Assembly: GCA_023053545.1 (NCBI GenBank)
Contig: JAKZAN010000004.1
Coordinates: 10,788,001 to 10,852,000, forward strand
DNA: 64,000 bases
Reading direction: 5' to 3'
DNA from: Lepidurus packardi
Lineage: Eukaryota; Arthropoda; Branchiopoda; Notostraca; Triopsidae
Position numbers and translations under genes: made by a program. The notes under the pieces were generated by a model that was given only the letters and a program-made list of their open reading frames with translations, was not told the DNA's origin and made no database searches. Shown here one piece after another: positions 1-64,000 of this stretch (position 1 is its first letter; the number at the start of each line of letters is the position of its first letter).

Positions 1-135
1 TCAAAATCAGCCCGCGAGCGGGCATGTTGTCAAACGCCAAGTTTCCGAGGTACAGAAAGAGCTCCTTTTCATTATTCTATTCTGAGAAGCCGGCACTTCC
101 TATTAGCTTTTATACTTTTTTATGTTTCCTTGTAG

Positions 136-2119
136 GCTGCCATTTCAGAAAGCATGACGGAGAGTGCTGTCAGCGACTTGACCACTCCCGGTGCGATTGT
201 TGAGGAAAAGCCTGAGGGTGAGTTTGAAACCACCGAGAAAGAAGACCCGGAAAAAGGAGCAGAAGAAACAGACGATTCTGGCCGTAAGACTAGCGAAGCT
301 TCGTGGTTTAGCAAGACTGAGAGCGAAAACAGCCCTAGTTCCACCGCTGCCTCGTCGACCACACCAATCTTATCAAATACCACCATCGAGCCTTTCAAGC
401 CACTGGAGAAATTTAGCGAGAAACCTGAAGAAAATACATCAGCAAAAGCTGAGGAAATAATGGACGTTCAAGAAGCACCTGAACCACATCACCATGGCAT
501 GGAAGAAGTAGAATGGAATCATCCTCTCTCTCCAGCAGGAGCTTTCGATCAATTTGTACCCATTTTGATGCATCCTGATGACGAGGAAAAAGACATGCTA
601 GTTGAAGTTAAGTCAGTTATGAGACCAGGATCCGTGGATGGATTCCCATCCCAGCCAGAGTTTATACCCGGTAAGCTAAGGCCCATTGGAATGCCTTTGC
701 CTGATGTGGAGCAACCTGATCCTGAACATATTGACTACGGTTCCACTGAACCACCTTCCCTTTGGGGAATTTCGTAAGTATTTATTCTTTCTGTCTAACC
801 TTCTTTAGTTCCTATTTTACTTTCCTCTTTTGTGTTCATATTCTTGTTGCTTTGTTGAGCCTGGGCGAATTCTTCAACAGTTATTCGCTTGCGAGTCCAT
901 TTTTGTACATTTGAATGTTAATTAACGCCTTAATGGCGCAATCTAGCGCAGCTTTCCTTTACTACATGCAAAGTCCAGTTAAGCCAAGCACGCCAGATAT
1001 CAGTTCTCAAAGTTTCATTATTGACTTTTTAAAAAGATGAGTGTCTTTTTGGTCATATTTAATGGCTAAGATAGAGAACAATGGCAATGCATTGAAGTTT
1101 TGTGTAATCCTATTGAAAATTACTGTATTGTAAATGTAGAATCATGAAATTCGTGCCGAGTGACGCAGTTACGCCCGTGATGCCCATTGTAACGGCCGGT
1201 GGTCCTGAAGGGAATTTACCAGTCAGTGGATTCGCACTTGAACGCAACCCTTTAGGTAACGTTGCTTCCTTGCTTGAAACGCTTGTTTAATATTCTCACC
1301 TAAAATAATAATAACAAAGAACAAGATTTAACCAACTCGTGCTTCAGCATATTTCTTTTAAAAACTTGTCCATAAATTAATAACATTGCATTAGGAACAC
1401 GGGGTTCTGCCTTATCCAAAACGTCTCACTCCAACGGTAAATAACCCACTGACACTTACTAGCTTCTTTGAGCTCCGATAATAACTCCTTCTCGTTAACT
1501 TGGAGCTCTTCTTATAACTTTGCCATTGAATATGGACTGTTTTAAACGTATTACGTTCGTGAGACTAACTTGGAATGTTCGGTTTTGTGCAGAATTTCTA
1601 CTACCGTCTCGTCGACCAGATTCCGAAGATTCTGCAAACTTCCCCAGTCAGCCTTTCAAGCCCATGCCCTTCCAAGGACCGCCCTTTCAGCGCTTCAGTT
1701 CGACTCAACCACCTCGGGTATTCGCCACGCCCCCTCCTACCCCGCCCAGAAGTTTCCCATCTACCACGTCAGAGCCTACTACCACTACCACCACAACCAA
1801 AGCGTCTAGTCCGACGAGCACTACACTTTCGCCCTTGCTGGCCTTCACAGTAACTTTCCCGCCCAGACCTACAAATGGAGTAACTACGACAGCCAAACCC
1901 TCGAAACCCGAATCTGGGAATAAATTAACTCCTCCCAAAGCTTCTCCTGCAGACACGCCAGCCGAAAAAGTCGACACAAGCTCTAAATTACGAATCCAAG
2001 GCTGCAATATCTACGGCCATATGTACCGAGTGGGCGGAGTTATTGAGAAGCTCTCAAATCCTTGCATTGAATGCATTTGTACCAAAGCTGGAGTCGAGTG
2101 TAATTCGCTCGCCTGTTAA
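136..2119 (+). CDS. Thr/Pro-rich extracellular-type protein with C-terminal VWC-like module (5' partial)
   Basis: Exons join <136..773, 1140..1255, 1395..1436 and 1593..2119, with phases 2, 1 and 1 agreeing at each junction. The frame is open upstream of Met at 154, so the start and any signal peptide may lie left of the window. The first exon is acidic and Ser/Thr-rich and ends in a proline-rich stretch (PDPEHIDYG). The last exon has a Thr/Pro mucin-like stretch and then a cysteine tail with the spacing CxxxGxxYxxGxxI..NPCxxCxC..GVxCxxLxC. That spacing matches the C-terminal part of von Willebrand factor C domains, which occur in secreted matrix and growth-factor-binding proteins. I infer an extracellular, O-glycosylated protein. 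I do not recognise an orthologue. The family assignment rests on cysteine spacing only. Confidence 0.7.
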
Positions 2120-2583
2120 AAAGTGCTGGACGTTCTTCTTAACCGGGGGATTTGAGAAAACATTACTTGGTTGAGGTACTGGCTCGACTGGCCGGAGGGA
2201 GAAAGGGAATAGGGAGTGAACTTGGTCTTTTGTCACAATTTCCCGTGGTTCTGTATAGGAAAGTTTTTCTTATTTTGGAAAAGAATGTTTTCGGACTGCC
2301 GCGTCTCGCCTTGTATTTTATTGCGCCTCTTTTTTTAGCCATTACAAGAAAAACTCACGATTTTCACCCCCAATTGTTATTATTGCCCCCCGCCTGGCGA
2401 ATTTATCTCAGACTGTTGCTTATGACGGTTATGGTTATCGTTCCAAGTGCCTTCCACTGGGACTATTATGGTCCAGATGTCCCATATGCGTGCTTGCGCT
2501 AATTACAGCCAGCCAAAATCGTCGAGATTTTGGGCTTTTTCCAGATCCACTTATCCATATTTTTCGTAATCTTTGTACAATTA

Positions 2584-3731
2584 CAGTAGGCGCTTATTGT
2601 GGTCACTGGTTATTAGAATCAGCCGCTTTATGGAATCAAATTTGAAAGGACCTATTGAAAAAGATAAAATCATAGCATTTTAGTCGGTTTTTAGAATCAC
2701 ACTTTCGGATATTAGAATCAACTTCAACAGAATTTTCGCAGTACAATAACGAAACTACAGTAATGATTGCTATGTGGACTTTTGCATATTGACCAATGGC
2801 ATGGCTTTTACGTCGTTTTGACCAATCCTGTCATTTCCAGCCTTATTGAGGAAATCCCTTCTAAACTCGCTAGTCAATTAAATGAGCAGGTTTTTCAGTT
2901 GAATGACCAGTTCCTTTAATTGATTGGGAAAATTAGATGGGATTTCGTGTTGAAAACTACGTTACAAGAGGTTAGGTTATATGTAACGTTTACGTGCTTA
3001 GGCTAAGACTGAGTGTATTAAAGTACATGGCTGCCTTCTTATACCAGGTCAAGAAGGTAAAAGGTTAATTAGTCAGGTCATGGTCACTTAGTCAACATGG
3101 TCAACCTCTGCATTAGTCACGTAGTCATAGTGTCAAGTCTCAAAGGGAATCAAGGATATAAGGAGGTTACAACATCACATTAATTATACTACAAAATAAC
3201 AAGATCAAACTACTATGAAGGCACTCTTACGTATAGGCTAGGTTAGACGTCCTTCTGTCGGGGTGCGGAGTCCTTGTGACGTGTTTTTTTAATACGACTT
3301 AAGCACTTTCTATTCTCGTTGGCAACTTAACCAATGAGCAGAGACTTTTTTAACTCGAATTCTATTAGTCCCTTGGAAGATTATGGACCTGGCGTCCTTG
3401 TGTCGGGTACACGGAGTCCTTTTGTCGAGTCTTCCTTGTGTCTACTTTCTCCTAAGCGTAGGAGTAGGCTTCCAAGGCGCAGCGTTAGTTTGTGTTTTAG
3501 ACGTATGGTTCTATAAAAATGGCGACGAACAAAAGAAGATTTGATTTGCATGTAAAGAGAAGTTACGGCTCGTTGAAACTTACGACAAATTAAATTTAAA
3601 AGATTTGCCACAAAAGGAAGCACCGTTCAGTTAGGAATCACATATTAGAAATATTTTAGGTTATTAGAATCTCTGCTTAATAGAATCAATATGCACTTGA
3701 CAAACGTGATCACAATAAGCGGCATCTACTG
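2584..3731. mobile_element. Non-autonomous pogo/Tigger-like DNA transposon
   Basis: The left end reads CAGTAGGCGCTTATTGTGG and the inverted right end reads CAGTAGATGCCGCTTATTGTG. Both are flanked by TA, the usual target duplication of the Tc1/mariner-pogo group. Subterminal TTAGAATCA motifs recur on both sides. The element is about 1.15 kb. No transposase frame is visible, so it would depend on an enzyme from elsewhere. A member of the GTCCTT repeat family (3246-3470) lies inside it, either as an insertion or as part of the element. Confidence 0.7.
3246..3470 (+). repeat. GTCCTT dispersed repeat, copy 1
   Basis: Contains repeated GTCCTTNTGTCGGG-type words and a core that reappears, inverted, at about 17766-17935 with roughly 85 percent identity by eye (shared words include TTAACCAATG and GATTATGGACCTGGCGTCC). 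Related GTCCTTAAGTCGGGG words also occur at 7740-7985. No coding potential is seen. Confidence 0.65.
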
Positions 3732-5151
3732 TACGGTGATTGTAAAAGAATGGTTTAGATGGCTTGTGTTACGTAGATACTCGTGCCGTCGAATCAAGAT
3801 TTGGATTCCGGAAGAATTCCGAGTCATATCAGCAAGTTTGGCGGCTAATTGGCCCACTATAGAGAGAAATGACTCGGGGATTGTTACCGGGGTGAAACTG
3901 TGCGGAGAAATGCAGCTTTGTGATTCCAAAGAACTTCAACATCTGAACCAGTACCTAAAAACCCTGAGCTGAGCTGGGATCCGATCTTAATTGACGAGGT
4001 CCATACTTCACATCTTTTCTTAAGCTTCTCTGCCAGCATCCGGAGTCCCTTGAGAGTGTTACACGAACGCTACCCAGATTGAAAAGCTGTCAAGGAATGA
4101 ATAAGAATTTTGACAAGATCGATCCCCATCTATGCAAAAGAAAAAGAAGCCTTCGGAGATTGAATTCAAATGGCATTTTTTTTCTCTTAAAAGAGTCTTC
4201 TACCCCTTCTTTTCTTTCTTTAGAACAGTTTAAGCTTCTAAAAGGGTGGATGGAGGGAAAAGCCTTTACTATTAAAGTTACACTATGCTGGCTTGTAATC
4301 ATAGTCTTTCATTTTAGGGCTAGGAGCAAGTAAATGAAGTTTGCGCTCAGGCAAATGAGATTGCGAATATTGTCCTTGCCTGACATGGGTTCTTACCCAC
4401 GGAATTTCTGGAGGAGACCAAAATGGGCGCATGTGCTTTGGCATGGCTTTTTAACTTTGTGGCATATGTGAGAATCTGACGACGTACACGCGTAGGGTAT
4501 AAGGAAATGGGGGACTCTTTTTCTAACCTGTTGAAAAGAAGCGACTGTGGCGGGCTTCATTCCGGCGACGTCCAGCCAAGAGACAGGAACGAGCAAGTGC
4601 TCCGAGTTTTTAATTAGAAATCCGAAAATTCGGATTGTTTTAGTTTCTTGGGTCGGATCTTTCGGTTTGTTATACATCGCTTTGGGAGCTGCGACATGAC
4701 TGGAGCTGGTGGTTGAGCTGAATTTGGGAATCGGACTCAGTTTGTAGTCATGTTTTGCCTAAAAAGGAGAGCACTGTTTTGCCGGTAAATTTCTGTGTTT
4801 ATTTTTTTAATTAGAAAAATAAAAATTCCCGAAAATTTCTTTTCGATTTCCTGATACATAGTTTTAGATTTGTTAAGATTTTTTGTTTCGTAGTTTCGTT
4901 CGAAACTGCTCTTGGTAGAGGTTTACACGTTTCAGAATTTGAAGTAATGAAGATTTTTGAAGTGATTTTAGTCATTCGAATTTGAAGTAATTTTATTAAT
5001 TCGAATTTGAAGTAATTTTATTAATTCGAATTTGAAGTAATTTTGAAGTTGAACTTGAGTGAATTAAGTTGAAGTTGAATGAATTTGAAGCAATTTTATG
5101 TAGTAAATGAAGAAGACGTTTCGTGAGTTACAGAAAGTTTTGAATTTGTAG

Positions 5152-8100
5152 GCGTGGCTCGGGTTCGGTGACCAATCCGGACGCTGTGACGAAGCCGGCT
5201 TCGCCTGTGGACGAAAATGGTGAAGTGAGGGAAACTTGGAACAAAAAAGTGGACTTCTTACTGTCGGTTATTGGGTTTGCTGTGGATCTGGCTAATGTTT
5301 GGCGATTCCCTTATTATTGTTACAAAAATGGAGGCGGTAAGCCAAGCTCTTATTCTCCTGTGTGTACTTGGAGTTAACAATTACCCCCCAAAAGGCGTTA
5401 TTAACGGTCATAGGTTGTTGCCTGTTTCGGTTAGAATGTCTTAGAAAGAGCCATTGAGCTTTTTCCCGCGAGTACTAAATGTCAAATCTCCACATGTTGG
5501 GCCAAAATCATGACCGTTTCTTACTGTCGGCCCGGTCTGCGGAGAAGATTTCAACAGTTTTTATTAGCTCCAACCATATAACACAGCGACACGAGATAGC
5601 GTAAGAGAAAGAATGGTGGGAAGGGAGAAATCCACAAACCTCTTATTTGACCGCGCGTTAAAATATCCTTTTCTTATAAGTAAGACAAGTCATAACTTCT
5701 AGTTAACTCCTTAATTAGTTACAGAGTGATGGATTGAAGTGATAGCCAAGTTTCTGCAACTTTCACGGACTAACACATAACTTTCAGAGGAATGGAGTTG
5801 TTGCTCTCATTTCGAGCATAGGTTCATGGGAAACAGTAACTTGGTCTAGGAAAACTGTCAAAGTTCGTTTTCATGTTAGTTATTAATAGAGATCCAAGCC
5901 ACGCGCCCGTACGTTGGATTAAGCTCTTCTTAATACATCTGGATTGTCTATTAGAGGTTAAGTTCACGGTTCTCATGGGTGGGCACACAAGGCAATTGAG
6001 GTCTTTGCTTTGCTCTTGAGTTCCTATTTTCTTATCAAGTCTTCCAATTGTTTCCCCCGGAATGAATCGATGAACTTCGGGGCGTAGTAGTGTATAATGC
6101 TAGTTTTTATCTTTGGTTGTTTTGCGTGAGCTGTAAGGGAATTCGGAGGTGGAAGGGGACCAAAAGCTTCGTTAACAAGAGATTGCTTCCCGATCATGAT
6201 GAAGCCCGGGTAGATGGGCAGTAATAGCTAGCCCAGTACTATCTTAATTAAGCCTTGGTGTTCCGCATTCTTGACTGTTCCAGCAACTGCATTTTTATTT
6301 TTCGAACGCTTAGTTTGGATTACGGTTCTGTAAACAGTATGCATTACAGTTTACAGACTCTGTGAACGCTCAGTTGGCAGCTAGGAATATACTGTTTGCT
6401 CAGGAATTAGAATGAGGTTACGCTTGCGAACATGACGTGGAATTCGACTTGTCGATGTGGAGTGGTTTGGGAAACCGTCCCGTGTGAAAAGAAGTTAATG
6501 AAGGCAGCTCTTGCGTGCTCTTGCGAGGGGAAAAATGGTGTCAGGTTTCCTTGTTTTGCAGTGATTTATATCTGGAAATGCGGGCTCCCCCGAAAGAGCG
6601 TCAAGAGTGTGAAAATGTGTCGCTTGTCAGGCTCAAGGACTCCCGAGCTAAGTTAAGTTTCTTGTAATAGATGACGGATTGCAGAGAAGTGGAAGCGACT
6701 TTTTTGCTATGGAAATTCACTCAGCTTCTTTCACTGGTGGCTTCCAAGGAAAGCCAATAGTTCAGTCATAGTTTTGTATATAGTTTGCATAATGTGTTTA
6801 TGTTTACATTTGAGTAAATTTGGGGTATCTTCAACAGGTGCGTTCCTTATTCCATATTGTACGATGCTATTTGTGGGTGGAATCCCTTTGTTTTACATGG
6901 AGTTGGCACTGGGACAATTCTACCGCAAGGGGGCTATTACGAGCTGGGGAAGAATCGTGCCATTATTGAAAGGTAAGTGGAGTTTTCAGTGAACGAAACG
7001 GGTGAGACTGGATGAACTGGATAAACTTGGATGAAACTTGAAGAGATTAATGGCTCGTTACTGGATAGATACGCTATTGTGTCCATCCCCTTCTATGGCG
7101 CTTATATTTTTAAGTAGGGTTGGGGATTGCGATGAAGTAGCTTTCTTCGCTGAATGGGACAAAAGTCACTCGTGCAGGGTGTAGGGATTTTTTTGGGGGA
7201 TCCTCTTGCTTCGATACTCGTAAGTAAAAAGGGACCTGGGAGAAGGCAAGAAAGAAGACGCTCAACAACCTTTCTAATCCAGCGTAAAGTGCTTGCAACC
7301 AGAAGATCGGCTTGTGCTTGGGCTAGTGAAAAGATAAAGTCTAGCTATTTTGGCTCGCTTCTTTTTCTCTTTTTTTCCATCTCCTTCTTTCCGTGCAACG
7401 GCAGATAATTCGTATTATAGAACGTAATTCGGCCTTGCTCTCCAATTCTCGGTACATATTGCAGAGCAGACAGCCGATAACGCTAACGGAATTCGATAAT
7501 GTTGATGGTGAACAGCGAACTGTTTGTGTAGGGCTTAGGGGACATATGTGAAGTAAATATATCCCCATCGTGTGATAGGTTTCACCAATTTCTATTAAAC
7601 TTAAGTATTAAAATTCCGATTCAAGTATCCGAAATTGGATACTTGAATTCCGAAATCGGAATCGGATTAATCTCAAATATTAAAATTTCGATTCAAGTAT
7701 ACGATTCCTAAAATGGACTCCTCTGAGTTAGCGTTGTCGAAACTCGCAGTCCAGGCAATCCAAAGTTTTGAACTGGGCTCGCCTTATGGACGTATCTATA
7801 ATAACGACTCGAGAATACTACGGTTTACTCGACGTAAGGACTACAAACCCCTAATTTAACCCAACCTAGTCCTTAGATCGGGGTTCATAGTCCTTAAGTC
7901 GGGGCTCGTAGTCCTAAAGTCGGGTACACCCAAGTCCTATTGTCAAGTCGTCCTTGTTTCGCGTTGCCTCTCCTTGTCGCGTTGCCTAGTCACCCTAGGT
8001 TGCCGCGAAGCAAAATCGAACGTTTTTAAACCTCTGAAAACCGTTGGAGAGTCTTGTTTGGCCAAATGGTTGACTGCTGGGAAGCAAATCGAACGTTTTT

Positions 8101-10625
8101 AAACCTCTGAAAACCGTTGGAGAGTCTTGTTTGGCCAAATGGTTGACTGCTGGGAAGCAAACCGAACGTTTTTTGTTACCATATTTGACACATGCATCTT
8201 TTTGGCGCGGCGTCTAGTAATGGCTAGTACGCAAAGTTTTATAAAGGTTTCAGTTTATTAAGAAAGTTAATTGTGAGTTTTTTGCAAAGGTACTGTACGG
8301 CTACTTTGTTTGTAGGGATTGGTTATGCTGTGGCTCTCATCGCATTTTATGTCGACTTTTACTACAACGTAATCATTGCGTGGGCCCTTCATTATTTTCT
8401 ATCATCGTTCAGATCAGTTCTGCCATGGGAAAATTGCAATAACACGTGGAATACGCCTCGATGTTTGGAGGTAAGCTTGCTGTTTAATGAATCGTGGATC
8501 AACTAACTCGTTTTCTTTGTTGTTTTTTTTGCATGTATTCACAGTCTACAAAGATCAGCAACGAAAGTCAATTTGTGGAGATTGATGGGCAGTATGTAAA
8601 GAATTTCAGCTCGCCAGCCTTGGAGTATTTTACGTAATTTGATTCATATTGTCCTGGGACACTCTATTAACTTTCATTATTGTTTATGCATATCTTATTT
8701 GACAGGCGAGGGATGCTGGAGCTGGATAAGAGTACCGGCATTGATGATCTCGGCATAATCAAATGGGATCTGGCCCTATGTTTACTTGTCGTGTATCTCA
8801 TTTGCTACTTTAGCCTCTGGAAAGGAATTTCAACATCAGGCAAGGTAAAGAAAATGTTTTCTTACTGGGAATAGTGCACACACTAAAAGCTTTCGATGCT
8901 CTTATGTGCACCTATTTTGGATTTCAAAATGCTCAAAACTCGTTTTCTTTTTTTAAAGGTGGTATGGTTTACGGCTCTTTTTCCTTACGTAGTCCTTATA
9001 GTGTTGCTGATCCGGGGAATTACTTTGCCTGGCTCAGCCGAAGGCATTCGTTACTATTTATCTCCTAATTTTGCCGCCCTCCAAGATGCCCAAGTACAAC
9101 ATACTTTCAACTCTGATTTTAGCAGAAAAATATATGTTTTCCCTGTAAATTGCCAGGTATGGGTGGATGCTGCAACCCAAGTTTTCTTCTCCTTAGGGCC
9201 AGGGTTTGGTGTTCTAATGGCTTTTGCCTCTTATAATCATTTCCATAACAACGTGTACAAGTAATGAACGGCTGACACTTTTTCTTTTCTGTTCTGTTTG
9301 GTTTTCGGGAATTAACAAACGTCATTTGTTTCCAGGGATGCAATACTTACAAGTTTAATTAACTCGTCCACGAGTTTCTTGGCTGGATTCGTTATATTCT
9401 CCGTACTCGGGTACATGGCCAACCGATCTTCCACGCCTATCGACAAAATCGCTACAGAAGGACCTGGACTTGTATTTGTGGTCTATCCAGAAGCTATTGC
9501 CACGATGCCGGGCTCCACGTTCTGGGCGTTGATGTTTTTTATGATGCTTATGACGTTAGGCTTAGATAGTTCGGTACAACATTACCATTTTGTTACCGAT
9601 TCAAAAATTTCTAACGAGTTCTTTCGGTAGTTTGGAGGTTCGGAAGCTATCATCACAGCGTTTAGCGACGAATTTCCCATCATTGGTCGTAACCGTGAAG
9701 TTTTCGTCGCGTTGCTCTTTACTCTTTACTACATCGTGGGTTTAGCTTCCTGCACTCAAGTAAGATACCTTTCTCCATGTGCGTTTGCGGGGGAGGCGAT
9801 ATTCAAATGACAATGTGTGTGTGCGTTTCTTCTCCCCAGGGTGGCTTCTACTTTTTTAATCTTTTGGACCGCTACGCTGCTGGCTATTCCATTTTAGTGG
9901 CCGTTTTGTGCGAAGCCATAGCAGTGTCATGGATTTACGGTATAAACCATCCGTTAAAAACACTTGGAAGAATGCATAACACCCTCTTTCTTCTTATTCT
10001 CGTATGTGCCCGTAGGCATTCACCGGTTCCGGAGAGACATCAAGGAAATGATGGGCTTTTACCCGGGTATTTATTGGCTCGTTTGCTGGAAGTTTGTCGC
10101 ACCTCTTTTTCTCATGGTAAAATCCATAAGCTTTGCATTACCTTCCTTTTTTTTAGTATTCTTTCAATGATATACTGTACGTACTTCACTTTTTTCGATA
10201 CTGGGTGGGACCAATAGGTAATTATCGTCTATGGACTGCTCGAGTATACGCCATTGTCTTACGAAGGGTACATTTACCCGCTCTGGGCTAACATGTTGGG
10301 ATGGATGATTGCCGGTTCGAGTGTTGCCATGATTCCTGGAGTGGCCGTTTATCAGTTTTGCATCACTCCTGGCACTTGTGCACAAGTAATTAAAGTCTAA
10401 ACTCTGCTGAAGAGCTTTTTCCAAACAGTGAAATGCTTGTTAATCGTTTTCCAGCGTTTGCGGATCTTAACGACGCCGTGGCGTGAAACACAACCTACCG
10501 CTCCAATTAACGGAATTGTTCCTGCTCCTGAAGAGGATGAAGAAGAGGAAGGACATGCTTACGAGCCTGTTCCTTCTCAAGTTATGATTGCATGTGATGA
10601 TGAGCCGACGCCTGTTCTCGTTTAA
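5152..10625 (+). CDS. DAT: Sodium-dependent dopamine transporter (SLC6 family), 5' partial
   Basis: Thirteen exons: <5152..5336, 6838..6972, 8316..8470, 8545..8633, 8706..8844, 8959..9093, 9157..9260, 9336..9573, 9631..9759, 9840..9939, 10016..10116, 10218..10385, 10455..10625. All phases agree, giving about 615 residues. Family knowledge: SLC6 monoamine transporters take up dopamine at the plasma membrane, coupled to Na+ and Cl-. TM1 reads VGFAVDL-type [13 protein letters not shown], with the Asp that marks amine transporters. [32 protein letters not shown] and [10 protein letters not shown] match Drosophila DAT much better than SERT. The EL2 cysteine pair is present ([12 protein letters not shown]). 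EL2 is much shorter than in Drosophila. The first exon has no Met in frame, so at least one upstream exon is missing. Introns 1 and 2 are over 1.3 kb; the rest are short. Confidence 0.93.
7619..7648. repeat. Perfect stem-loop in DAT intron 2
   Basis: Arms ATTCAAGTATCC and GGATACTTGAAT (12 bp) flank a 6-base loop. Further ATTCAAGTAT-like words follow within 60 bp, so this may be an end of a small degraded inverted-repeat element. Confidence 0.5.
7740..7985 (+). repeat. GTCCTT dispersed repeat, copy 2 (diverged)
   Basis: Within DAT intron 2. Successive words of the type TAGTCCTTAAGTCGGGG resemble those at 3246-3470 and 17766-18110, but the flanking core is not recognisable here. Confidence 0.45.
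8014..8170 (+). repeat. 73-bp tandem duplication in DAT intron 2
   Basis: A 73-bp unit starting AATCGAACGTTTTTAAACC is present twice, followed by the first dozen bases of a third. The two full copies are identical by eye, which suggests a recent duplication. It ends about 145 bp before DAT exon 3. Confidence 0.85.
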
Positions 10626-11197
10626 GAAACATGAAGGTGTTGTGGACTGTTTTGACGGGTAGTTCTGCGGTAAACTTTTTAACTGTGCAAAGTTTTGTAT
10701 TGAAGTATTTTGTATTTTAATTCTCTCTCTATCTCTCGGGTTTTTCTGTTTGTCGTGGCATTGGTGGATGTTTTACCTTGCTTTGTTTACCAAACTTAAC
10801 TTGCTTGTCTAGGATTAGCCTGCTTAACATAGCACTTTGTAATGTCACCCTGTGGTCACGACGTATGCATACGTCGTTTCTTACCATCTTTTAACACAAA
10901 AATCACTTCAAGTTGAAGTGACGAGAAGCATTTTCAGGATCAGCCGTGCTGGGAATGCTTCTTGGACACTATTGTGATAGTTTTACTACCCGCAATTTTT
11001 TAATACCTACACGAAAAAATTGGAAAAAAAAGTCTGCATTTTGGTTGGTTATAGAAGTTATAGAAGGTTCATAAATTTGTATTGGAACGGATTGGAACAA
11101 TGAAAATTCAATTGGTATAAATAGGATAGGGATATCTGTTTCCAGTAGGTAATAAATTCTAGAAATTAAATAAGTTTCAGGTACTAAATGTACTGCG
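10626..11197. other. Convergent intergenic gap DAT / AA15
   Basis: 3' UTRs of two genes pointing at each other. No further gene is seen. The middle holds three hairpins in about 105 bp, listed separately. Confidence 0.6.
10858..10962. repeat. Cluster of three inverted repeats between convergent genes
   Basis: A perfect 20-bp palindrome, ACGACGTATGCATACGTCGT, spans 10858-10877. CACTTCAA-G-TTGAAGTG spans 10904-10920. AGAAGCATT pairs with AATGCTTCT at 10924-10962. All could fold in RNA of either strand. Role unknown; transcription termination or 3' end processing is a guess. Confidence 0.55.
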
Positions 11198-12673
11198 TTA
11201 GGTGGCACAAACACAATGGGTTTCTGGGCAGTATTGTAAGGAACATAGCGATTGACACCAATCATTGGATCCTGCTACGGATGCGAACGATCCGATAGCT
11301 TTGTACGTTTTACAGGCTCCTGGAGCTACGGGGCCGGCTGGTCCCGCTCCTGCAGTTGGTCTAGGAGTTGGAGGAGTTGGAGGAGTCTTTCCTCCAGCAG
11401 CAGTTGTAGTAACTGTCGTATGGTGATAAGTTGGTCTAGGAGTTGGAGTCGTTCCTCCAGCAGCAGTTGTAGTTTTGTGAGTTGTTGTAAGTGTCGTGTG
11501 GGGATAAGTTGGTCTTGTTGTAGTCGTAGTAGTAGTTGCTGGGATGACAGCTGGCCTACTTGGAGCACTTGGCACCGGTGCAGCGCTATAGCGAATACAA
11601 TCCAGAGAAAGTGTCATAAGTTTAGTAGACTCGTTTGAGTAGAAGCTTACCCTCCTGTGCCTGAAATGGCGACATCTGCGCAAGCGCGGAACATTTCTTG
11701 CGGTCCACAGCCCAGCATTCCAGTACCGTTCTCACAAACGCCCCATCTGTTTCCAGTTACGTAACTCCACTGCAAGAAGGAGAGAAACATTAGTTAACGT
11801 GTACTGCTAAAGTTGTGAAATAAAATTGAAACACTAAAGTTTAAAATGCAGGATTAAAACTTGTAATACTGTCCCATACTTGTAGAACGCACTGAGTGCA
11901 CTGCACATTCTCAGGCAACTGAACTTCGATAGTATACATGCCGGATTTGAGATCGTTGACGTAAGTTCGGTCACTACCATCCTTGAATCTTAGTGTATAC
12001 CTAAATTATGTTTACTTATTAAGTTTGTCAGCTACTGATGCTAATAGTTCACCTTTCAAAGCATTCCTGCTGGGGATCTTGTTTTGGATTGTTGTTGGGA
12101 CAGATTTTGAATTGATAGTACCCACGGTGGACTGCAGTAATCTCGATCGTCAAAGAAATCGTCTAGAGGTGAAATGAGTCTCTTTATTTAGTGATAAGAG
12201 AAAATAGATCCGTTTTTTGTACCGCTCCTGATATGTAGTTTCTGACGATGGTTCCGGTAGCGTATAGACCCCCTGGGGCTTCGTGAGGCTTGATGGGCTC
12301 GTCATAAGCATCTCCGCAGATCCCGCAGCGTCCCTCGTTCACAAGCCATTGTCGCTGTGGAAGCAAGAAAAATGGGTGAAAAATCGATTAGGAAATCATT
12401 GCAAGTTGCAGAATCCCAATTTTCCGTCTCTTACTTCAAATCCTCCACAGAACGCTTCCATGTCGTTGGTGTCATGGGGAGTCTTGAATCCGACACGCCA
12501 AGCTGTCGAACGGGAAGGCGGGTCGTACATGCGTCCATGTCCCAGCACTCCGGCAAGTTGCGTCACGACGACCTAAACGAGCAGAAACGCCAGAAATATG
12601 AATTACTGCGGTGTACTTCGGCGAAAACACTTACCAAAAGGCACAAGGCAAGACAGAAACTTATATTTTCCAT
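11198..12673 (-). CDS. AA15-family lytic polysaccharide monooxygenase with mucin linker and Cys-rich tail
   Basis: Exons on the minus strand: 12673..12635, 12572..12435, 12354..12223, 12162..12053, 12000..11880, 11769..11651, 11585..11198; all phases agree, 348 residues. A 24-residue signal peptide is followed directly by His25 in HGRMYDPPSRSTAWRVGF, so cleavage would free the N-terminal His of the copper brace. The second copper His is in KPHEAPGG (about residue 83) and the axial Phe is in FRACAD. The region GRCGICGDAYD, the segment TIEITAVHRGYYQFKICP and the stretch WGVCENGTGMLGCGPQE are typical AA15. Family knowledge: AA15 enzymes oxidatively cleave chitin or cellulose. After the catalytic part (about 25-186) come a Thr/Pro linker (187-310) and a six-cysteine tail (311-348, WC..LC..YC..HCVC) that may bind carbohydrate. 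The second exon gives a clean signal boundary, so the start at 12673 is well supported. Confidence 0.93.
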
Positions 12674-15014
12674 AGCGTTTTCTTTTTCTAGCGAGTTTTT
12701 TTTCGTAAAGGAAATGTACCAATGCTCGATGTTGTGAGAGCGAATACTGGATTAAAGTACTGGGTGATATGCAGACTATATATAGCTCTGTCGACCTTAA
12801 GCCTGCCGATCGTAGGTCAGTCACCACCATCTGGTACCCTTTGACCTGCTTGCGCCTCCTATCATGTCACGCCTGGCATCTCGATAGAGGATTAATTTAA
12901 TCGCGTGTTTCGCATAGTGCGGCCGATTAAGATTCCTGGTGACTTTGCGACCTAGCCCTGCTTAACTGAATGCCACGGCAGTTTTTTCATGCAGGTAAGG
13001 TACCGTTACATTAAATGAAACGCCCTTCATCCCTAGCTTTATCCCCAGCAAGGTTAAATCTTTTCCGATACTTCGGTCGGACTTAGCTTTTGGTCAATTG
13101 ACATGGAATTCGACCTTGTATTACATTGACACTGTATTACATTGACGTTTTAGGAACTTTCAGGGAAATCAAGATTGAAAATCAGAAGCGATCTTTCTGC
13201 AGTAATTGAAGGATTAGAGGAGTCGGACGTACTGTAAGTCGTGGAAGTCATGGGAACAGCTTTGAACACTTGAAGTAAAACGTCTTATGGCGCAAGTGCT
13301 CTCCAAATCTATAATCTTGCTAATGTCTGTATAGTGTTCATAGCGGCGCATAAAGACGCCCCTGCTGACGGTTTTCCTTCGCTTTTTTACCCCGGAATCG
13401 TGAGAAAACTCTTTTATTGAAGGTGAGCATCACTGCAAAAGACGCAGATGTAATACGAAACAAAGTTAAAGTCATGCTAATCTCTTTCCTCGCGGATAGG
13501 CTTAACTGGCTGAGAATGTTAAGCGAATGGTAACGCATCGTTTGTGCGGATTATATGGAAGGGAAACGCCGCACTAATTCTGTATATTGACCTGGAAGGG
13601 ATTTGACGATTAAATCCCCACCTCTCTCTCACTCTAACGGTAATGAAGATTTTCTGCTTAATATCCTTCAGGTTATTTCTTTGGTATTTTTGAACCGTTT
13701 CTGCTCGGAATGAGCAAGAAATACTGTTCGCTTGAGCCTTCTCATTAGCAAAGCTCTCGGCATAATGATCTGCACCCGGAATGAGTTGCGTCTTATCAAT
13801 TTGCATATCCCGTAGCGTTCCAGCTGCTGTTTTTATGTCCAACGGAAGCTGGAACCAAAAAGCGATTTGCTTGCTGAGTTAACAATAAGAAAATGTAACT
13901 CCTCCAATCTCTCGAATCTGCGTTTGTTGTTCTCTTTCACTCTATTCAGGTACTGTTAGCACAGTTAGCACACATGTCGTTATGCTAAGTTTGTGTCATA
14001 TAGATGCAAATGCTGAATCTCAGCGAGGTTTCCAGTTTTCGAGGGAAATTGCAATGCAAAATGTGCCCTAACATATCTTCTTTGTAATCCTCGGTAACAG
14101 CCTTTGCATAGGCAGAGCATATCGCATCTTTTTCCACATTTTCTCCTGTTTTACGGTGTGGGGATTTTCCCGCCGCCAAGTGGTACATCAGCGTGTATTG
14201 CGTGTTTGTTTCGCGCGCATGTATCGATTGGCCGACACATATCTAACCCACCAACAAAGCTCCCAAGTTTTAGTCGCATTGGAGGGGGCTCTACAAAGGG
14301 TAAAAGTTGCAGACAGGCCCAGTGCCCAGTATCTTCCCTTTTTATTATTTTTTTGCTTCTTTTTCACGTTTCAAGACTCCTTGAACGGTGTTTTGGAGTT
14401 ATGTGTTTGTTAGGCTGCATTTCACCTCGGTTCCCTAACTCAGTGAAGTAAAGTAATTCAAGAAAACGCTCCCTGAAAACCCTGGACGGCCGTGCATGTT
14501 ACTACGTTAACGATGGCCGTAATATTCGAAGGGAATTCCCCGCAGACGGTGTGTTGCTAGTACGTAGGCAATGGGGAATTGCTGGACGGTGGGCGGTTCA
14601 GCAAGAGGTGGAGGTTGTTGTCCCTGTCCGCCTTTGCACATCAGCTTTAAGCCCAAGTATTAAATTTTCGTTTCTTATGTGTGCTTTTATCCTCGCATAC
14701 GTGAATTTTCATTCTTGTGGCCAGCGTCGAACAAGCAGAGTAAAGAACGTTCCGGAAGGGAAAGCCTTTCAGAAAATCATTGTTGCGATGATTACCCAAG
14801 GCTGTGGAACGAGTACAAAAAAGTTGGAACAAAACAAGAGCACACAACCACAGCCGCAAGTAAACACGAACTTGGTTCGTGCTTGGGATTTTCGAACAGT
14901 GTAAAAGCTTTATCGCTCGCGATGGTCTTTATTTAAGAGGTCTTTTTTTTTCTAGTCCGCTTATTGACAACGTAGTCTAGTAGAAAGAACGTCCGCTAGC
15001 AGTGCAGGACCGTA
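12674..15014. other. Intergenic, no gene recognised
   Basis: The left edge is the AA15 promoter side (TATA-like TATATATAG at about 12777-12785 in divergent orientation). Open frames at 13519-13842 (-) and 14104-14451 (+) lack splice context or recognisable sequence. A candidate exon at 14727-14860 is bounded by CAG and GTAAAC, but its phase does not fit the next gene. Confidence 0.45.
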
Positions 15015-17255
15015 ATGGTGATGTCTCTTTCTTCTTTTGTCGCATCTTTTAGACTGTATCATCGCACTTCGCGGAATGGTGTCCGACTGCAAGATGAAAC
15101 GACCCCGGATGATGCCCCAGACGAATACTGGCCCACTGGGTAAATAGATGCTCACCTTATCATCTTCCCTCCCCCCCAAACTTGCCAGCGAACATTAACT
15201 TTAGACTTGTCTGTGTCATATTTTTCCAGGATCTCTTTGCTGTCGCGGGGAAGGATCAAGGTACCTACCTTCTTTTATAATTCTTGTGCCACACAGTTTG
15301 TTTATCATTTCGCGAACGTTAAGAATTTTAAGATTTCATGAATAGAGTTATCGAGCGTGGGGCATTTAAGCCGTCAAACCTTTCAGTTGTAATTGCGTCA
15401 TTTGTCCTTGACAAGTTTTGCTGTATTGAATTAAACCGTAGCCGTTAAGTATCGGTTTTTGTGCCTTCATGTCATAGAGGCCTGAAAACTCCCCAATTCC
15501 AGCTTGTAGTAATTCTCTCATTTCCCAACAGCCTCGCCTATTTCCCCGCCCCACCGTTCATAAAGTCGATCCCCAGGGAGTGGCTTTAATGTCATTTTAT
15601 AGTGGAGGCGGGGCGTAATTGAGTTAACTTCTACTTTTATGTATGTGAAGTTGAAAGCAACCACAGAGCGAGGGAAAGTTAATACTTTGCCCGGTTCAGA
15701 TCTAACTTGATGCTATCCTGGGGTTTGCAGTACTATCGGCCCACTGATCTGGCCCGGGAAGACCTGGAAGACTTGATATCAACTTCCGGCCGGATTCGGA
15801 CGCCTACGTCTACTTCTTGTGCTTCATCCAGCAAGAAGTGGGGCTTTTCTCGACTTCCGTACCGGCTTTCCAATAAACGTTCTTCGGGGCAACCTTTGCA
15901 GTCTATTAGGTTACTATTGATATAGAAAAATGAGTTTTGGGAGTAAAAGAAGAGAAGGATCGTGGCGAACATTAATGTAATTGCAATTATGATTCATAGA
16001 AACGTGGAGACTGGGAGTCATTTAGCGGAACCTTTAATGGAAATGAGTTACCCTTTATTGGATGCTCGAGCATTAGCAGCCAGGGCACTGCAACATAGCG
16101 CTTTTCCTTCGTTTTTCTTGGGCGCTGCAGTCGCTACTTCCAAATCTAACGAATGGACCAGCACGCGCTTTTCCACTCCACCGTCTTCCTTGGATCTCGA
16201 ATGGGAACATGAAGGTACAGTCTTGTATATTCACTCTTTCAACTTGGTTATTATTACTCCGTCGTATTCGGGACCTGAATTGCGAAATCTCCTAGTTCAA
16301 AGTTGCTGAAACCGGGAACGGGTTTTCAAAGGTGAAAGGGTACAAATGCAGAGCGCAACGTCTTTGTTCTGGGGGAAAAGATTGGGAAGCTGAGTGAAAT
16401 GGATGGGAAGATTATTTTTCTTTATTTTTTCATTATTTTTCTTACTTATTCAAGAGAAATAGAGCCGAAAGTATGAAAGAGAAAAGAAGAACCGACTGGG
16501 CTATCATTTGTCTGTTTTTCTAACTGACGTCTGTGATGCTTTACGGTCTACTAGAGTAAAAGACAAATAAAACATTGAAGAGATTCAGTTTTCAAGAGCT
16601 AGCTAATCTCAGCTTCATATCCCTTGGGATTATACCCAGCTGAGCGAGAAAATGCTTCCCGCAAATATAATCATACTAATTCACTTGTGTTTATTCTTTC
16701 GGCTTTTTCCTAGGTTTACTTACGCCTTCGGGAGAAGAAGCCGGGGAAGCAATGGAAGACGACGACGACATGTCTGTTGATGGCAATACGGTAGATTCCG
16801 CTAGTGTAGTGGCTCAGTCGCGTTCGTCTTCTGCTTGCAATTCCTTGGAATGGGACACGGATGGGGATAATTTTCCAGGAGGTAAAGACAGAGAATCGGG
16901 ACCAGGGGAAAGGAAGACAAGTTCATCCCGTGGTTCTCGTAACCGAGATTGCCTTTTGCATTCAAAGCTCCTGGCCGGTGACAGTGTAGTAGAAGGGTGG
17001 CCGACTGTGATGGACACTTGTGAAAATCGCAAGGGACCAGTATTAGTTACCATCCCTTCCCCGTCTTTCGTTAATCGAACCCGCGTGATTCAGCTGAGTC
17101 AAGACACAAACACGGCTAATTACCTTCAGTGTCCCAGTCCAAACAACGCGAATAATCTGGACGCCGAAACGAATGAGTTACTGAAGGACATTGAGATCAT
17201 GACTCGACGAACTTTGGCGGAAACAGGCCATAGTTTAGCTGACTGGGAAGCTTGA
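15015..17255 (+). CDS. Unrecognised acidic, Ser-rich protein with two LEW[E/D] motifs
   Basis: Proposed exons 15015..15139, 15230..15260, 15731..15909, 16000..16214, 16714..17255 with matching phases 2, 0, 2, 1; 363 residues. The start at 15015 (MVMSLSSFVASF) is the first in-frame Met, but it could instead be intron preceding an acceptor at 15048. The donor after 15909 (GTTACT) is weak. The protein has no obvious domain or membrane segment. It carries SSLDLEWEHE near residue 178 and CNSLEWDTDGD near residue 229, within acidic and serine-rich surroundings. The first 20 residues of exon 5 are followed by an EDDDD run. The C terminus reads NELLKDIEIMTRRTLAETG, probably helical. LEW[D/E] preceded by serine and followed by acidic residues is the known W-acidic signature recognised by kinesin light chain TPR domains; its role here is inference. 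Confidence 0.6.
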
Positions 17256-18884
17256 AGTTTTTCTCTCAACCAAAAAAGCGTTGTTGTGTGTGTATCTTTT
17301 TCTATTTAAAACAAAAAGGAAGCGGAAATGACTGTAATAACCTTTGCACGTTGGGAAGCTGGGTGCCTTATGCAGCTTCTGCTTTGTGTAGAACGCATAT
17401 GCGCCCTTTGGTACGCAAAAGAAAAATATCCAACAACAAATTGTAGAATACTTGTAGTAAAGTAGGAAATAAGCTCTCGCCCCCACCCTGCGTCTTTCTT
17501 CGTGTCATATCATTTCATCGAGAAGTATAACGGCAATTCTATCCCAAGCAGCTCTCTGACCAAGTTGAGTGAACCATATTTTGTCATGTAGAATAACTAC
17601 AAATACACCAAGAACAATTGATATATGAGAAAATATTAGTAATTAGAATATAGCCACGAGAATGGTTCGAAAGATTGCAAGCATACTAATTCGATCCTCG
17701 AAACATGTATTTCCTTGCTGTAACTTACTTATTACTTAATCATGTGTTAGATTATTTATGAAACATCCGAGGACTCCGTGTACCCGACAGAAGGACGCCA
17801 GGTCCATAATCTTTTAAGGGACAGATAGAATTTCGAGTTTAAAAAAGTCTCTGCACATTGGTTAAGCACCGAGATTAGAAAGTGCTTGTGCCGTATTAAA
17901 AAAATATGTCACAAGGTTAGGTTAGGTTGTGCTTTCTTTCGAAAAGCAGTTTCGAGTCTTGTTGTCGTTTAGCCAATAAGGAGAGGCTTTTTTTTAACTA
18001 GAAGTTCATTGGTCTCTTCAAAGATTATGGACCAGGCGTCCTCGTGTCGGGGCCCGGCGTCCTTGCGTCGGGAGCACGGAATCCTTTTGTCGAGTTGCCC
18101 TTGTGTCTACTTCCCAATTTGTTATCAGCTCTCATTTGTGACGGCGTTAGACTCAAAACAGCCGTTCCGCGTTTTACTAACCGAGCAAAAATGAAATAGC
18201 TTTAATTCAGTTTGTGGTTGCCAGAAGTAAAACAGTTTTTATTTGTATCAAAATAACGAATTTATTACGTTACATTATTAAAATAATTTAATATTGAGGA
18301 TGAATTTTAGTTATATATTTATCCTATATTTGATTAGGTTATGTTACTTGTTAGATTGGGTGAGGTGATGTTAGGACAGCTGTTAGGTTAGGTTAAGTAA
18401 GGTTTCGTTAAGACTAAATTTCTTGTATTTTTCAAGTTTCTTTTGAAAATTTAGCATACAGTTTCGCTTAATTTGTAGTTAAGCATGTACCAAGTTTCGC
18501 GGGATTTCGCTCGCGTTTTCGTAGTCTTATTCGCGTTTCGCTTAATCCACCCGTTCACTTTCGCCACCAGTGTATACAGATAAGCATGTGCTTGTTTTGA
18601 ATTTTATTTGGCTTTAATGTGACAAGTGAACTCGCTGACAGTGGAAATCTAATGAAACCAGACAGTTTCCATTGTTGAGCTTTTATTTGAAATTCAGTTT
18701 TTAGTATGCATCCTTCAAGCTGTAAAAGTCCGCCTGGACAAGAGAGACTCAAAACGCAGAGAGAATCGCCTAGAACTACGCGGTTGATAGATGATTGGAA
18801 GATTCGTCTAAGACTGGCATGTTTTATGGATATAAATCTTTAAATATCTTACTTTTAAAGTTGAATATGTCCATTCGTTTGTAG
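17256..18884. other. Gap upstream of RPAIN: 3' UTR, fold-back repeat, AT-rich sequence
   Basis: Contains the fold-back element (17766-18110) and 18240-18560, which is AT-rich with scattered TTAGG words but no array. The N-terminal exon of the RPA-interacting protein should lie near 18700-18800; a frame opening at Met 18706 (CKSPPGQERLK) is a possibility, but I found no phase-compatible donor. Confidence 0.4.
17766..18110. repeat. Fold-back (inverted) GTCCTT repeat, copies 3 and 4
   Basis: The left arm (17766-17935) is in reverse orientation and the right arm (17940-18110) in forward orientation; both resemble the core at 3270-3430. Shared words include ATTATGGACC, GGCGTCCT and TTTTGTCGAG. 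The two arms meet near a GGTTAGGTTAGGTT run. The arms are diverged from each other, so the insertion is not recent. Confidence 0.65.
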
Positions 18885-19501
18885 CAATGCCACGCTCAAT
18901 TAGAAGCTAAGCGTGATGACGCCAAGCTCCAAAGAAGGAAGATTTGTTTCTCTTCAGAAGTAGACCATGCTATTCAGAACCAGATTACTCAAATGTAAGG
19001 ATACATTTTATTTCTCTAATTCTTAATGATGCATATTTAATTAGGCCTTTTGACGCTGTGAACAAAGAGGAAATGGACGTTCTCCTTAAAATAATGGCAG
19101 ATTTAAAAGCAGAGCTGATGGCAGCGGAGGAGCGGAGGGAAAGAGAGTTTCTAGAAACTTTGGAATTTGAGGACAGAACTATCCATGGAATGATAGATTA
19201 CTTGGACGAGAATCAGGTCTTTTGTCCCATATGTCAGAAGCACTATCTACAGGAAAGCAGCAGTTCTATTGTCTGCGTTTGTGGACTCGATTTAAAAGCT
19301 GATATTTCCCTTACTTGCTTGGGAGAGCGATTACAGTCAGCTTGCCATGCTCATTCTCAGGCTTGTAATAGAGTGCCACGGTTTCATAACGTATCTAGGT
19401 CAACCAAACCTTACCTTGCGGCTCTGTGTGGCCACTGTCGATTTGCTCGTGTCGTGTGTGAATCTTTGCCTCCTCATGACGACTTTTTTATGGATTTCTA
19501 G
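18885..19501 (+). CDS. RPAIN: RPA-interacting protein (RPAIN-like), N terminus missing
   Basis: Exons <18885..18994 and 19045..19501 with phase 2 at the junction. Family knowledge: RPAIN helps import replication protein A into the nucleus. The recognisable part is the C-terminal zinc-finger-like region: CPICQKHYLQESSSSIVCVCG, then LGERLQSACHAHSQAC, then ALCGHCRFARVV, in the order found in human RPAIN. The upstream part is a charged helical stretch (EEMDVLLKIMADLKAELM). The protein runs a further 16 residues past the usual end. The N-terminal exon could not be placed. It ends 350 bp before CSN4 on the same strand. Confidence 0.82.
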
Positions 19502-19852
19502 CTATTTTTGTAACCTTGAACTGATCATTCTTGTGGGAATTGTAGAAAGACCACTGTATTGCCCAAGTGATTCCCTTTTTGTATGCATTTCTAGCTATTT
19601 ATGTAACCTGACGAGTCTGGGTACATTCTGCGTGGTATGGCCGTTGGCATTTTATGTAACCTTGTGGGGAATTACAAAAATTACTACGTTCCCAAATTAT
19701 GCGATAGGTGGCTTCTCTGAACTCTTTTTCGATCGGGATTGTTATTGTTGATTGTTATCACTTAACTATCAGCCGGTTCGTGAGATTTCAGCTTGTTTTT
19801 AGTCTAATTTCATAATCAATCTAAAAGTACTTTAATTAACACTAAAAGTATA

Positions 19853-21784
19853 ATGCAGCTCTTGGAGTGTAAGCAGGTTTTAACAGCCATTGCGACGACT
19901 GGTGGTTCTCACAAAGACCAAGCTGACAGGTTGATAATCTTTGCCTTTACGTTTTGCGTATCTAATTAGTAATTAACTAATTTCCTTGTGATCTTATCTT
20001 AGGTATCGCTCTATTTTGGAACTAATCGTTCAGTTAGACGAAGATGGTGTTATGGAAGGGCTCAAGTTTTTCATTGAAACAAGTAGGTTAACTTAAGTAA
20101 GCTTTTGAGATGGAAGAAATTAAGCAAGCTTGTATTATTCTATTAGTTGTAAACGAAAATGTGAGCTTGGTGATTAGCCGACAGTTGCTTGGTGATGTGA
20201 GCAATCATATTATGAAATTAAAGGACACAGTAGCCAAAACTGTCACCCATTTCGCTTTGGAACGTGTTCAACCACGAGTTATATCATTCGAAGAGCAAGT
20301 AGCAGCTCTGAGACAGCATTTGGCTGATATTTATGAGCGTGAACAGAACTGGCGAGAAGCGGCGAGCGTTTTGGTTGGAATTCCACTAGAAACCGGCCAG
20401 AAGTAAACCTTCTTAACTTTAGCTTATATCCCGTTATTAAATGTTAACTAATGTAGGCAGTATTCCCTGGATTATAAGTTGGAAACTTATTTAAAAATCG
20501 CTCGGCTTTACCTAGAAGATGGTGACCCCATTCAAGCTGAAGCTTATATTAACAGAGCTTCCATCCTCCAAGTAAAATACCATAAATCTGAACCCAAGTA
20601 GCACAAGTTGGTCGATAAATGGTTGAAATGACGTCACCGACGTCTGAAATTGACGTCACTTTGTGACGTTAAGACGGACTGCAAATTGTATGTCACCTTT
20701 ACGTTGTATAATCGTCAAATTTAGACGTCCAAGGTATCGTCCGTTTTAGGTCGAAACAACGTTGCTCAGAGTCAAGTATATAGTCCTACGGGGATTTTTC
20801 TTTCCCCAACGATTAAAAGATTACCAAAGATTGCAAATTGTATGTCTTTGCAACGTTGAAATAACGTCACTTTTTGACGTTAAAGGTCAGAAACAGACGT
20901 TCCTTCGACCAACTTGTGCTACTTGGGAATTACAGAAACACACAAATTGATTCCATTTATTAGACAGAAACTAAGAATGAGCAGTTGCAAGTTTACTACA
21001 AAGTTTGCTACGCTCGCGTATTGGATTATCGACGCAAGTTCATTGAAGCAGCTCAACGTTATAATGAACTATCCTATCGCCCAATAATCCATGAAGATGA
21101 ACGCATGACAGCCCTCAGAAATGCGTTGGTGTGCACGATTTTAGCTTCCGCAGGTACGATAAAAGGGCTTCTTTTTCAAATTTGTGACTGTTATTACGGT
21201 TTTACAGGTCAACAGCGCAGTCGAATGCTTGCCACGTTGTTTAAAGACGAACGTTGTCAACAATTACCGGCGTATTCCGTGCTGGAGAAGATGTACTTGG
21301 ATCGGATCATCAGGCGCTCGGATTTGGCCGAATTAGACGGTTTATTACAACCGCATCAACGTGCTTTGACTGCTGATGGCTCTTCCACGATCTTGGACCG
21401 CGCAGTCATGGAACATAACCTGTTAGCTGCTTCGAAATTGTATAATAATATTGGGTTTGGGGAGCTTGGCACCCTTCTGGAAGTTAATCCCGAGAAAGCC
21501 GAAAAAATTGCTTCTCACATGATCACCGAGGCTCGAATGTCTGGTTCTATCGATCAGATCGACTCCGTCGTTCACTTTGAAAGTAAGTCATCTTACATAA
21601 TTCAACCTTGTTTATTGTGTTTATACCTTATTTCTTTTTGCGTACAACAAAAGGCAGAGACATGCTCCCTTCTTGGGATAGGCAGATTCAATCGTTGTGT
21701 TACCAAGTAAATAACGTAATTGAAAAGATCTCTGCTATAGCACCCGAATGGATGGTAAAAATTACCGAAGAGCAGATGCAGTAA
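19853..21784 (+). CDS. CSN4: COP9 signalosome complex subunit 4
   Basis: Seven exons: 19853..19929, 20003..20082, 20147..20402, 20457..20571, 20964..21153, 21208..21582, 21654..21784; 407 residues against 406 in human, all phases agree. Family knowledge: CSN4 is a PCI-domain scaffold subunit of the COP9 signalosome, which removes NEDD8 from cullin-RING ligases. Nearly collinear with the human protein: [109 protein letters not shown] and the C-terminal helix [14 protein letters not shown]. The PCI domain is about residues 200-370. Introns are short (54-74 bp) except intron 4, which is 392 bp because it carries a MITE. Confidence 0.97.
20593..20927. mobile_element. 335-bp MITE in CSN4 intron 4
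   Basis: Terminal inverted repeats start CCCAAGTAGCACAAGTTGG and are near-perfect for about 23 bp. The interior is rich in GACGTCAC-like words and has no coding potential. A target duplication is not clear, so I leave the superfamily open. Intron 4 without it would be about 57 bp, like its neighbours. Confidence 0.85.
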
Positions 21785-21894
21785 GCGGTTTCCTGGCAGA
21801 TTTATAATAACTTGTGGATGCAAAATATACACTTTCAAGTGTCAGTTTTTTTCTTGACGGTATACTTGAAGTATCAACGGGCGAAGTTGGTTTT

Positions 21895-22704
21895 TTAATT
21901 TTGGTAGATGTTTTCTTCACTTGTGGGTTCGTATATAGTGTGTCGGTCATCAGTTTGCACGTTTCGTGATTGTCGTAAGTTTAGGACATCGTCGTATAAA
22001 TCTCCTGAACTGGGTGTCCGGATGACTGAAGCAATGAACGGCAATCTTGGTCCGCTGGTTGCGAGACTAATATCGTCGTATATTTCTTCGGATATTAAAT
22101 GTCGTTGTTCTGCTGGGTGGGGTTTCCGTGTTTGATTGTTGGTTGCATGGCCAATATCGTCGTAGATACAATCGATATCAATTGAGTTGACATTTTGTTC
22201 TGGCCCAGAATGGCATTGGTTTAGCCGGATGCGTTCGCTTTGAGTAGGTGCTGACGAACCGGAATAAGGATGTGAATTGTCGTTAAAGAAAGAGGCTTTA
22301 ATTTTTTGGCTGTCCGAGAAGTTGATGTACGAATTTTCGTTTTTGGACTGCGATTCGGCTTCTTTCCGTGCGCTGCAGGCGGAGTATGAACTGCGAGACA
22401 ATAAAAGAAACTCGATTGGTAATAACTTTCCAGCTTAAAACAAATAAAAGCATACTCACCTTGATTTTCTACAATAGAAACAGTAGCTGATGCTCACTGT
22501 AAGGATTGCGCAAACTGAGAAGCATACGATTAACGTAAACGGGTCGAAGTTTTCAAAAAACGATGACGACAAGTAGACATCGGGGGAAATTGTAGTGTTG
22601 ACGAGAGCAGTTGTGGAACTTTCTTTGGTCGTATTTGGTAAGATATACAACATATGGTTAAACGGTGCATCATCAAGAGTTGTCGAAGTCGGACTATTGT
22701 TCAT
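21895..22704 (-). CDS. Small single-pass membrane protein with repeated YDD[I/V] tyrosine motifs
   Basis: Exons 22704..22460 and 22390..21895, phase 2, 246 residues. No signal peptide. A short Thr/Ser-rich N-terminal part with two N-glycosylation sites (NTT) precedes one membrane segment (about 56-78, FTLIVCFSVCAILTVSISYC), ending in basic RK. The cytoplasmic tail has YDDI at Tyr158, YDDI at Tyr186, YDDV at Tyr214, YEPT at Tyr235 and a terminal YQN at Tyr244, plus YINF near 106. The first three are spaced exactly 28 residues. Short ectodomain, juxtamembrane Cys and many acidic YxxI/V/N motifs are the design of transmembrane phosphotyrosine adaptors such as LAT. I do not recognise an orthologue. 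It is tail-to-tail with CSN4, 110 bp apart. Confidence 0.8.
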
Positions 22705-23683
22705 GTTTGAAGCTTAACGGTTGTAAGAAACTTAACTATACTAAGGACACTCACTAATGAAAGTGGCGAGTATTGTAAAAGCAAGCGTCTTTTTCCGACG
22801 GTTTTCCTTGTATGATCGATAAGCGCAAAACATACTCTTATCTGACCGGATAAAAGATCCGGGAGAACGAGCGGAAGTGTTGTATAAATTTGGTCTTTTT
22901 AGCTGACGTTCGGGGAATTTCGCTGACTAAAGGAAACTACTGTCGATGGGACAATAATATATGGCGCAGATATATCCTTAATAATAGAATAAGCATTCAG
23001 CAGTGTGGAAATATGTTGGGTTTCTGGTAGTTATTGCAAATCTAAAGGCGGAAATTCGCGCTTCGAAGTATTTGAGTTCGAGCTCTTTCAACATTCGCGT
23101 CTTTGGTAAGCAAATCGCTGTTCAGTGTGAAGAGGGTGGCCAAGCATACTGTAAACCCTCAATTTACGCCGTCGATTGGGACCGTAAAAACATCGTGTGC
23201 ACTAAAACCGCGTAAAGTGAACTGTATGATACGTGGGAAAGATAGGGATGCGTTCCGTATTCTTAAAAACTTTACTCCTATTGCAAAAAAAAGTCAAAAG
23301 AATTGCAAAAAAAAATTCAAATTTTAACTCATGCAAGTATAGAAAGGTTCTAATCACAAAAACGTATTGTTCAAGTAGTTATTATTTATTTCAGTGTATA
23401 TAAAAATAATCGCAAGCCTTAAATCATTTAAGGCTTGCGATGCTTATCGCAAATGCGATGCTTATCGCAGATGCTTTAATGCTTGTCAAAAATAAGCATT
23501 TAAGTTAAATGCTTATTTTTTGGCGAGTGCTTTGTGGCGGCTTTAACAGCGCTTTTCACGAGCTGCATTTAAGAAAGCTGGCAACGCTGCTTTTGTGTCA
23601 ATATGGCGTCAGCCCGCTTCTGTTTGTAGTGTCTATGGTTTCGGAGAACTCTTTTTCTTGTGACATTATTCTATAAAAAAGTA
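22705..23683. other. Divergent gap between YDD-motif gene and DDX46
   Basis: Holds promoters for two divergent genes. 23003-23327 has open frames with no recognisable sequence. A set of palindromes and direct repeats lies at 23411-23520, close to the DDX46 start. Confidence 0.45.
23411..23520. repeat. Palindrome cluster upstream of DDX46
   Basis: 23411-23439 is CGCAAGCCTTAAAT-C-ATTTAAGGCTTGCG, a perfect 14-bp-arm inverted repeat. GCGATGCTTATCGCA occurs twice directly after. 23488-23520 has 15-bp arms (AAAAATAAGCATTTA) around a 3-base loop. It lies 165-270 bp before the DDX46 start codon. Confidence 0.7.
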
Positions 23684-27984
<4,301 letters not shown>

Positions 27985-28876
27985 CATAAAAATCTGTGAA
28001 AACCTGGAAATTGAAAGGCAAATACATTTTGTAAGTGTAGTTGTATTAATGATAACAGCTGCTTCGTGTGAAATTTCCCAAATCCAAAATTAGACGACGA
28101 TACATCCCAGGATAGAATTATTTTAAAATTAAGCAAAAGATTTGTAATTTATAAAATAAAAGCGAAAATTTGGGAAATTTTTTCGTGATTTTTCATAAAA
28201 TCCGCTTTAAAAGGGGGCGTGGCCTCCAAAATGGACGAATGCTATTGGTGGATTGGACCAAAAAGTGGGCGTGGCTCCTTTTCGAGCTGGGAAAGCGTTT
28301 TCTGGGCTTTTTTCCATAAGGATCCCTGCACGATCAAGGGGGTCCCCTTCAAAAATCGTCAAAAATTGAGAGCCTCGCCCCTTTTCCCTGTTCCCAACTC
28401 CCCTGCTCTCTTTCCTATTTCCGATATTCAAGCTCATGATGCCGAAGCTTCACAATTTCGAATATAGGAATAGGAACCTTGACAGGAAGGCATAAGGTAC
28501 AGAGAAAAGGAGCCATTTAATATCTCGGTTTTTTTACGAAATAAAGTTCCTTGACTGGGTTTCGAACCGAGGACCTCTTGCTCCGAAGGCTTGCGCCTTA
28601 TCCACTCGGTCATCCCCATGTTTAATTTATCTGTTGAAACTCTTATGTATATTATATAGAAGCAACGGTTTAGCTCTCCGCGCTTTGCCGTTTTGAGCTT
28701 TCCTCGAACTTTCCTCGAACTCCTCGTATTTTCATCGAACTTTCCTCGTACTTTCATTGTACTGAAAACAATAATACTTTGGTTAGTGAATAGAAAAAAA
28801 TTATGACAACACAAGCAATAATATCAAATCACAAAAACTTGTTTTTAATAAAATGGCATGTATTTTTCTCACAACT
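27985..28876. other. Gap between DDX46 and orphan gene: SINE-like sequence
   Basis: 28200-28400 has two GGGCGTGGC words but no exon. A tRNA-like segment lies at 28546-28617 (separate entry). No gene recognised. Confidence 0.45.
28546..28617 (-). repeat. tRNA-like segment, probable SINE head or tRNA pseudogene
   Basis: On the minus strand an A-box-like TGACCGAGTGGATAAGG and a perfect B box GGTTCGAAACC are spaced as in a tRNA gene. The D arm looks tRNA-Ser/Leu-like. The acceptor ends (GGGGATG and TCAAGGA) do not pair, and the anticodon stem is poor, so it is not a functional tRNA gene. Confidence 0.55.
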
Positions 28877-29374
28877 TCACAGATGAACCTCATTCCAAAA
28901 ACACGCTGATCTTGTACATAATTTCTCTTCTTCAGCGTATGCAGAAGTGTCCAGATCGTATTCTTGTTCGTACTGTTCCCCACTCCATAGCTCCGGCAAA
29001 TCCTGCAACGCAGCTTGGTATGGGCGTGCGTAAGATTCCCTCGACGTTGACTTGATTTCGCTAGCGTCAAATACAAATGGCCTCGTCGCACGACTGCCCA
29101 AGTGTCAAAAGTGGCACAATAACTGCCACTATACCACATACAAAACATTCAAAAGGCACGATAAGGAAAAAAAGCGTTAACCTGCTCCTTTCCGAAACTT
29201 CTTTATTTCATTGGCTTACCACAATTCATAAAAGCGATCCATCCAAGACCAATCAAAGTTTTTATTCTTACTTTTACGTGCATTCAGGTGAACTTGTTCT
29301 GGGTACGCAGCCACAAATTCGGCTAAAGGCGCTATCCGCAGCTCAGGAGTGTGAAACAAGTTTGCAAATCTCAT
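28877..29374 (-). CDS. Small orphan protein (tentative two-exon model)
   Basis: Exons 29374..29220 and 29093..28877, phase 2, 123 residues. The first exon starts MRFANLFHTPELRIAPLAEF and ends WMDRFYELW before a good donor (GTAAGC). The second has the frame RATRPFVFDASEIKS..DLPELWSGEQYEQEYD and ends NEVHL. No signal peptide, membrane segment or known domain. The acceptor at 29094 is weak, and an alternative at 29126 would open another frame. I do not recognise a family. It starts about 95 bp downstream of the attractin stop on the same strand. Confidence 0.4.
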
Positions 29375-29469
29375 ACATTATAAATACAATTCACTAAAAA
29401 CCATTTTTTCAAGTTCAATCAGCCAGCAATCACACGTAGAAACATGGTACTTATCACTGAAGGGGGGAT

Positions 29470-32400
29470 TTAAATACAAGAGTCTAAGGTCTGGCCGGCC
29501 AGATGCTTTCTTACTTTAGGCTTATCGCCTTTAGACGGATCCAAAGGAGTCGAATTCTTACGTGGATTTCCCAACGTAACCAATGCCGACGCCACTGCAA
29601 GTCCCACCTGTCCTGGCGGCGTAAATTGGGCTCCACCCGTAGGTAATCTCACTAGCAGTGACAATACTGCTGCGCGGTTATCTCCACAAGGCTCAAGAGC
29701 AATTGGACTCGGCCGATTCTGTAAACCAAAAAAATTACAATAAATTAACAAACTCCAGTATAAACGCCAAATTGTACCTTGCGCCTCCTCCTAATCGCTG
29801 TGGTGTATTTCTTCGAACCGTCTTCCCCAAAACAGGATCCACTGCCATCTTCCAGACAATTCGGCCACCAGACCTGCGTATCGAGTAATTCTCGGTGATG
29901 GCCTTTCACGCTTCCATTACTATGTGTTGCTGAAGGTGTTGATACAGGTAAAGTAGTAGGTGGAGCTGTCACAGGTTGGTTTGGAACGATGGAACACGAC
30001 TCGGTAGTCGGCGTTTTAGGAGTAGGAGTTTGGAGCAAGGGTACCGCTGGCTGAATCTCGAGCCAAATCTGAGCAAAAGGGCGGGAGGCCATTTGTTCCA
30101 TTTCTACGAACAAACGTTGTCTGCGACGGTACAAGTCATACTTTTGCTTGATTTTCCATAAAACAGCAGCAATAATCAACAAAGTTAAAAAGCATCTGAA
30201 AATAAGAATCCAGAAATAAAGCAATTATTGATCAAACAGGTTATAAATTGTAAGGGGAATAGTAAACTTACGTCGAGAATGTGATAAAAAACTGTAAGAG
30301 ATCCAATTTGGGATGTTGCGAGAAACTGACTTGTACCCAAAGCGGGGTAGTAAATTCATATACATAAATATAAAAAGTGGTATTTGCTTCAGATCCAAAC
30401 GAATACTCTGCTTTCATGAATCTGGACTTGAAACTCAAAAAAGTATGGTTCAGCAATAACCATTTCTCGTTACCCGATTCTATACAAAAAATATAAACAT
30501 TTCAACATTTTTTAAAATTAATTTTTATACAATTTTTTTTACCTGTTTTCACAGAAATATTCATCTTAGCTTCCGATGAGCATATAATACTAAAATCTGC
30601 ATCCAAATCAGGTTTTGTAGGTATGTTTCTGAAGTGGATTTCAGTGTAATAACGATCTTCCCGTTTCGACATATTGAAAGTGAACTGGTAGTCAATTGCC
30701 AATATATCTAAAAAAATATTCAAAAAATATACAAGAAATATTCAAATATTCAAAAAATTCAAAACATATTCAAAATATTCAAAATAAAAAAATATATATT
30801 CAAAAATAAATAAATATTCAAAAAATATTATTAATAAATTGTCAACAACCATTTTATAAATACTTATCATTTTTTCTAAAAAAACAACTTACAATAACAC
30901 GATCCTCCATCCGTAGGATCCCCAAAATATTTATTCGCTATGTCGCAGCTCTCACATCGATCTCCCACAACTCCTTTAACGTTACAATTGCAGCGTCCAG
31001 TCTCTCTGTTACAACTGGTTCCATGGCCATTGCACTCGCACACTATCAGAACAAACTTTCGTCACATTTTACCAAAAGAGGCAACTAAAATCTTACCAGT
31101 GCAATTTCCGCCGTTCATGGGATTGCCATAAAATCCCGGTTTGCAATACTCGCAATGAGCTCCTTCGGTATTATGCTCGCATTCATCACAAATTCCCCCC
31201 GTGGAGCTGCAATGGCTGTGTCCGTTGCACTGGCATAACGGACACGCCGTGAAATGCCAAAACGGTGCAGTACAAATCAAGTTCCAATCTCTTTTATTGC
31301 CTCCACTCAAGCAACGGCCAGTCCCACTCTGCGATCCATCATCGCACCAACCACAACCAGGGTCTCCCAAACACTCGCCACAAGACTGATAGGCGCTACA
31401 ACCGGAAACCCCTAAAAAAAAAAAATAATAAAAAAAAAATCCATTAGACCCAGTTCTGTCACAAAAAAAAAAAGGAAATAAAGAAAATAAGACAAATATG
31501 TAGGAAAATTGCTTAGGGAAAAAACGCACCATGGGCGTCTTCCTTGCATTTGTCTTTCAGTGTGACCCATTCACGACACTCGCCGTAAGGGAAAGTTGGA
31601 ATGTACGCGTTTTTTTCCAAACAGCGTTGTTCTGACCGACACCACAGACATCTGGATGACGTGCAATTGCTGCAGGAAGTGCGGTTGTAGCAAGATACGT
31701 CACAGGGGGAATCTTCTCGGTCCACTTCGTTCGTGGAGCCGCTTAAGATGGCCTGGCAGCTGCTGTGCTCCGAAGACCATCTGCACTGCGAAGCTGTGTG
31801 ACACGAACTGCAGGAATGCAGGGTACGGCACACTGATGCTTCCAAATCGGTTTGGGTGTACGCGCTCCCCCCCTGTAACGTAATAAAAATTCATTTGAAA
31901 CAATTCTGAACGTACTTTTCATATTTTTTTTTATTCTTTTTTTGGTTTTGTACTTTGATCAGATCCTTGCACTTGGAATGTTGACAAGAGTTTCCGCACC
32001 AAACGCAGTCGAAACTGGGCTGCATTTGCTCGCAACTCGGACGCGAGAGTAAAGACGCACATAAAATACTGCTATTCAATGTGCGGCTTAAAGGAATCGG
32101 CCACACCCCAGCCCAGTTGCTGTCTGAGATATTGACATTGCACTCCTCCGCCCCTTCTTTGCTGCTGCTGGTTAACGGTTTGCATTTGTGTTCACTCCAG
32201 ACACATTTACGGCCCGGCAACGCGCCCAAGCAATGTTCTTTCCGGGCCAACGTTTCACAAGAGCCAGGAACATATTTCAGCAAATCCCCTTTGGGCTGCC
32301 CATCAAAACCCCCGAAAAACAGGATCATCTGGGGATTGGTTTCGGCCGGAGAGGGAAAAACGGCCGCCAAGTGACCGTAACGCGGTACATCAACGCCTTG

Positions 32401-35400
32401 GGCTAAAAGGGACGCGCTAGGAAAGTCCAAACGGTACCAAGCATCGCACAAAATGTCGTAGCCTAATAGATCGGCCGTATAACACTTGGCGCCTTGGGAG
32501 GTGGCCGTTTCGTTGTGCGTGTTACCGCCAAAGACCAACATGAGCCCCGAACTCATGACTGTAGTGTGCAAATACCTCGGCGAGCCACTAGGCACCAAAA
32601 CTCTCCTACAAAAACGAGAACAGTCTATTCTCAGACCGTTTATGACTCAAATACCCTTACCATAGCTTGGCTGAAGGATCGTAGGAGTACAGACGGTCGG
32701 TAAGAGCGTAGGAAGCGATATTTTCCGATACGTAACCCCCAAATACATAGATCTTCTTGGAAATGGGGTCCCATACACCGCTGTGGCCATAACCGCCTTT
32801 TACGATGGCACCTGAAGTGGTTACAACACTCCACTCCCCAGTCACTAGAAAAAGAAAAAAGGAAGTAGTTTTAGAATGAGACAATTCGAAGGGAATCAAT
32901 AGTACCAATGTTATATTCTTGAACGAAGTTCATGTAGCCGTAAATGGGCGAGTGACCAAAGATGACGATCATTTTATCCTTTACCAACGTCGCAGAGTGG
33001 CCTACTGATGCCAAAGGTCCTACAAATGAAAGGCATTGCAATTTTGGATAGTTTTCCGAGGATATTTGTGGAAAGTTACCGCAAAGTTTCAGCATACAAA
33101 TGGATTTTTTGACGGTCAAACGTTCCCAGACTCGGGATTCCATATTAAGAGCCCATATCTCTTCAGTGGTTTCCTTGGTGTCCTTCTTCATGCCTCCAAA
33201 CATGTACAAAATACCCTGGAAATACATTCCCAAAACAACTATTTACACGAGCTTCCATTTTTAAAAGCCACGGTGTTATGCAAGTAGTTGATCTTTTTGA
33301 CAAAAGATGGCAATAACGTCTTACCCCTATCCACAACACGTTCTTCAGAATTAGTGACAGACGGGTGTAATATATCCCGCTGTGAAATTGACACTGCTGT
33401 GTCAACTTCGAACCATGAATTTTTCTTTTTACAGCTAATGAAGTGAAAGAAAGTGCAAGCCTTAACGATTCTTATCAACGAAAGTTGATGAGAAGCGTTA
33501 ACCTAACCTAATGCATTTCTAATCCAACAACCAATTTTCAACTCGAATGACACCCTTTTGTCATTCCTTTTCCAGAGAACGTTTTGCCACAATATGACAC
33601 AGCACTGTCAATTTTCACCTTTAGGTTTTTAACCGAAGAACCTGATAATGACGCAACTTGAAACAAAACTTGAAACACCAATTTAAAAGAAATTCAACGA
33701 TCTATATTACGACGTACATTAATGCTATATTTAACGGTTAAAATTATATTTTAACGATATTTTAGATATATATTATTTAAATTTTCACAAGCTGAATAAG
33801 TATAAATAAAACGTATACTTAAACCTTTTGACGCAGCAAAGCATATTCTTATTAAGATATTTTTTTAAAAGGAACTGTTCAATTATATCGTTAAATTTCT
33901 TTTAAATTTGCGTTTCAATTTGCATAATTCTCATGATATAGGGTATGGCATCAGTGCCATCTTTTGACAAAAAGATCCATTTCTTGCACTACACCGTGGC
34001 CTTAAAGTTTGTTTCGAGTCTAATTTTGAGAATCCTTCCAACCTCGAGTATAACAACTGAATGGCCATATCGATGACTAGGGCTCTCTCCATTGCCTTTG
34101 GTCAACACACTCTGCCAAGTGTTGCCTAGGAACGAAATTCAAATCCGTCAAACAGAAAATACCCAAAAAAATGCAAAACGTGTTTTTAAGCTTACTTGTG
34201 ATGTTGTACGCAAGAACTGGTTCTGTTTCGTTCACGCTGGTAAAAAACTCGCCTCCCACGACCCACAATTCATCTCCTTTAGGTCCTACTCCCCCGGCAG
34301 CCGAAGTACGGGTTAATTGGGCGGGGCTTAAACCCGTATTGGGTTGCAAAGCTTCCCAGTAGCTAAAATCCACAAGCTGTGAGCAATCTGCCCCCGCATA
34401 GCCTTCTTGGCAACGACAGGTGTGTTGTTCTCCATCGCAGGATCCATGGCCGCTGCAATCACGTGGGCACACGGCCAAATGACATGCATCGCCATGGAAT
34501 CCCGCATCACACGTACATTCTCCCTCAATGCAAGCTCCGTGATCTGAACAAGGAACCAAACTGCTCGTACTGGGACAACCATTCTCCCTAGTAAATACAT
34601 AAAAACAAGAATACTCGTCAAGACTAGCTCTTCAATTCCTTCAATTTAAAAAGAACCAGAATTTTCCCCATTTTTTTAACTTTCATTACTTGTATGTGAT
34701 GTTGAAACCTGACATGTTGTAGGCATGGTCGCTATAAAAATGGACTAGCATGGATCCCGAGGTCCCACGCACTTCGGGTACTTGGCGGACCTTGTAGCCA
34801 GGCTGGACGGTGATTCCCGAGTATACCGCCAATAAAGGAGCTCGGATGCTGTCGCCATCATAGACGTAGAGATGATCCCAGGTGCACTCGGTGGCGAAGG
34901 AATCTAAATGGAGTCGCAGGGATGTGTTTGCTTGAGCTTCCAAGAGCCATGTGCATCGCATATTAATGGAATAATTTCCCGGCCCGTCACTAAAAAGCCC
35001 CTCTTTCCCATTGAGCCTAATCAGAAAAGATAATTACGTAATTATTAGTTCAATGGTCAACGAAAAAGCACAGGTGTAATCGCTTCGATGGATATGCCAT
35101 TATCTTGAATACATATGGTTCGTTGATCTTGAAAATTTGCCATAGCACATTAAAAGGACGATACTGTCGTACTTGGGTCGTTGACCTTCAACCATTGACA
35201 TTTAATCTGCACATCAATCCTTGTCTTTTATACCTGAAAACTGTACTAGACTTACACGGATATTCACTAATGAATCTGGTTTTAAAACTAACAGTAGAGT
35301 AATAGGTCTATACTTGTGACAAATTCTGGAACTTGCAAAAGAGGCCAAAATTGAGTTCGTTGTGAAATTCCAAGCCAAGGTTATCTTAGATTTTGATTAA

Positions 35401-35650
35401 TAGTTTGTGTTTATTTTTACCCTTGTCTTCTAGAACATCGTCCAGAAACATCCGGACTCGCAATTGAAAACTCTACAGGCTGCTCTGCTAAAGGAGGCGA
35501 CTGCAAGTTCGGATCTATGTTGAGAACATGAGCCAACGCACAGTTGTCACTAACGCAAGAACTCGTCACACACCCTGAGTCTCCGCAGTCCTGGGCTGCT
35601 GCAAAACCACAAAACATACAAACATATACAAATAAATTCCAATGAGGCAT
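29470..35650 (-). CDS. ATRN: Attractin / attractin-like membrane protein, without a C-type lectin domain
   Basis: Fifteen exons on the minus strand: 35650..35421, 35016..34690, 34587..34196, 34125..34043, 33215..33080, 33019..32906, 32844..32661, 32605..31954, 31872..31530, 31411..31097, 31042..30893, 30707..30543, 30479..30272, 30195..29778, 29718..29470; all phases agree, 1321 residues. Family knowledge: attractins are large receptors in pigment, energy and neural signalling. Order: signal peptide ([19 protein letters not shown]), CUB (about 77-185, [15 protein letters not shown]), EGF-like repeats, kelch repeats, PSI repeats, laminin-EGF modules (CQCNGHSHC), one membrane helix (about 1095-1116) and a cytoplasmic tail with MASRPFAQ and [20 protein letters not shown]. 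The C-type lectin module that in mammals lies between the PSI repeats is absent: the frame passes straight from SSCQAI to [11 protein letters not shown]. An alternative Met at 35722 gives a less typical N terminus. Confidence 0.94.
33268..33999. mobile_element. TIR element in attractin intron 4, itself interrupted by an inner MITE
   Basis: The left end CCACGGTGTTATGCAAG and the inverted right end CCACGGTGTAGTGCAAG match for about 45 bp, including TCTTTTTG[AT]CAAAAGATGGCA. TTAA lies within two bases of each end, which hints at a piggyBac-like target but is not proof. The interior up to 33640 and the last 60 bp match the element at 63070-63582. No coding potential. Confidence 0.75.
33645..33938. 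mobile_element. Inner MITE nested in the attractin-intron element
   Basis: Inverted ends around TTGAAAC..AATTTAAAAGAAATT..AACGAT (roughly 35 bp). The outer element's homology breaks off at both sides and resumes after it. Part of it (CTTTTGACGCAGC..ATATCGTTA) recurs at 59230-59335. Boundaries are approximate. Confidence 0.6.
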
Positions 35651-35992
35651 AGCACAAGTCACTTTTCGACGGTATTTTGCTTTATAAAGGAAAAGCAACA
35701 CTAAATTCCAATCCGCCATCACAGGTCACTTCCGTGCCTCCTCGGCTCTGCTCTTACTGACGTCAGGAAAACAAAGGCACTGACGACTAGGAGCTGTAGA
35801 AGTACATCCCACCAGGCTTAAAACAAACTTTCAGAAATTTCAAGTTTTCTTTTTATTGCCACCGACAACCGTTACCTGAATCAAATACACAATTTACCAT
35901 AAAGAAAGCGTAACAGTTTGCTTATTGCACTAGAAAGGGAATGTAAATCGTCGTCGTTTTTTTGCTTGGATTGTTCGTTTCCTTAAACTCTT

Positions 35993-38208
35993 TTATGGCA
36001 TCTGAGGCGGTTTGCCGATTCCGCCAGCGTGATCAAACACAGCTTTGGATACGTCCACTGCCAAACGATCTGCTTCTTCTTGACGGGCAGCTTCTGCATA
36101 AACGCGGACAATATCTTCGGTACCAGACGGCCTGAAAACAGGAGCAATTGTTATAGCAATGACTTTAAAAGAATTCTTTTCCAAATCACCTTACGAAGGA
36201 CCTTCCTTTATTCACTTGGCTAGCTAACTCATTAATGGCTTCTTGAAGGCCGACAGGGGTCACACAAACCCGCTCGGCATCAGCCGTTGTTATAACGTTC
36301 CGATCCTAAAATGAGAAAAAAGTCTCCTAAAGTCATAATTTCACAACGAAACCTTAATTCTGTACCTTAACCGAAACCTTCAATTGGCGATTGGGCAAGT
36401 CCTTGTACGACAGGTCCCATTGCTCGATACTCCATTCCCAGGCATGCAAAACGGTTTCTACCAGCAGCATATCCGATAGGGCATCTCCTACTGTTTGATT
36501 GATAATATCCAAAAAGAGAGCAAAACGTTGGGCGGCTTCTCGTTGGGCGGGTTCTAACCTACGATCCAGACAAGCTTTGAAAAAGGAACCTCCAGGGGTC
36601 AATAAACTGTCTACTTATCGTCTTGTGTGGCATTCTTTATTTTCTCTATGGCTGAGGGTTTTAGTACCACAGTTCCGTGGCCATTAGCTTCGAAATACAC
36701 ACCGATATCGAAATCCAGGGCTCGGTGATGCAAATGTTTGACTCCGGTGGGTACGCAGGCTACTTCCACTTTCTACGTACAAACAGATATGCATGGAAGT
36801 TAAAAAAAGGGGAAGGGGATATGAATTTACCAATGTTTTGGTGATGTACTCAGTAGAATTCCCATTCGCGTACGCAGTTTGCACCAAACCAAGATTCAAA
36901 TCTAAGCCACTCGAAGTGACAAGCTCTTTGATAAAGCCTGCTAATAAAGTAGCAATCTTATCCCCATCCAAAAGACGGAAGTTTCCTTCAGAAGTTATGT
37001 AGTAATACACCAGCCTATCTGCATCCCCATCCAAAGATACTCCGCGGACTCTGGGCTCCAAAGGTAAGCCTTCTGGTGCGCGCTGTTCGACTTTTACGTA
37101 GTCAGCGCCGCACTGGGACCATAAGGGATGTTTAGAGAGTGCTGACAGACGTAACATCAAATACCTTGAAGTTGAGCTTGCCTTCCCCTTTATTATAGAC
37201 CTCAATCTGTAAACTGTGGCTTAGTAGTTCTTGAAAGCGTTGAGCTTTCAAGTAGCCGACACCGTTAGCCCCATCTAAGCGTACGTATGGCTGGTAATTT
37301 CCACATGCACTTACCTAAAGAGACCAACATTAAGGATAGTCATCAGTACAACTCAAAGACGTACTTACTTTACCACGGAATTTCTCGAAAGCAAGGCTTA
37401 GCTTTTCAAAATATCCCTCTTCAGTAGGCTGCCCGTACCCTCCTTGAGTATTGTAGCAGGTTACAACATAATGGAGTTGGGGTGTTGAAACAAGACCAAA
37501 ATCTTGGTACACACCCTTTAAGACTTGTACTCCATCTACTACAGCTTGTGCTAAAGCTGGACTGGAGGGTCTAGTATACACAAAAAGGATTAGGATTACA
37601 ATTATAGTTCTCTTATGACCACCCAGACCTTGTATCCATCCCTACAAAAACCTTTGAGGGTAAGGTAAGGTCAATTTTGCACTCATCCACGATCGTTTGC
37701 AAGCAAGCAGACAGTTGTTCGTTCCTGAAAGTTGAAATTAAAGTTACACAACGTAAAGGGTTATATAAAACACCAGCGTAAGCATACGGAACGTTAGCCA
37801 AGTTTGTGGCCAGTACTTCCCAGTACGGTTCCAACATTTCCCCATGGGGATCAACCAGCTTTGCTCCATTGTCTGGCTCTGCATTATGCGACGCAGTTAC
37901 CATGACGCCAATAGTAGCTGAGGAAAATGTTTAACAATTAAATTAACCTTTACAGTAATTCGAGACATGTATACCTTTGGTAAGCTTTGACCTTAGGACA
38001 GCCAGCAGTCCCATCCTGTACATAACATGATCCAACAACTCAGCCCTAAATAAACAAAATCACGATAGGTTTAGACACTAAATGAATGAGGAAAGCCAAA
38101 TTACTTCGTTCTAAAGCCGGCTGTCCCATATTGAATCACTGTTTCTAATTTTCGAGCATGTTTTTCTGTGCCCAGTTCTTGAGCAGCTGTCAAGATACTG
38201 GCTGCCAT
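35993..38208 (-). CDS. PGM3: Phosphoacetylglucosamine mutase
   Basis: Eleven exons on the minus strand: 38208..38105, 38045..37975, 37917..37788, 37724..37629, 37570..37369, 37314..37165, 37112..36831, 36772..36615, 36558..36366, 36305..36190, 36131..35993; 546 residues (human 542), all phases agree. Reaction: interconverts GlcNAc-6-phosphate and GlcNAc-1-phosphate on the way to UDP-GlcNAc, the donor for chitin, glycans and O-GlcNAc. Motifs: [10 protein letters not shown], catalytic serine in VTASHN (Ser68), metal loop DGDAD (about 279-283), sugar-binding EANGHG (about 373) and phosphate-binding RPSGTED (501-507). All key residues are present. Exon C ends at an internal GTATGC donor, chosen because it alone keeps frame and matches the family length. 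The stop is 343 bp upstream of the attractin start. Confidence 0.97.
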
Positions 38209-38356
38209 GATTACGCTCGCCGACCAATACTACAACACCATCTATTGAGTGATTTTCATTGTCGCGAATCCTGATGTTAGGCACTTGTTTCATTGTGTTC
38301 GATTAGTCATAGCGATCAACAGTCTATAATCTTTTTCAATAATAACTGGACTAATA
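38209..38356. promoter_or_regulatory. Divergent promoter of PGM3 and a small coiled-coil gene
   Basis: Only 148 bp separate the two start codons, so both transcripts must start here. No TATA box is obvious. Inferred from gene layout only. Confidence 0.5.
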
Positions 38357-38673
38357 ATGGCTATCAAACAAGCGGTTTTTAAAGAAGATGAATTCCAAGA
38401 AGCGCTAAATCAGGTTATGAATTTGACCAAATCGTATGAAGAAATGATTTCCACGATATGCAACTATCGAGGTAAGTTGTATATTGAAAAGCAAATCTTG
38501 CCACTAAGGTTAATTATATATTAGTCATCGTGGCTGAACTGACGTCACAACTTGAAACGTGTCAGGAACGCGCTGACGAGTTCTGCAAGAAGAGTACTAT
38601 CCCAAGTACGGAACTACGTCAAAGGTCAAACACACTGGCGCCAATGGCGGTAACAGAAAGTAACCTTGAGTGA
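38357..38673 (+). CDS. Small helical protein, unrecognised
   Basis: Exons 38357..38471 and 38525..38673, phase 1, 87 residues. Starts MAIKQAVFKEDEFQEAL and is predicted to be two helices (ALNQVMNLTKSYEEMISTI and VAELTSQLETCQERADEF) with a Ser/Thr-rich tail. No signal or membrane segment. It looks like a subunit of a helical complex, but I do not recognise the family. It faces PGM3 across a short shared promoter; good splice sites and phase support it as a real gene. Confidence 0.7.
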
Positions 38674-39366
38674 CCCGCTTCATCGAAACTAAACCGCCGA
38701 AAGTTCCTCTTAATGCGACCACTCTTACCTACCTTCAGATTCGGTTAATTACTAACAGAGCTTGTAGCTCCTATGTTTGCTTCAGCAACGAAGTTGATTA
38801 ACCCGAACACTTGTACTTCATTTGTGTTCAATAAATTGACGTTTTGTTCCGACTTCAGTTCAACATTAAATATTTATTCAGACACACTAAATAAGGCAGG
38901 TTTCTTCCCATACACACAATATTAACCTGCCAATAACAGTACATGGGAGGCTGTTCAAGTCAATATGGCAATAAATAAGTCATGCTAAAAACTACAATCA
39001 AAAGTATCACAGTCAGAGTGGAGCTGCCGCTTTTTTAAAAGGTTTAACAACGAGATTCTCTTATGGCTGTTACAAGATCCTCAAAAGCTCCTGAACACAC
39101 AAGCAGCGATGAAAGTGTAGCACACTTAACTGTATGCCGCCACATCTCAAAACTAAATAAAATAAATAAAAAAAAATGCCCTGACAACTTTGCCCATTCA
39201 AATGCGGCAAGGGTATTTGATAGCGTACAACTGGCAAACTAACTCTGCCTTCAACACATGTCATTCTTCTTTTAGCAGGCACACGAATGCTGTACACTAT
39301 ATAAATATATATATAAAACCATAAAGGTTACGGCAAGATGCAAAGAGAGCTGGCTAAGTCAGCGTT
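38674..39366. other. Gap with 3' UTRs of two converging genes
   Basis: AATAAA-like signals for the plus-strand gene occur near 38830 and 38868. 39296-39315 is a short AT run (TATATATATA). Nothing else seen. Confidence 0.4.
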
Positions 39367-41962
39367 TTACGCTTGGGTGTCCTTCGTCCATTGGGTAAAA
39401 TATTTAATCGCAAACTCCAAGAGACCGTGATATTGGTTGAGAACAACATAGTCGCGGAAGTGACGCGTGGAAGCGTTATCCTTGCCAATGTCCCGGCAAT
39501 TGTTCATCAAACTGCGTTGAGCGTCAGGTTCGGGTTGGATTTGCTTCTCGAACAAAGCACCTTGGAGCTCGCAAAGAAGGGCTCTGAGTCTGTTCTCGGT
39601 TTGTTTCAAAGGAAGGTAGAAGTCGTCTTCATCGATGGCACTGTCCATGACAGTTTGCTCCAGACTCACAGCGATTTGTTGGAAGGACAAATACAACGAC
39701 TTGAGAACAGTGGGCAAATCAGTTACATCCTCGTTGCGGATATCTTCATTGGGCAACCAAGGGATCCTGATATAACCGAAATCGTTGGTATGTTCTTCCC
39801 AGCTTCTCTGGAATAGCTTTTGCGCCTATAGCAACATAACAAAAACAACGCCAATTAGTCTCCTGGTTCTCAATGAGATCACAATGAATGCAAACAAGCA
39901 GATGCGACATGTCAAAAACCCTGGCCCATCATCCCAACTTGCATGTTTTAGAGTCACTCCAATTTAGATAAACTTTCCCTTTAGTTCTCTTTTTATGCCA
40001 TGCGTAGACCCAATTTTCCAGTGGCTGGGTCGCTGACCTTTACCTTGGCTGCAGACATCCTATAATTAAGATGACAGGTCACGGGATTGTCCCCCTCTTT
40101 TCATCCACATGTTCACTTCGAGCCCCTTATCCCTCACATTTTTAACCCCCACGCGGTGGGGAACTAGAAAGGTGCAAAAAGGTGCGGTAGAGAAGCAAGG
40201 TAAAAGGCATCTTTCTCTCTTTTCTTTTCTTTCAAAACCTCCAAACGGTTATAAACAGCAGCATTCCAAGCCTGTGCCAACGTGTACCACTAGATATAGT
40301 AACACTTAGCAACTCTTTCTTTAACCGGAACTGCAGCTTTTCGCATCACTAGACTTGCCTTGACCTGATAACCAAAGATTGACCGGGTTTGACCTTTTCA
40401 CAACCCGCTAAGGCAAGAGAGAAGAGTCAAGATCTTGGCAATACAGACATTCCCTAGCCGGACAGGTTTGGCGAACCCCAATTTCCGTCTCGGAAGTCGC
40501 ACTCCACTTAAAAAACCCCAATTTTAGAATACTACTTTAATCACACGACGCCGGCAATTTTTGTGCTAAACTGCTGGGACTACAAATTTCTCTTTTCTAT
40601 ATAGATACACCTACATAATATCTCTCTATATGTATATAGATAGATAAATAGAAGTATATATAGAAAATTGGGGAGGTAAAACATTTTACAGAAAATATCG
40701 CTCAGAAAAGTCCTTGGCAAGTTCGTATATTAAAAAGCTCGGGAAGTTCAATTTTCTTTGTGTTTAAAATTAGTATAGCCAAGGTAGTTTTCTCTGGGTC
40801 ATGATTCTAGGAATAGGTTCTTGTACTCCTGTCATCGCCTTCGTGCGTTGCGATCATCACCGCCGGGGCCCTGGTCGCTTTTCATTTAGCATTTTTGATC
40901 AAGCTTTTTTGAATTAGAAAGGGTTTAAGGTGAAGGAACATAAAATTCAAATCAAATTAAAATAAAAATGACAAAAAAGCTGCTTAGAACTGTTTTTTTT
41001 TTCAAAGAAATTTCCCAAGTTATGCTCCCATTCGAGGGTTTACTACCTTTGGCTCAACTGCGGTGGTAATAAGGATTGGAATGCCCATGACGTCGTGGAA
41101 TATGCGCTACCACACCAATAGATCACTTAACCAAAGCGGACCTACCGAAATCGCCCTTTTCTTGCAGTGTCTTCAATCCCCCCTTTTGTATCTTTCACTC
41201 TGAAATAGCTCCAGAACTTGAGAAAAAGCTTTAATGTTATCAGCCCGGTCCATCTCGCTCTCCTACGGTGACGACTTGGAGCTTACCTAACTTTAAATTC
41301 TGTCCCATCACATTCAGTACAGTGCTCTTTTTCCCTTTGCCAAAAGTATGTGCAATGGAAGAAGAAAAACTTTGGCCCTTTCTTCGCCAGGTCGCAAATC
41401 TTCGTTTCCAAAATAAACCCCCCAAAATCATCATCTCAATACCCCTTGTTTCAACGCGTTGTAACTCCTTTTGGGTTGGGTTTCTGGGCCAGGTTCTCTT
41501 TCAATTCGCCCCTCGTTTCAAAGTATTGAGCAATAGTCAGAAACTTACATAATCTTCCTTGAAGGTGTTGAATTGCTTGATGGCTTGCTCGACGGAAAGC
41601 CTGGTTTGCGTGACGATCTCGGCGTCGCTCAAAGAAGACGCGGGAGTAGGCGATCCTTTTCCATCGCCCAACACCGCTACCACATCAAAACCACACGGGT
41701 TGAACCAATAAGGTTCCAGCGAGAGTTGGTCTTTCACGGCATCTTTGTGATTGTCGCCAAACTGGTCTTCTCCGTCAGTGGAAAGTTTCGCTTTAGGTAA
41801 AGGAGCCGCCATGATACGCGCCGGGAGTGTTACAATGCAAGCGAGGTAGAAGAGGATCACGCAAACGGATTGGAATTCTGCACAGAAAATGGAAGAAAAC
41901 AAATTAAAATAACTTTTTTGTACTATTTTTACTATTAAGAGACTATTAAGAGAGTGAGTCAT
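39367..41962 (-). CDS. Secreted four-helix protein with NPCG motif, paralogue A (candidate cytokine)
   Basis: Exons on the minus strand: about 41962..41549 and 39825..39367, phase 0, up to 290 residues with a 1.7 kb intron. A hydrophobic stretch (CVILFYLACIVTLPARIMA) looks like a signal peptide, but its Met is uncertain: read-through to 41962 gives a long N-region, and an AG acceptor at 41889 suggests a separate first exon. Then YWFNPCG and four predicted amphipathic helices: DAEIVTQTRLSVEQAIKQF, LPTVLKSLYLSFQQIAVSLE, TENRLRALLCELQGALF and FRDYVVLNQYHGLLEFAIKY. A TATATA lies at 42059-42066. It shares order, NPCG, WLP, LEQ and FRD signatures and one intron position with the gene at 55997-57227. 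The layout resembles IL-6/CNTF-type helical cytokines; that is inference. Confidence 0.72.
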
Positions 41963-44900
41963 CTCTCCAGTATGCCTAAAACTTCCACTTCCAACCGAAT
42001 TAGCCCAAAAATCTCATTGAATGGACACGCTTCCTCTCCTGTCGCATGACTCTCGGCCTATATATGCTGCGAAAGCATTGTGGTTTCCTGATTCATGCTT
42101 TGCAGACGCCTTCGAATGAGTAAGCTCACGCAACATTCGGTTATTACAAAACTTGCTTTTACTTCTTTTTTGGGTGAAAAAAAAAGCGAGCGATCTTGAA
42201 AAAATATTTACAAAGAAATCTGTATTATTGATGATTTCCCTTCCTACTATTACCGATAAGGTAAACAGCGTTTCCTGGCGATAAAAAATGGTGTAATTAA
42301 GGCCACTTGCACTGTACTGCCGAACGGAAAGAAACGTCATTTATCACATTCGTTTGGTACCAAAAAAAATTCTTGAGGCCCTACCTCTTTTTCCAAAAAT
42401 GTAAAAAAATACTCAAATAAAAACATCCACGGCCTATAACATGCTGATTACGCTTACAAAAAAAACGGCGTCAGAAAGATCCATTACGGCAGCAGCTTTC
42501 GACCCCAAAAAAAATCCTCTTTTTTTTGAGCCTACGCGCTCATAAAAAAAATACTCATTTGTAATAGTTGACGATGAGCAGAAGGTTACGTTGTCAGAAT
42601 CTACTTGTGAAAGACAAAGGAGAAAGGAAATTCCGAACAAACTCAAAGTTACTCGTCAATTGGATTAAAGTTAATTGTGTTTAATTAAGTTTAATCCAAG
42701 ATTGAGGCTTACGCGGCGACTGTCCCGGGTCAACTTCCACGAAAAATGACTCTTGACCCTTAACTCACAAGAATGGGTTACCAACAACAACTTTCTGAAG
42801 CCTTCTTGGACACGTGGAGAGTAAATTGACTCATCCGCAATCCCCAGAACCTTCGTAAAAGGGACTTTGGTTAAAAAATTATCATACTCAAGGGGACGAA
42901 TCTTTTAACTTTGTGAATTTCCTGCACAAATGCGCGAATTTGCTAGAGCATTCGACAGTATTTATGTAAACAATCCTAATCATCCCTAATTCGGATTGAA
43001 ATGTGAAAATACAAAAATAAATTTGAAAAACTTACTCGTGCAAAACTGTTTCCAAGAGTTGGTACGGGAGGCTGCGGATCTGCTCAGGAGCAATCGCATT
43101 ACCTCAGGTGTAATAACAGGCACCACCGACATGTTATCGAATGAACTCATGGTGTTTGGAATAAAAGCTTTTCAACTTGTCGCGATATTTGGAATGTCGT
43201 CAACGAAGAGAATCGTCAAAACTCTTAGGGTTCGAAACTTGGAACTTTTTGAAAACTTGGGAGACTTGTAGCCCAAATATGCCAATTCCAAAAGGCAAGT
43301 GGTCAAAGGTTTGGTTGAGCCGAGGTATTTCAGACCAGGGTTTTGTTGTTGTTGCTGATTGCACGTCTTTAGGACTACTGATTGTTCCCGATGCAGGTCG
43401 GAGCCATTTATATGAACCCGAAGGAAGGCGTCCACCGTACTTGTCCATGGAATTCGACGGTCTTCAATGAAAACGACCTACAACGTTCGGGATGGGGCCA
43501 CGTGGGATTTGGTTTTGGTGGTTTTCCACTTCCACAGGCCCTCCTACTCCCGGGTTTACTCCAAACCGCTTAGCCACGGAGGGGCGTGGCTTTCAACTGG
43601 TACCCCTTTTTACCTGCAAATCCCTCCCCTTTTCCGCTCTCTCTCTGTTACTCTGTCTCTGTGTCTCTCCCTCTACCTAGGTGCTTGCTACGCTTTCATT
43701 CAAACTCGGAACTTGGGGCCAAGCGTCCGTGACGTCAGTAGTAAGTAGCCGGAAACTCGTTTTTACCTTGCCGGAGAGCGGGGCATCACCGTTCCACTCT
43801 TGCTTGGCGTCATGTGGAATCCCGCAAACCGGGTCTTCTAATAGTCTTTCCTTCATATTCAAAACCTGATTTCACCCACCAATTTTTTTAATAAGGCCAT
43901 TCTGTATGCTTTCATTCCTGCTTGAGATTCAAACATTCGGCCGTCAAAGCCAAAACGGAAGCTACGGCTGATGTCAACTAGGAACCATCCCCAAAATGCT
44001 CCTTTTTATCAGAGGAATGCCCACCTTATCTTGTTCGGCATTCTTGATTACGAGCAGTGAAGATGACTTAAGCCTTTGCAAATAGGGATTGCGCATGGGG
44101 TAGCGTGACGTCAAGAGGAATGCCCTAGGTGTCCAAGAATCTGGTACAACAACGTAAGTGAAACTCCCCAAATATCTTCCTCAAAAGGAAATTTCGTCCT
44201 GGTAACCAATAACCGCACCCTTTGACGCGATTGCAACCCTTCTACACGTAAGATTGCAACGTAAGATCCGCAATCATGAGGCATCACTTTGCAGTACCCA
44301 CACGAAAATTTTCCCCAAACGTGCCAAGCAGCTTGTCAATAATTTTTAAAAAATTCCGAATCACAGACGTCAAAAATTCTCCCATAAAGAAACTTTCGGC
44401 ACTTCCTAGATCTTCATCTCCTGGATTTTTAATATACCTAAGAATCCGCGCCACGTTTTTCCTTACAAATGAGTCGTTTGCCGGTGTGGTTTAGTTGTAG
44501 TTCCTTCCGGAGTACAGATTCCTGAAATTCTATGGGAGACCTCTTGGGCATCCCCAAACATGTCCCAAAAAGGTTGACCGCACAAATCTCCAACTCTCCT
44601 TCTTTTGGACCACAAGGAAAGCGTCAAAACGCGGAGATTTGCGGGTAAGCTTCCGCCAATTTTCGCATCCGACCATACTGGCGTACCCAAACTCTACCTC
44701 AAGATGTCTCCTTCCCAATCTCACGCAAAAAAAAAAAAAAAAGAAAACGGAAACAAAGAAAGAAAATAGAAAAGCTAATGTCAAGAAGACTAAAGGTTAT
44801 GAATGAATGACGGATTTTATTATGGTTGAAACGTAGGGATTCTCCACCTACGTTTCCTTCCCAAAGGATGTTACAGTTGCCCCAGCAATCTTCATTGCTC

Positions 44901-46745
44901 TGCTATAAGGCTTCCGTATGCTAAATATAAGCATCATGCAGAACCTCACTGTTCGGTTTTGACGTTTTGGACGATGAAAATGAAAACCCCTTTCTTCTTC
45001 TTGATCCTTTCTTTTGCTTCATCTTGTCTGTACACTCTCTATTTCAGTGTATTGCACTGCGGTGAAGAAACTTAACCCAATACGGAAAACCCGTGTGGAA
45101 TCTTGGAAGACCAAGTAGGGATTTCTACATTAAGCAACTCGGGAGAAGAGCGAGGTTTGAAGAAAACAGCAAACAGCTATTCTAAGCAAGTCGGGCTTTC
45201 GATATCATGGTGAACAGGAGGAAATTTTCGGCAAATGGTAGAATGTAAGGACGAGCAGTTTTCCTAAGGTCGTTTTGTAAGCCGTCCCAGGTACGGAAAC
45301 GCATTCACGATATTCCAACGGTGGAATAAACCCTTGTGACGGTAGTCGTAAATCGGGGACAAATGAGCTATGTTCGTCCTAAATAGAGTGCCAAGCAAGA
45401 AACGATTAAGACATGAGGGAAAAACTCAACTAGACAAACGTTTGATTTACCGAATTGAGCAATTGACTGGCGTCAGGGCTGGTTGCGAGCCATAAAAGAG
45501 CATTACCCACTAATTATTTCTTCAAATCTCAGAACGTCTGAGTGTATTAATTGGTCAGATGTCGTTCATAGGATATGCCGGGTAAAATCCGATATCCGGT
45601 AGCCCCATATAAAAGTCTAGAAAATGTTCCAAAGCCCATAGGACAGATCGTCAAGGTGACATTAGACACACTCTGGATACTACTAGTGTTCTACGTTACC
45701 GACATTTCTGGGCCTAAGAACTGGTGAACGCTTTTGATCTCATCCAAGGGTCTTAGCAAAAAGTCAGGCTGCCTTTTCTGGGGTAGAAGAAACTCGTCAA
45801 CGTGCATTCAACGTGTAGGCACAGTGCTTACATGACATTGGCGAGGTACGTCGGTAGGCGTTGATAGCCTGTCCTACAAGGTTTTCATACTTATAGGCGT
45901 TGGATTTAACTTCTTTCAGGGTTTATTTGCGTAGTTCTGTCGTTTGCTATTGCTAGAAATGTCTCAAAATGGATGATGTGACCTTGGTCACGTTGACACT
46001 AAGAGGGTCATGGTACTGGGTTCCTTTCCTGGCTAATTTAATATACTCGCATTTAACCCGAAAGACTTAAGTTTTGGTGACGAAATCCCAATTCATGATC
46101 AATTGGATTCATGACCACCAAATTGGTGATCCATTCAATTCCAATTCAAGATCATTTGGATGAAGAACATACATGAATGCTACGACAATATGTTTGTTTG
46201 GGGTGGAGGTGAAGATGAAAAGAATACAGAAAGAGTTGCTGAGGGGATAATCCAAAATTGCAAAAATCAGATCAAGATTGACTCTAATTAAGTACTTATC
46301 CATGAAGTACGTCTTTAAAAAGTAAACCGTTCGACCTTGTCGTGCGTTTGTCGATGGAGTCACGTAGTAATAAGGTTATTAGGGCGTGGCTATCTTTCGC
46401 ACGGGTTTCCAACACTAGAATTAGCTATGTCCAAGTATGGAAACGTGACTGAATCCTAAATCCGTGCCGAGGGCTTTATCCATTTTTGATCTCAAGTCAA
46501 TTTTTAATAACCTCGCTAATCTAAGAATAATGCAGATCATAAGTAAGATAAACTTGAAACAGAAGACAAAACATACAGGTTGGGTTTTCGCGGACATAGA
46601 GGGGGGTCTTTGTACTTCATAGTCCGTTTTGCTCAGGCTCTTTTACTGCCTCTCAGTTGGCTTTTGAAGGATAAGGGCGATAAGCGCATCGTTGGGCGTT
46701 TGTTTGTGTGAGTGTCAAGAGCAAGAGCAAGTGAGCATTACAAAT
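41963..46745. other. Intergenic desert between paralogue A and FUOM
   Basis: Begins with the paralogue A promoter region. Many small open frames on both strands, none with splice context or recognisable sequence. 46083-46170 has repeated ATTCAT/GATCAATTGGAT words. No gene seen. Confidence 0.45.
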
Positions 46746-49700
46746 ATGGGACGTTTAAAAGGCATTCCAACGCTGATTTCCCCGGACTTACTCCACGTGT
46801 TGAGCAGTATGGGCCACGGGGATGAACTAGGTAAAGTAACAAGTGCAGCTTACCTGTTTAAATTGGCAGAATTCAAAGCTTCCCAGACGACCACAAAACG
46901 CACAAAACACAGCTCAGGATAAGTGGGTGGTTGCGTTTTAGGCTTCGGCTTCGGTTTGGACCTGGTCCTGGATCCAAACTGAAGAATCCGTCTAACACAG
47001 GGCGGGAAAATTTGAATTTGTTAAAAATAACGGTCACGATTGCCATTATTTCTGGTTCGTTTACCATAGGGATGGTAAAGCTAGCAACAGGACAACAGGA
47101 TCACAAGTCTTTTTTATATGTTGTAAGTAGTTCAGGGACCAAGCTAATATTCACTTTAAAAAAGCCGGGAAAATTTGACCATTTTAGAACATAACGGTCA
47201 CTTTTCTTTTCACTGGCTTTGGTTTACTTTCTTAGGAAATTTTTGAGTTAGCAACAAGACACATTGGAACTTTTCTTACTGCATGCTAAAAATAGAAGTA
47301 GAGTCGATGGTTAAAAATAGACCACACGTCGTTTCAAAGATCGGCTTAAAACTAGATATTTTGGTACGATAAGCGCAGACTTTGATTGGACTTAATACCT
47401 ACCGAGATTCCCATAAGAACGCGCGTTAAAACGGAAGACGGATAATGCTGTAAAACTCTAGAAAGTTAGAGCGAATTCCTTGCTCTTCTTTAAAACAGCA
47501 TTCCAACTTGCGCCCAACGACCTGGTCTTTGAACTGATATCTATCTTGTGATCAATCTTGCTGCTTACTGATCCCAAGACTTGCCGTCGAAGATTTAGAC
47601 CCCTGTTAACTAGGAAACGGCAATCATGTCCACTAATTACCACTCCATGTCCCTGTGTTTCGAAATCAAAATCAGGTCTAATAAAGTAATTTTATTTCCG
47701 GCTTGGGAATTATAGGACTTATTTTACCCTTGTGACATCATAAATGAAATTCGCAAACGCAGTACAAGATATCTAGGGTAAGCGATAATTAGGTGATAAG
47801 ATATTTGCAAAGTCCTATGCACTTAGTCCGTGTAGATCACGCACTTAATACGTGTTCTTAGAATATTTAGTTTATTTACTTGGTCAGTACGCCTTAATTA
47901 GAAAGATCCGCTTCATGCGAAAGCTATAGCTTGTTAACCTAAATACCTTGAGTTATTAGTGGTTAGACGATTTTGACCAACCGACGTTTGTGTACCCGGT
48001 ATCTTTCAAAACCTAATCGAGCGTCTCATCGCCTTTCAGAGTTCAGGAAATTCTCATTTGTCAAGACGAATTCGATGGAATATTCCGAAATCTTTGCATT
48101 TCAGGCAAAACAATTATGTTCTAATATCAATCTTCTTAATCCAATTCTGTTGAAGAAGAATTACGTGGCTTTCGTGACCGAAACCATATTTACGGAAGTC
48201 AAGGGCTCACGCAGTCTCTAATAGTGAGAAAGTCGCACTTCTCAGCCTTATAAGGGCATGCACTTCCGATCACGGATGCCAATCGTAATTCTTGTGACTA
48301 CCGGAAACCACAACTCTATTCGTATGGAAACCAGCGTCTTGAGTCGAGTATCATAGGTACTAGAGGTTCCAGAGCTCAAGACGTTTCGGTTCCGCAATAC
48401 CGTATTTACTCGAGAGTTCGGGTACATCCTGGACGCGCTTGGTACCTTTCTACCCGCGGATCTTGAAAGCGTGGATTTTTGCTCATACACCTCTGCTGAT
48501 GAACGCCGTAATGGAATCAGGGGAGACGACAGCAATAGTTCGCTGATCCTGTCCCGTTTTTTTTGGTCGCGTGTATCAGTCTTATTTGGGTTATAACCGC
48601 ACAGGTTTCTGTTGCTGGGGAGGGCTTGGGATTAAAAACGGCCGTCGAGTTGTTGGGCTTCTCCGAAAATTGCCGTCAACGTTGCAGGCTTATCAATCGC
48701 AACCAATTTTATATCAAGATCAATGTCTTAAGGACGTAAATAGCTGGTTCGGGACATACTTGTGAGAAGCCTCTAATGCCAACAGAGTAAATGTACCTAG
48801 AGCGACTACCATCAACGCGACTACCATCCCTAGGCAGCTTGGTCTTCAACTACGCACTTACATTTGCATCGGTTCAAGTCAAAAACCCGGACGTTGTCGG
48901 AAATCCTGTTTCCTACGATCATGCGGTTGTATCCTAACGCGTGCTCTTACTAAACTGTAACAAGGAAGGGAAAGCCAAAGCTCAGTCAAGTCGAAAGGTT
49001 CTTCTTTTCAAGTTTCATTTATCACCAAGAGGACAGCAACAGGCTCCCCAACAATGAAAACCTCACATGTTGAAGAGCCTGTAACTATCGATTACGCCCG
49101 TTAAACGATGAAGAAGGGTCCCCTCTTGTTTCGAACAATGAATCCAGCAAAAAAGAGCCCAAGGGAAGGTGTCACTAATAAGACAAGTTAGAAATCGGTT
49201 AACAAGGAATGCCAAATGTAGAGAGCCTTGTATAATCAGATACCAAAGGCAAAAGTTTACATGATTTCTCGGAAGGATCAATTCTGGACTAGGCACAGCA
49301 TTGTTATGGGTATAGTCAAGGTTACTTTTACTCTTTCGGTCCCACATTGGCCCAGGTCAGAATACATTGATATATAGACAACGGAAAAGGACCCCCAAAT
49401 CCCTGTATAGATTGAAGGGGGATGGTATCAATACCTTCGGATCCCCTATACAAGAGTGCACACACCGCACGCGAGATTTGCCTAATCAAATTTCTCCGAA
49501 GTGTGTCCCTATAGTCGATTGTTCCTTTTAGCCCAGCGAAAGATAGACCCGACGCAGCAGAGCCTACGGTTCAGTTGTACGAAAAAAAGCACTCCATGTA
49601 TACACATTATATGCATCTAAATAATATCAATATAAAAGGCACCCAAGGCTGAACTGTGCTGCTCTGTCTGCAGAACATATCGTATAAGAGTTTGGCTGTC

Positions 49701-52700
49701 TCTAGTCAGGCTTGTTACAGCATCTTATGTAGATATAGCTAGAGCCAAAAGCTTAGGGAAAGGTTTTCGAATTTTCGTCTGATGCCGTGCACGCAAAAGA
49801 CTATTGTTTCACGCGAGGAAAAGTTCCACGAAATATTACTAGCAACATTGGCATGACAAAAAACAGCTCCCGCCCCTATATGCAATTCAATGCCAACATA
49901 GCTGGTCACCCTCGGCTTTCTTAATGAAGATTAACCAGACAAGTTTATGAAGGCCGGCATTTCTCGTTTTTCTTGACTTGCTAACATTTCCAATTAACTT
50001 GGAATTCGGCGCCACAACATGAACCAAATACGTTTTGGGCTAAGCAGCTTAGCAAGCAGCGCTGGCCAAAATAGGACATTTAGGTTCCCTGTAAGCCATA
50101 TTGATAAACAGGTGTTATTGGCGAAGACCTTAACCGTGCTCGAGGAGCAGTGCAAGTACAGTACTACAGGCCAAGACATAACGAGGCCAAATTGTCTAAT
50201 CCTTTCCAAGATGGAAGCAAAGAGTCATCATCGCTTGGGATAGTCAGATCTAAACGTCCGGAATTCCAAGAAATGTGCCTTCTTCGCCATTCTACCATAG
50301 TATATACACAACTGACAACGGTGAGAAGAGTCTGGTCCTTCCACTGGCAGGTTTTTCTCGGATTGCGAGACACAATCAGACATTAAATGCGGTGTCAAAA
50401 CAACGCTCAATCCTCCGCCACTTTTGGCCAAAACGTCTCAAGTTTATTATACTGCTTCGTGGCCACATCCCTCAGCCTTTCATGCTTAAAACAGACTGGA
50501 GATAACAATGCAGTTTGCTTCTCGCTTAGATAGTATTGCAACACCTTGACGGCTAAGAGCTCAGCCAAAGTGACGTCATGACGGTATGTCAATCACGATG
50601 TATAGTATACACCGACAGACTTATCCGAGAACAAGGAAAAGGGGACGTTTTCCACCTCAGCAACGTTTACAATGCTAAATAGTATCCCGCACACATCACT
50701 TTCGTGTTGTAAACGACTTATTAGGAAAACACTTGCAAAGGTAAATAGATAAACAAGTGCAAATAGATAAACAAGTGCAAATAGATAAACTAGTGCAAAG
50801 GTAAATCATTGGCCGTCTTCGATTCTGCAATAACTCCCCCGCATTGATCTCTTTCCTTGTTTTACCATCGCTCTGGATTCAACAGGTGTTCCGCGTAGCA
50901 CACCTGGATTTTGGGCTTTATAGGCGATGACAATGTGTACCAACAATGCGCATAACGTAACATTTTTGGGCTAGAAAAGGTTCCCAAAAGCCGACACCTT
51001 TTTTACGAACACCTGATCCGGCCCGCGTGCGGACCTAATTGTGGAGTATGTTCTACTTATAGGCCTAATAAAGCGACAAAAACCGGCGGCGTTACCCGAA
51101 ACAGAATTCACGGCAGGAGTCCGGTATCACTGGCCGAATCGTTTCCGATTGACCGAGTTTGAAGCAACAGTTACTCGCTTAGCTAGCAACTCGCACGCTT
51201 TTCGGGAAATTAAAGCGGTTACCTTTGTCAATTAAGCTGAATTCAAGAAGAATCCGTTGGAAAGTGTGAAGTCGGCACAGAGAACTCGGTAATTCAGAAA
51301 TGCTAGCTTCAACTGAGTCCACCGAGCTATATTTGGTTACCTATATGTGGCCCAGGCCCTTAAAAACTGCTCAGGAATTCTAGGAAAGGTGCCAAGAAGT
51401 ATAAAGCAACAAACAAGAAAGCAGACAGACACCAGCCCAACGTCATTTTTGCGGGTTAAATTCCCCAAACTGCTTTCCCTGGACTACCCCGGTTTCGAAT
51501 TCTCAATACGACCTGAGAACGTTTCTCTTATCTTTTCTGTTAAATATACCGCAAAAACCAAACCGAAAACAATAGGCTTTCCGAAGCTTCGCGAACAGGA
51601 AACTCCACAATGATATTTGGAGTTCAGTAATGAAAGAATAAGTGGCGCAACTCGTTAATCACGACCTCATCAAGTTTCCAGCGACAATGCTCGAAATAAC
51701 CGAAACAAAACGTCTTGTCTTGACCAAATACGGCATCTGGAAAGTTGCCCCTTGCACCTTTTCCTTGCAGGGCCCTCATAAGCTATGTAAAAAAGAAAAT
51801 ACAATCAAATAATATATTGTACATCAGAAAGTGTCAACAAAAAACGCAATTTCCTTTACAAGAATTGAGGCCGTGTATACTGTCAACAAAACATCCAAGG
51901 GGAAACAACCCCAACCTACGCTGCCAAGACAACTCGCCCCGTTTTACCATTTTCCCAAAAGAGTTAAACAGGTATATCGAAAGGGTGTGACAATTGCTGC
52001 CGCGCGGCTTTTAAACGAACCGGGGCTCCCGTCTCATTGTGGGCACCAAAACTTGTTGCAGCCTTCTCTTTACTCCGCTTTTGTCATCGGAAACAATAGA
52101 AACGCATCGAGGGGTCTGCTTTTGAACCTAATTCGATTGGGGAAAGGGGACGGGTCACGTGACAGACGCTAATCACCAATGGTTAGTACAATTCATTGTT
52201 GGCTGAACACTGCCAGACCCGTCCATTGGCTCCCAGACGATAAATAAAGGCATTTTTGCATCCATTACGATGTCTCCTTCCTGTTTCAGAAAAAAATGTA
52301 AGGGAAATTAAAATTGCTTAAAATAAAACGGTACTGGATTTTAGCCTGTTTCCGTAACAATCTGCTCTGCTCTGCGAGGATGGGTCAAGGTGAAGGCTGT
52401 ATGACTTGGCAACGTCTTGTGGACATGAAGAACCAGCAGGTCCAGCAGGTATGAGCGTGACCAAACATCTTTTCAATAGACGCATTTCCTAGAATCAGGA
52501 ACTGTGCATAAGGCTGCGTTTCTATTTTTTATATTGATTTTAAACAACAATAGGTCCTATCTCAGCGTTTAGTAGCTCTACAGTTTCTTCTACTCTCGCA
52601 TCTATATACTACGACGGATTATGTCATTCTAACTTGCGTGTTCCACTGGTTGCACTGGTGCAATATTTTGGCATTCAGTGTGTCAAACTTCTACATCTTT

Positions 52701-54771
52701 ACCCACTTCTATTTTTTATATTGATTGTAAACAATAATAGGTCCTACCTCAGCTTTTCGTAACTCTACAGTTACTTTTACTTTCGAATCTATATACTACG
52801 ACGGATTGTGTCATTCTAACTTGCGTGTTCCACTGGTTGCACTGGTGCAATATTTTGGCACTCAGTGTGTCAAACTTCTACATCTTTACCCACTTCTATT
52901 TTTTATATTGTTTGTAAACAATAATAGGTCCTACCTCAGCTTTAAGTAGCTCTACAGTTTCTTTTACTTTCGAATCTATATACTACGAGGGACGCCGTCA
53001 TTCTAACAGCGCGTTCCACTGGTTGCACTGGTGCAATATTTTGGCATTCAGTGTGTCAAACTTCTACATCTTTACCCACTTCTACTTTTTTATATTGATT
53101 GTAAACAATAATAGGTCCTACCTCAGCTTTTAGTAGCTCTACAGTTACTTTTACTCTCGAATCTGTATACTACGACGGACTGTGTCATTCTAACTTGCGC
53201 GTTCCACTGGTTGCACTCGGTGCAATATTTTGGGCACTCAGTGTGTCAAACGTGTATATCTTTACCCTACCCTGATTTGCGAAATACAAATGCGATCTGA
53301 GCTTTCTAGAAATTTGGGGCAAGTTGTAGAATATCCAATCTTGGCCTCTTCATACTATTTGGCTGGGCACGTTTTGGAATCATAAGTTTCTATGCGTCTC
53401 CTATCTTACCCGCCTATCGGGCGACCAATAAAGTTTGTATACACAAAGAAACCGAGCAGCAATACAGTACTGTGCACTATACTGGTATTCGATCTACCCT
53501 GTAATTCTGATACATGGTAATAGCACAACCAAATAATCCTTTTTCTTAAGGCCTAATACTATAACGATAATATAGAAAAAGACGAACTTGAAAGATAGCG
53601 TACTGCAACGATATTGCGTACAGATAGAAAGAGAGCTCTTTAGAGACCTTCACGCGAGTAAGATGGTAATCAACCGGATTATAATTTGCCTGCACTTGGT
53701 CCCAGCCAAACCAAAAATCGCACTCAACCGAAAATCCCTTGAGACGTTCAAGCGACTGTATAACAAGTTTCTAGGTAGTGTTTACAGGAAAAGCTTATGA
53801 TTGATTATAGAAGAGCAAATTAGCGAAAAACTTTTTGGAAGATGCCAGCTAATACCTCGATCACTTCTACAACATGGGGAACCAGATACCAGAACACCCA
53901 TCAGAGGTCACCTGGTAACACCGGGGATTATTTTGGGTGAACTTGCCGCGCTCTCTTCCTCAGAATCCTAAGATTCACTCCATGGATTCCCTACTGCAAC
54001 GTAGTCTCAACGAAAGCTTAGGAGTTAGGTCTCTCGAGGGACACCTAAGTCTATTACGAGCCAATAACGAAACCTCCTTTTTATAGAGCTTCTCAATAAA
54101 GCTCTGATTGAAATCTATAAACACTCCAAAAGTTAATACCCAATTGACTTGTATTTACTTTTTAATGATCGATTGTTTTTATTTACTCATTAGTGATCGC
54201 TGATGCTAACTTCCCAACGAGTTCCACCTGCGCTAAAGGCCCACGCGAGGTTAGAGCCGATGGACACTCCGCCACGGCAATTTTGGAAGCAATTTTGACC
54301 CTCATGCCCCTGGATACCTATGTTTACGCGCCGGTAAAACCCCACACTTGACACATCTTCCGAGAATTGTAACTAAGCCACTTAATGCTAAAAACGTTTG
54401 GTCCAGGCTGCTGTTATGAGCATGACGGATTCCGATAAACGGCGTGGTTTACCGGATCCTCCGGCCATCAAAGGTGAATTCCAAGCGTTGTTGGACGCAG
54501 CGGAAAAACGGAAAGTTCCGATCCAAGAAGTCGAACGTTTCGACTTTTACGAAAGGGCCAAGAAAGCCTACGCAATTATCCAAACCGGGTAAGTATTTAA
54601 CTCCATTTCTTAGCTGGATGGCTTCAAGAAAGAAAGAAACTAAAAATTCCCTAATTCGCACTATAGCTTGTAGAAATTCCTCAAATTCAAATACTGAATT
54701 CAATCTTTTCATTGTTTAGGGAAACGGCGTTGTATGGAAACATTGTTCTAAAGATGGGGGTTATTTCGTGA
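46746..54771 (+). CDS. FUOM: L-fucose mutarotase
   Basis: Exons 46746..46830, 54194..54333, 54407..54588, 54720..54771; phases 1, 0, 2; 152 residues (human 154). Reaction: interconverts alpha- and beta-L-fucose (RbsD/FucU fold), feeding the GDP-fucose salvage route. Exon 1: MGRLKGIPTLISPDLLHVLS then MGHGDEL, with the conserved His. Exon 2: IADANFP and ADGHSATAILEAILTLMP. Exon 3: AAVMSMTDSDKRRGLPDPP and RFDFYERAKKAYAIIQTG. Exon 4: ETALYGNIVLKMGVI, as in human. Exon 1 completes a Val codon with exon 2 exactly. The first intron is 7.4 kb while the other two are 73 and 131 bp, so exon 1 would be missed by simple gene finders. Confidence 0.94.
46831..54193. other. Large first intron of FUOM
   Basis: No gene recognised inside. 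46995-47200 has a diverged internal duplication (GGGAAAATTTGA..ATAACGGTCAC). 50732-50807 has an 18-bp unit (CAAATAGATAAACAAGTG) in about four copies. 52521-53270 is the 187-bp tandem array. A short frame at 52380 (MGQGEGCMTWQRL) with a GTATGA donor does not fit FUOM. Confidence 0.6.
52521..53270 (+). repeat. Tandem array, four copies of a 187-bp unit
   Basis: Copies start at 52521, 52708, 52895 and 53081 (periods 187, 187, 186). Each starts TCTA[TC]TTTTTATATTG and carries a TTGCACTGGTGCAA palindrome (with one extra base in copy 4). The copies differ at a few percent of sites, so the array is not brand new. Confidence 0.93.
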
Positions 54772-55996
54772 AAACCCACCTCATTCCTTTCAACTTGTTA
54801 ACAAGTGCAGTGTATTCGGACAAACACACTTGTAATTCCCTAATGATGGAGGAATAAAATGTAATGTTTAATATACTGGGATTAACACAGATAAATGGGT
54901 TGTAAAAGACACAGATTACAGTTTTTGTAGTACCTAGTGACCACCCTAGTTGTTGTCCAGTCTACATAGAGATAAGAAACGAGGCTTGCTCGAAGATAAG
55001 ATGATCCAGGGGAATTTTTTCCTGTATTTTTTGGATGAGTAATAAGAAAAGCTTGCGTTATATGATAAATGAAAGAATAATATGTCGATCGGTTATTCTA
55101 TTATTGCATGTGCCATATAGAGCACACGGGAGCTGTAATTCTCCTCATGAGGTAATGACTAACTATAGCTTTTAGGTGTTTTTTTACCACTGGTCCTGGT
55201 TAGTTTCGACGATATGATTGGGTGTCGTGCGATAAGAGTAGGAATTCACGAATGGTTAAGAACGCGGTAAAGGGGCAGTTTCTTTAAAATAATGAATACA
55301 TTCGCCACACTTCGATAAAAGCTAAAAACGTCACTAACTGATACTAAATTGGCATAAAGGAGGGCACACTAACTGCAGACCAACACATCAGCATTCGCCT
55401 TTCATTGAGTTCAAGTTTAGCTGTGTTAATAGATTTGGATTTTGCTAAAAAGCAGCATTAATTAACCATTTGAAAACAGGTTTTGGAGATTTGAACACTT
55501 CGTTAGACAATCGCACAGACAACGGAAGACAATCATCGCAATCAAGACAATCAAGACAATCAAACGCAATTCGTTAGATAATCGCAAAGTTTAATTGTAT
55601 TTTGCTTTAATTGTATTTGATTTGCATCTTGCAAAAACAGTAGCATTCATTAACATCGTTAAAACATAGTTTCGGGAGATTAGAAGGCTTTGGTTAGATA
55701 ACGTTCAATTGTCTCAAATTGAATTTTCGAGTCGAATTGTTGTTTTTCGTATTTTGTGCTGAATTTTCTGGAGTGGAAATTGAAGTTTGATGAAAATGGC
55801 GTCCACATTACTTTCGATTAAAGGTAAGATACTTTCGGCAATCCAGCCTCTGAAACCCACGTACCTAATGGGACAAAACTTGCATTCTTGGCGTAGCAAG
55901 TTTACTATAGCAAGTGATTAGGTTCTGTCAATGGACCGGGGGTTTCATGCTCGTATCTAATCTTTATACCCGCCCCCTGTAATACTAAAGAAATTT
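54772..55996. other. FUOM 3' UTR and upstream region of paralogue B
   Basis: AATAAA occurs at about 54854. 55500-55580 has repeated GACAATC[AC]A words. CTTTATACCCGCC at about 55963 is a TATA-like site 25-30 bp before the paralogue B start. No other gene seen. Confidence 0.5.
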
Positions 55997-57227
55997 ATGA
56001 AATTCTCTACAGCGGTGATTATCGTCAGTCTCTGTCTACCGCTCACAACAGAAGCCAGACCGTCTTTCACGCCGCGTAACCAGGTTTCCCACATGGCCCA
56101 CAGCGAGTTAGTTTTGGACTCGCCTCCTACTGAATTCGGGTTTTACTCGCCTGCCTTTGATGCGGACAGTGCAGCAGAGATTCCGGTAACATCGAGCTCA
56201 GCAATACACGAACTAGACGATACTACGGCTGAAGTGGATGCAGTAACCGTAGTTGAGCAACCAACAACTTCATGGCCCTTATCGTCATCTACTATGGCAT
56301 CAAACACGGCTTACATGTCACGTGGACGGACCAATGTTTTGGCGGCTCCAGGTGTTCCCCAAGGAATGCTCTCCCTCGACCCACCGTTTTGGGTGAATCC
56401 TTGTGGCACTAGCTGCAGAAAAGGACCTCGTAGTTCTAATTCCAACGACGACACAGCGCTCTACGCCCAAACTTTATATGTAGCAACCGATATTGCGCTC
56501 ACTAACGCCAATTCTTTCCGAGATGTCTATGTAAGGTTTATTTTCACAGCTTGTCCGCCTGATTTGGCATTGTAAACTTTATACCTTTCCTTTTCCGCAG
56601 ATACAGACAACATTCGGAGTTAACAGTTTTGAAGAATTCGCTGCAGATTGGGCAGACTTTGAACTCGATTGGCTGCCCACGCATGAAGTCATCCCGAAAG
56701 AATTGGGCGAAAATCTGACTTCTTCTTACTTATCTACACTGCAGGTATTTCTATACAATGATACAATTAGCAAGAAGAGTAAACTGAAGTGACAAACAAT
56801 CCTGTTACTTAGTTTGATGTGATCGTCAGTACAGGATTTACTGCTATGCAGCAATATGCGGTGGGGCTCGAGCAATTGTTGGAAGATAAGTATTACTACG
56901 AAGCCCCGTTCGCGAGGAATTTTTTAGATCTAACCCTAGATGTGAAATCGGTAAAGATTTAAAGCTACGATAAGACTAGGAAGGTTGCAATTTTTACTCT
57001 AGTTGTTATAGGAGGTTTTATGCACTTTGAGCTCGGCAGTTGACGGCATGGGCATTGTACGCCCTATCGATGTAGGAAGAAACGTCATGCCTGATAACCA
57101 ACGTGACGTACAGGACTATAGCATGCGTGATATGAGGGACTTCATCATCTTCAGAGACCTCATTAATGCGTTGGAGTACTACAACCAAGTTTCACGATAC
57201 TTTGTGACAAAGAAAGCCATGTTGTGA
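55997..57227 (+). CDS. Secreted four-helix protein with NPCG motif, paralogue B (candidate cytokine)
   Basis: Exons 55997..56530, 56601..56744, 56813..56950, 57012..57227; every junction is phase 0; 343 residues. A clear signal peptide (MKFSTAVIIVSLCLPLTTEA) is followed by a low-complexity, Ser/Thr/acidic pro-like region of about 110 residues and FWVNPCGTSC. Four predicted helices follow, one per exon: ALYAQTLYVATDIALTNANS, STGFTAMQQYAVGLEQLLED, DLTLDVKSEVLCTLSSAVDG and MRDMRDFIIFRDLINALEYY. The helix D FRDxxx pattern, the Cys in helix C (VLCTL) and the long A-B loop (WLPTHEVIPKEL) recall class-I helical cytokines. Not recognised as a named arthropod protein. A decayed copy lies 1.3 kb downstream. 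Confidence 0.85.
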
Positions 57228-58529
57228 GAAGGACACTTGTTTTCCCACCGTGACCACACCTTTTTCTTATCTATGGTTTCCCAGCTTATAATATTTATTA
57301 GTTATTGCAACGCTTCATGTAAGATATTACTATTCTTTTATAAAATACAATTTTGGAAATTTTGGAACCCATATGAACAGAGCAATAATAAAAAACACAC
57401 ATTTTTTTTTGCTCATTTTATTGAACTTTAAAATAGTAATAATACAGTTAACATTGAATTTACCAGTTATTTAGTTGTCCAACGCAACGGTCTCCAAAAA
57501 GTACCAACAATGAACAAACTGACGAGTGACGACAGACCACAAAATTGCAAGCTTGAAAGTATCCACATTTTTCTGATAGCTAATTGAAGACATGTTTTTC
57601 TCGTGATAATCTTACTCTACAAATTTAGGAAATTCGAAATGAAATGTTCTACCTGTGCACAAGTTTACCAGGAATCCATTTGTTTTCACAGCAAACACTT
57701 TTTGCCCGCCATTTTTGATTATTTGGATAATTTTACAGATTGTTAAACGTACGCCATCTAACGTTGTGGATCTAGAGAGCAGTTCGGGATGCCATAAAGC
57801 ATAAATTCGATTTATTCTACTGCGGTTTTGGACTTTCTTTTGTTTATCGTTTCTTGTACACGAAATGATACTTATAAGACTATTTCCAACCGCAATGTTT
57901 GCTCTTCTTGCTCTAATTCTACACCTCGATTTCATGCCTACAGTTTGCATCCACCATTATGTGTAACGAGCTATTAATGTTAGGCGTTATTGACAATTAG
58001 CCAAAAAATATCCAATGTGTTCCCACATCAAAGAACGTTTCACTACTAAATTTGCGTAGCTATTTTTCTTGCATTAAATTAAAAACAATATTTAACTCTC
58101 CATGAGTATTATAATTAAATTCAACTATTCTACTATTTCAACTGTAGAAAATAGTTGTGGCAAAAGAATCGAGATATATTCATGATTAACTGGATGTGTT
58201 CCTACTAAGAATTACATTTACATTTGGCTTAAAGAGTGACTTCATAAGGTGTTCTGGAACTCTTTCATGATTTGCGCTTCGGAAACAGAATTTTCAGCTT
58301 TAAAGCTATCGCTCAGTACATTTTCGATTGAAGGTCAGTTATAATTAGCTCATAGAACTAGACTTGATTGTAGCATCTGAGAAGTCGAAGATACAAACCA
58401 CAATCTTCTAAAGGTTGCACTACGAAATGCTACAGATGTGGAAATCGTTAATTCAGGGTGGTTTCGTGTTGTTCTCTTATCTTTGGTTACGTATATAGCC
58501 AAGTCCTTATACTTGAAACTAACCCAAAC
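57228..58529. other. Gap between paralogue B and its pseudogene copy
   Basis: 57390-57960 has an AT-rich 3' UTR and an unsupported minus-strand frame (57612-57950). 58250-58530 resembles the upstream region of paralogue B in part. No gene seen. Confidence 0.45.
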
Positions 58530-59175
58530 TGTAAACTCTAATGATGCTTATCGTCAGTCACTCTCTGCGATTCACAACAGAAGCTCGGCCAGATTGAACT
58601 CCTTGTAATCACAGCACATGTCAGCATTGACCGAATCAAGTTCTTTCAATCTTCGCCTTCCTTTGATTCAGGCTGTTCCGCGGAGATTCTGGCAACACAC
58701 AGCTCAGCAATACCAGGCTATAACGATAATGCCGCTGAACAAGACAAGGTGATAGCAGTAGAACAATCTATAATTGCCCGGCCCTTATCATCAAACTACT
58801 TTGGTGTCTAACGCGTCTTACACATCAAGTGGACCGACAAAGGTTTGGGTGGCTTCCTGTAATACCCAAGAGAATGCTCGCCCGTGTGGATAAATCCTTG
58901 CGATAATAGAGGGAAAGGATCTGTTCTCAACGGCGATACTACGGTTTACGCATAAACTTCATGTAAAGCAAGTATTGCGCAATAATATTGCGCTTTAACA
59001 ACTACTCTTTAGGAGATACCCATGTCAGATTTCTTCTTACTAGTTATTCTGCCTACACCATTTGATTTCTATTGGAAACTTTATACCTTTCCTTTTCTCC
59101 AGATACTGACAACATTTTAAGCTAATAATGCTGCAGAATGGACCAATTTTTAACTTGACTGGCTGCCTTCGCAAG
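58530..59175 (+). pseudogene. Decayed third copy of the NPCG four-helix gene
   Basis: Matches exon 1, intron 1 and the start of exon 2 of the gene at 55997-57227. Shared words include ATTCACAACAGAAGCTCGGCC (signal region; CTCACAACAGAAGCCAGACC in B), CAGCTCAGCAATAC, GTGTGGATAAATCCTTG (the NPCG codons) and CTTTATACCTTTCCTTTTC (intron 1). Several frameshifts and stops break it: a stop in the signal region (AGATTGAACTCC), a TAA directly after VW in the NPCG segment, and a stop at TACGCATAAAC. Homology ends about 59175, where the 59190-59335 repeat starts, so the 3' part was probably lost. Confidence 0.85.
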
Positions 59176-61818
59176 CAGTAAATTTTCAAAACTTGATTCA
59201 AGTTATGAAAAGTTTAAATACATCATATAACTAAATCTTTTGACGCAGCCTACCAGTATAGTTTTATTAAAGATATGTTCAAGAAAGGAATTTTTAAAAT
59301 TATATCGTTAGATTTATTTTAAATTTCTGTTTAAAAATGTAGTTTAACATTATATATTTCACTATATCTAGGTGGCATCTACCGCCAACAATTCAAAACG
59401 AACGTAACATCCCAAAACCGCAAAACAGAATTCAATTCAATTGAATTTCAAATTGAACTCAATTGAATTCAAATTGCTCGAAACTTTAAACAGTAAATTA
59501 ATATTTAAGCTACACACGGATTCATGTACAAAAACTAATGTATATTATGATCTTAACTGAGCTACTGATAAACAAAAAAGTGGTTTGTCCACGTGAATGT
59601 TCAAGACTTATATTTACATGCCTTTTTTCCGATATTTGATACATTCTTTCATGGGATAGATTCATTTTTCACAGAAAAAATGGGGATGGGGAGTGTTAAT
59701 TATTTCCTTTTTATCTTTTAAAGCCGACACAACACATGTGCGCTCTGCACCGAGCCTTTTCCTTCCCTATGCACATGGCAGTGGGTTTTTGTAGGTAGAA
59801 GGACATAACATACAGGACGCAACTTATGTCGCATACATTCGATTTTTTCCGCAACATTCATTATTAACTCTTAATCTTTTCAAAGGGCGAACCAGGGCTA
59901 ACATGGCCTTTCTTTACTTACAAGAAAAAGGACTTCCGCGACAAAGGGGAGAGAAGGGAAATATATCCAAACAATAAGCGTACCATACCATACATACGAA
60001 AACCAACCTCATCGAGAACAGCGAAAAATAGTGTGGGGGAAGGGAACTATTTCTTGCTTTTTTGGACGAATAGAAATAAAAAAGAAAGATTTGTTTTCAG
60101 ACACAAGACGCATACCGCACTAACACGTGAAACATCGTATCCCTTCCTCTCAGATTTCACGACTTGCTCTCATTATTGTAGTTTTACTTATGTACACACT
60201 TCACAACTAAGATAAACAGGATCAATGGAGTCTTTAACTTTTTCTCAGAAAAATTTGGGATCACAATTCCCTCCCCCGCAACTCAACAACTGTCCATACC
60301 AATAAAAAACAATCCAATTAAAAACAATCTGTCTCTTTGAAGCCTGTCACTAAAAATAAAGACTGACTCCCCCCCCAAAAAACTAATAAAAAATAAAATA
60401 AATGTAGGAATATTCCAAGCCCACAAAAATTTTGCTTTTCTTTTCCAGAATCCAGACTTCTCTATTAGTTCAACGCAGGCGAGTTTCTAATACTTGAGGC
60501 CTTAGTGATAATTAATTAAATTATTTTATTTTCTAAAAAAATAGAAAAACACCAACTCTTCTCTCTTCTTCCAATGAAAACTTGTCCAGTGCAAACTTGC
60601 TTGGCTCTTTGATTTGCACTGCTGGTGTTCATCAAACAAAAAAGCGGGGGGAAAAAATAAATGTTTGACAAAAAGTGCGACAACTTTTCATATAATTTTT
60701 TTGTCCGTCTCAGAATAAAAAAGGGTTTAATCTTTGGCTATTCTATATACAGAATCCGAGCTAACTCTTAATTCAATTCAGGTCTCGCGTTTCTTTAAAC
60801 TCCAGAAATGGCCCAACAGCCTACTGACTCAAGTCCTTTATGTTTACGCTTTCCCCACAAAAAGAATTTCGAAAAAAAATAAAAACGGAATAAAACTACC
60901 ATCTCTATAGGCTTTCCCCTCGAGGACCAATCCGGAACATTACAACCCATTGGGACACTAAAAAAAAATCGAAAAAAGGGGTTCTATTCTTGTGTTCGAT
61001 CCACGGAGATCCATAAAATATCCACATCGTATCTTTAACGGACACGAATGCAGTTCTTAGTTGTCTTAAATTAACATAAAAAGCCCCAGCAACTAGGAAA
61101 AAGCAGTTTTAGCTTTTAAGCTTTGACTTTTTCGTTTCCCAGCCTCGAAAAAAGCCTGAATCTCGTAAGTCAGTCCTATCTACAACACAAGCCCCGCCTG
61201 TCAACAAACAAAGAAACGCCCCTTTCTCCTCCCCTTCTTTAAAAAAATGTTTTTGTACCACACAACGTAACTTTTTTCCTTTCTAGTTTGAAAAGGGATA
61301 CTGAAGACTATAGTAAAGGACAATCTGAAGCTTAAATTTCACCATTCTTGCCGCAACTTTTCTTAAATTCCAGACCTTTCACTTTTCTGCCGAGTCATAC
61401 ACACTCCTATGCCGTTCAAGAGGAACTTGCTACGTAAAAATTAGCAAGTGTTGCAATCCTCCTTTTCTTGCTTACGATTTGGTTAAAGCTTTCAATCTGG
61501 TGATTGGGGTACTTTTTGTTTCGCCTTACTCCTTCCCAGGACCTCCAAATAAATAAAATCAAATAAAAAAAAAATCTTTTTTGAAAAAAAAATCCCCTTC
61601 TCTCATTTCCCTTCCCAAATTCTATAACGTCCAGTCAAACAGAACAAGGTGCATCGAGGACATGGGTCATCATCCCACTGGTTATTTGTGCAGGGTCACT
61701 CACCTAAAAACAGAAGAATTGAAGATTAAGAACATCCACTTTTTTAAATAATTGTTTAATTCGTACCCTTGTCCTCTTGCCCTTGTTCCAAAGCTTTCAC
61801 GCCGGCTGATACGTGTGT
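59176..61818. other. Repeat remnant and likely MXD 3' UTR
   Basis: 59190-59335 is a partial copy of the inner MITE at 33645-33938. 59428-59475 is an AATTCAATTGAA-type palindrome run. The rest, to 61818, is low-complexity with many A/T runs and no frame I can support; some of it is probably the MXD 3' UTR. Confidence 0.45.
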
Positions 61819-62523
61819 TTAAGCTTCTACGAGAGAGAGCTGGAACGTGCCCAGGGTAACTCCGCTATCACTGGAGACGGACTGCACCGAATTTTGATCA
61901 TCCGTATCACTCGCATTGCTGCCGTACCCGATCACGTCCACTTCATCTATGGGCAAGACAATAAAACCTTCTACAATAATTCGCCATGACGCTCCTCTTA
62001 CCTTCGCTCGCATATGAACCCTTCTTTTGCTGACCAGACAATGGAGATTTACCTGATTCCGACGTGGAGGACAAGGAGGAGGCGGTGGAAGTAGAGCATT
62101 CGGACAAAGACACTGAGCGACGTTGGAGCAAAGTATCCCGTTGAACCGAGAGTTGTTCCAACCGCCGTTTGAGGTATCGTTGTTCCCGGAATAATTGCTC
62201 TTTGTGTTGGGCATGCTTACGATCTCGCTCTTCTAAGGTCTAAAAAGAATCCGAAATGGATACAAAAGAGAGGAAAAATAAAAACGGTGGAAAATACAAT
62301 AAAAAGTCGAGAAAACGCCCATTAATCAGACGGGAAAACCAGTAATTTGAGACGAAACATAAGAATACGACTCTCACTAGGGGATTTCAAACCTTACCCA
62401 CACCTTACCTTGATAAAATGCTTCGCTTTGGTCAGCAACCCCAACGTCGTGTGTCTCGAAGAATCGGTCCCCAACGGGACCATATCTTTCAGCTTCTCCA
62501 GACAAATGCGCAGGTGAGCTCTC
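61819..62523 (-). CDS. MXD: MXD/MXI1-type bHLH-zipper repressor, C-terminal part
   Basis: Exons on the minus strand: <62523..62411, 62239..62053, 61946..61819; junction phases 0 and 1. The 5' exons (SID and basic region) lie right of the window. Family knowledge: MXD proteins pair with MAX on E-boxes, recruit SIN3 and oppose MYC. Helix 1-loop-helix 2 reads [18 protein letters not shown] then [16 protein letters not shown], followed by the zipper [20 protein letters not shown] and KRRLEQL, as in MXI1/MXD. The C terminus is Ser-rich and acidic ([19 protein letters not shown]). A short extra segment between exons 2 and 3 (about 61982-62052) would break the frame if spliced in. Confidence 0.9.
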
Positions 62524-62733
62524 CTATTATTACAACAGAACTTTAATTAACAAAAATACATAAGAAAATGCCAACAAAAATAAATACACAATAAATTCAA
62601 CAAAATCTTGGCGTATTCGAAGAGCTAGGATACTTTCAGTATACTCAAATTAGTATCTATTATTACTCTAAATTATCTAAATTAGCATTATTATACAAAT
62701 TCAGTTTTTAGATTTCATTCAGTAAAGTTAAGA

Positions 62734-63582
62734 CCACGGTGTAGTGGAAACTCTTATGGCGCCACAGAAGCCAAATTTTGATTCGAAAATTCGAATTTTC
62801 TGTGCAATAGAATGAAATTGTATTGTGTATTGTGACAGTAATGCATGGGATGTATTTATCTAGTGCACCTAGTATGTTTTTGTTAATACAGTTTCCCATA
62901 CATTTGTATGTAGAGTTTATGAAAGTTTATGCAAGTCTAGAATTTACGAAAATTTTAATAAATCGTATCAAAATGAAACGATCTGACTGCATTAGATTTC
63001 TTAGTAAGATAGTAAATAAGAGTTCTTCGCTTATCTCTTGCTGTTTCTTTTAATTTCTTGTTGAAAGTTTATGAAATTTTGCGACATTTAAAACATTGAG
63101 AACACAACACGTTCTCCGCATTTAGTGACAAACGGGTATAAACTATCCATGAATTTTTTACAGCTAATGGAGTGAAAGAAAGCAGGCCCGTACCCAGGGG
63201 GGTTTCCCTCGAATTTTTTTTCCTCCATAACGATAAACACATACAACCTACCTCCCCACCAAAATTCTGGGTACGGCCCTGACTTGACCCCCCCCCCAAT
63301 CCTGGGTACGGCTGTGAAAGAAAGTACAAGTTCTAACGATTCTGATCAGCAAAAGTTTATGAGAATCGTTAACCTAACCTAGTTAATTCCCAATCCAACT
63401 AGCAATTTTCAACTCGAATGACACCTGTTTGTCACTCTTTTTCGGAGAACGTTTTGCAACAATGTGACACAATAGTGTCATTTTTGACCACCGGGTTTTA
63501 AACTGAAGATTGGTTGACAAAGGGTATGCCATCAGTGCTCTCTTTTGACAAAAAATTATCACCTACTTGTAGTACACCGTGC
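62734..63582. mobile_element. Second copy of the CCACGGTG TIR element, interrupted by a MITE
   Basis: The right part (63110-63582) is collinear with the attractin-intron element, ending GTAGTACACCGTG. The left end (CCACGGTGTAGTGG at 62734, next to TTAA) is less certain, since the sequence after it does not match the other copy. Confidence 0.55.
63183..63314. mobile_element. 132-bp hAT-type MITE with target duplication
   Basis: Begins CAGGCCCGTACCCAGG and ends CCTGGGTACGGCTG; flanked by direct copies of TGAAAGAAAG (63173-63182 and 63315-63324). CAG ends and an 8-10 bp duplication fit the hAT group. The uninterrupted sequence is seen in the other element copy near 33445. Confidence 0.85.
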
Positions 63583-64000
63583 TCCCGGGAGCTATTCTAC
63601 TCTAAATATATTATAACTATACTAATAAATTTAAAAAATAAACATAAAAGGAATGAAACATAATTTTAACATATTCTAAAAACAAGAACACTCCCCACCA
63701 CATAGCGCCTACAAAAATCACCTCTTCCCTATTTCGGCCTAGGGAAGTCGGAAACAAAGAACCATCTCACGGAACTTTACACTTCTGCTCCATGTGCCAG
63801 AGGCCCAACTCGTTTCCCATGACAATCACACCTCTGGAAAAGGTCCAAAAGATATCCTCTATCGGTCTATCGTTTACATAATCATACCCTCCCTACCCCC
63901 TACATGCACTATCTCTTTACAGTGACGTCACAGGACGTTTCCCACGCCGCAAAACCCCCAAAACGCCACAAAAAAGATCCCCTCCACTCAAATTCATTCG

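Follow-up and report, generated by a model that had tools for sequence, protein, structure and literature searches.

Two intact genes and a degraded copy

The window, a stretch of 64 kb, is part of contig C3 (12.9 Mb) in the 108.6 Mb genome of Lepidurus packardi. It had been proposed in the initial annotation to hold two intact genes for secreted proteins and one dead copy, and splicing, translation and the homology of the two products bear out the intact pair. The first of these, gene A, is read from the minus strand:

41962-39367, minus strand: gene A, intact, with coding exons 41962-41549 and 39825-39367 spliced together
41549-41962, minus strand: exon with the secretion signal, a linker, the NPCG motif and most of helix A, from splicing and translation
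39826-41548, minus strand: intron, phase 0, GT-AG, 1723 bases
39367-39825, minus strand: last exon, running from the end of helix A through the WLP-bearing AB loop to helices B, C (LLCEL) and D (FRDYVV) and the stop
42058-42064, minus strand: TATA-like element TATATAG, a possible core promoter of gene A, from a consensus match

The 5' exon of gene A encodes a hydrophobic core, VCVILFYLACIV, with a hydropathy peak at residues 33-51 of the model, and ends in a phase-0 donor directly after ...TFKEDY. A good acceptor-like site at 41878/41877 suggests that the true coding exon may start at 41877, with a further 5' exon upstream; a search for an upstream signal-peptide exon gave no clear candidate. 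The start of A is thus uncertain, and the phase is certain for one of its introns alone (phase 0, after FKEDY). The TATA-like element is one of 65 matches to its consensus in the window, about one per kb. Counts of STAT and kB consensus sites near the two genes were uninformative: the 1 kb upstream of A holds a single palindromic STAT site, and that of B holds none.

Gene B is read from the plus strand and is divided into more exons:

55790-57227, plus strand: gene B, intact, spliced, with GT-AG introns
55790-55823, plus strand: probable first coding exon, MKMASTLLSIK plus one nucleotide, with the phase-1 donor GTAAGA
56013-56530, plus strand: exon with the rest of the signal peptide, a long linker, the NPCG motif and most of helix A
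56601-56744, plus strand: exon with the end of helix A, the AB loop with WLP and the first part of helix B
56852-56950, plus strand: exon with the rest of helix B (LEQ) and the first part of helix C
57012-57227, plus strand: last exon, with the rest of helix C (VLCTL), the CD loop, helix D (MRDFII) and the stop

The end of the probable first exon and its donor region have a likely counterpart in the dead copy at 58322-58341, where 17 of 20 bases agree (E 0.02 by blastn, with two short stretches searched). The exon that follows has its acceptor at 56013 and a phase-0 donor after ...SFRDVY; with the alternative start, an ATG at 55997, it would run from 55997 to 56530. Hydropathy places the hydrophobic N-terminal core of B at residues 2-20, and by the same measure the N-termini of both A and B are of the secretion type. 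All introns within the mature part of A and of B are in phase 0, and the one shared near the end of helix A agrees with the conserved phase-0 intron of the initial annotation. Taking the predicted first exon into account, the intron phases of gene B are probably 1-0-0-0.

The dead copy lies downstream of gene B and is degraded:

58545-59179, plus strand: pseudogene, a partial tandem DNA duplicate of gene B with parts of the NPCG exon and of the next exon, the intermediate intron kept

Its main part, 58653-59179, covers parts of the NPCG exon of B, the following intron and part of the next exon, and is 67% identical to gene B over 565 columns with 60 gaps; a further block of 40 bases at 58545-58584 also matches gene B. 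The copy carries many indels and has stops in all three plus-strand frames, as its description as dead implied. Since the intron is kept, the copy is not a retrocopy. The last two exons of B had no match beyond the pseudogene at E 1 (tblastn, window plus 9.9 kb on either side).

The surroundings of the genes were surveyed by Pfam matches, which gave four further genes in the window:

8890-9264: SLC6-type transporter
20967-21710: PSMD12/CSN4-like PCI protein
31894-32646, minus strand: attractin-type propeller
36687-37220, minus strand: phosphoacetylglucosamine mutase

Just 5' of gene B, at about 52380-54770 on the plus strand, lie exons that, judged by eye, we take to belong to a gene resembling fucose mutarotase. 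Between genes A and B, at 52520-53267, a unit of 187 bases is repeated four times head-to-tail with 92% matches. Elsewhere on the window's own contig, at 0.42-2.8 Mb, there are large arrays of RR-type cuticle protein genes; genome-wide at least 150 such domains were scored, all on contigs C1-C6, which marks the host as an arthropod. The standard code applies to genes A and B. Among the smaller contigs, many from C73 upwards carry kinase genes interrupted by in-frame TAA or TAG codons (for example L001-L008); these sequences probably come from ciliates, as contaminants or epibionts that were assembled along with the animal.

Homology of A and B and searches for relatives

Mature A and B share 31% identity over 203 aa (blastp E 2e-16), and the Smith-Waterman score of the pair is 170, compared with a maximum of 68 among 2000 shuffles of B. 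Genes A and B are homologous beyond doubt. The motifs named in the initial annotation were seen in the alignment, with two corrections: where the shared intron falls, A has FKEDY and B has FRDVY, and helix D carries FRDYVV in A as against MRDFII in B. Two cysteines are common to the proteins, one in NPCG and one in helix C.

We searched the genome for further members of the family. A DNA pattern for W-[FLIMV]-N-P-C-G found two sites in the 108.6 Mb, which are genes A and B, and the reversed control of the same pattern found none. With mature B as the query, the genome returned the exons of B itself and gene A (E 4e-5), and nothing besides; with the last exon of gene A as the query it returned that exon alone and missed B, so the sensitivity of such searches is limited. 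Within that sensitivity, no third intact member was found. A profile search at maximum sensitivity, run on the reading frames of the window and its two 9.9 kb flanks, recovered the six exon pieces that belong to A and B; two further pieces, at 59154 (E 0.25) and 38330 (E 0.27), remained below threshold.

Neither protein reached the cut-off of any family in a Pfam scan, the sole match listed being that of A to Wtap (12.5 bits, cut-off 35). The two-sequence profile of A and B gave 14 matches to PDB sequences, gasdermins and topoisomerases with a best E of 0.028; we rejected these as chance matches of helical stretches, all at E 0.028 or worse. A significant profile match to a non-cytokine family, which the initial annotation had named as speaking against its reading, did not appear, and neither Pfam nor the PDB sequences gave a sequence-profile match to a cytokine family. 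Families of the helical-cytokine kind are often without sequence linkage to each other. A viral relative was likewise rejected, as none of 58 pattern matches in viral contigs was confirmed by tblastn. The literature search, with most subscription papers and bioRxiv preprints outside its scope, found no paper describing the family. A and B are thus the only two intact members found in this genome, and they match no known family; together with the hydrophobic N-termini, this upholds their description as a secreted, undescribed family.

Predicted structure and fold searches

The structure of the proteins was predicted with AlphaFold2 in two runs, led by A and by B respectively. Both runs used the same two-sequence alignment of A and B, so the two models are not fully independent. 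Each model has four helices of 23 to 34 residues, at residues 62-92, 124-146, 153-179 and 207-238 in the A-led model and 20-53, 83-107, 114-140 and 167-199 in the B-led model. The connections are long, short and long (AB 29-31, BC 6 and CD 26-27 residues), and from these loop lengths, the helix directions not being seen, we infer an up-up-down-down arrangement. Model confidence was low in both cases, with a mean pLDDT of 44.8 and pTM of 0.47 for the A-led model and 48.8 and 0.48 for the B-led model. The amphipathicity of three of the eight helices exceeded that of shuffles at p < 0.05.

A Foldseek search of the A model against the PDB gave 349 matches at E ≤ 10, the best at E 0.076. Judged by entry titles, class-I helical cytokines made up 17 of the best 20 and 24 of the best 50 of these 349, counts that are uncalibrated and include many repeated entries of eight proteins. 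IL-11, G-CSF, IL-6, LIF, IL-27 and GH were at the top of the ranking, and prolactin and CNTF were also among the matches listed; apolipophorin-III stood at rank 19. The B model gave 221 matches, led on E-value by unrelated, assorted helical proteins, with cytokines at two of the best 50 (G-CSF at rank 11 and GH at rank 12, both E 1.7); G-CSF and GH had the top TM-score and probability among the 50 matches listed. No match of either model reached E ≤ 0.001, and the cytokine matches of both had TM-scores below 0.5 and rmsd of roughly 8 to 16. In a viral structure library, none of the 448 matches of the A model reached E ≤ 0.001; the list was mixed, and the viral IL-10 homologue stood no higher than rank 20.

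Of the four-helix, cytokine-like character that had been claimed for the family, the four-helix layout, the loop lengths and the nearest folds of A thus held up, while significance was not reached, the TM-scores and model confidence were low, and B was much less clear-cut. On these models we consider it likely that, as regards the fold alone, A and B are divergent class-I-like long-chain four-helix cytokines.

The closest parallel is with the gp130 group of long-chain class-I cytokines and its kin (IL-6, IL-11, G-CSF, LIF, CNTF, CLCF1). These share with A and B a secretion-type N-terminus and the layout predicted here, four long helices with a long AB, a short BC and a long CD connection, and they are the best fold matches of A, below significance. 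Unlike them, A and B have a long linker and the NPCG motif before helix A, and no sequence link to the group was detectable. The genes for IL-6, G-CSF and GH have intron phases 1-0-0-0, the first in the signal peptide and the later ones in phase 0, and the probable phases of gene B follow the pattern of IL-6-type genes. In the class-II helical cytokines IFNL2/3, one report describes an intron after a short first exon that splits a codon after its first nucleotide, the others being in phase zero (PMC2654155). By our own estimate from common phase frequencies, a few per cent of genes could be expected to show phases 1-0-0-0 by chance alone, so the pattern supports cytokine kinship and does not decide it. 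In members of the LIF/CNTF/CLCF1 subgroup helix D begins with an F-x-x-K motif; in the A-B alignment this motif is absent, the positions reading FRDY in A and MRDF in B. LIF and OSM have a disulfide from the N-terminus to helix C, which a putative bond between the NPCG cysteine and the helix-C cysteine of A and B would resemble.

Receptor, signalling partners and possible roles

A weak IL6Ra-bind match (E 0.2) led to a receptor gene on another contig:

C4:2920500-2938400, minus strand: gp130/CRLF1-like receptor gene, a candidate Domeless (L021, L024), from domain matches

The frames of this gene encode an Ig-like first domain (a weak Lep_receptor_Ig match), a cytokine-binding module with the signature C-X9-C-X-W, and fn3 domains, one of them over its cut-off; the EpoR_lig-bind, IL6Ra-bind and Lep_receptor_Ig matches were weak and all under their cut-offs. 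D1-D3, with the exons joined by eye so that the join is approximate, were compared with PDB sequences and matched CRLF1 at E 1.2e-7 and gp130 at E 0.004. Downstream come a TM segment and the frame of a tail, in which 12 tyrosines occur, five within GYV or GYT; from order and strand, segment and tail would be part of the same gene. On its likeness to CRLF1 and gp130 we label the receptor Domeless-like. A JAK-type FERM_F1 domain was found over its cut-off at one site in the genome (E 2.5e-10), the JAK label resting on this FERM part, and STAT exons were found over their profile cut-off at one locus.

The best overall explanation, to which we give an even chance, is that A and B are a pair of class-I-like cytokines and ligands of this gp130/CRLF1-like receptor, which is of the type that goes with the gp130 group. 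A cytokine fold combined with a Domeless-like receptor as its partner is equally balanced in our judgement, the pairing being suggested by the presence of both in one genome. The predicted bundle, at low confidence, would consist of four long helices, with long crossover loops between helices A and B and between helices C and D and only a short turn from B to C, and a bond between the NPCG cysteine and the helix-C cysteine would pin the N-terminal arm to it. The secreted cytokine may then bind the receptor and bring receptor chains together, whereupon the pairing would activate JAK and STAT would dock on tyrosines of the receptor tail. The 31% identity of A and B, together with their different linkers, suggests that the two differ in expression or potency.

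The receptor of flies has its own ligands, and A and B may be compared with a known and a reported activator of arthropod JAK/STAT signalling. The proposed role of A and B, as secreted ligands of a Domeless-type receptor in an arthropod, is like that of Unpaired (Upd1-3) of Drosophila, and the initial annotation had suggested them as its possible non-fly counterpart. In two surveys, Upd was not found in mites and ticks, nor in the honey bee and Coccidae, where the core JAK/STAT parts are kept (PMC12027997, PMC5306392). In malacostracans, Domeless, JAK and STAT are found throughout, according to a report whose main text does not contain the words unpaired or upd (PMC5437397). In the shrimp Marsupenaeus japonicus, Peroxiredoxin 4 is reported as a Domeless ligand, in a paper that calls the arthropod activators largely unknown (PMC9195186). 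Peroxiredoxin 4, like A and B, is an arthropod protein put forward as a ligand of this type of receptor; it is an enzyme, whereas helical bundles are predicted for A and B, which match no known family.

One alternative, overlapping with the cytokine-pair explanation and differing from it in descent, is that A and B are true Unpaired orthologues that were inherited from the arthropod ancestor and have diverged beyond profile recognition. The presumed role and the receptor type would be alike, the genome holds no Unpaired over the profile cut-off, and the absence of Upd from surveys in which core JAK/STAT is kept is what a fast-evolving ligand would lead one to expect (PMC12027997, PMC5306392). 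Against such orthology, A and B have no match to the Unpaired profile PF15972, which is not listed for either at E ≤ 10 (filters drop most matches above about 0.1), and genome-wide nothing exceeded its cut-off. Its two best sites lie elsewhere in the genome (L009 and L010) and were rejected, since both matches score weakly (E 0.05 and 1.7) and are interrupted by stops. We regard orthology as unlikely. A wider version of common descent is a tentative idea that we consider less likely than not: A and B would be Domeless ligands that keep vertebrate-style intron phases and a LIF/OSM-like disulfide, and Unpaired, the A/B family and the vertebrate gp130 cytokines would all derive from one bilaterian cytokine.

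The fold evidence leaves the receptor unspecified, and a four-helix cytokine could act on another cytokine receptor or on a receptor tyrosine kinase, as the CSF-1-like and SCF-like helical ligands act through receptor kinases. Such precedents notwithstanding, the genome encodes the gp130/CRLF1-like receptor described above together with a JAK-type FERM domain and a STAT, and the loop layout of A and B is that of the long-chain group, so that we consider this reading improbable. The low model confidence, the rank of apolipophorin-III in the A search and the assorted helical proteins that lead the B search would all fit a secreted helical protein that does not act as a cytokine, such as an apolipophorin-type lipid carrier or a seminal or haemolymph protein, whose likeness to a cytokine bundle had come about by chance. 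Apolipophorin bundles have five helices and short loops, whereas in both predictions there are four helices, all long, and two of the three connections are long as well; cytokines moreover prevail at the top of the A ranking, and among the listed B matches they have the best TM-scores. A role outside signalling is accordingly doubtful in our view.

We therefore return to the cytokine pair as the preferred explanation. With the matching type of receptor present and no fly-type ligand recognised, A and B are good candidates for the missing signal. Domeless, JAK and STAT are retained in mites, ticks and crustaceans, but the fly ligand was not found in the surveys of mites and ticks (PMC12027997, PMC5306392, PMC5437397). 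If our explanation is true, the question of the Domeless ligand in arthropods could be tested directly on two specific genes and a specific receptor, and the A/B family would supply sequences for tracing the origin of IL-6-type cytokines before the vertebrates.
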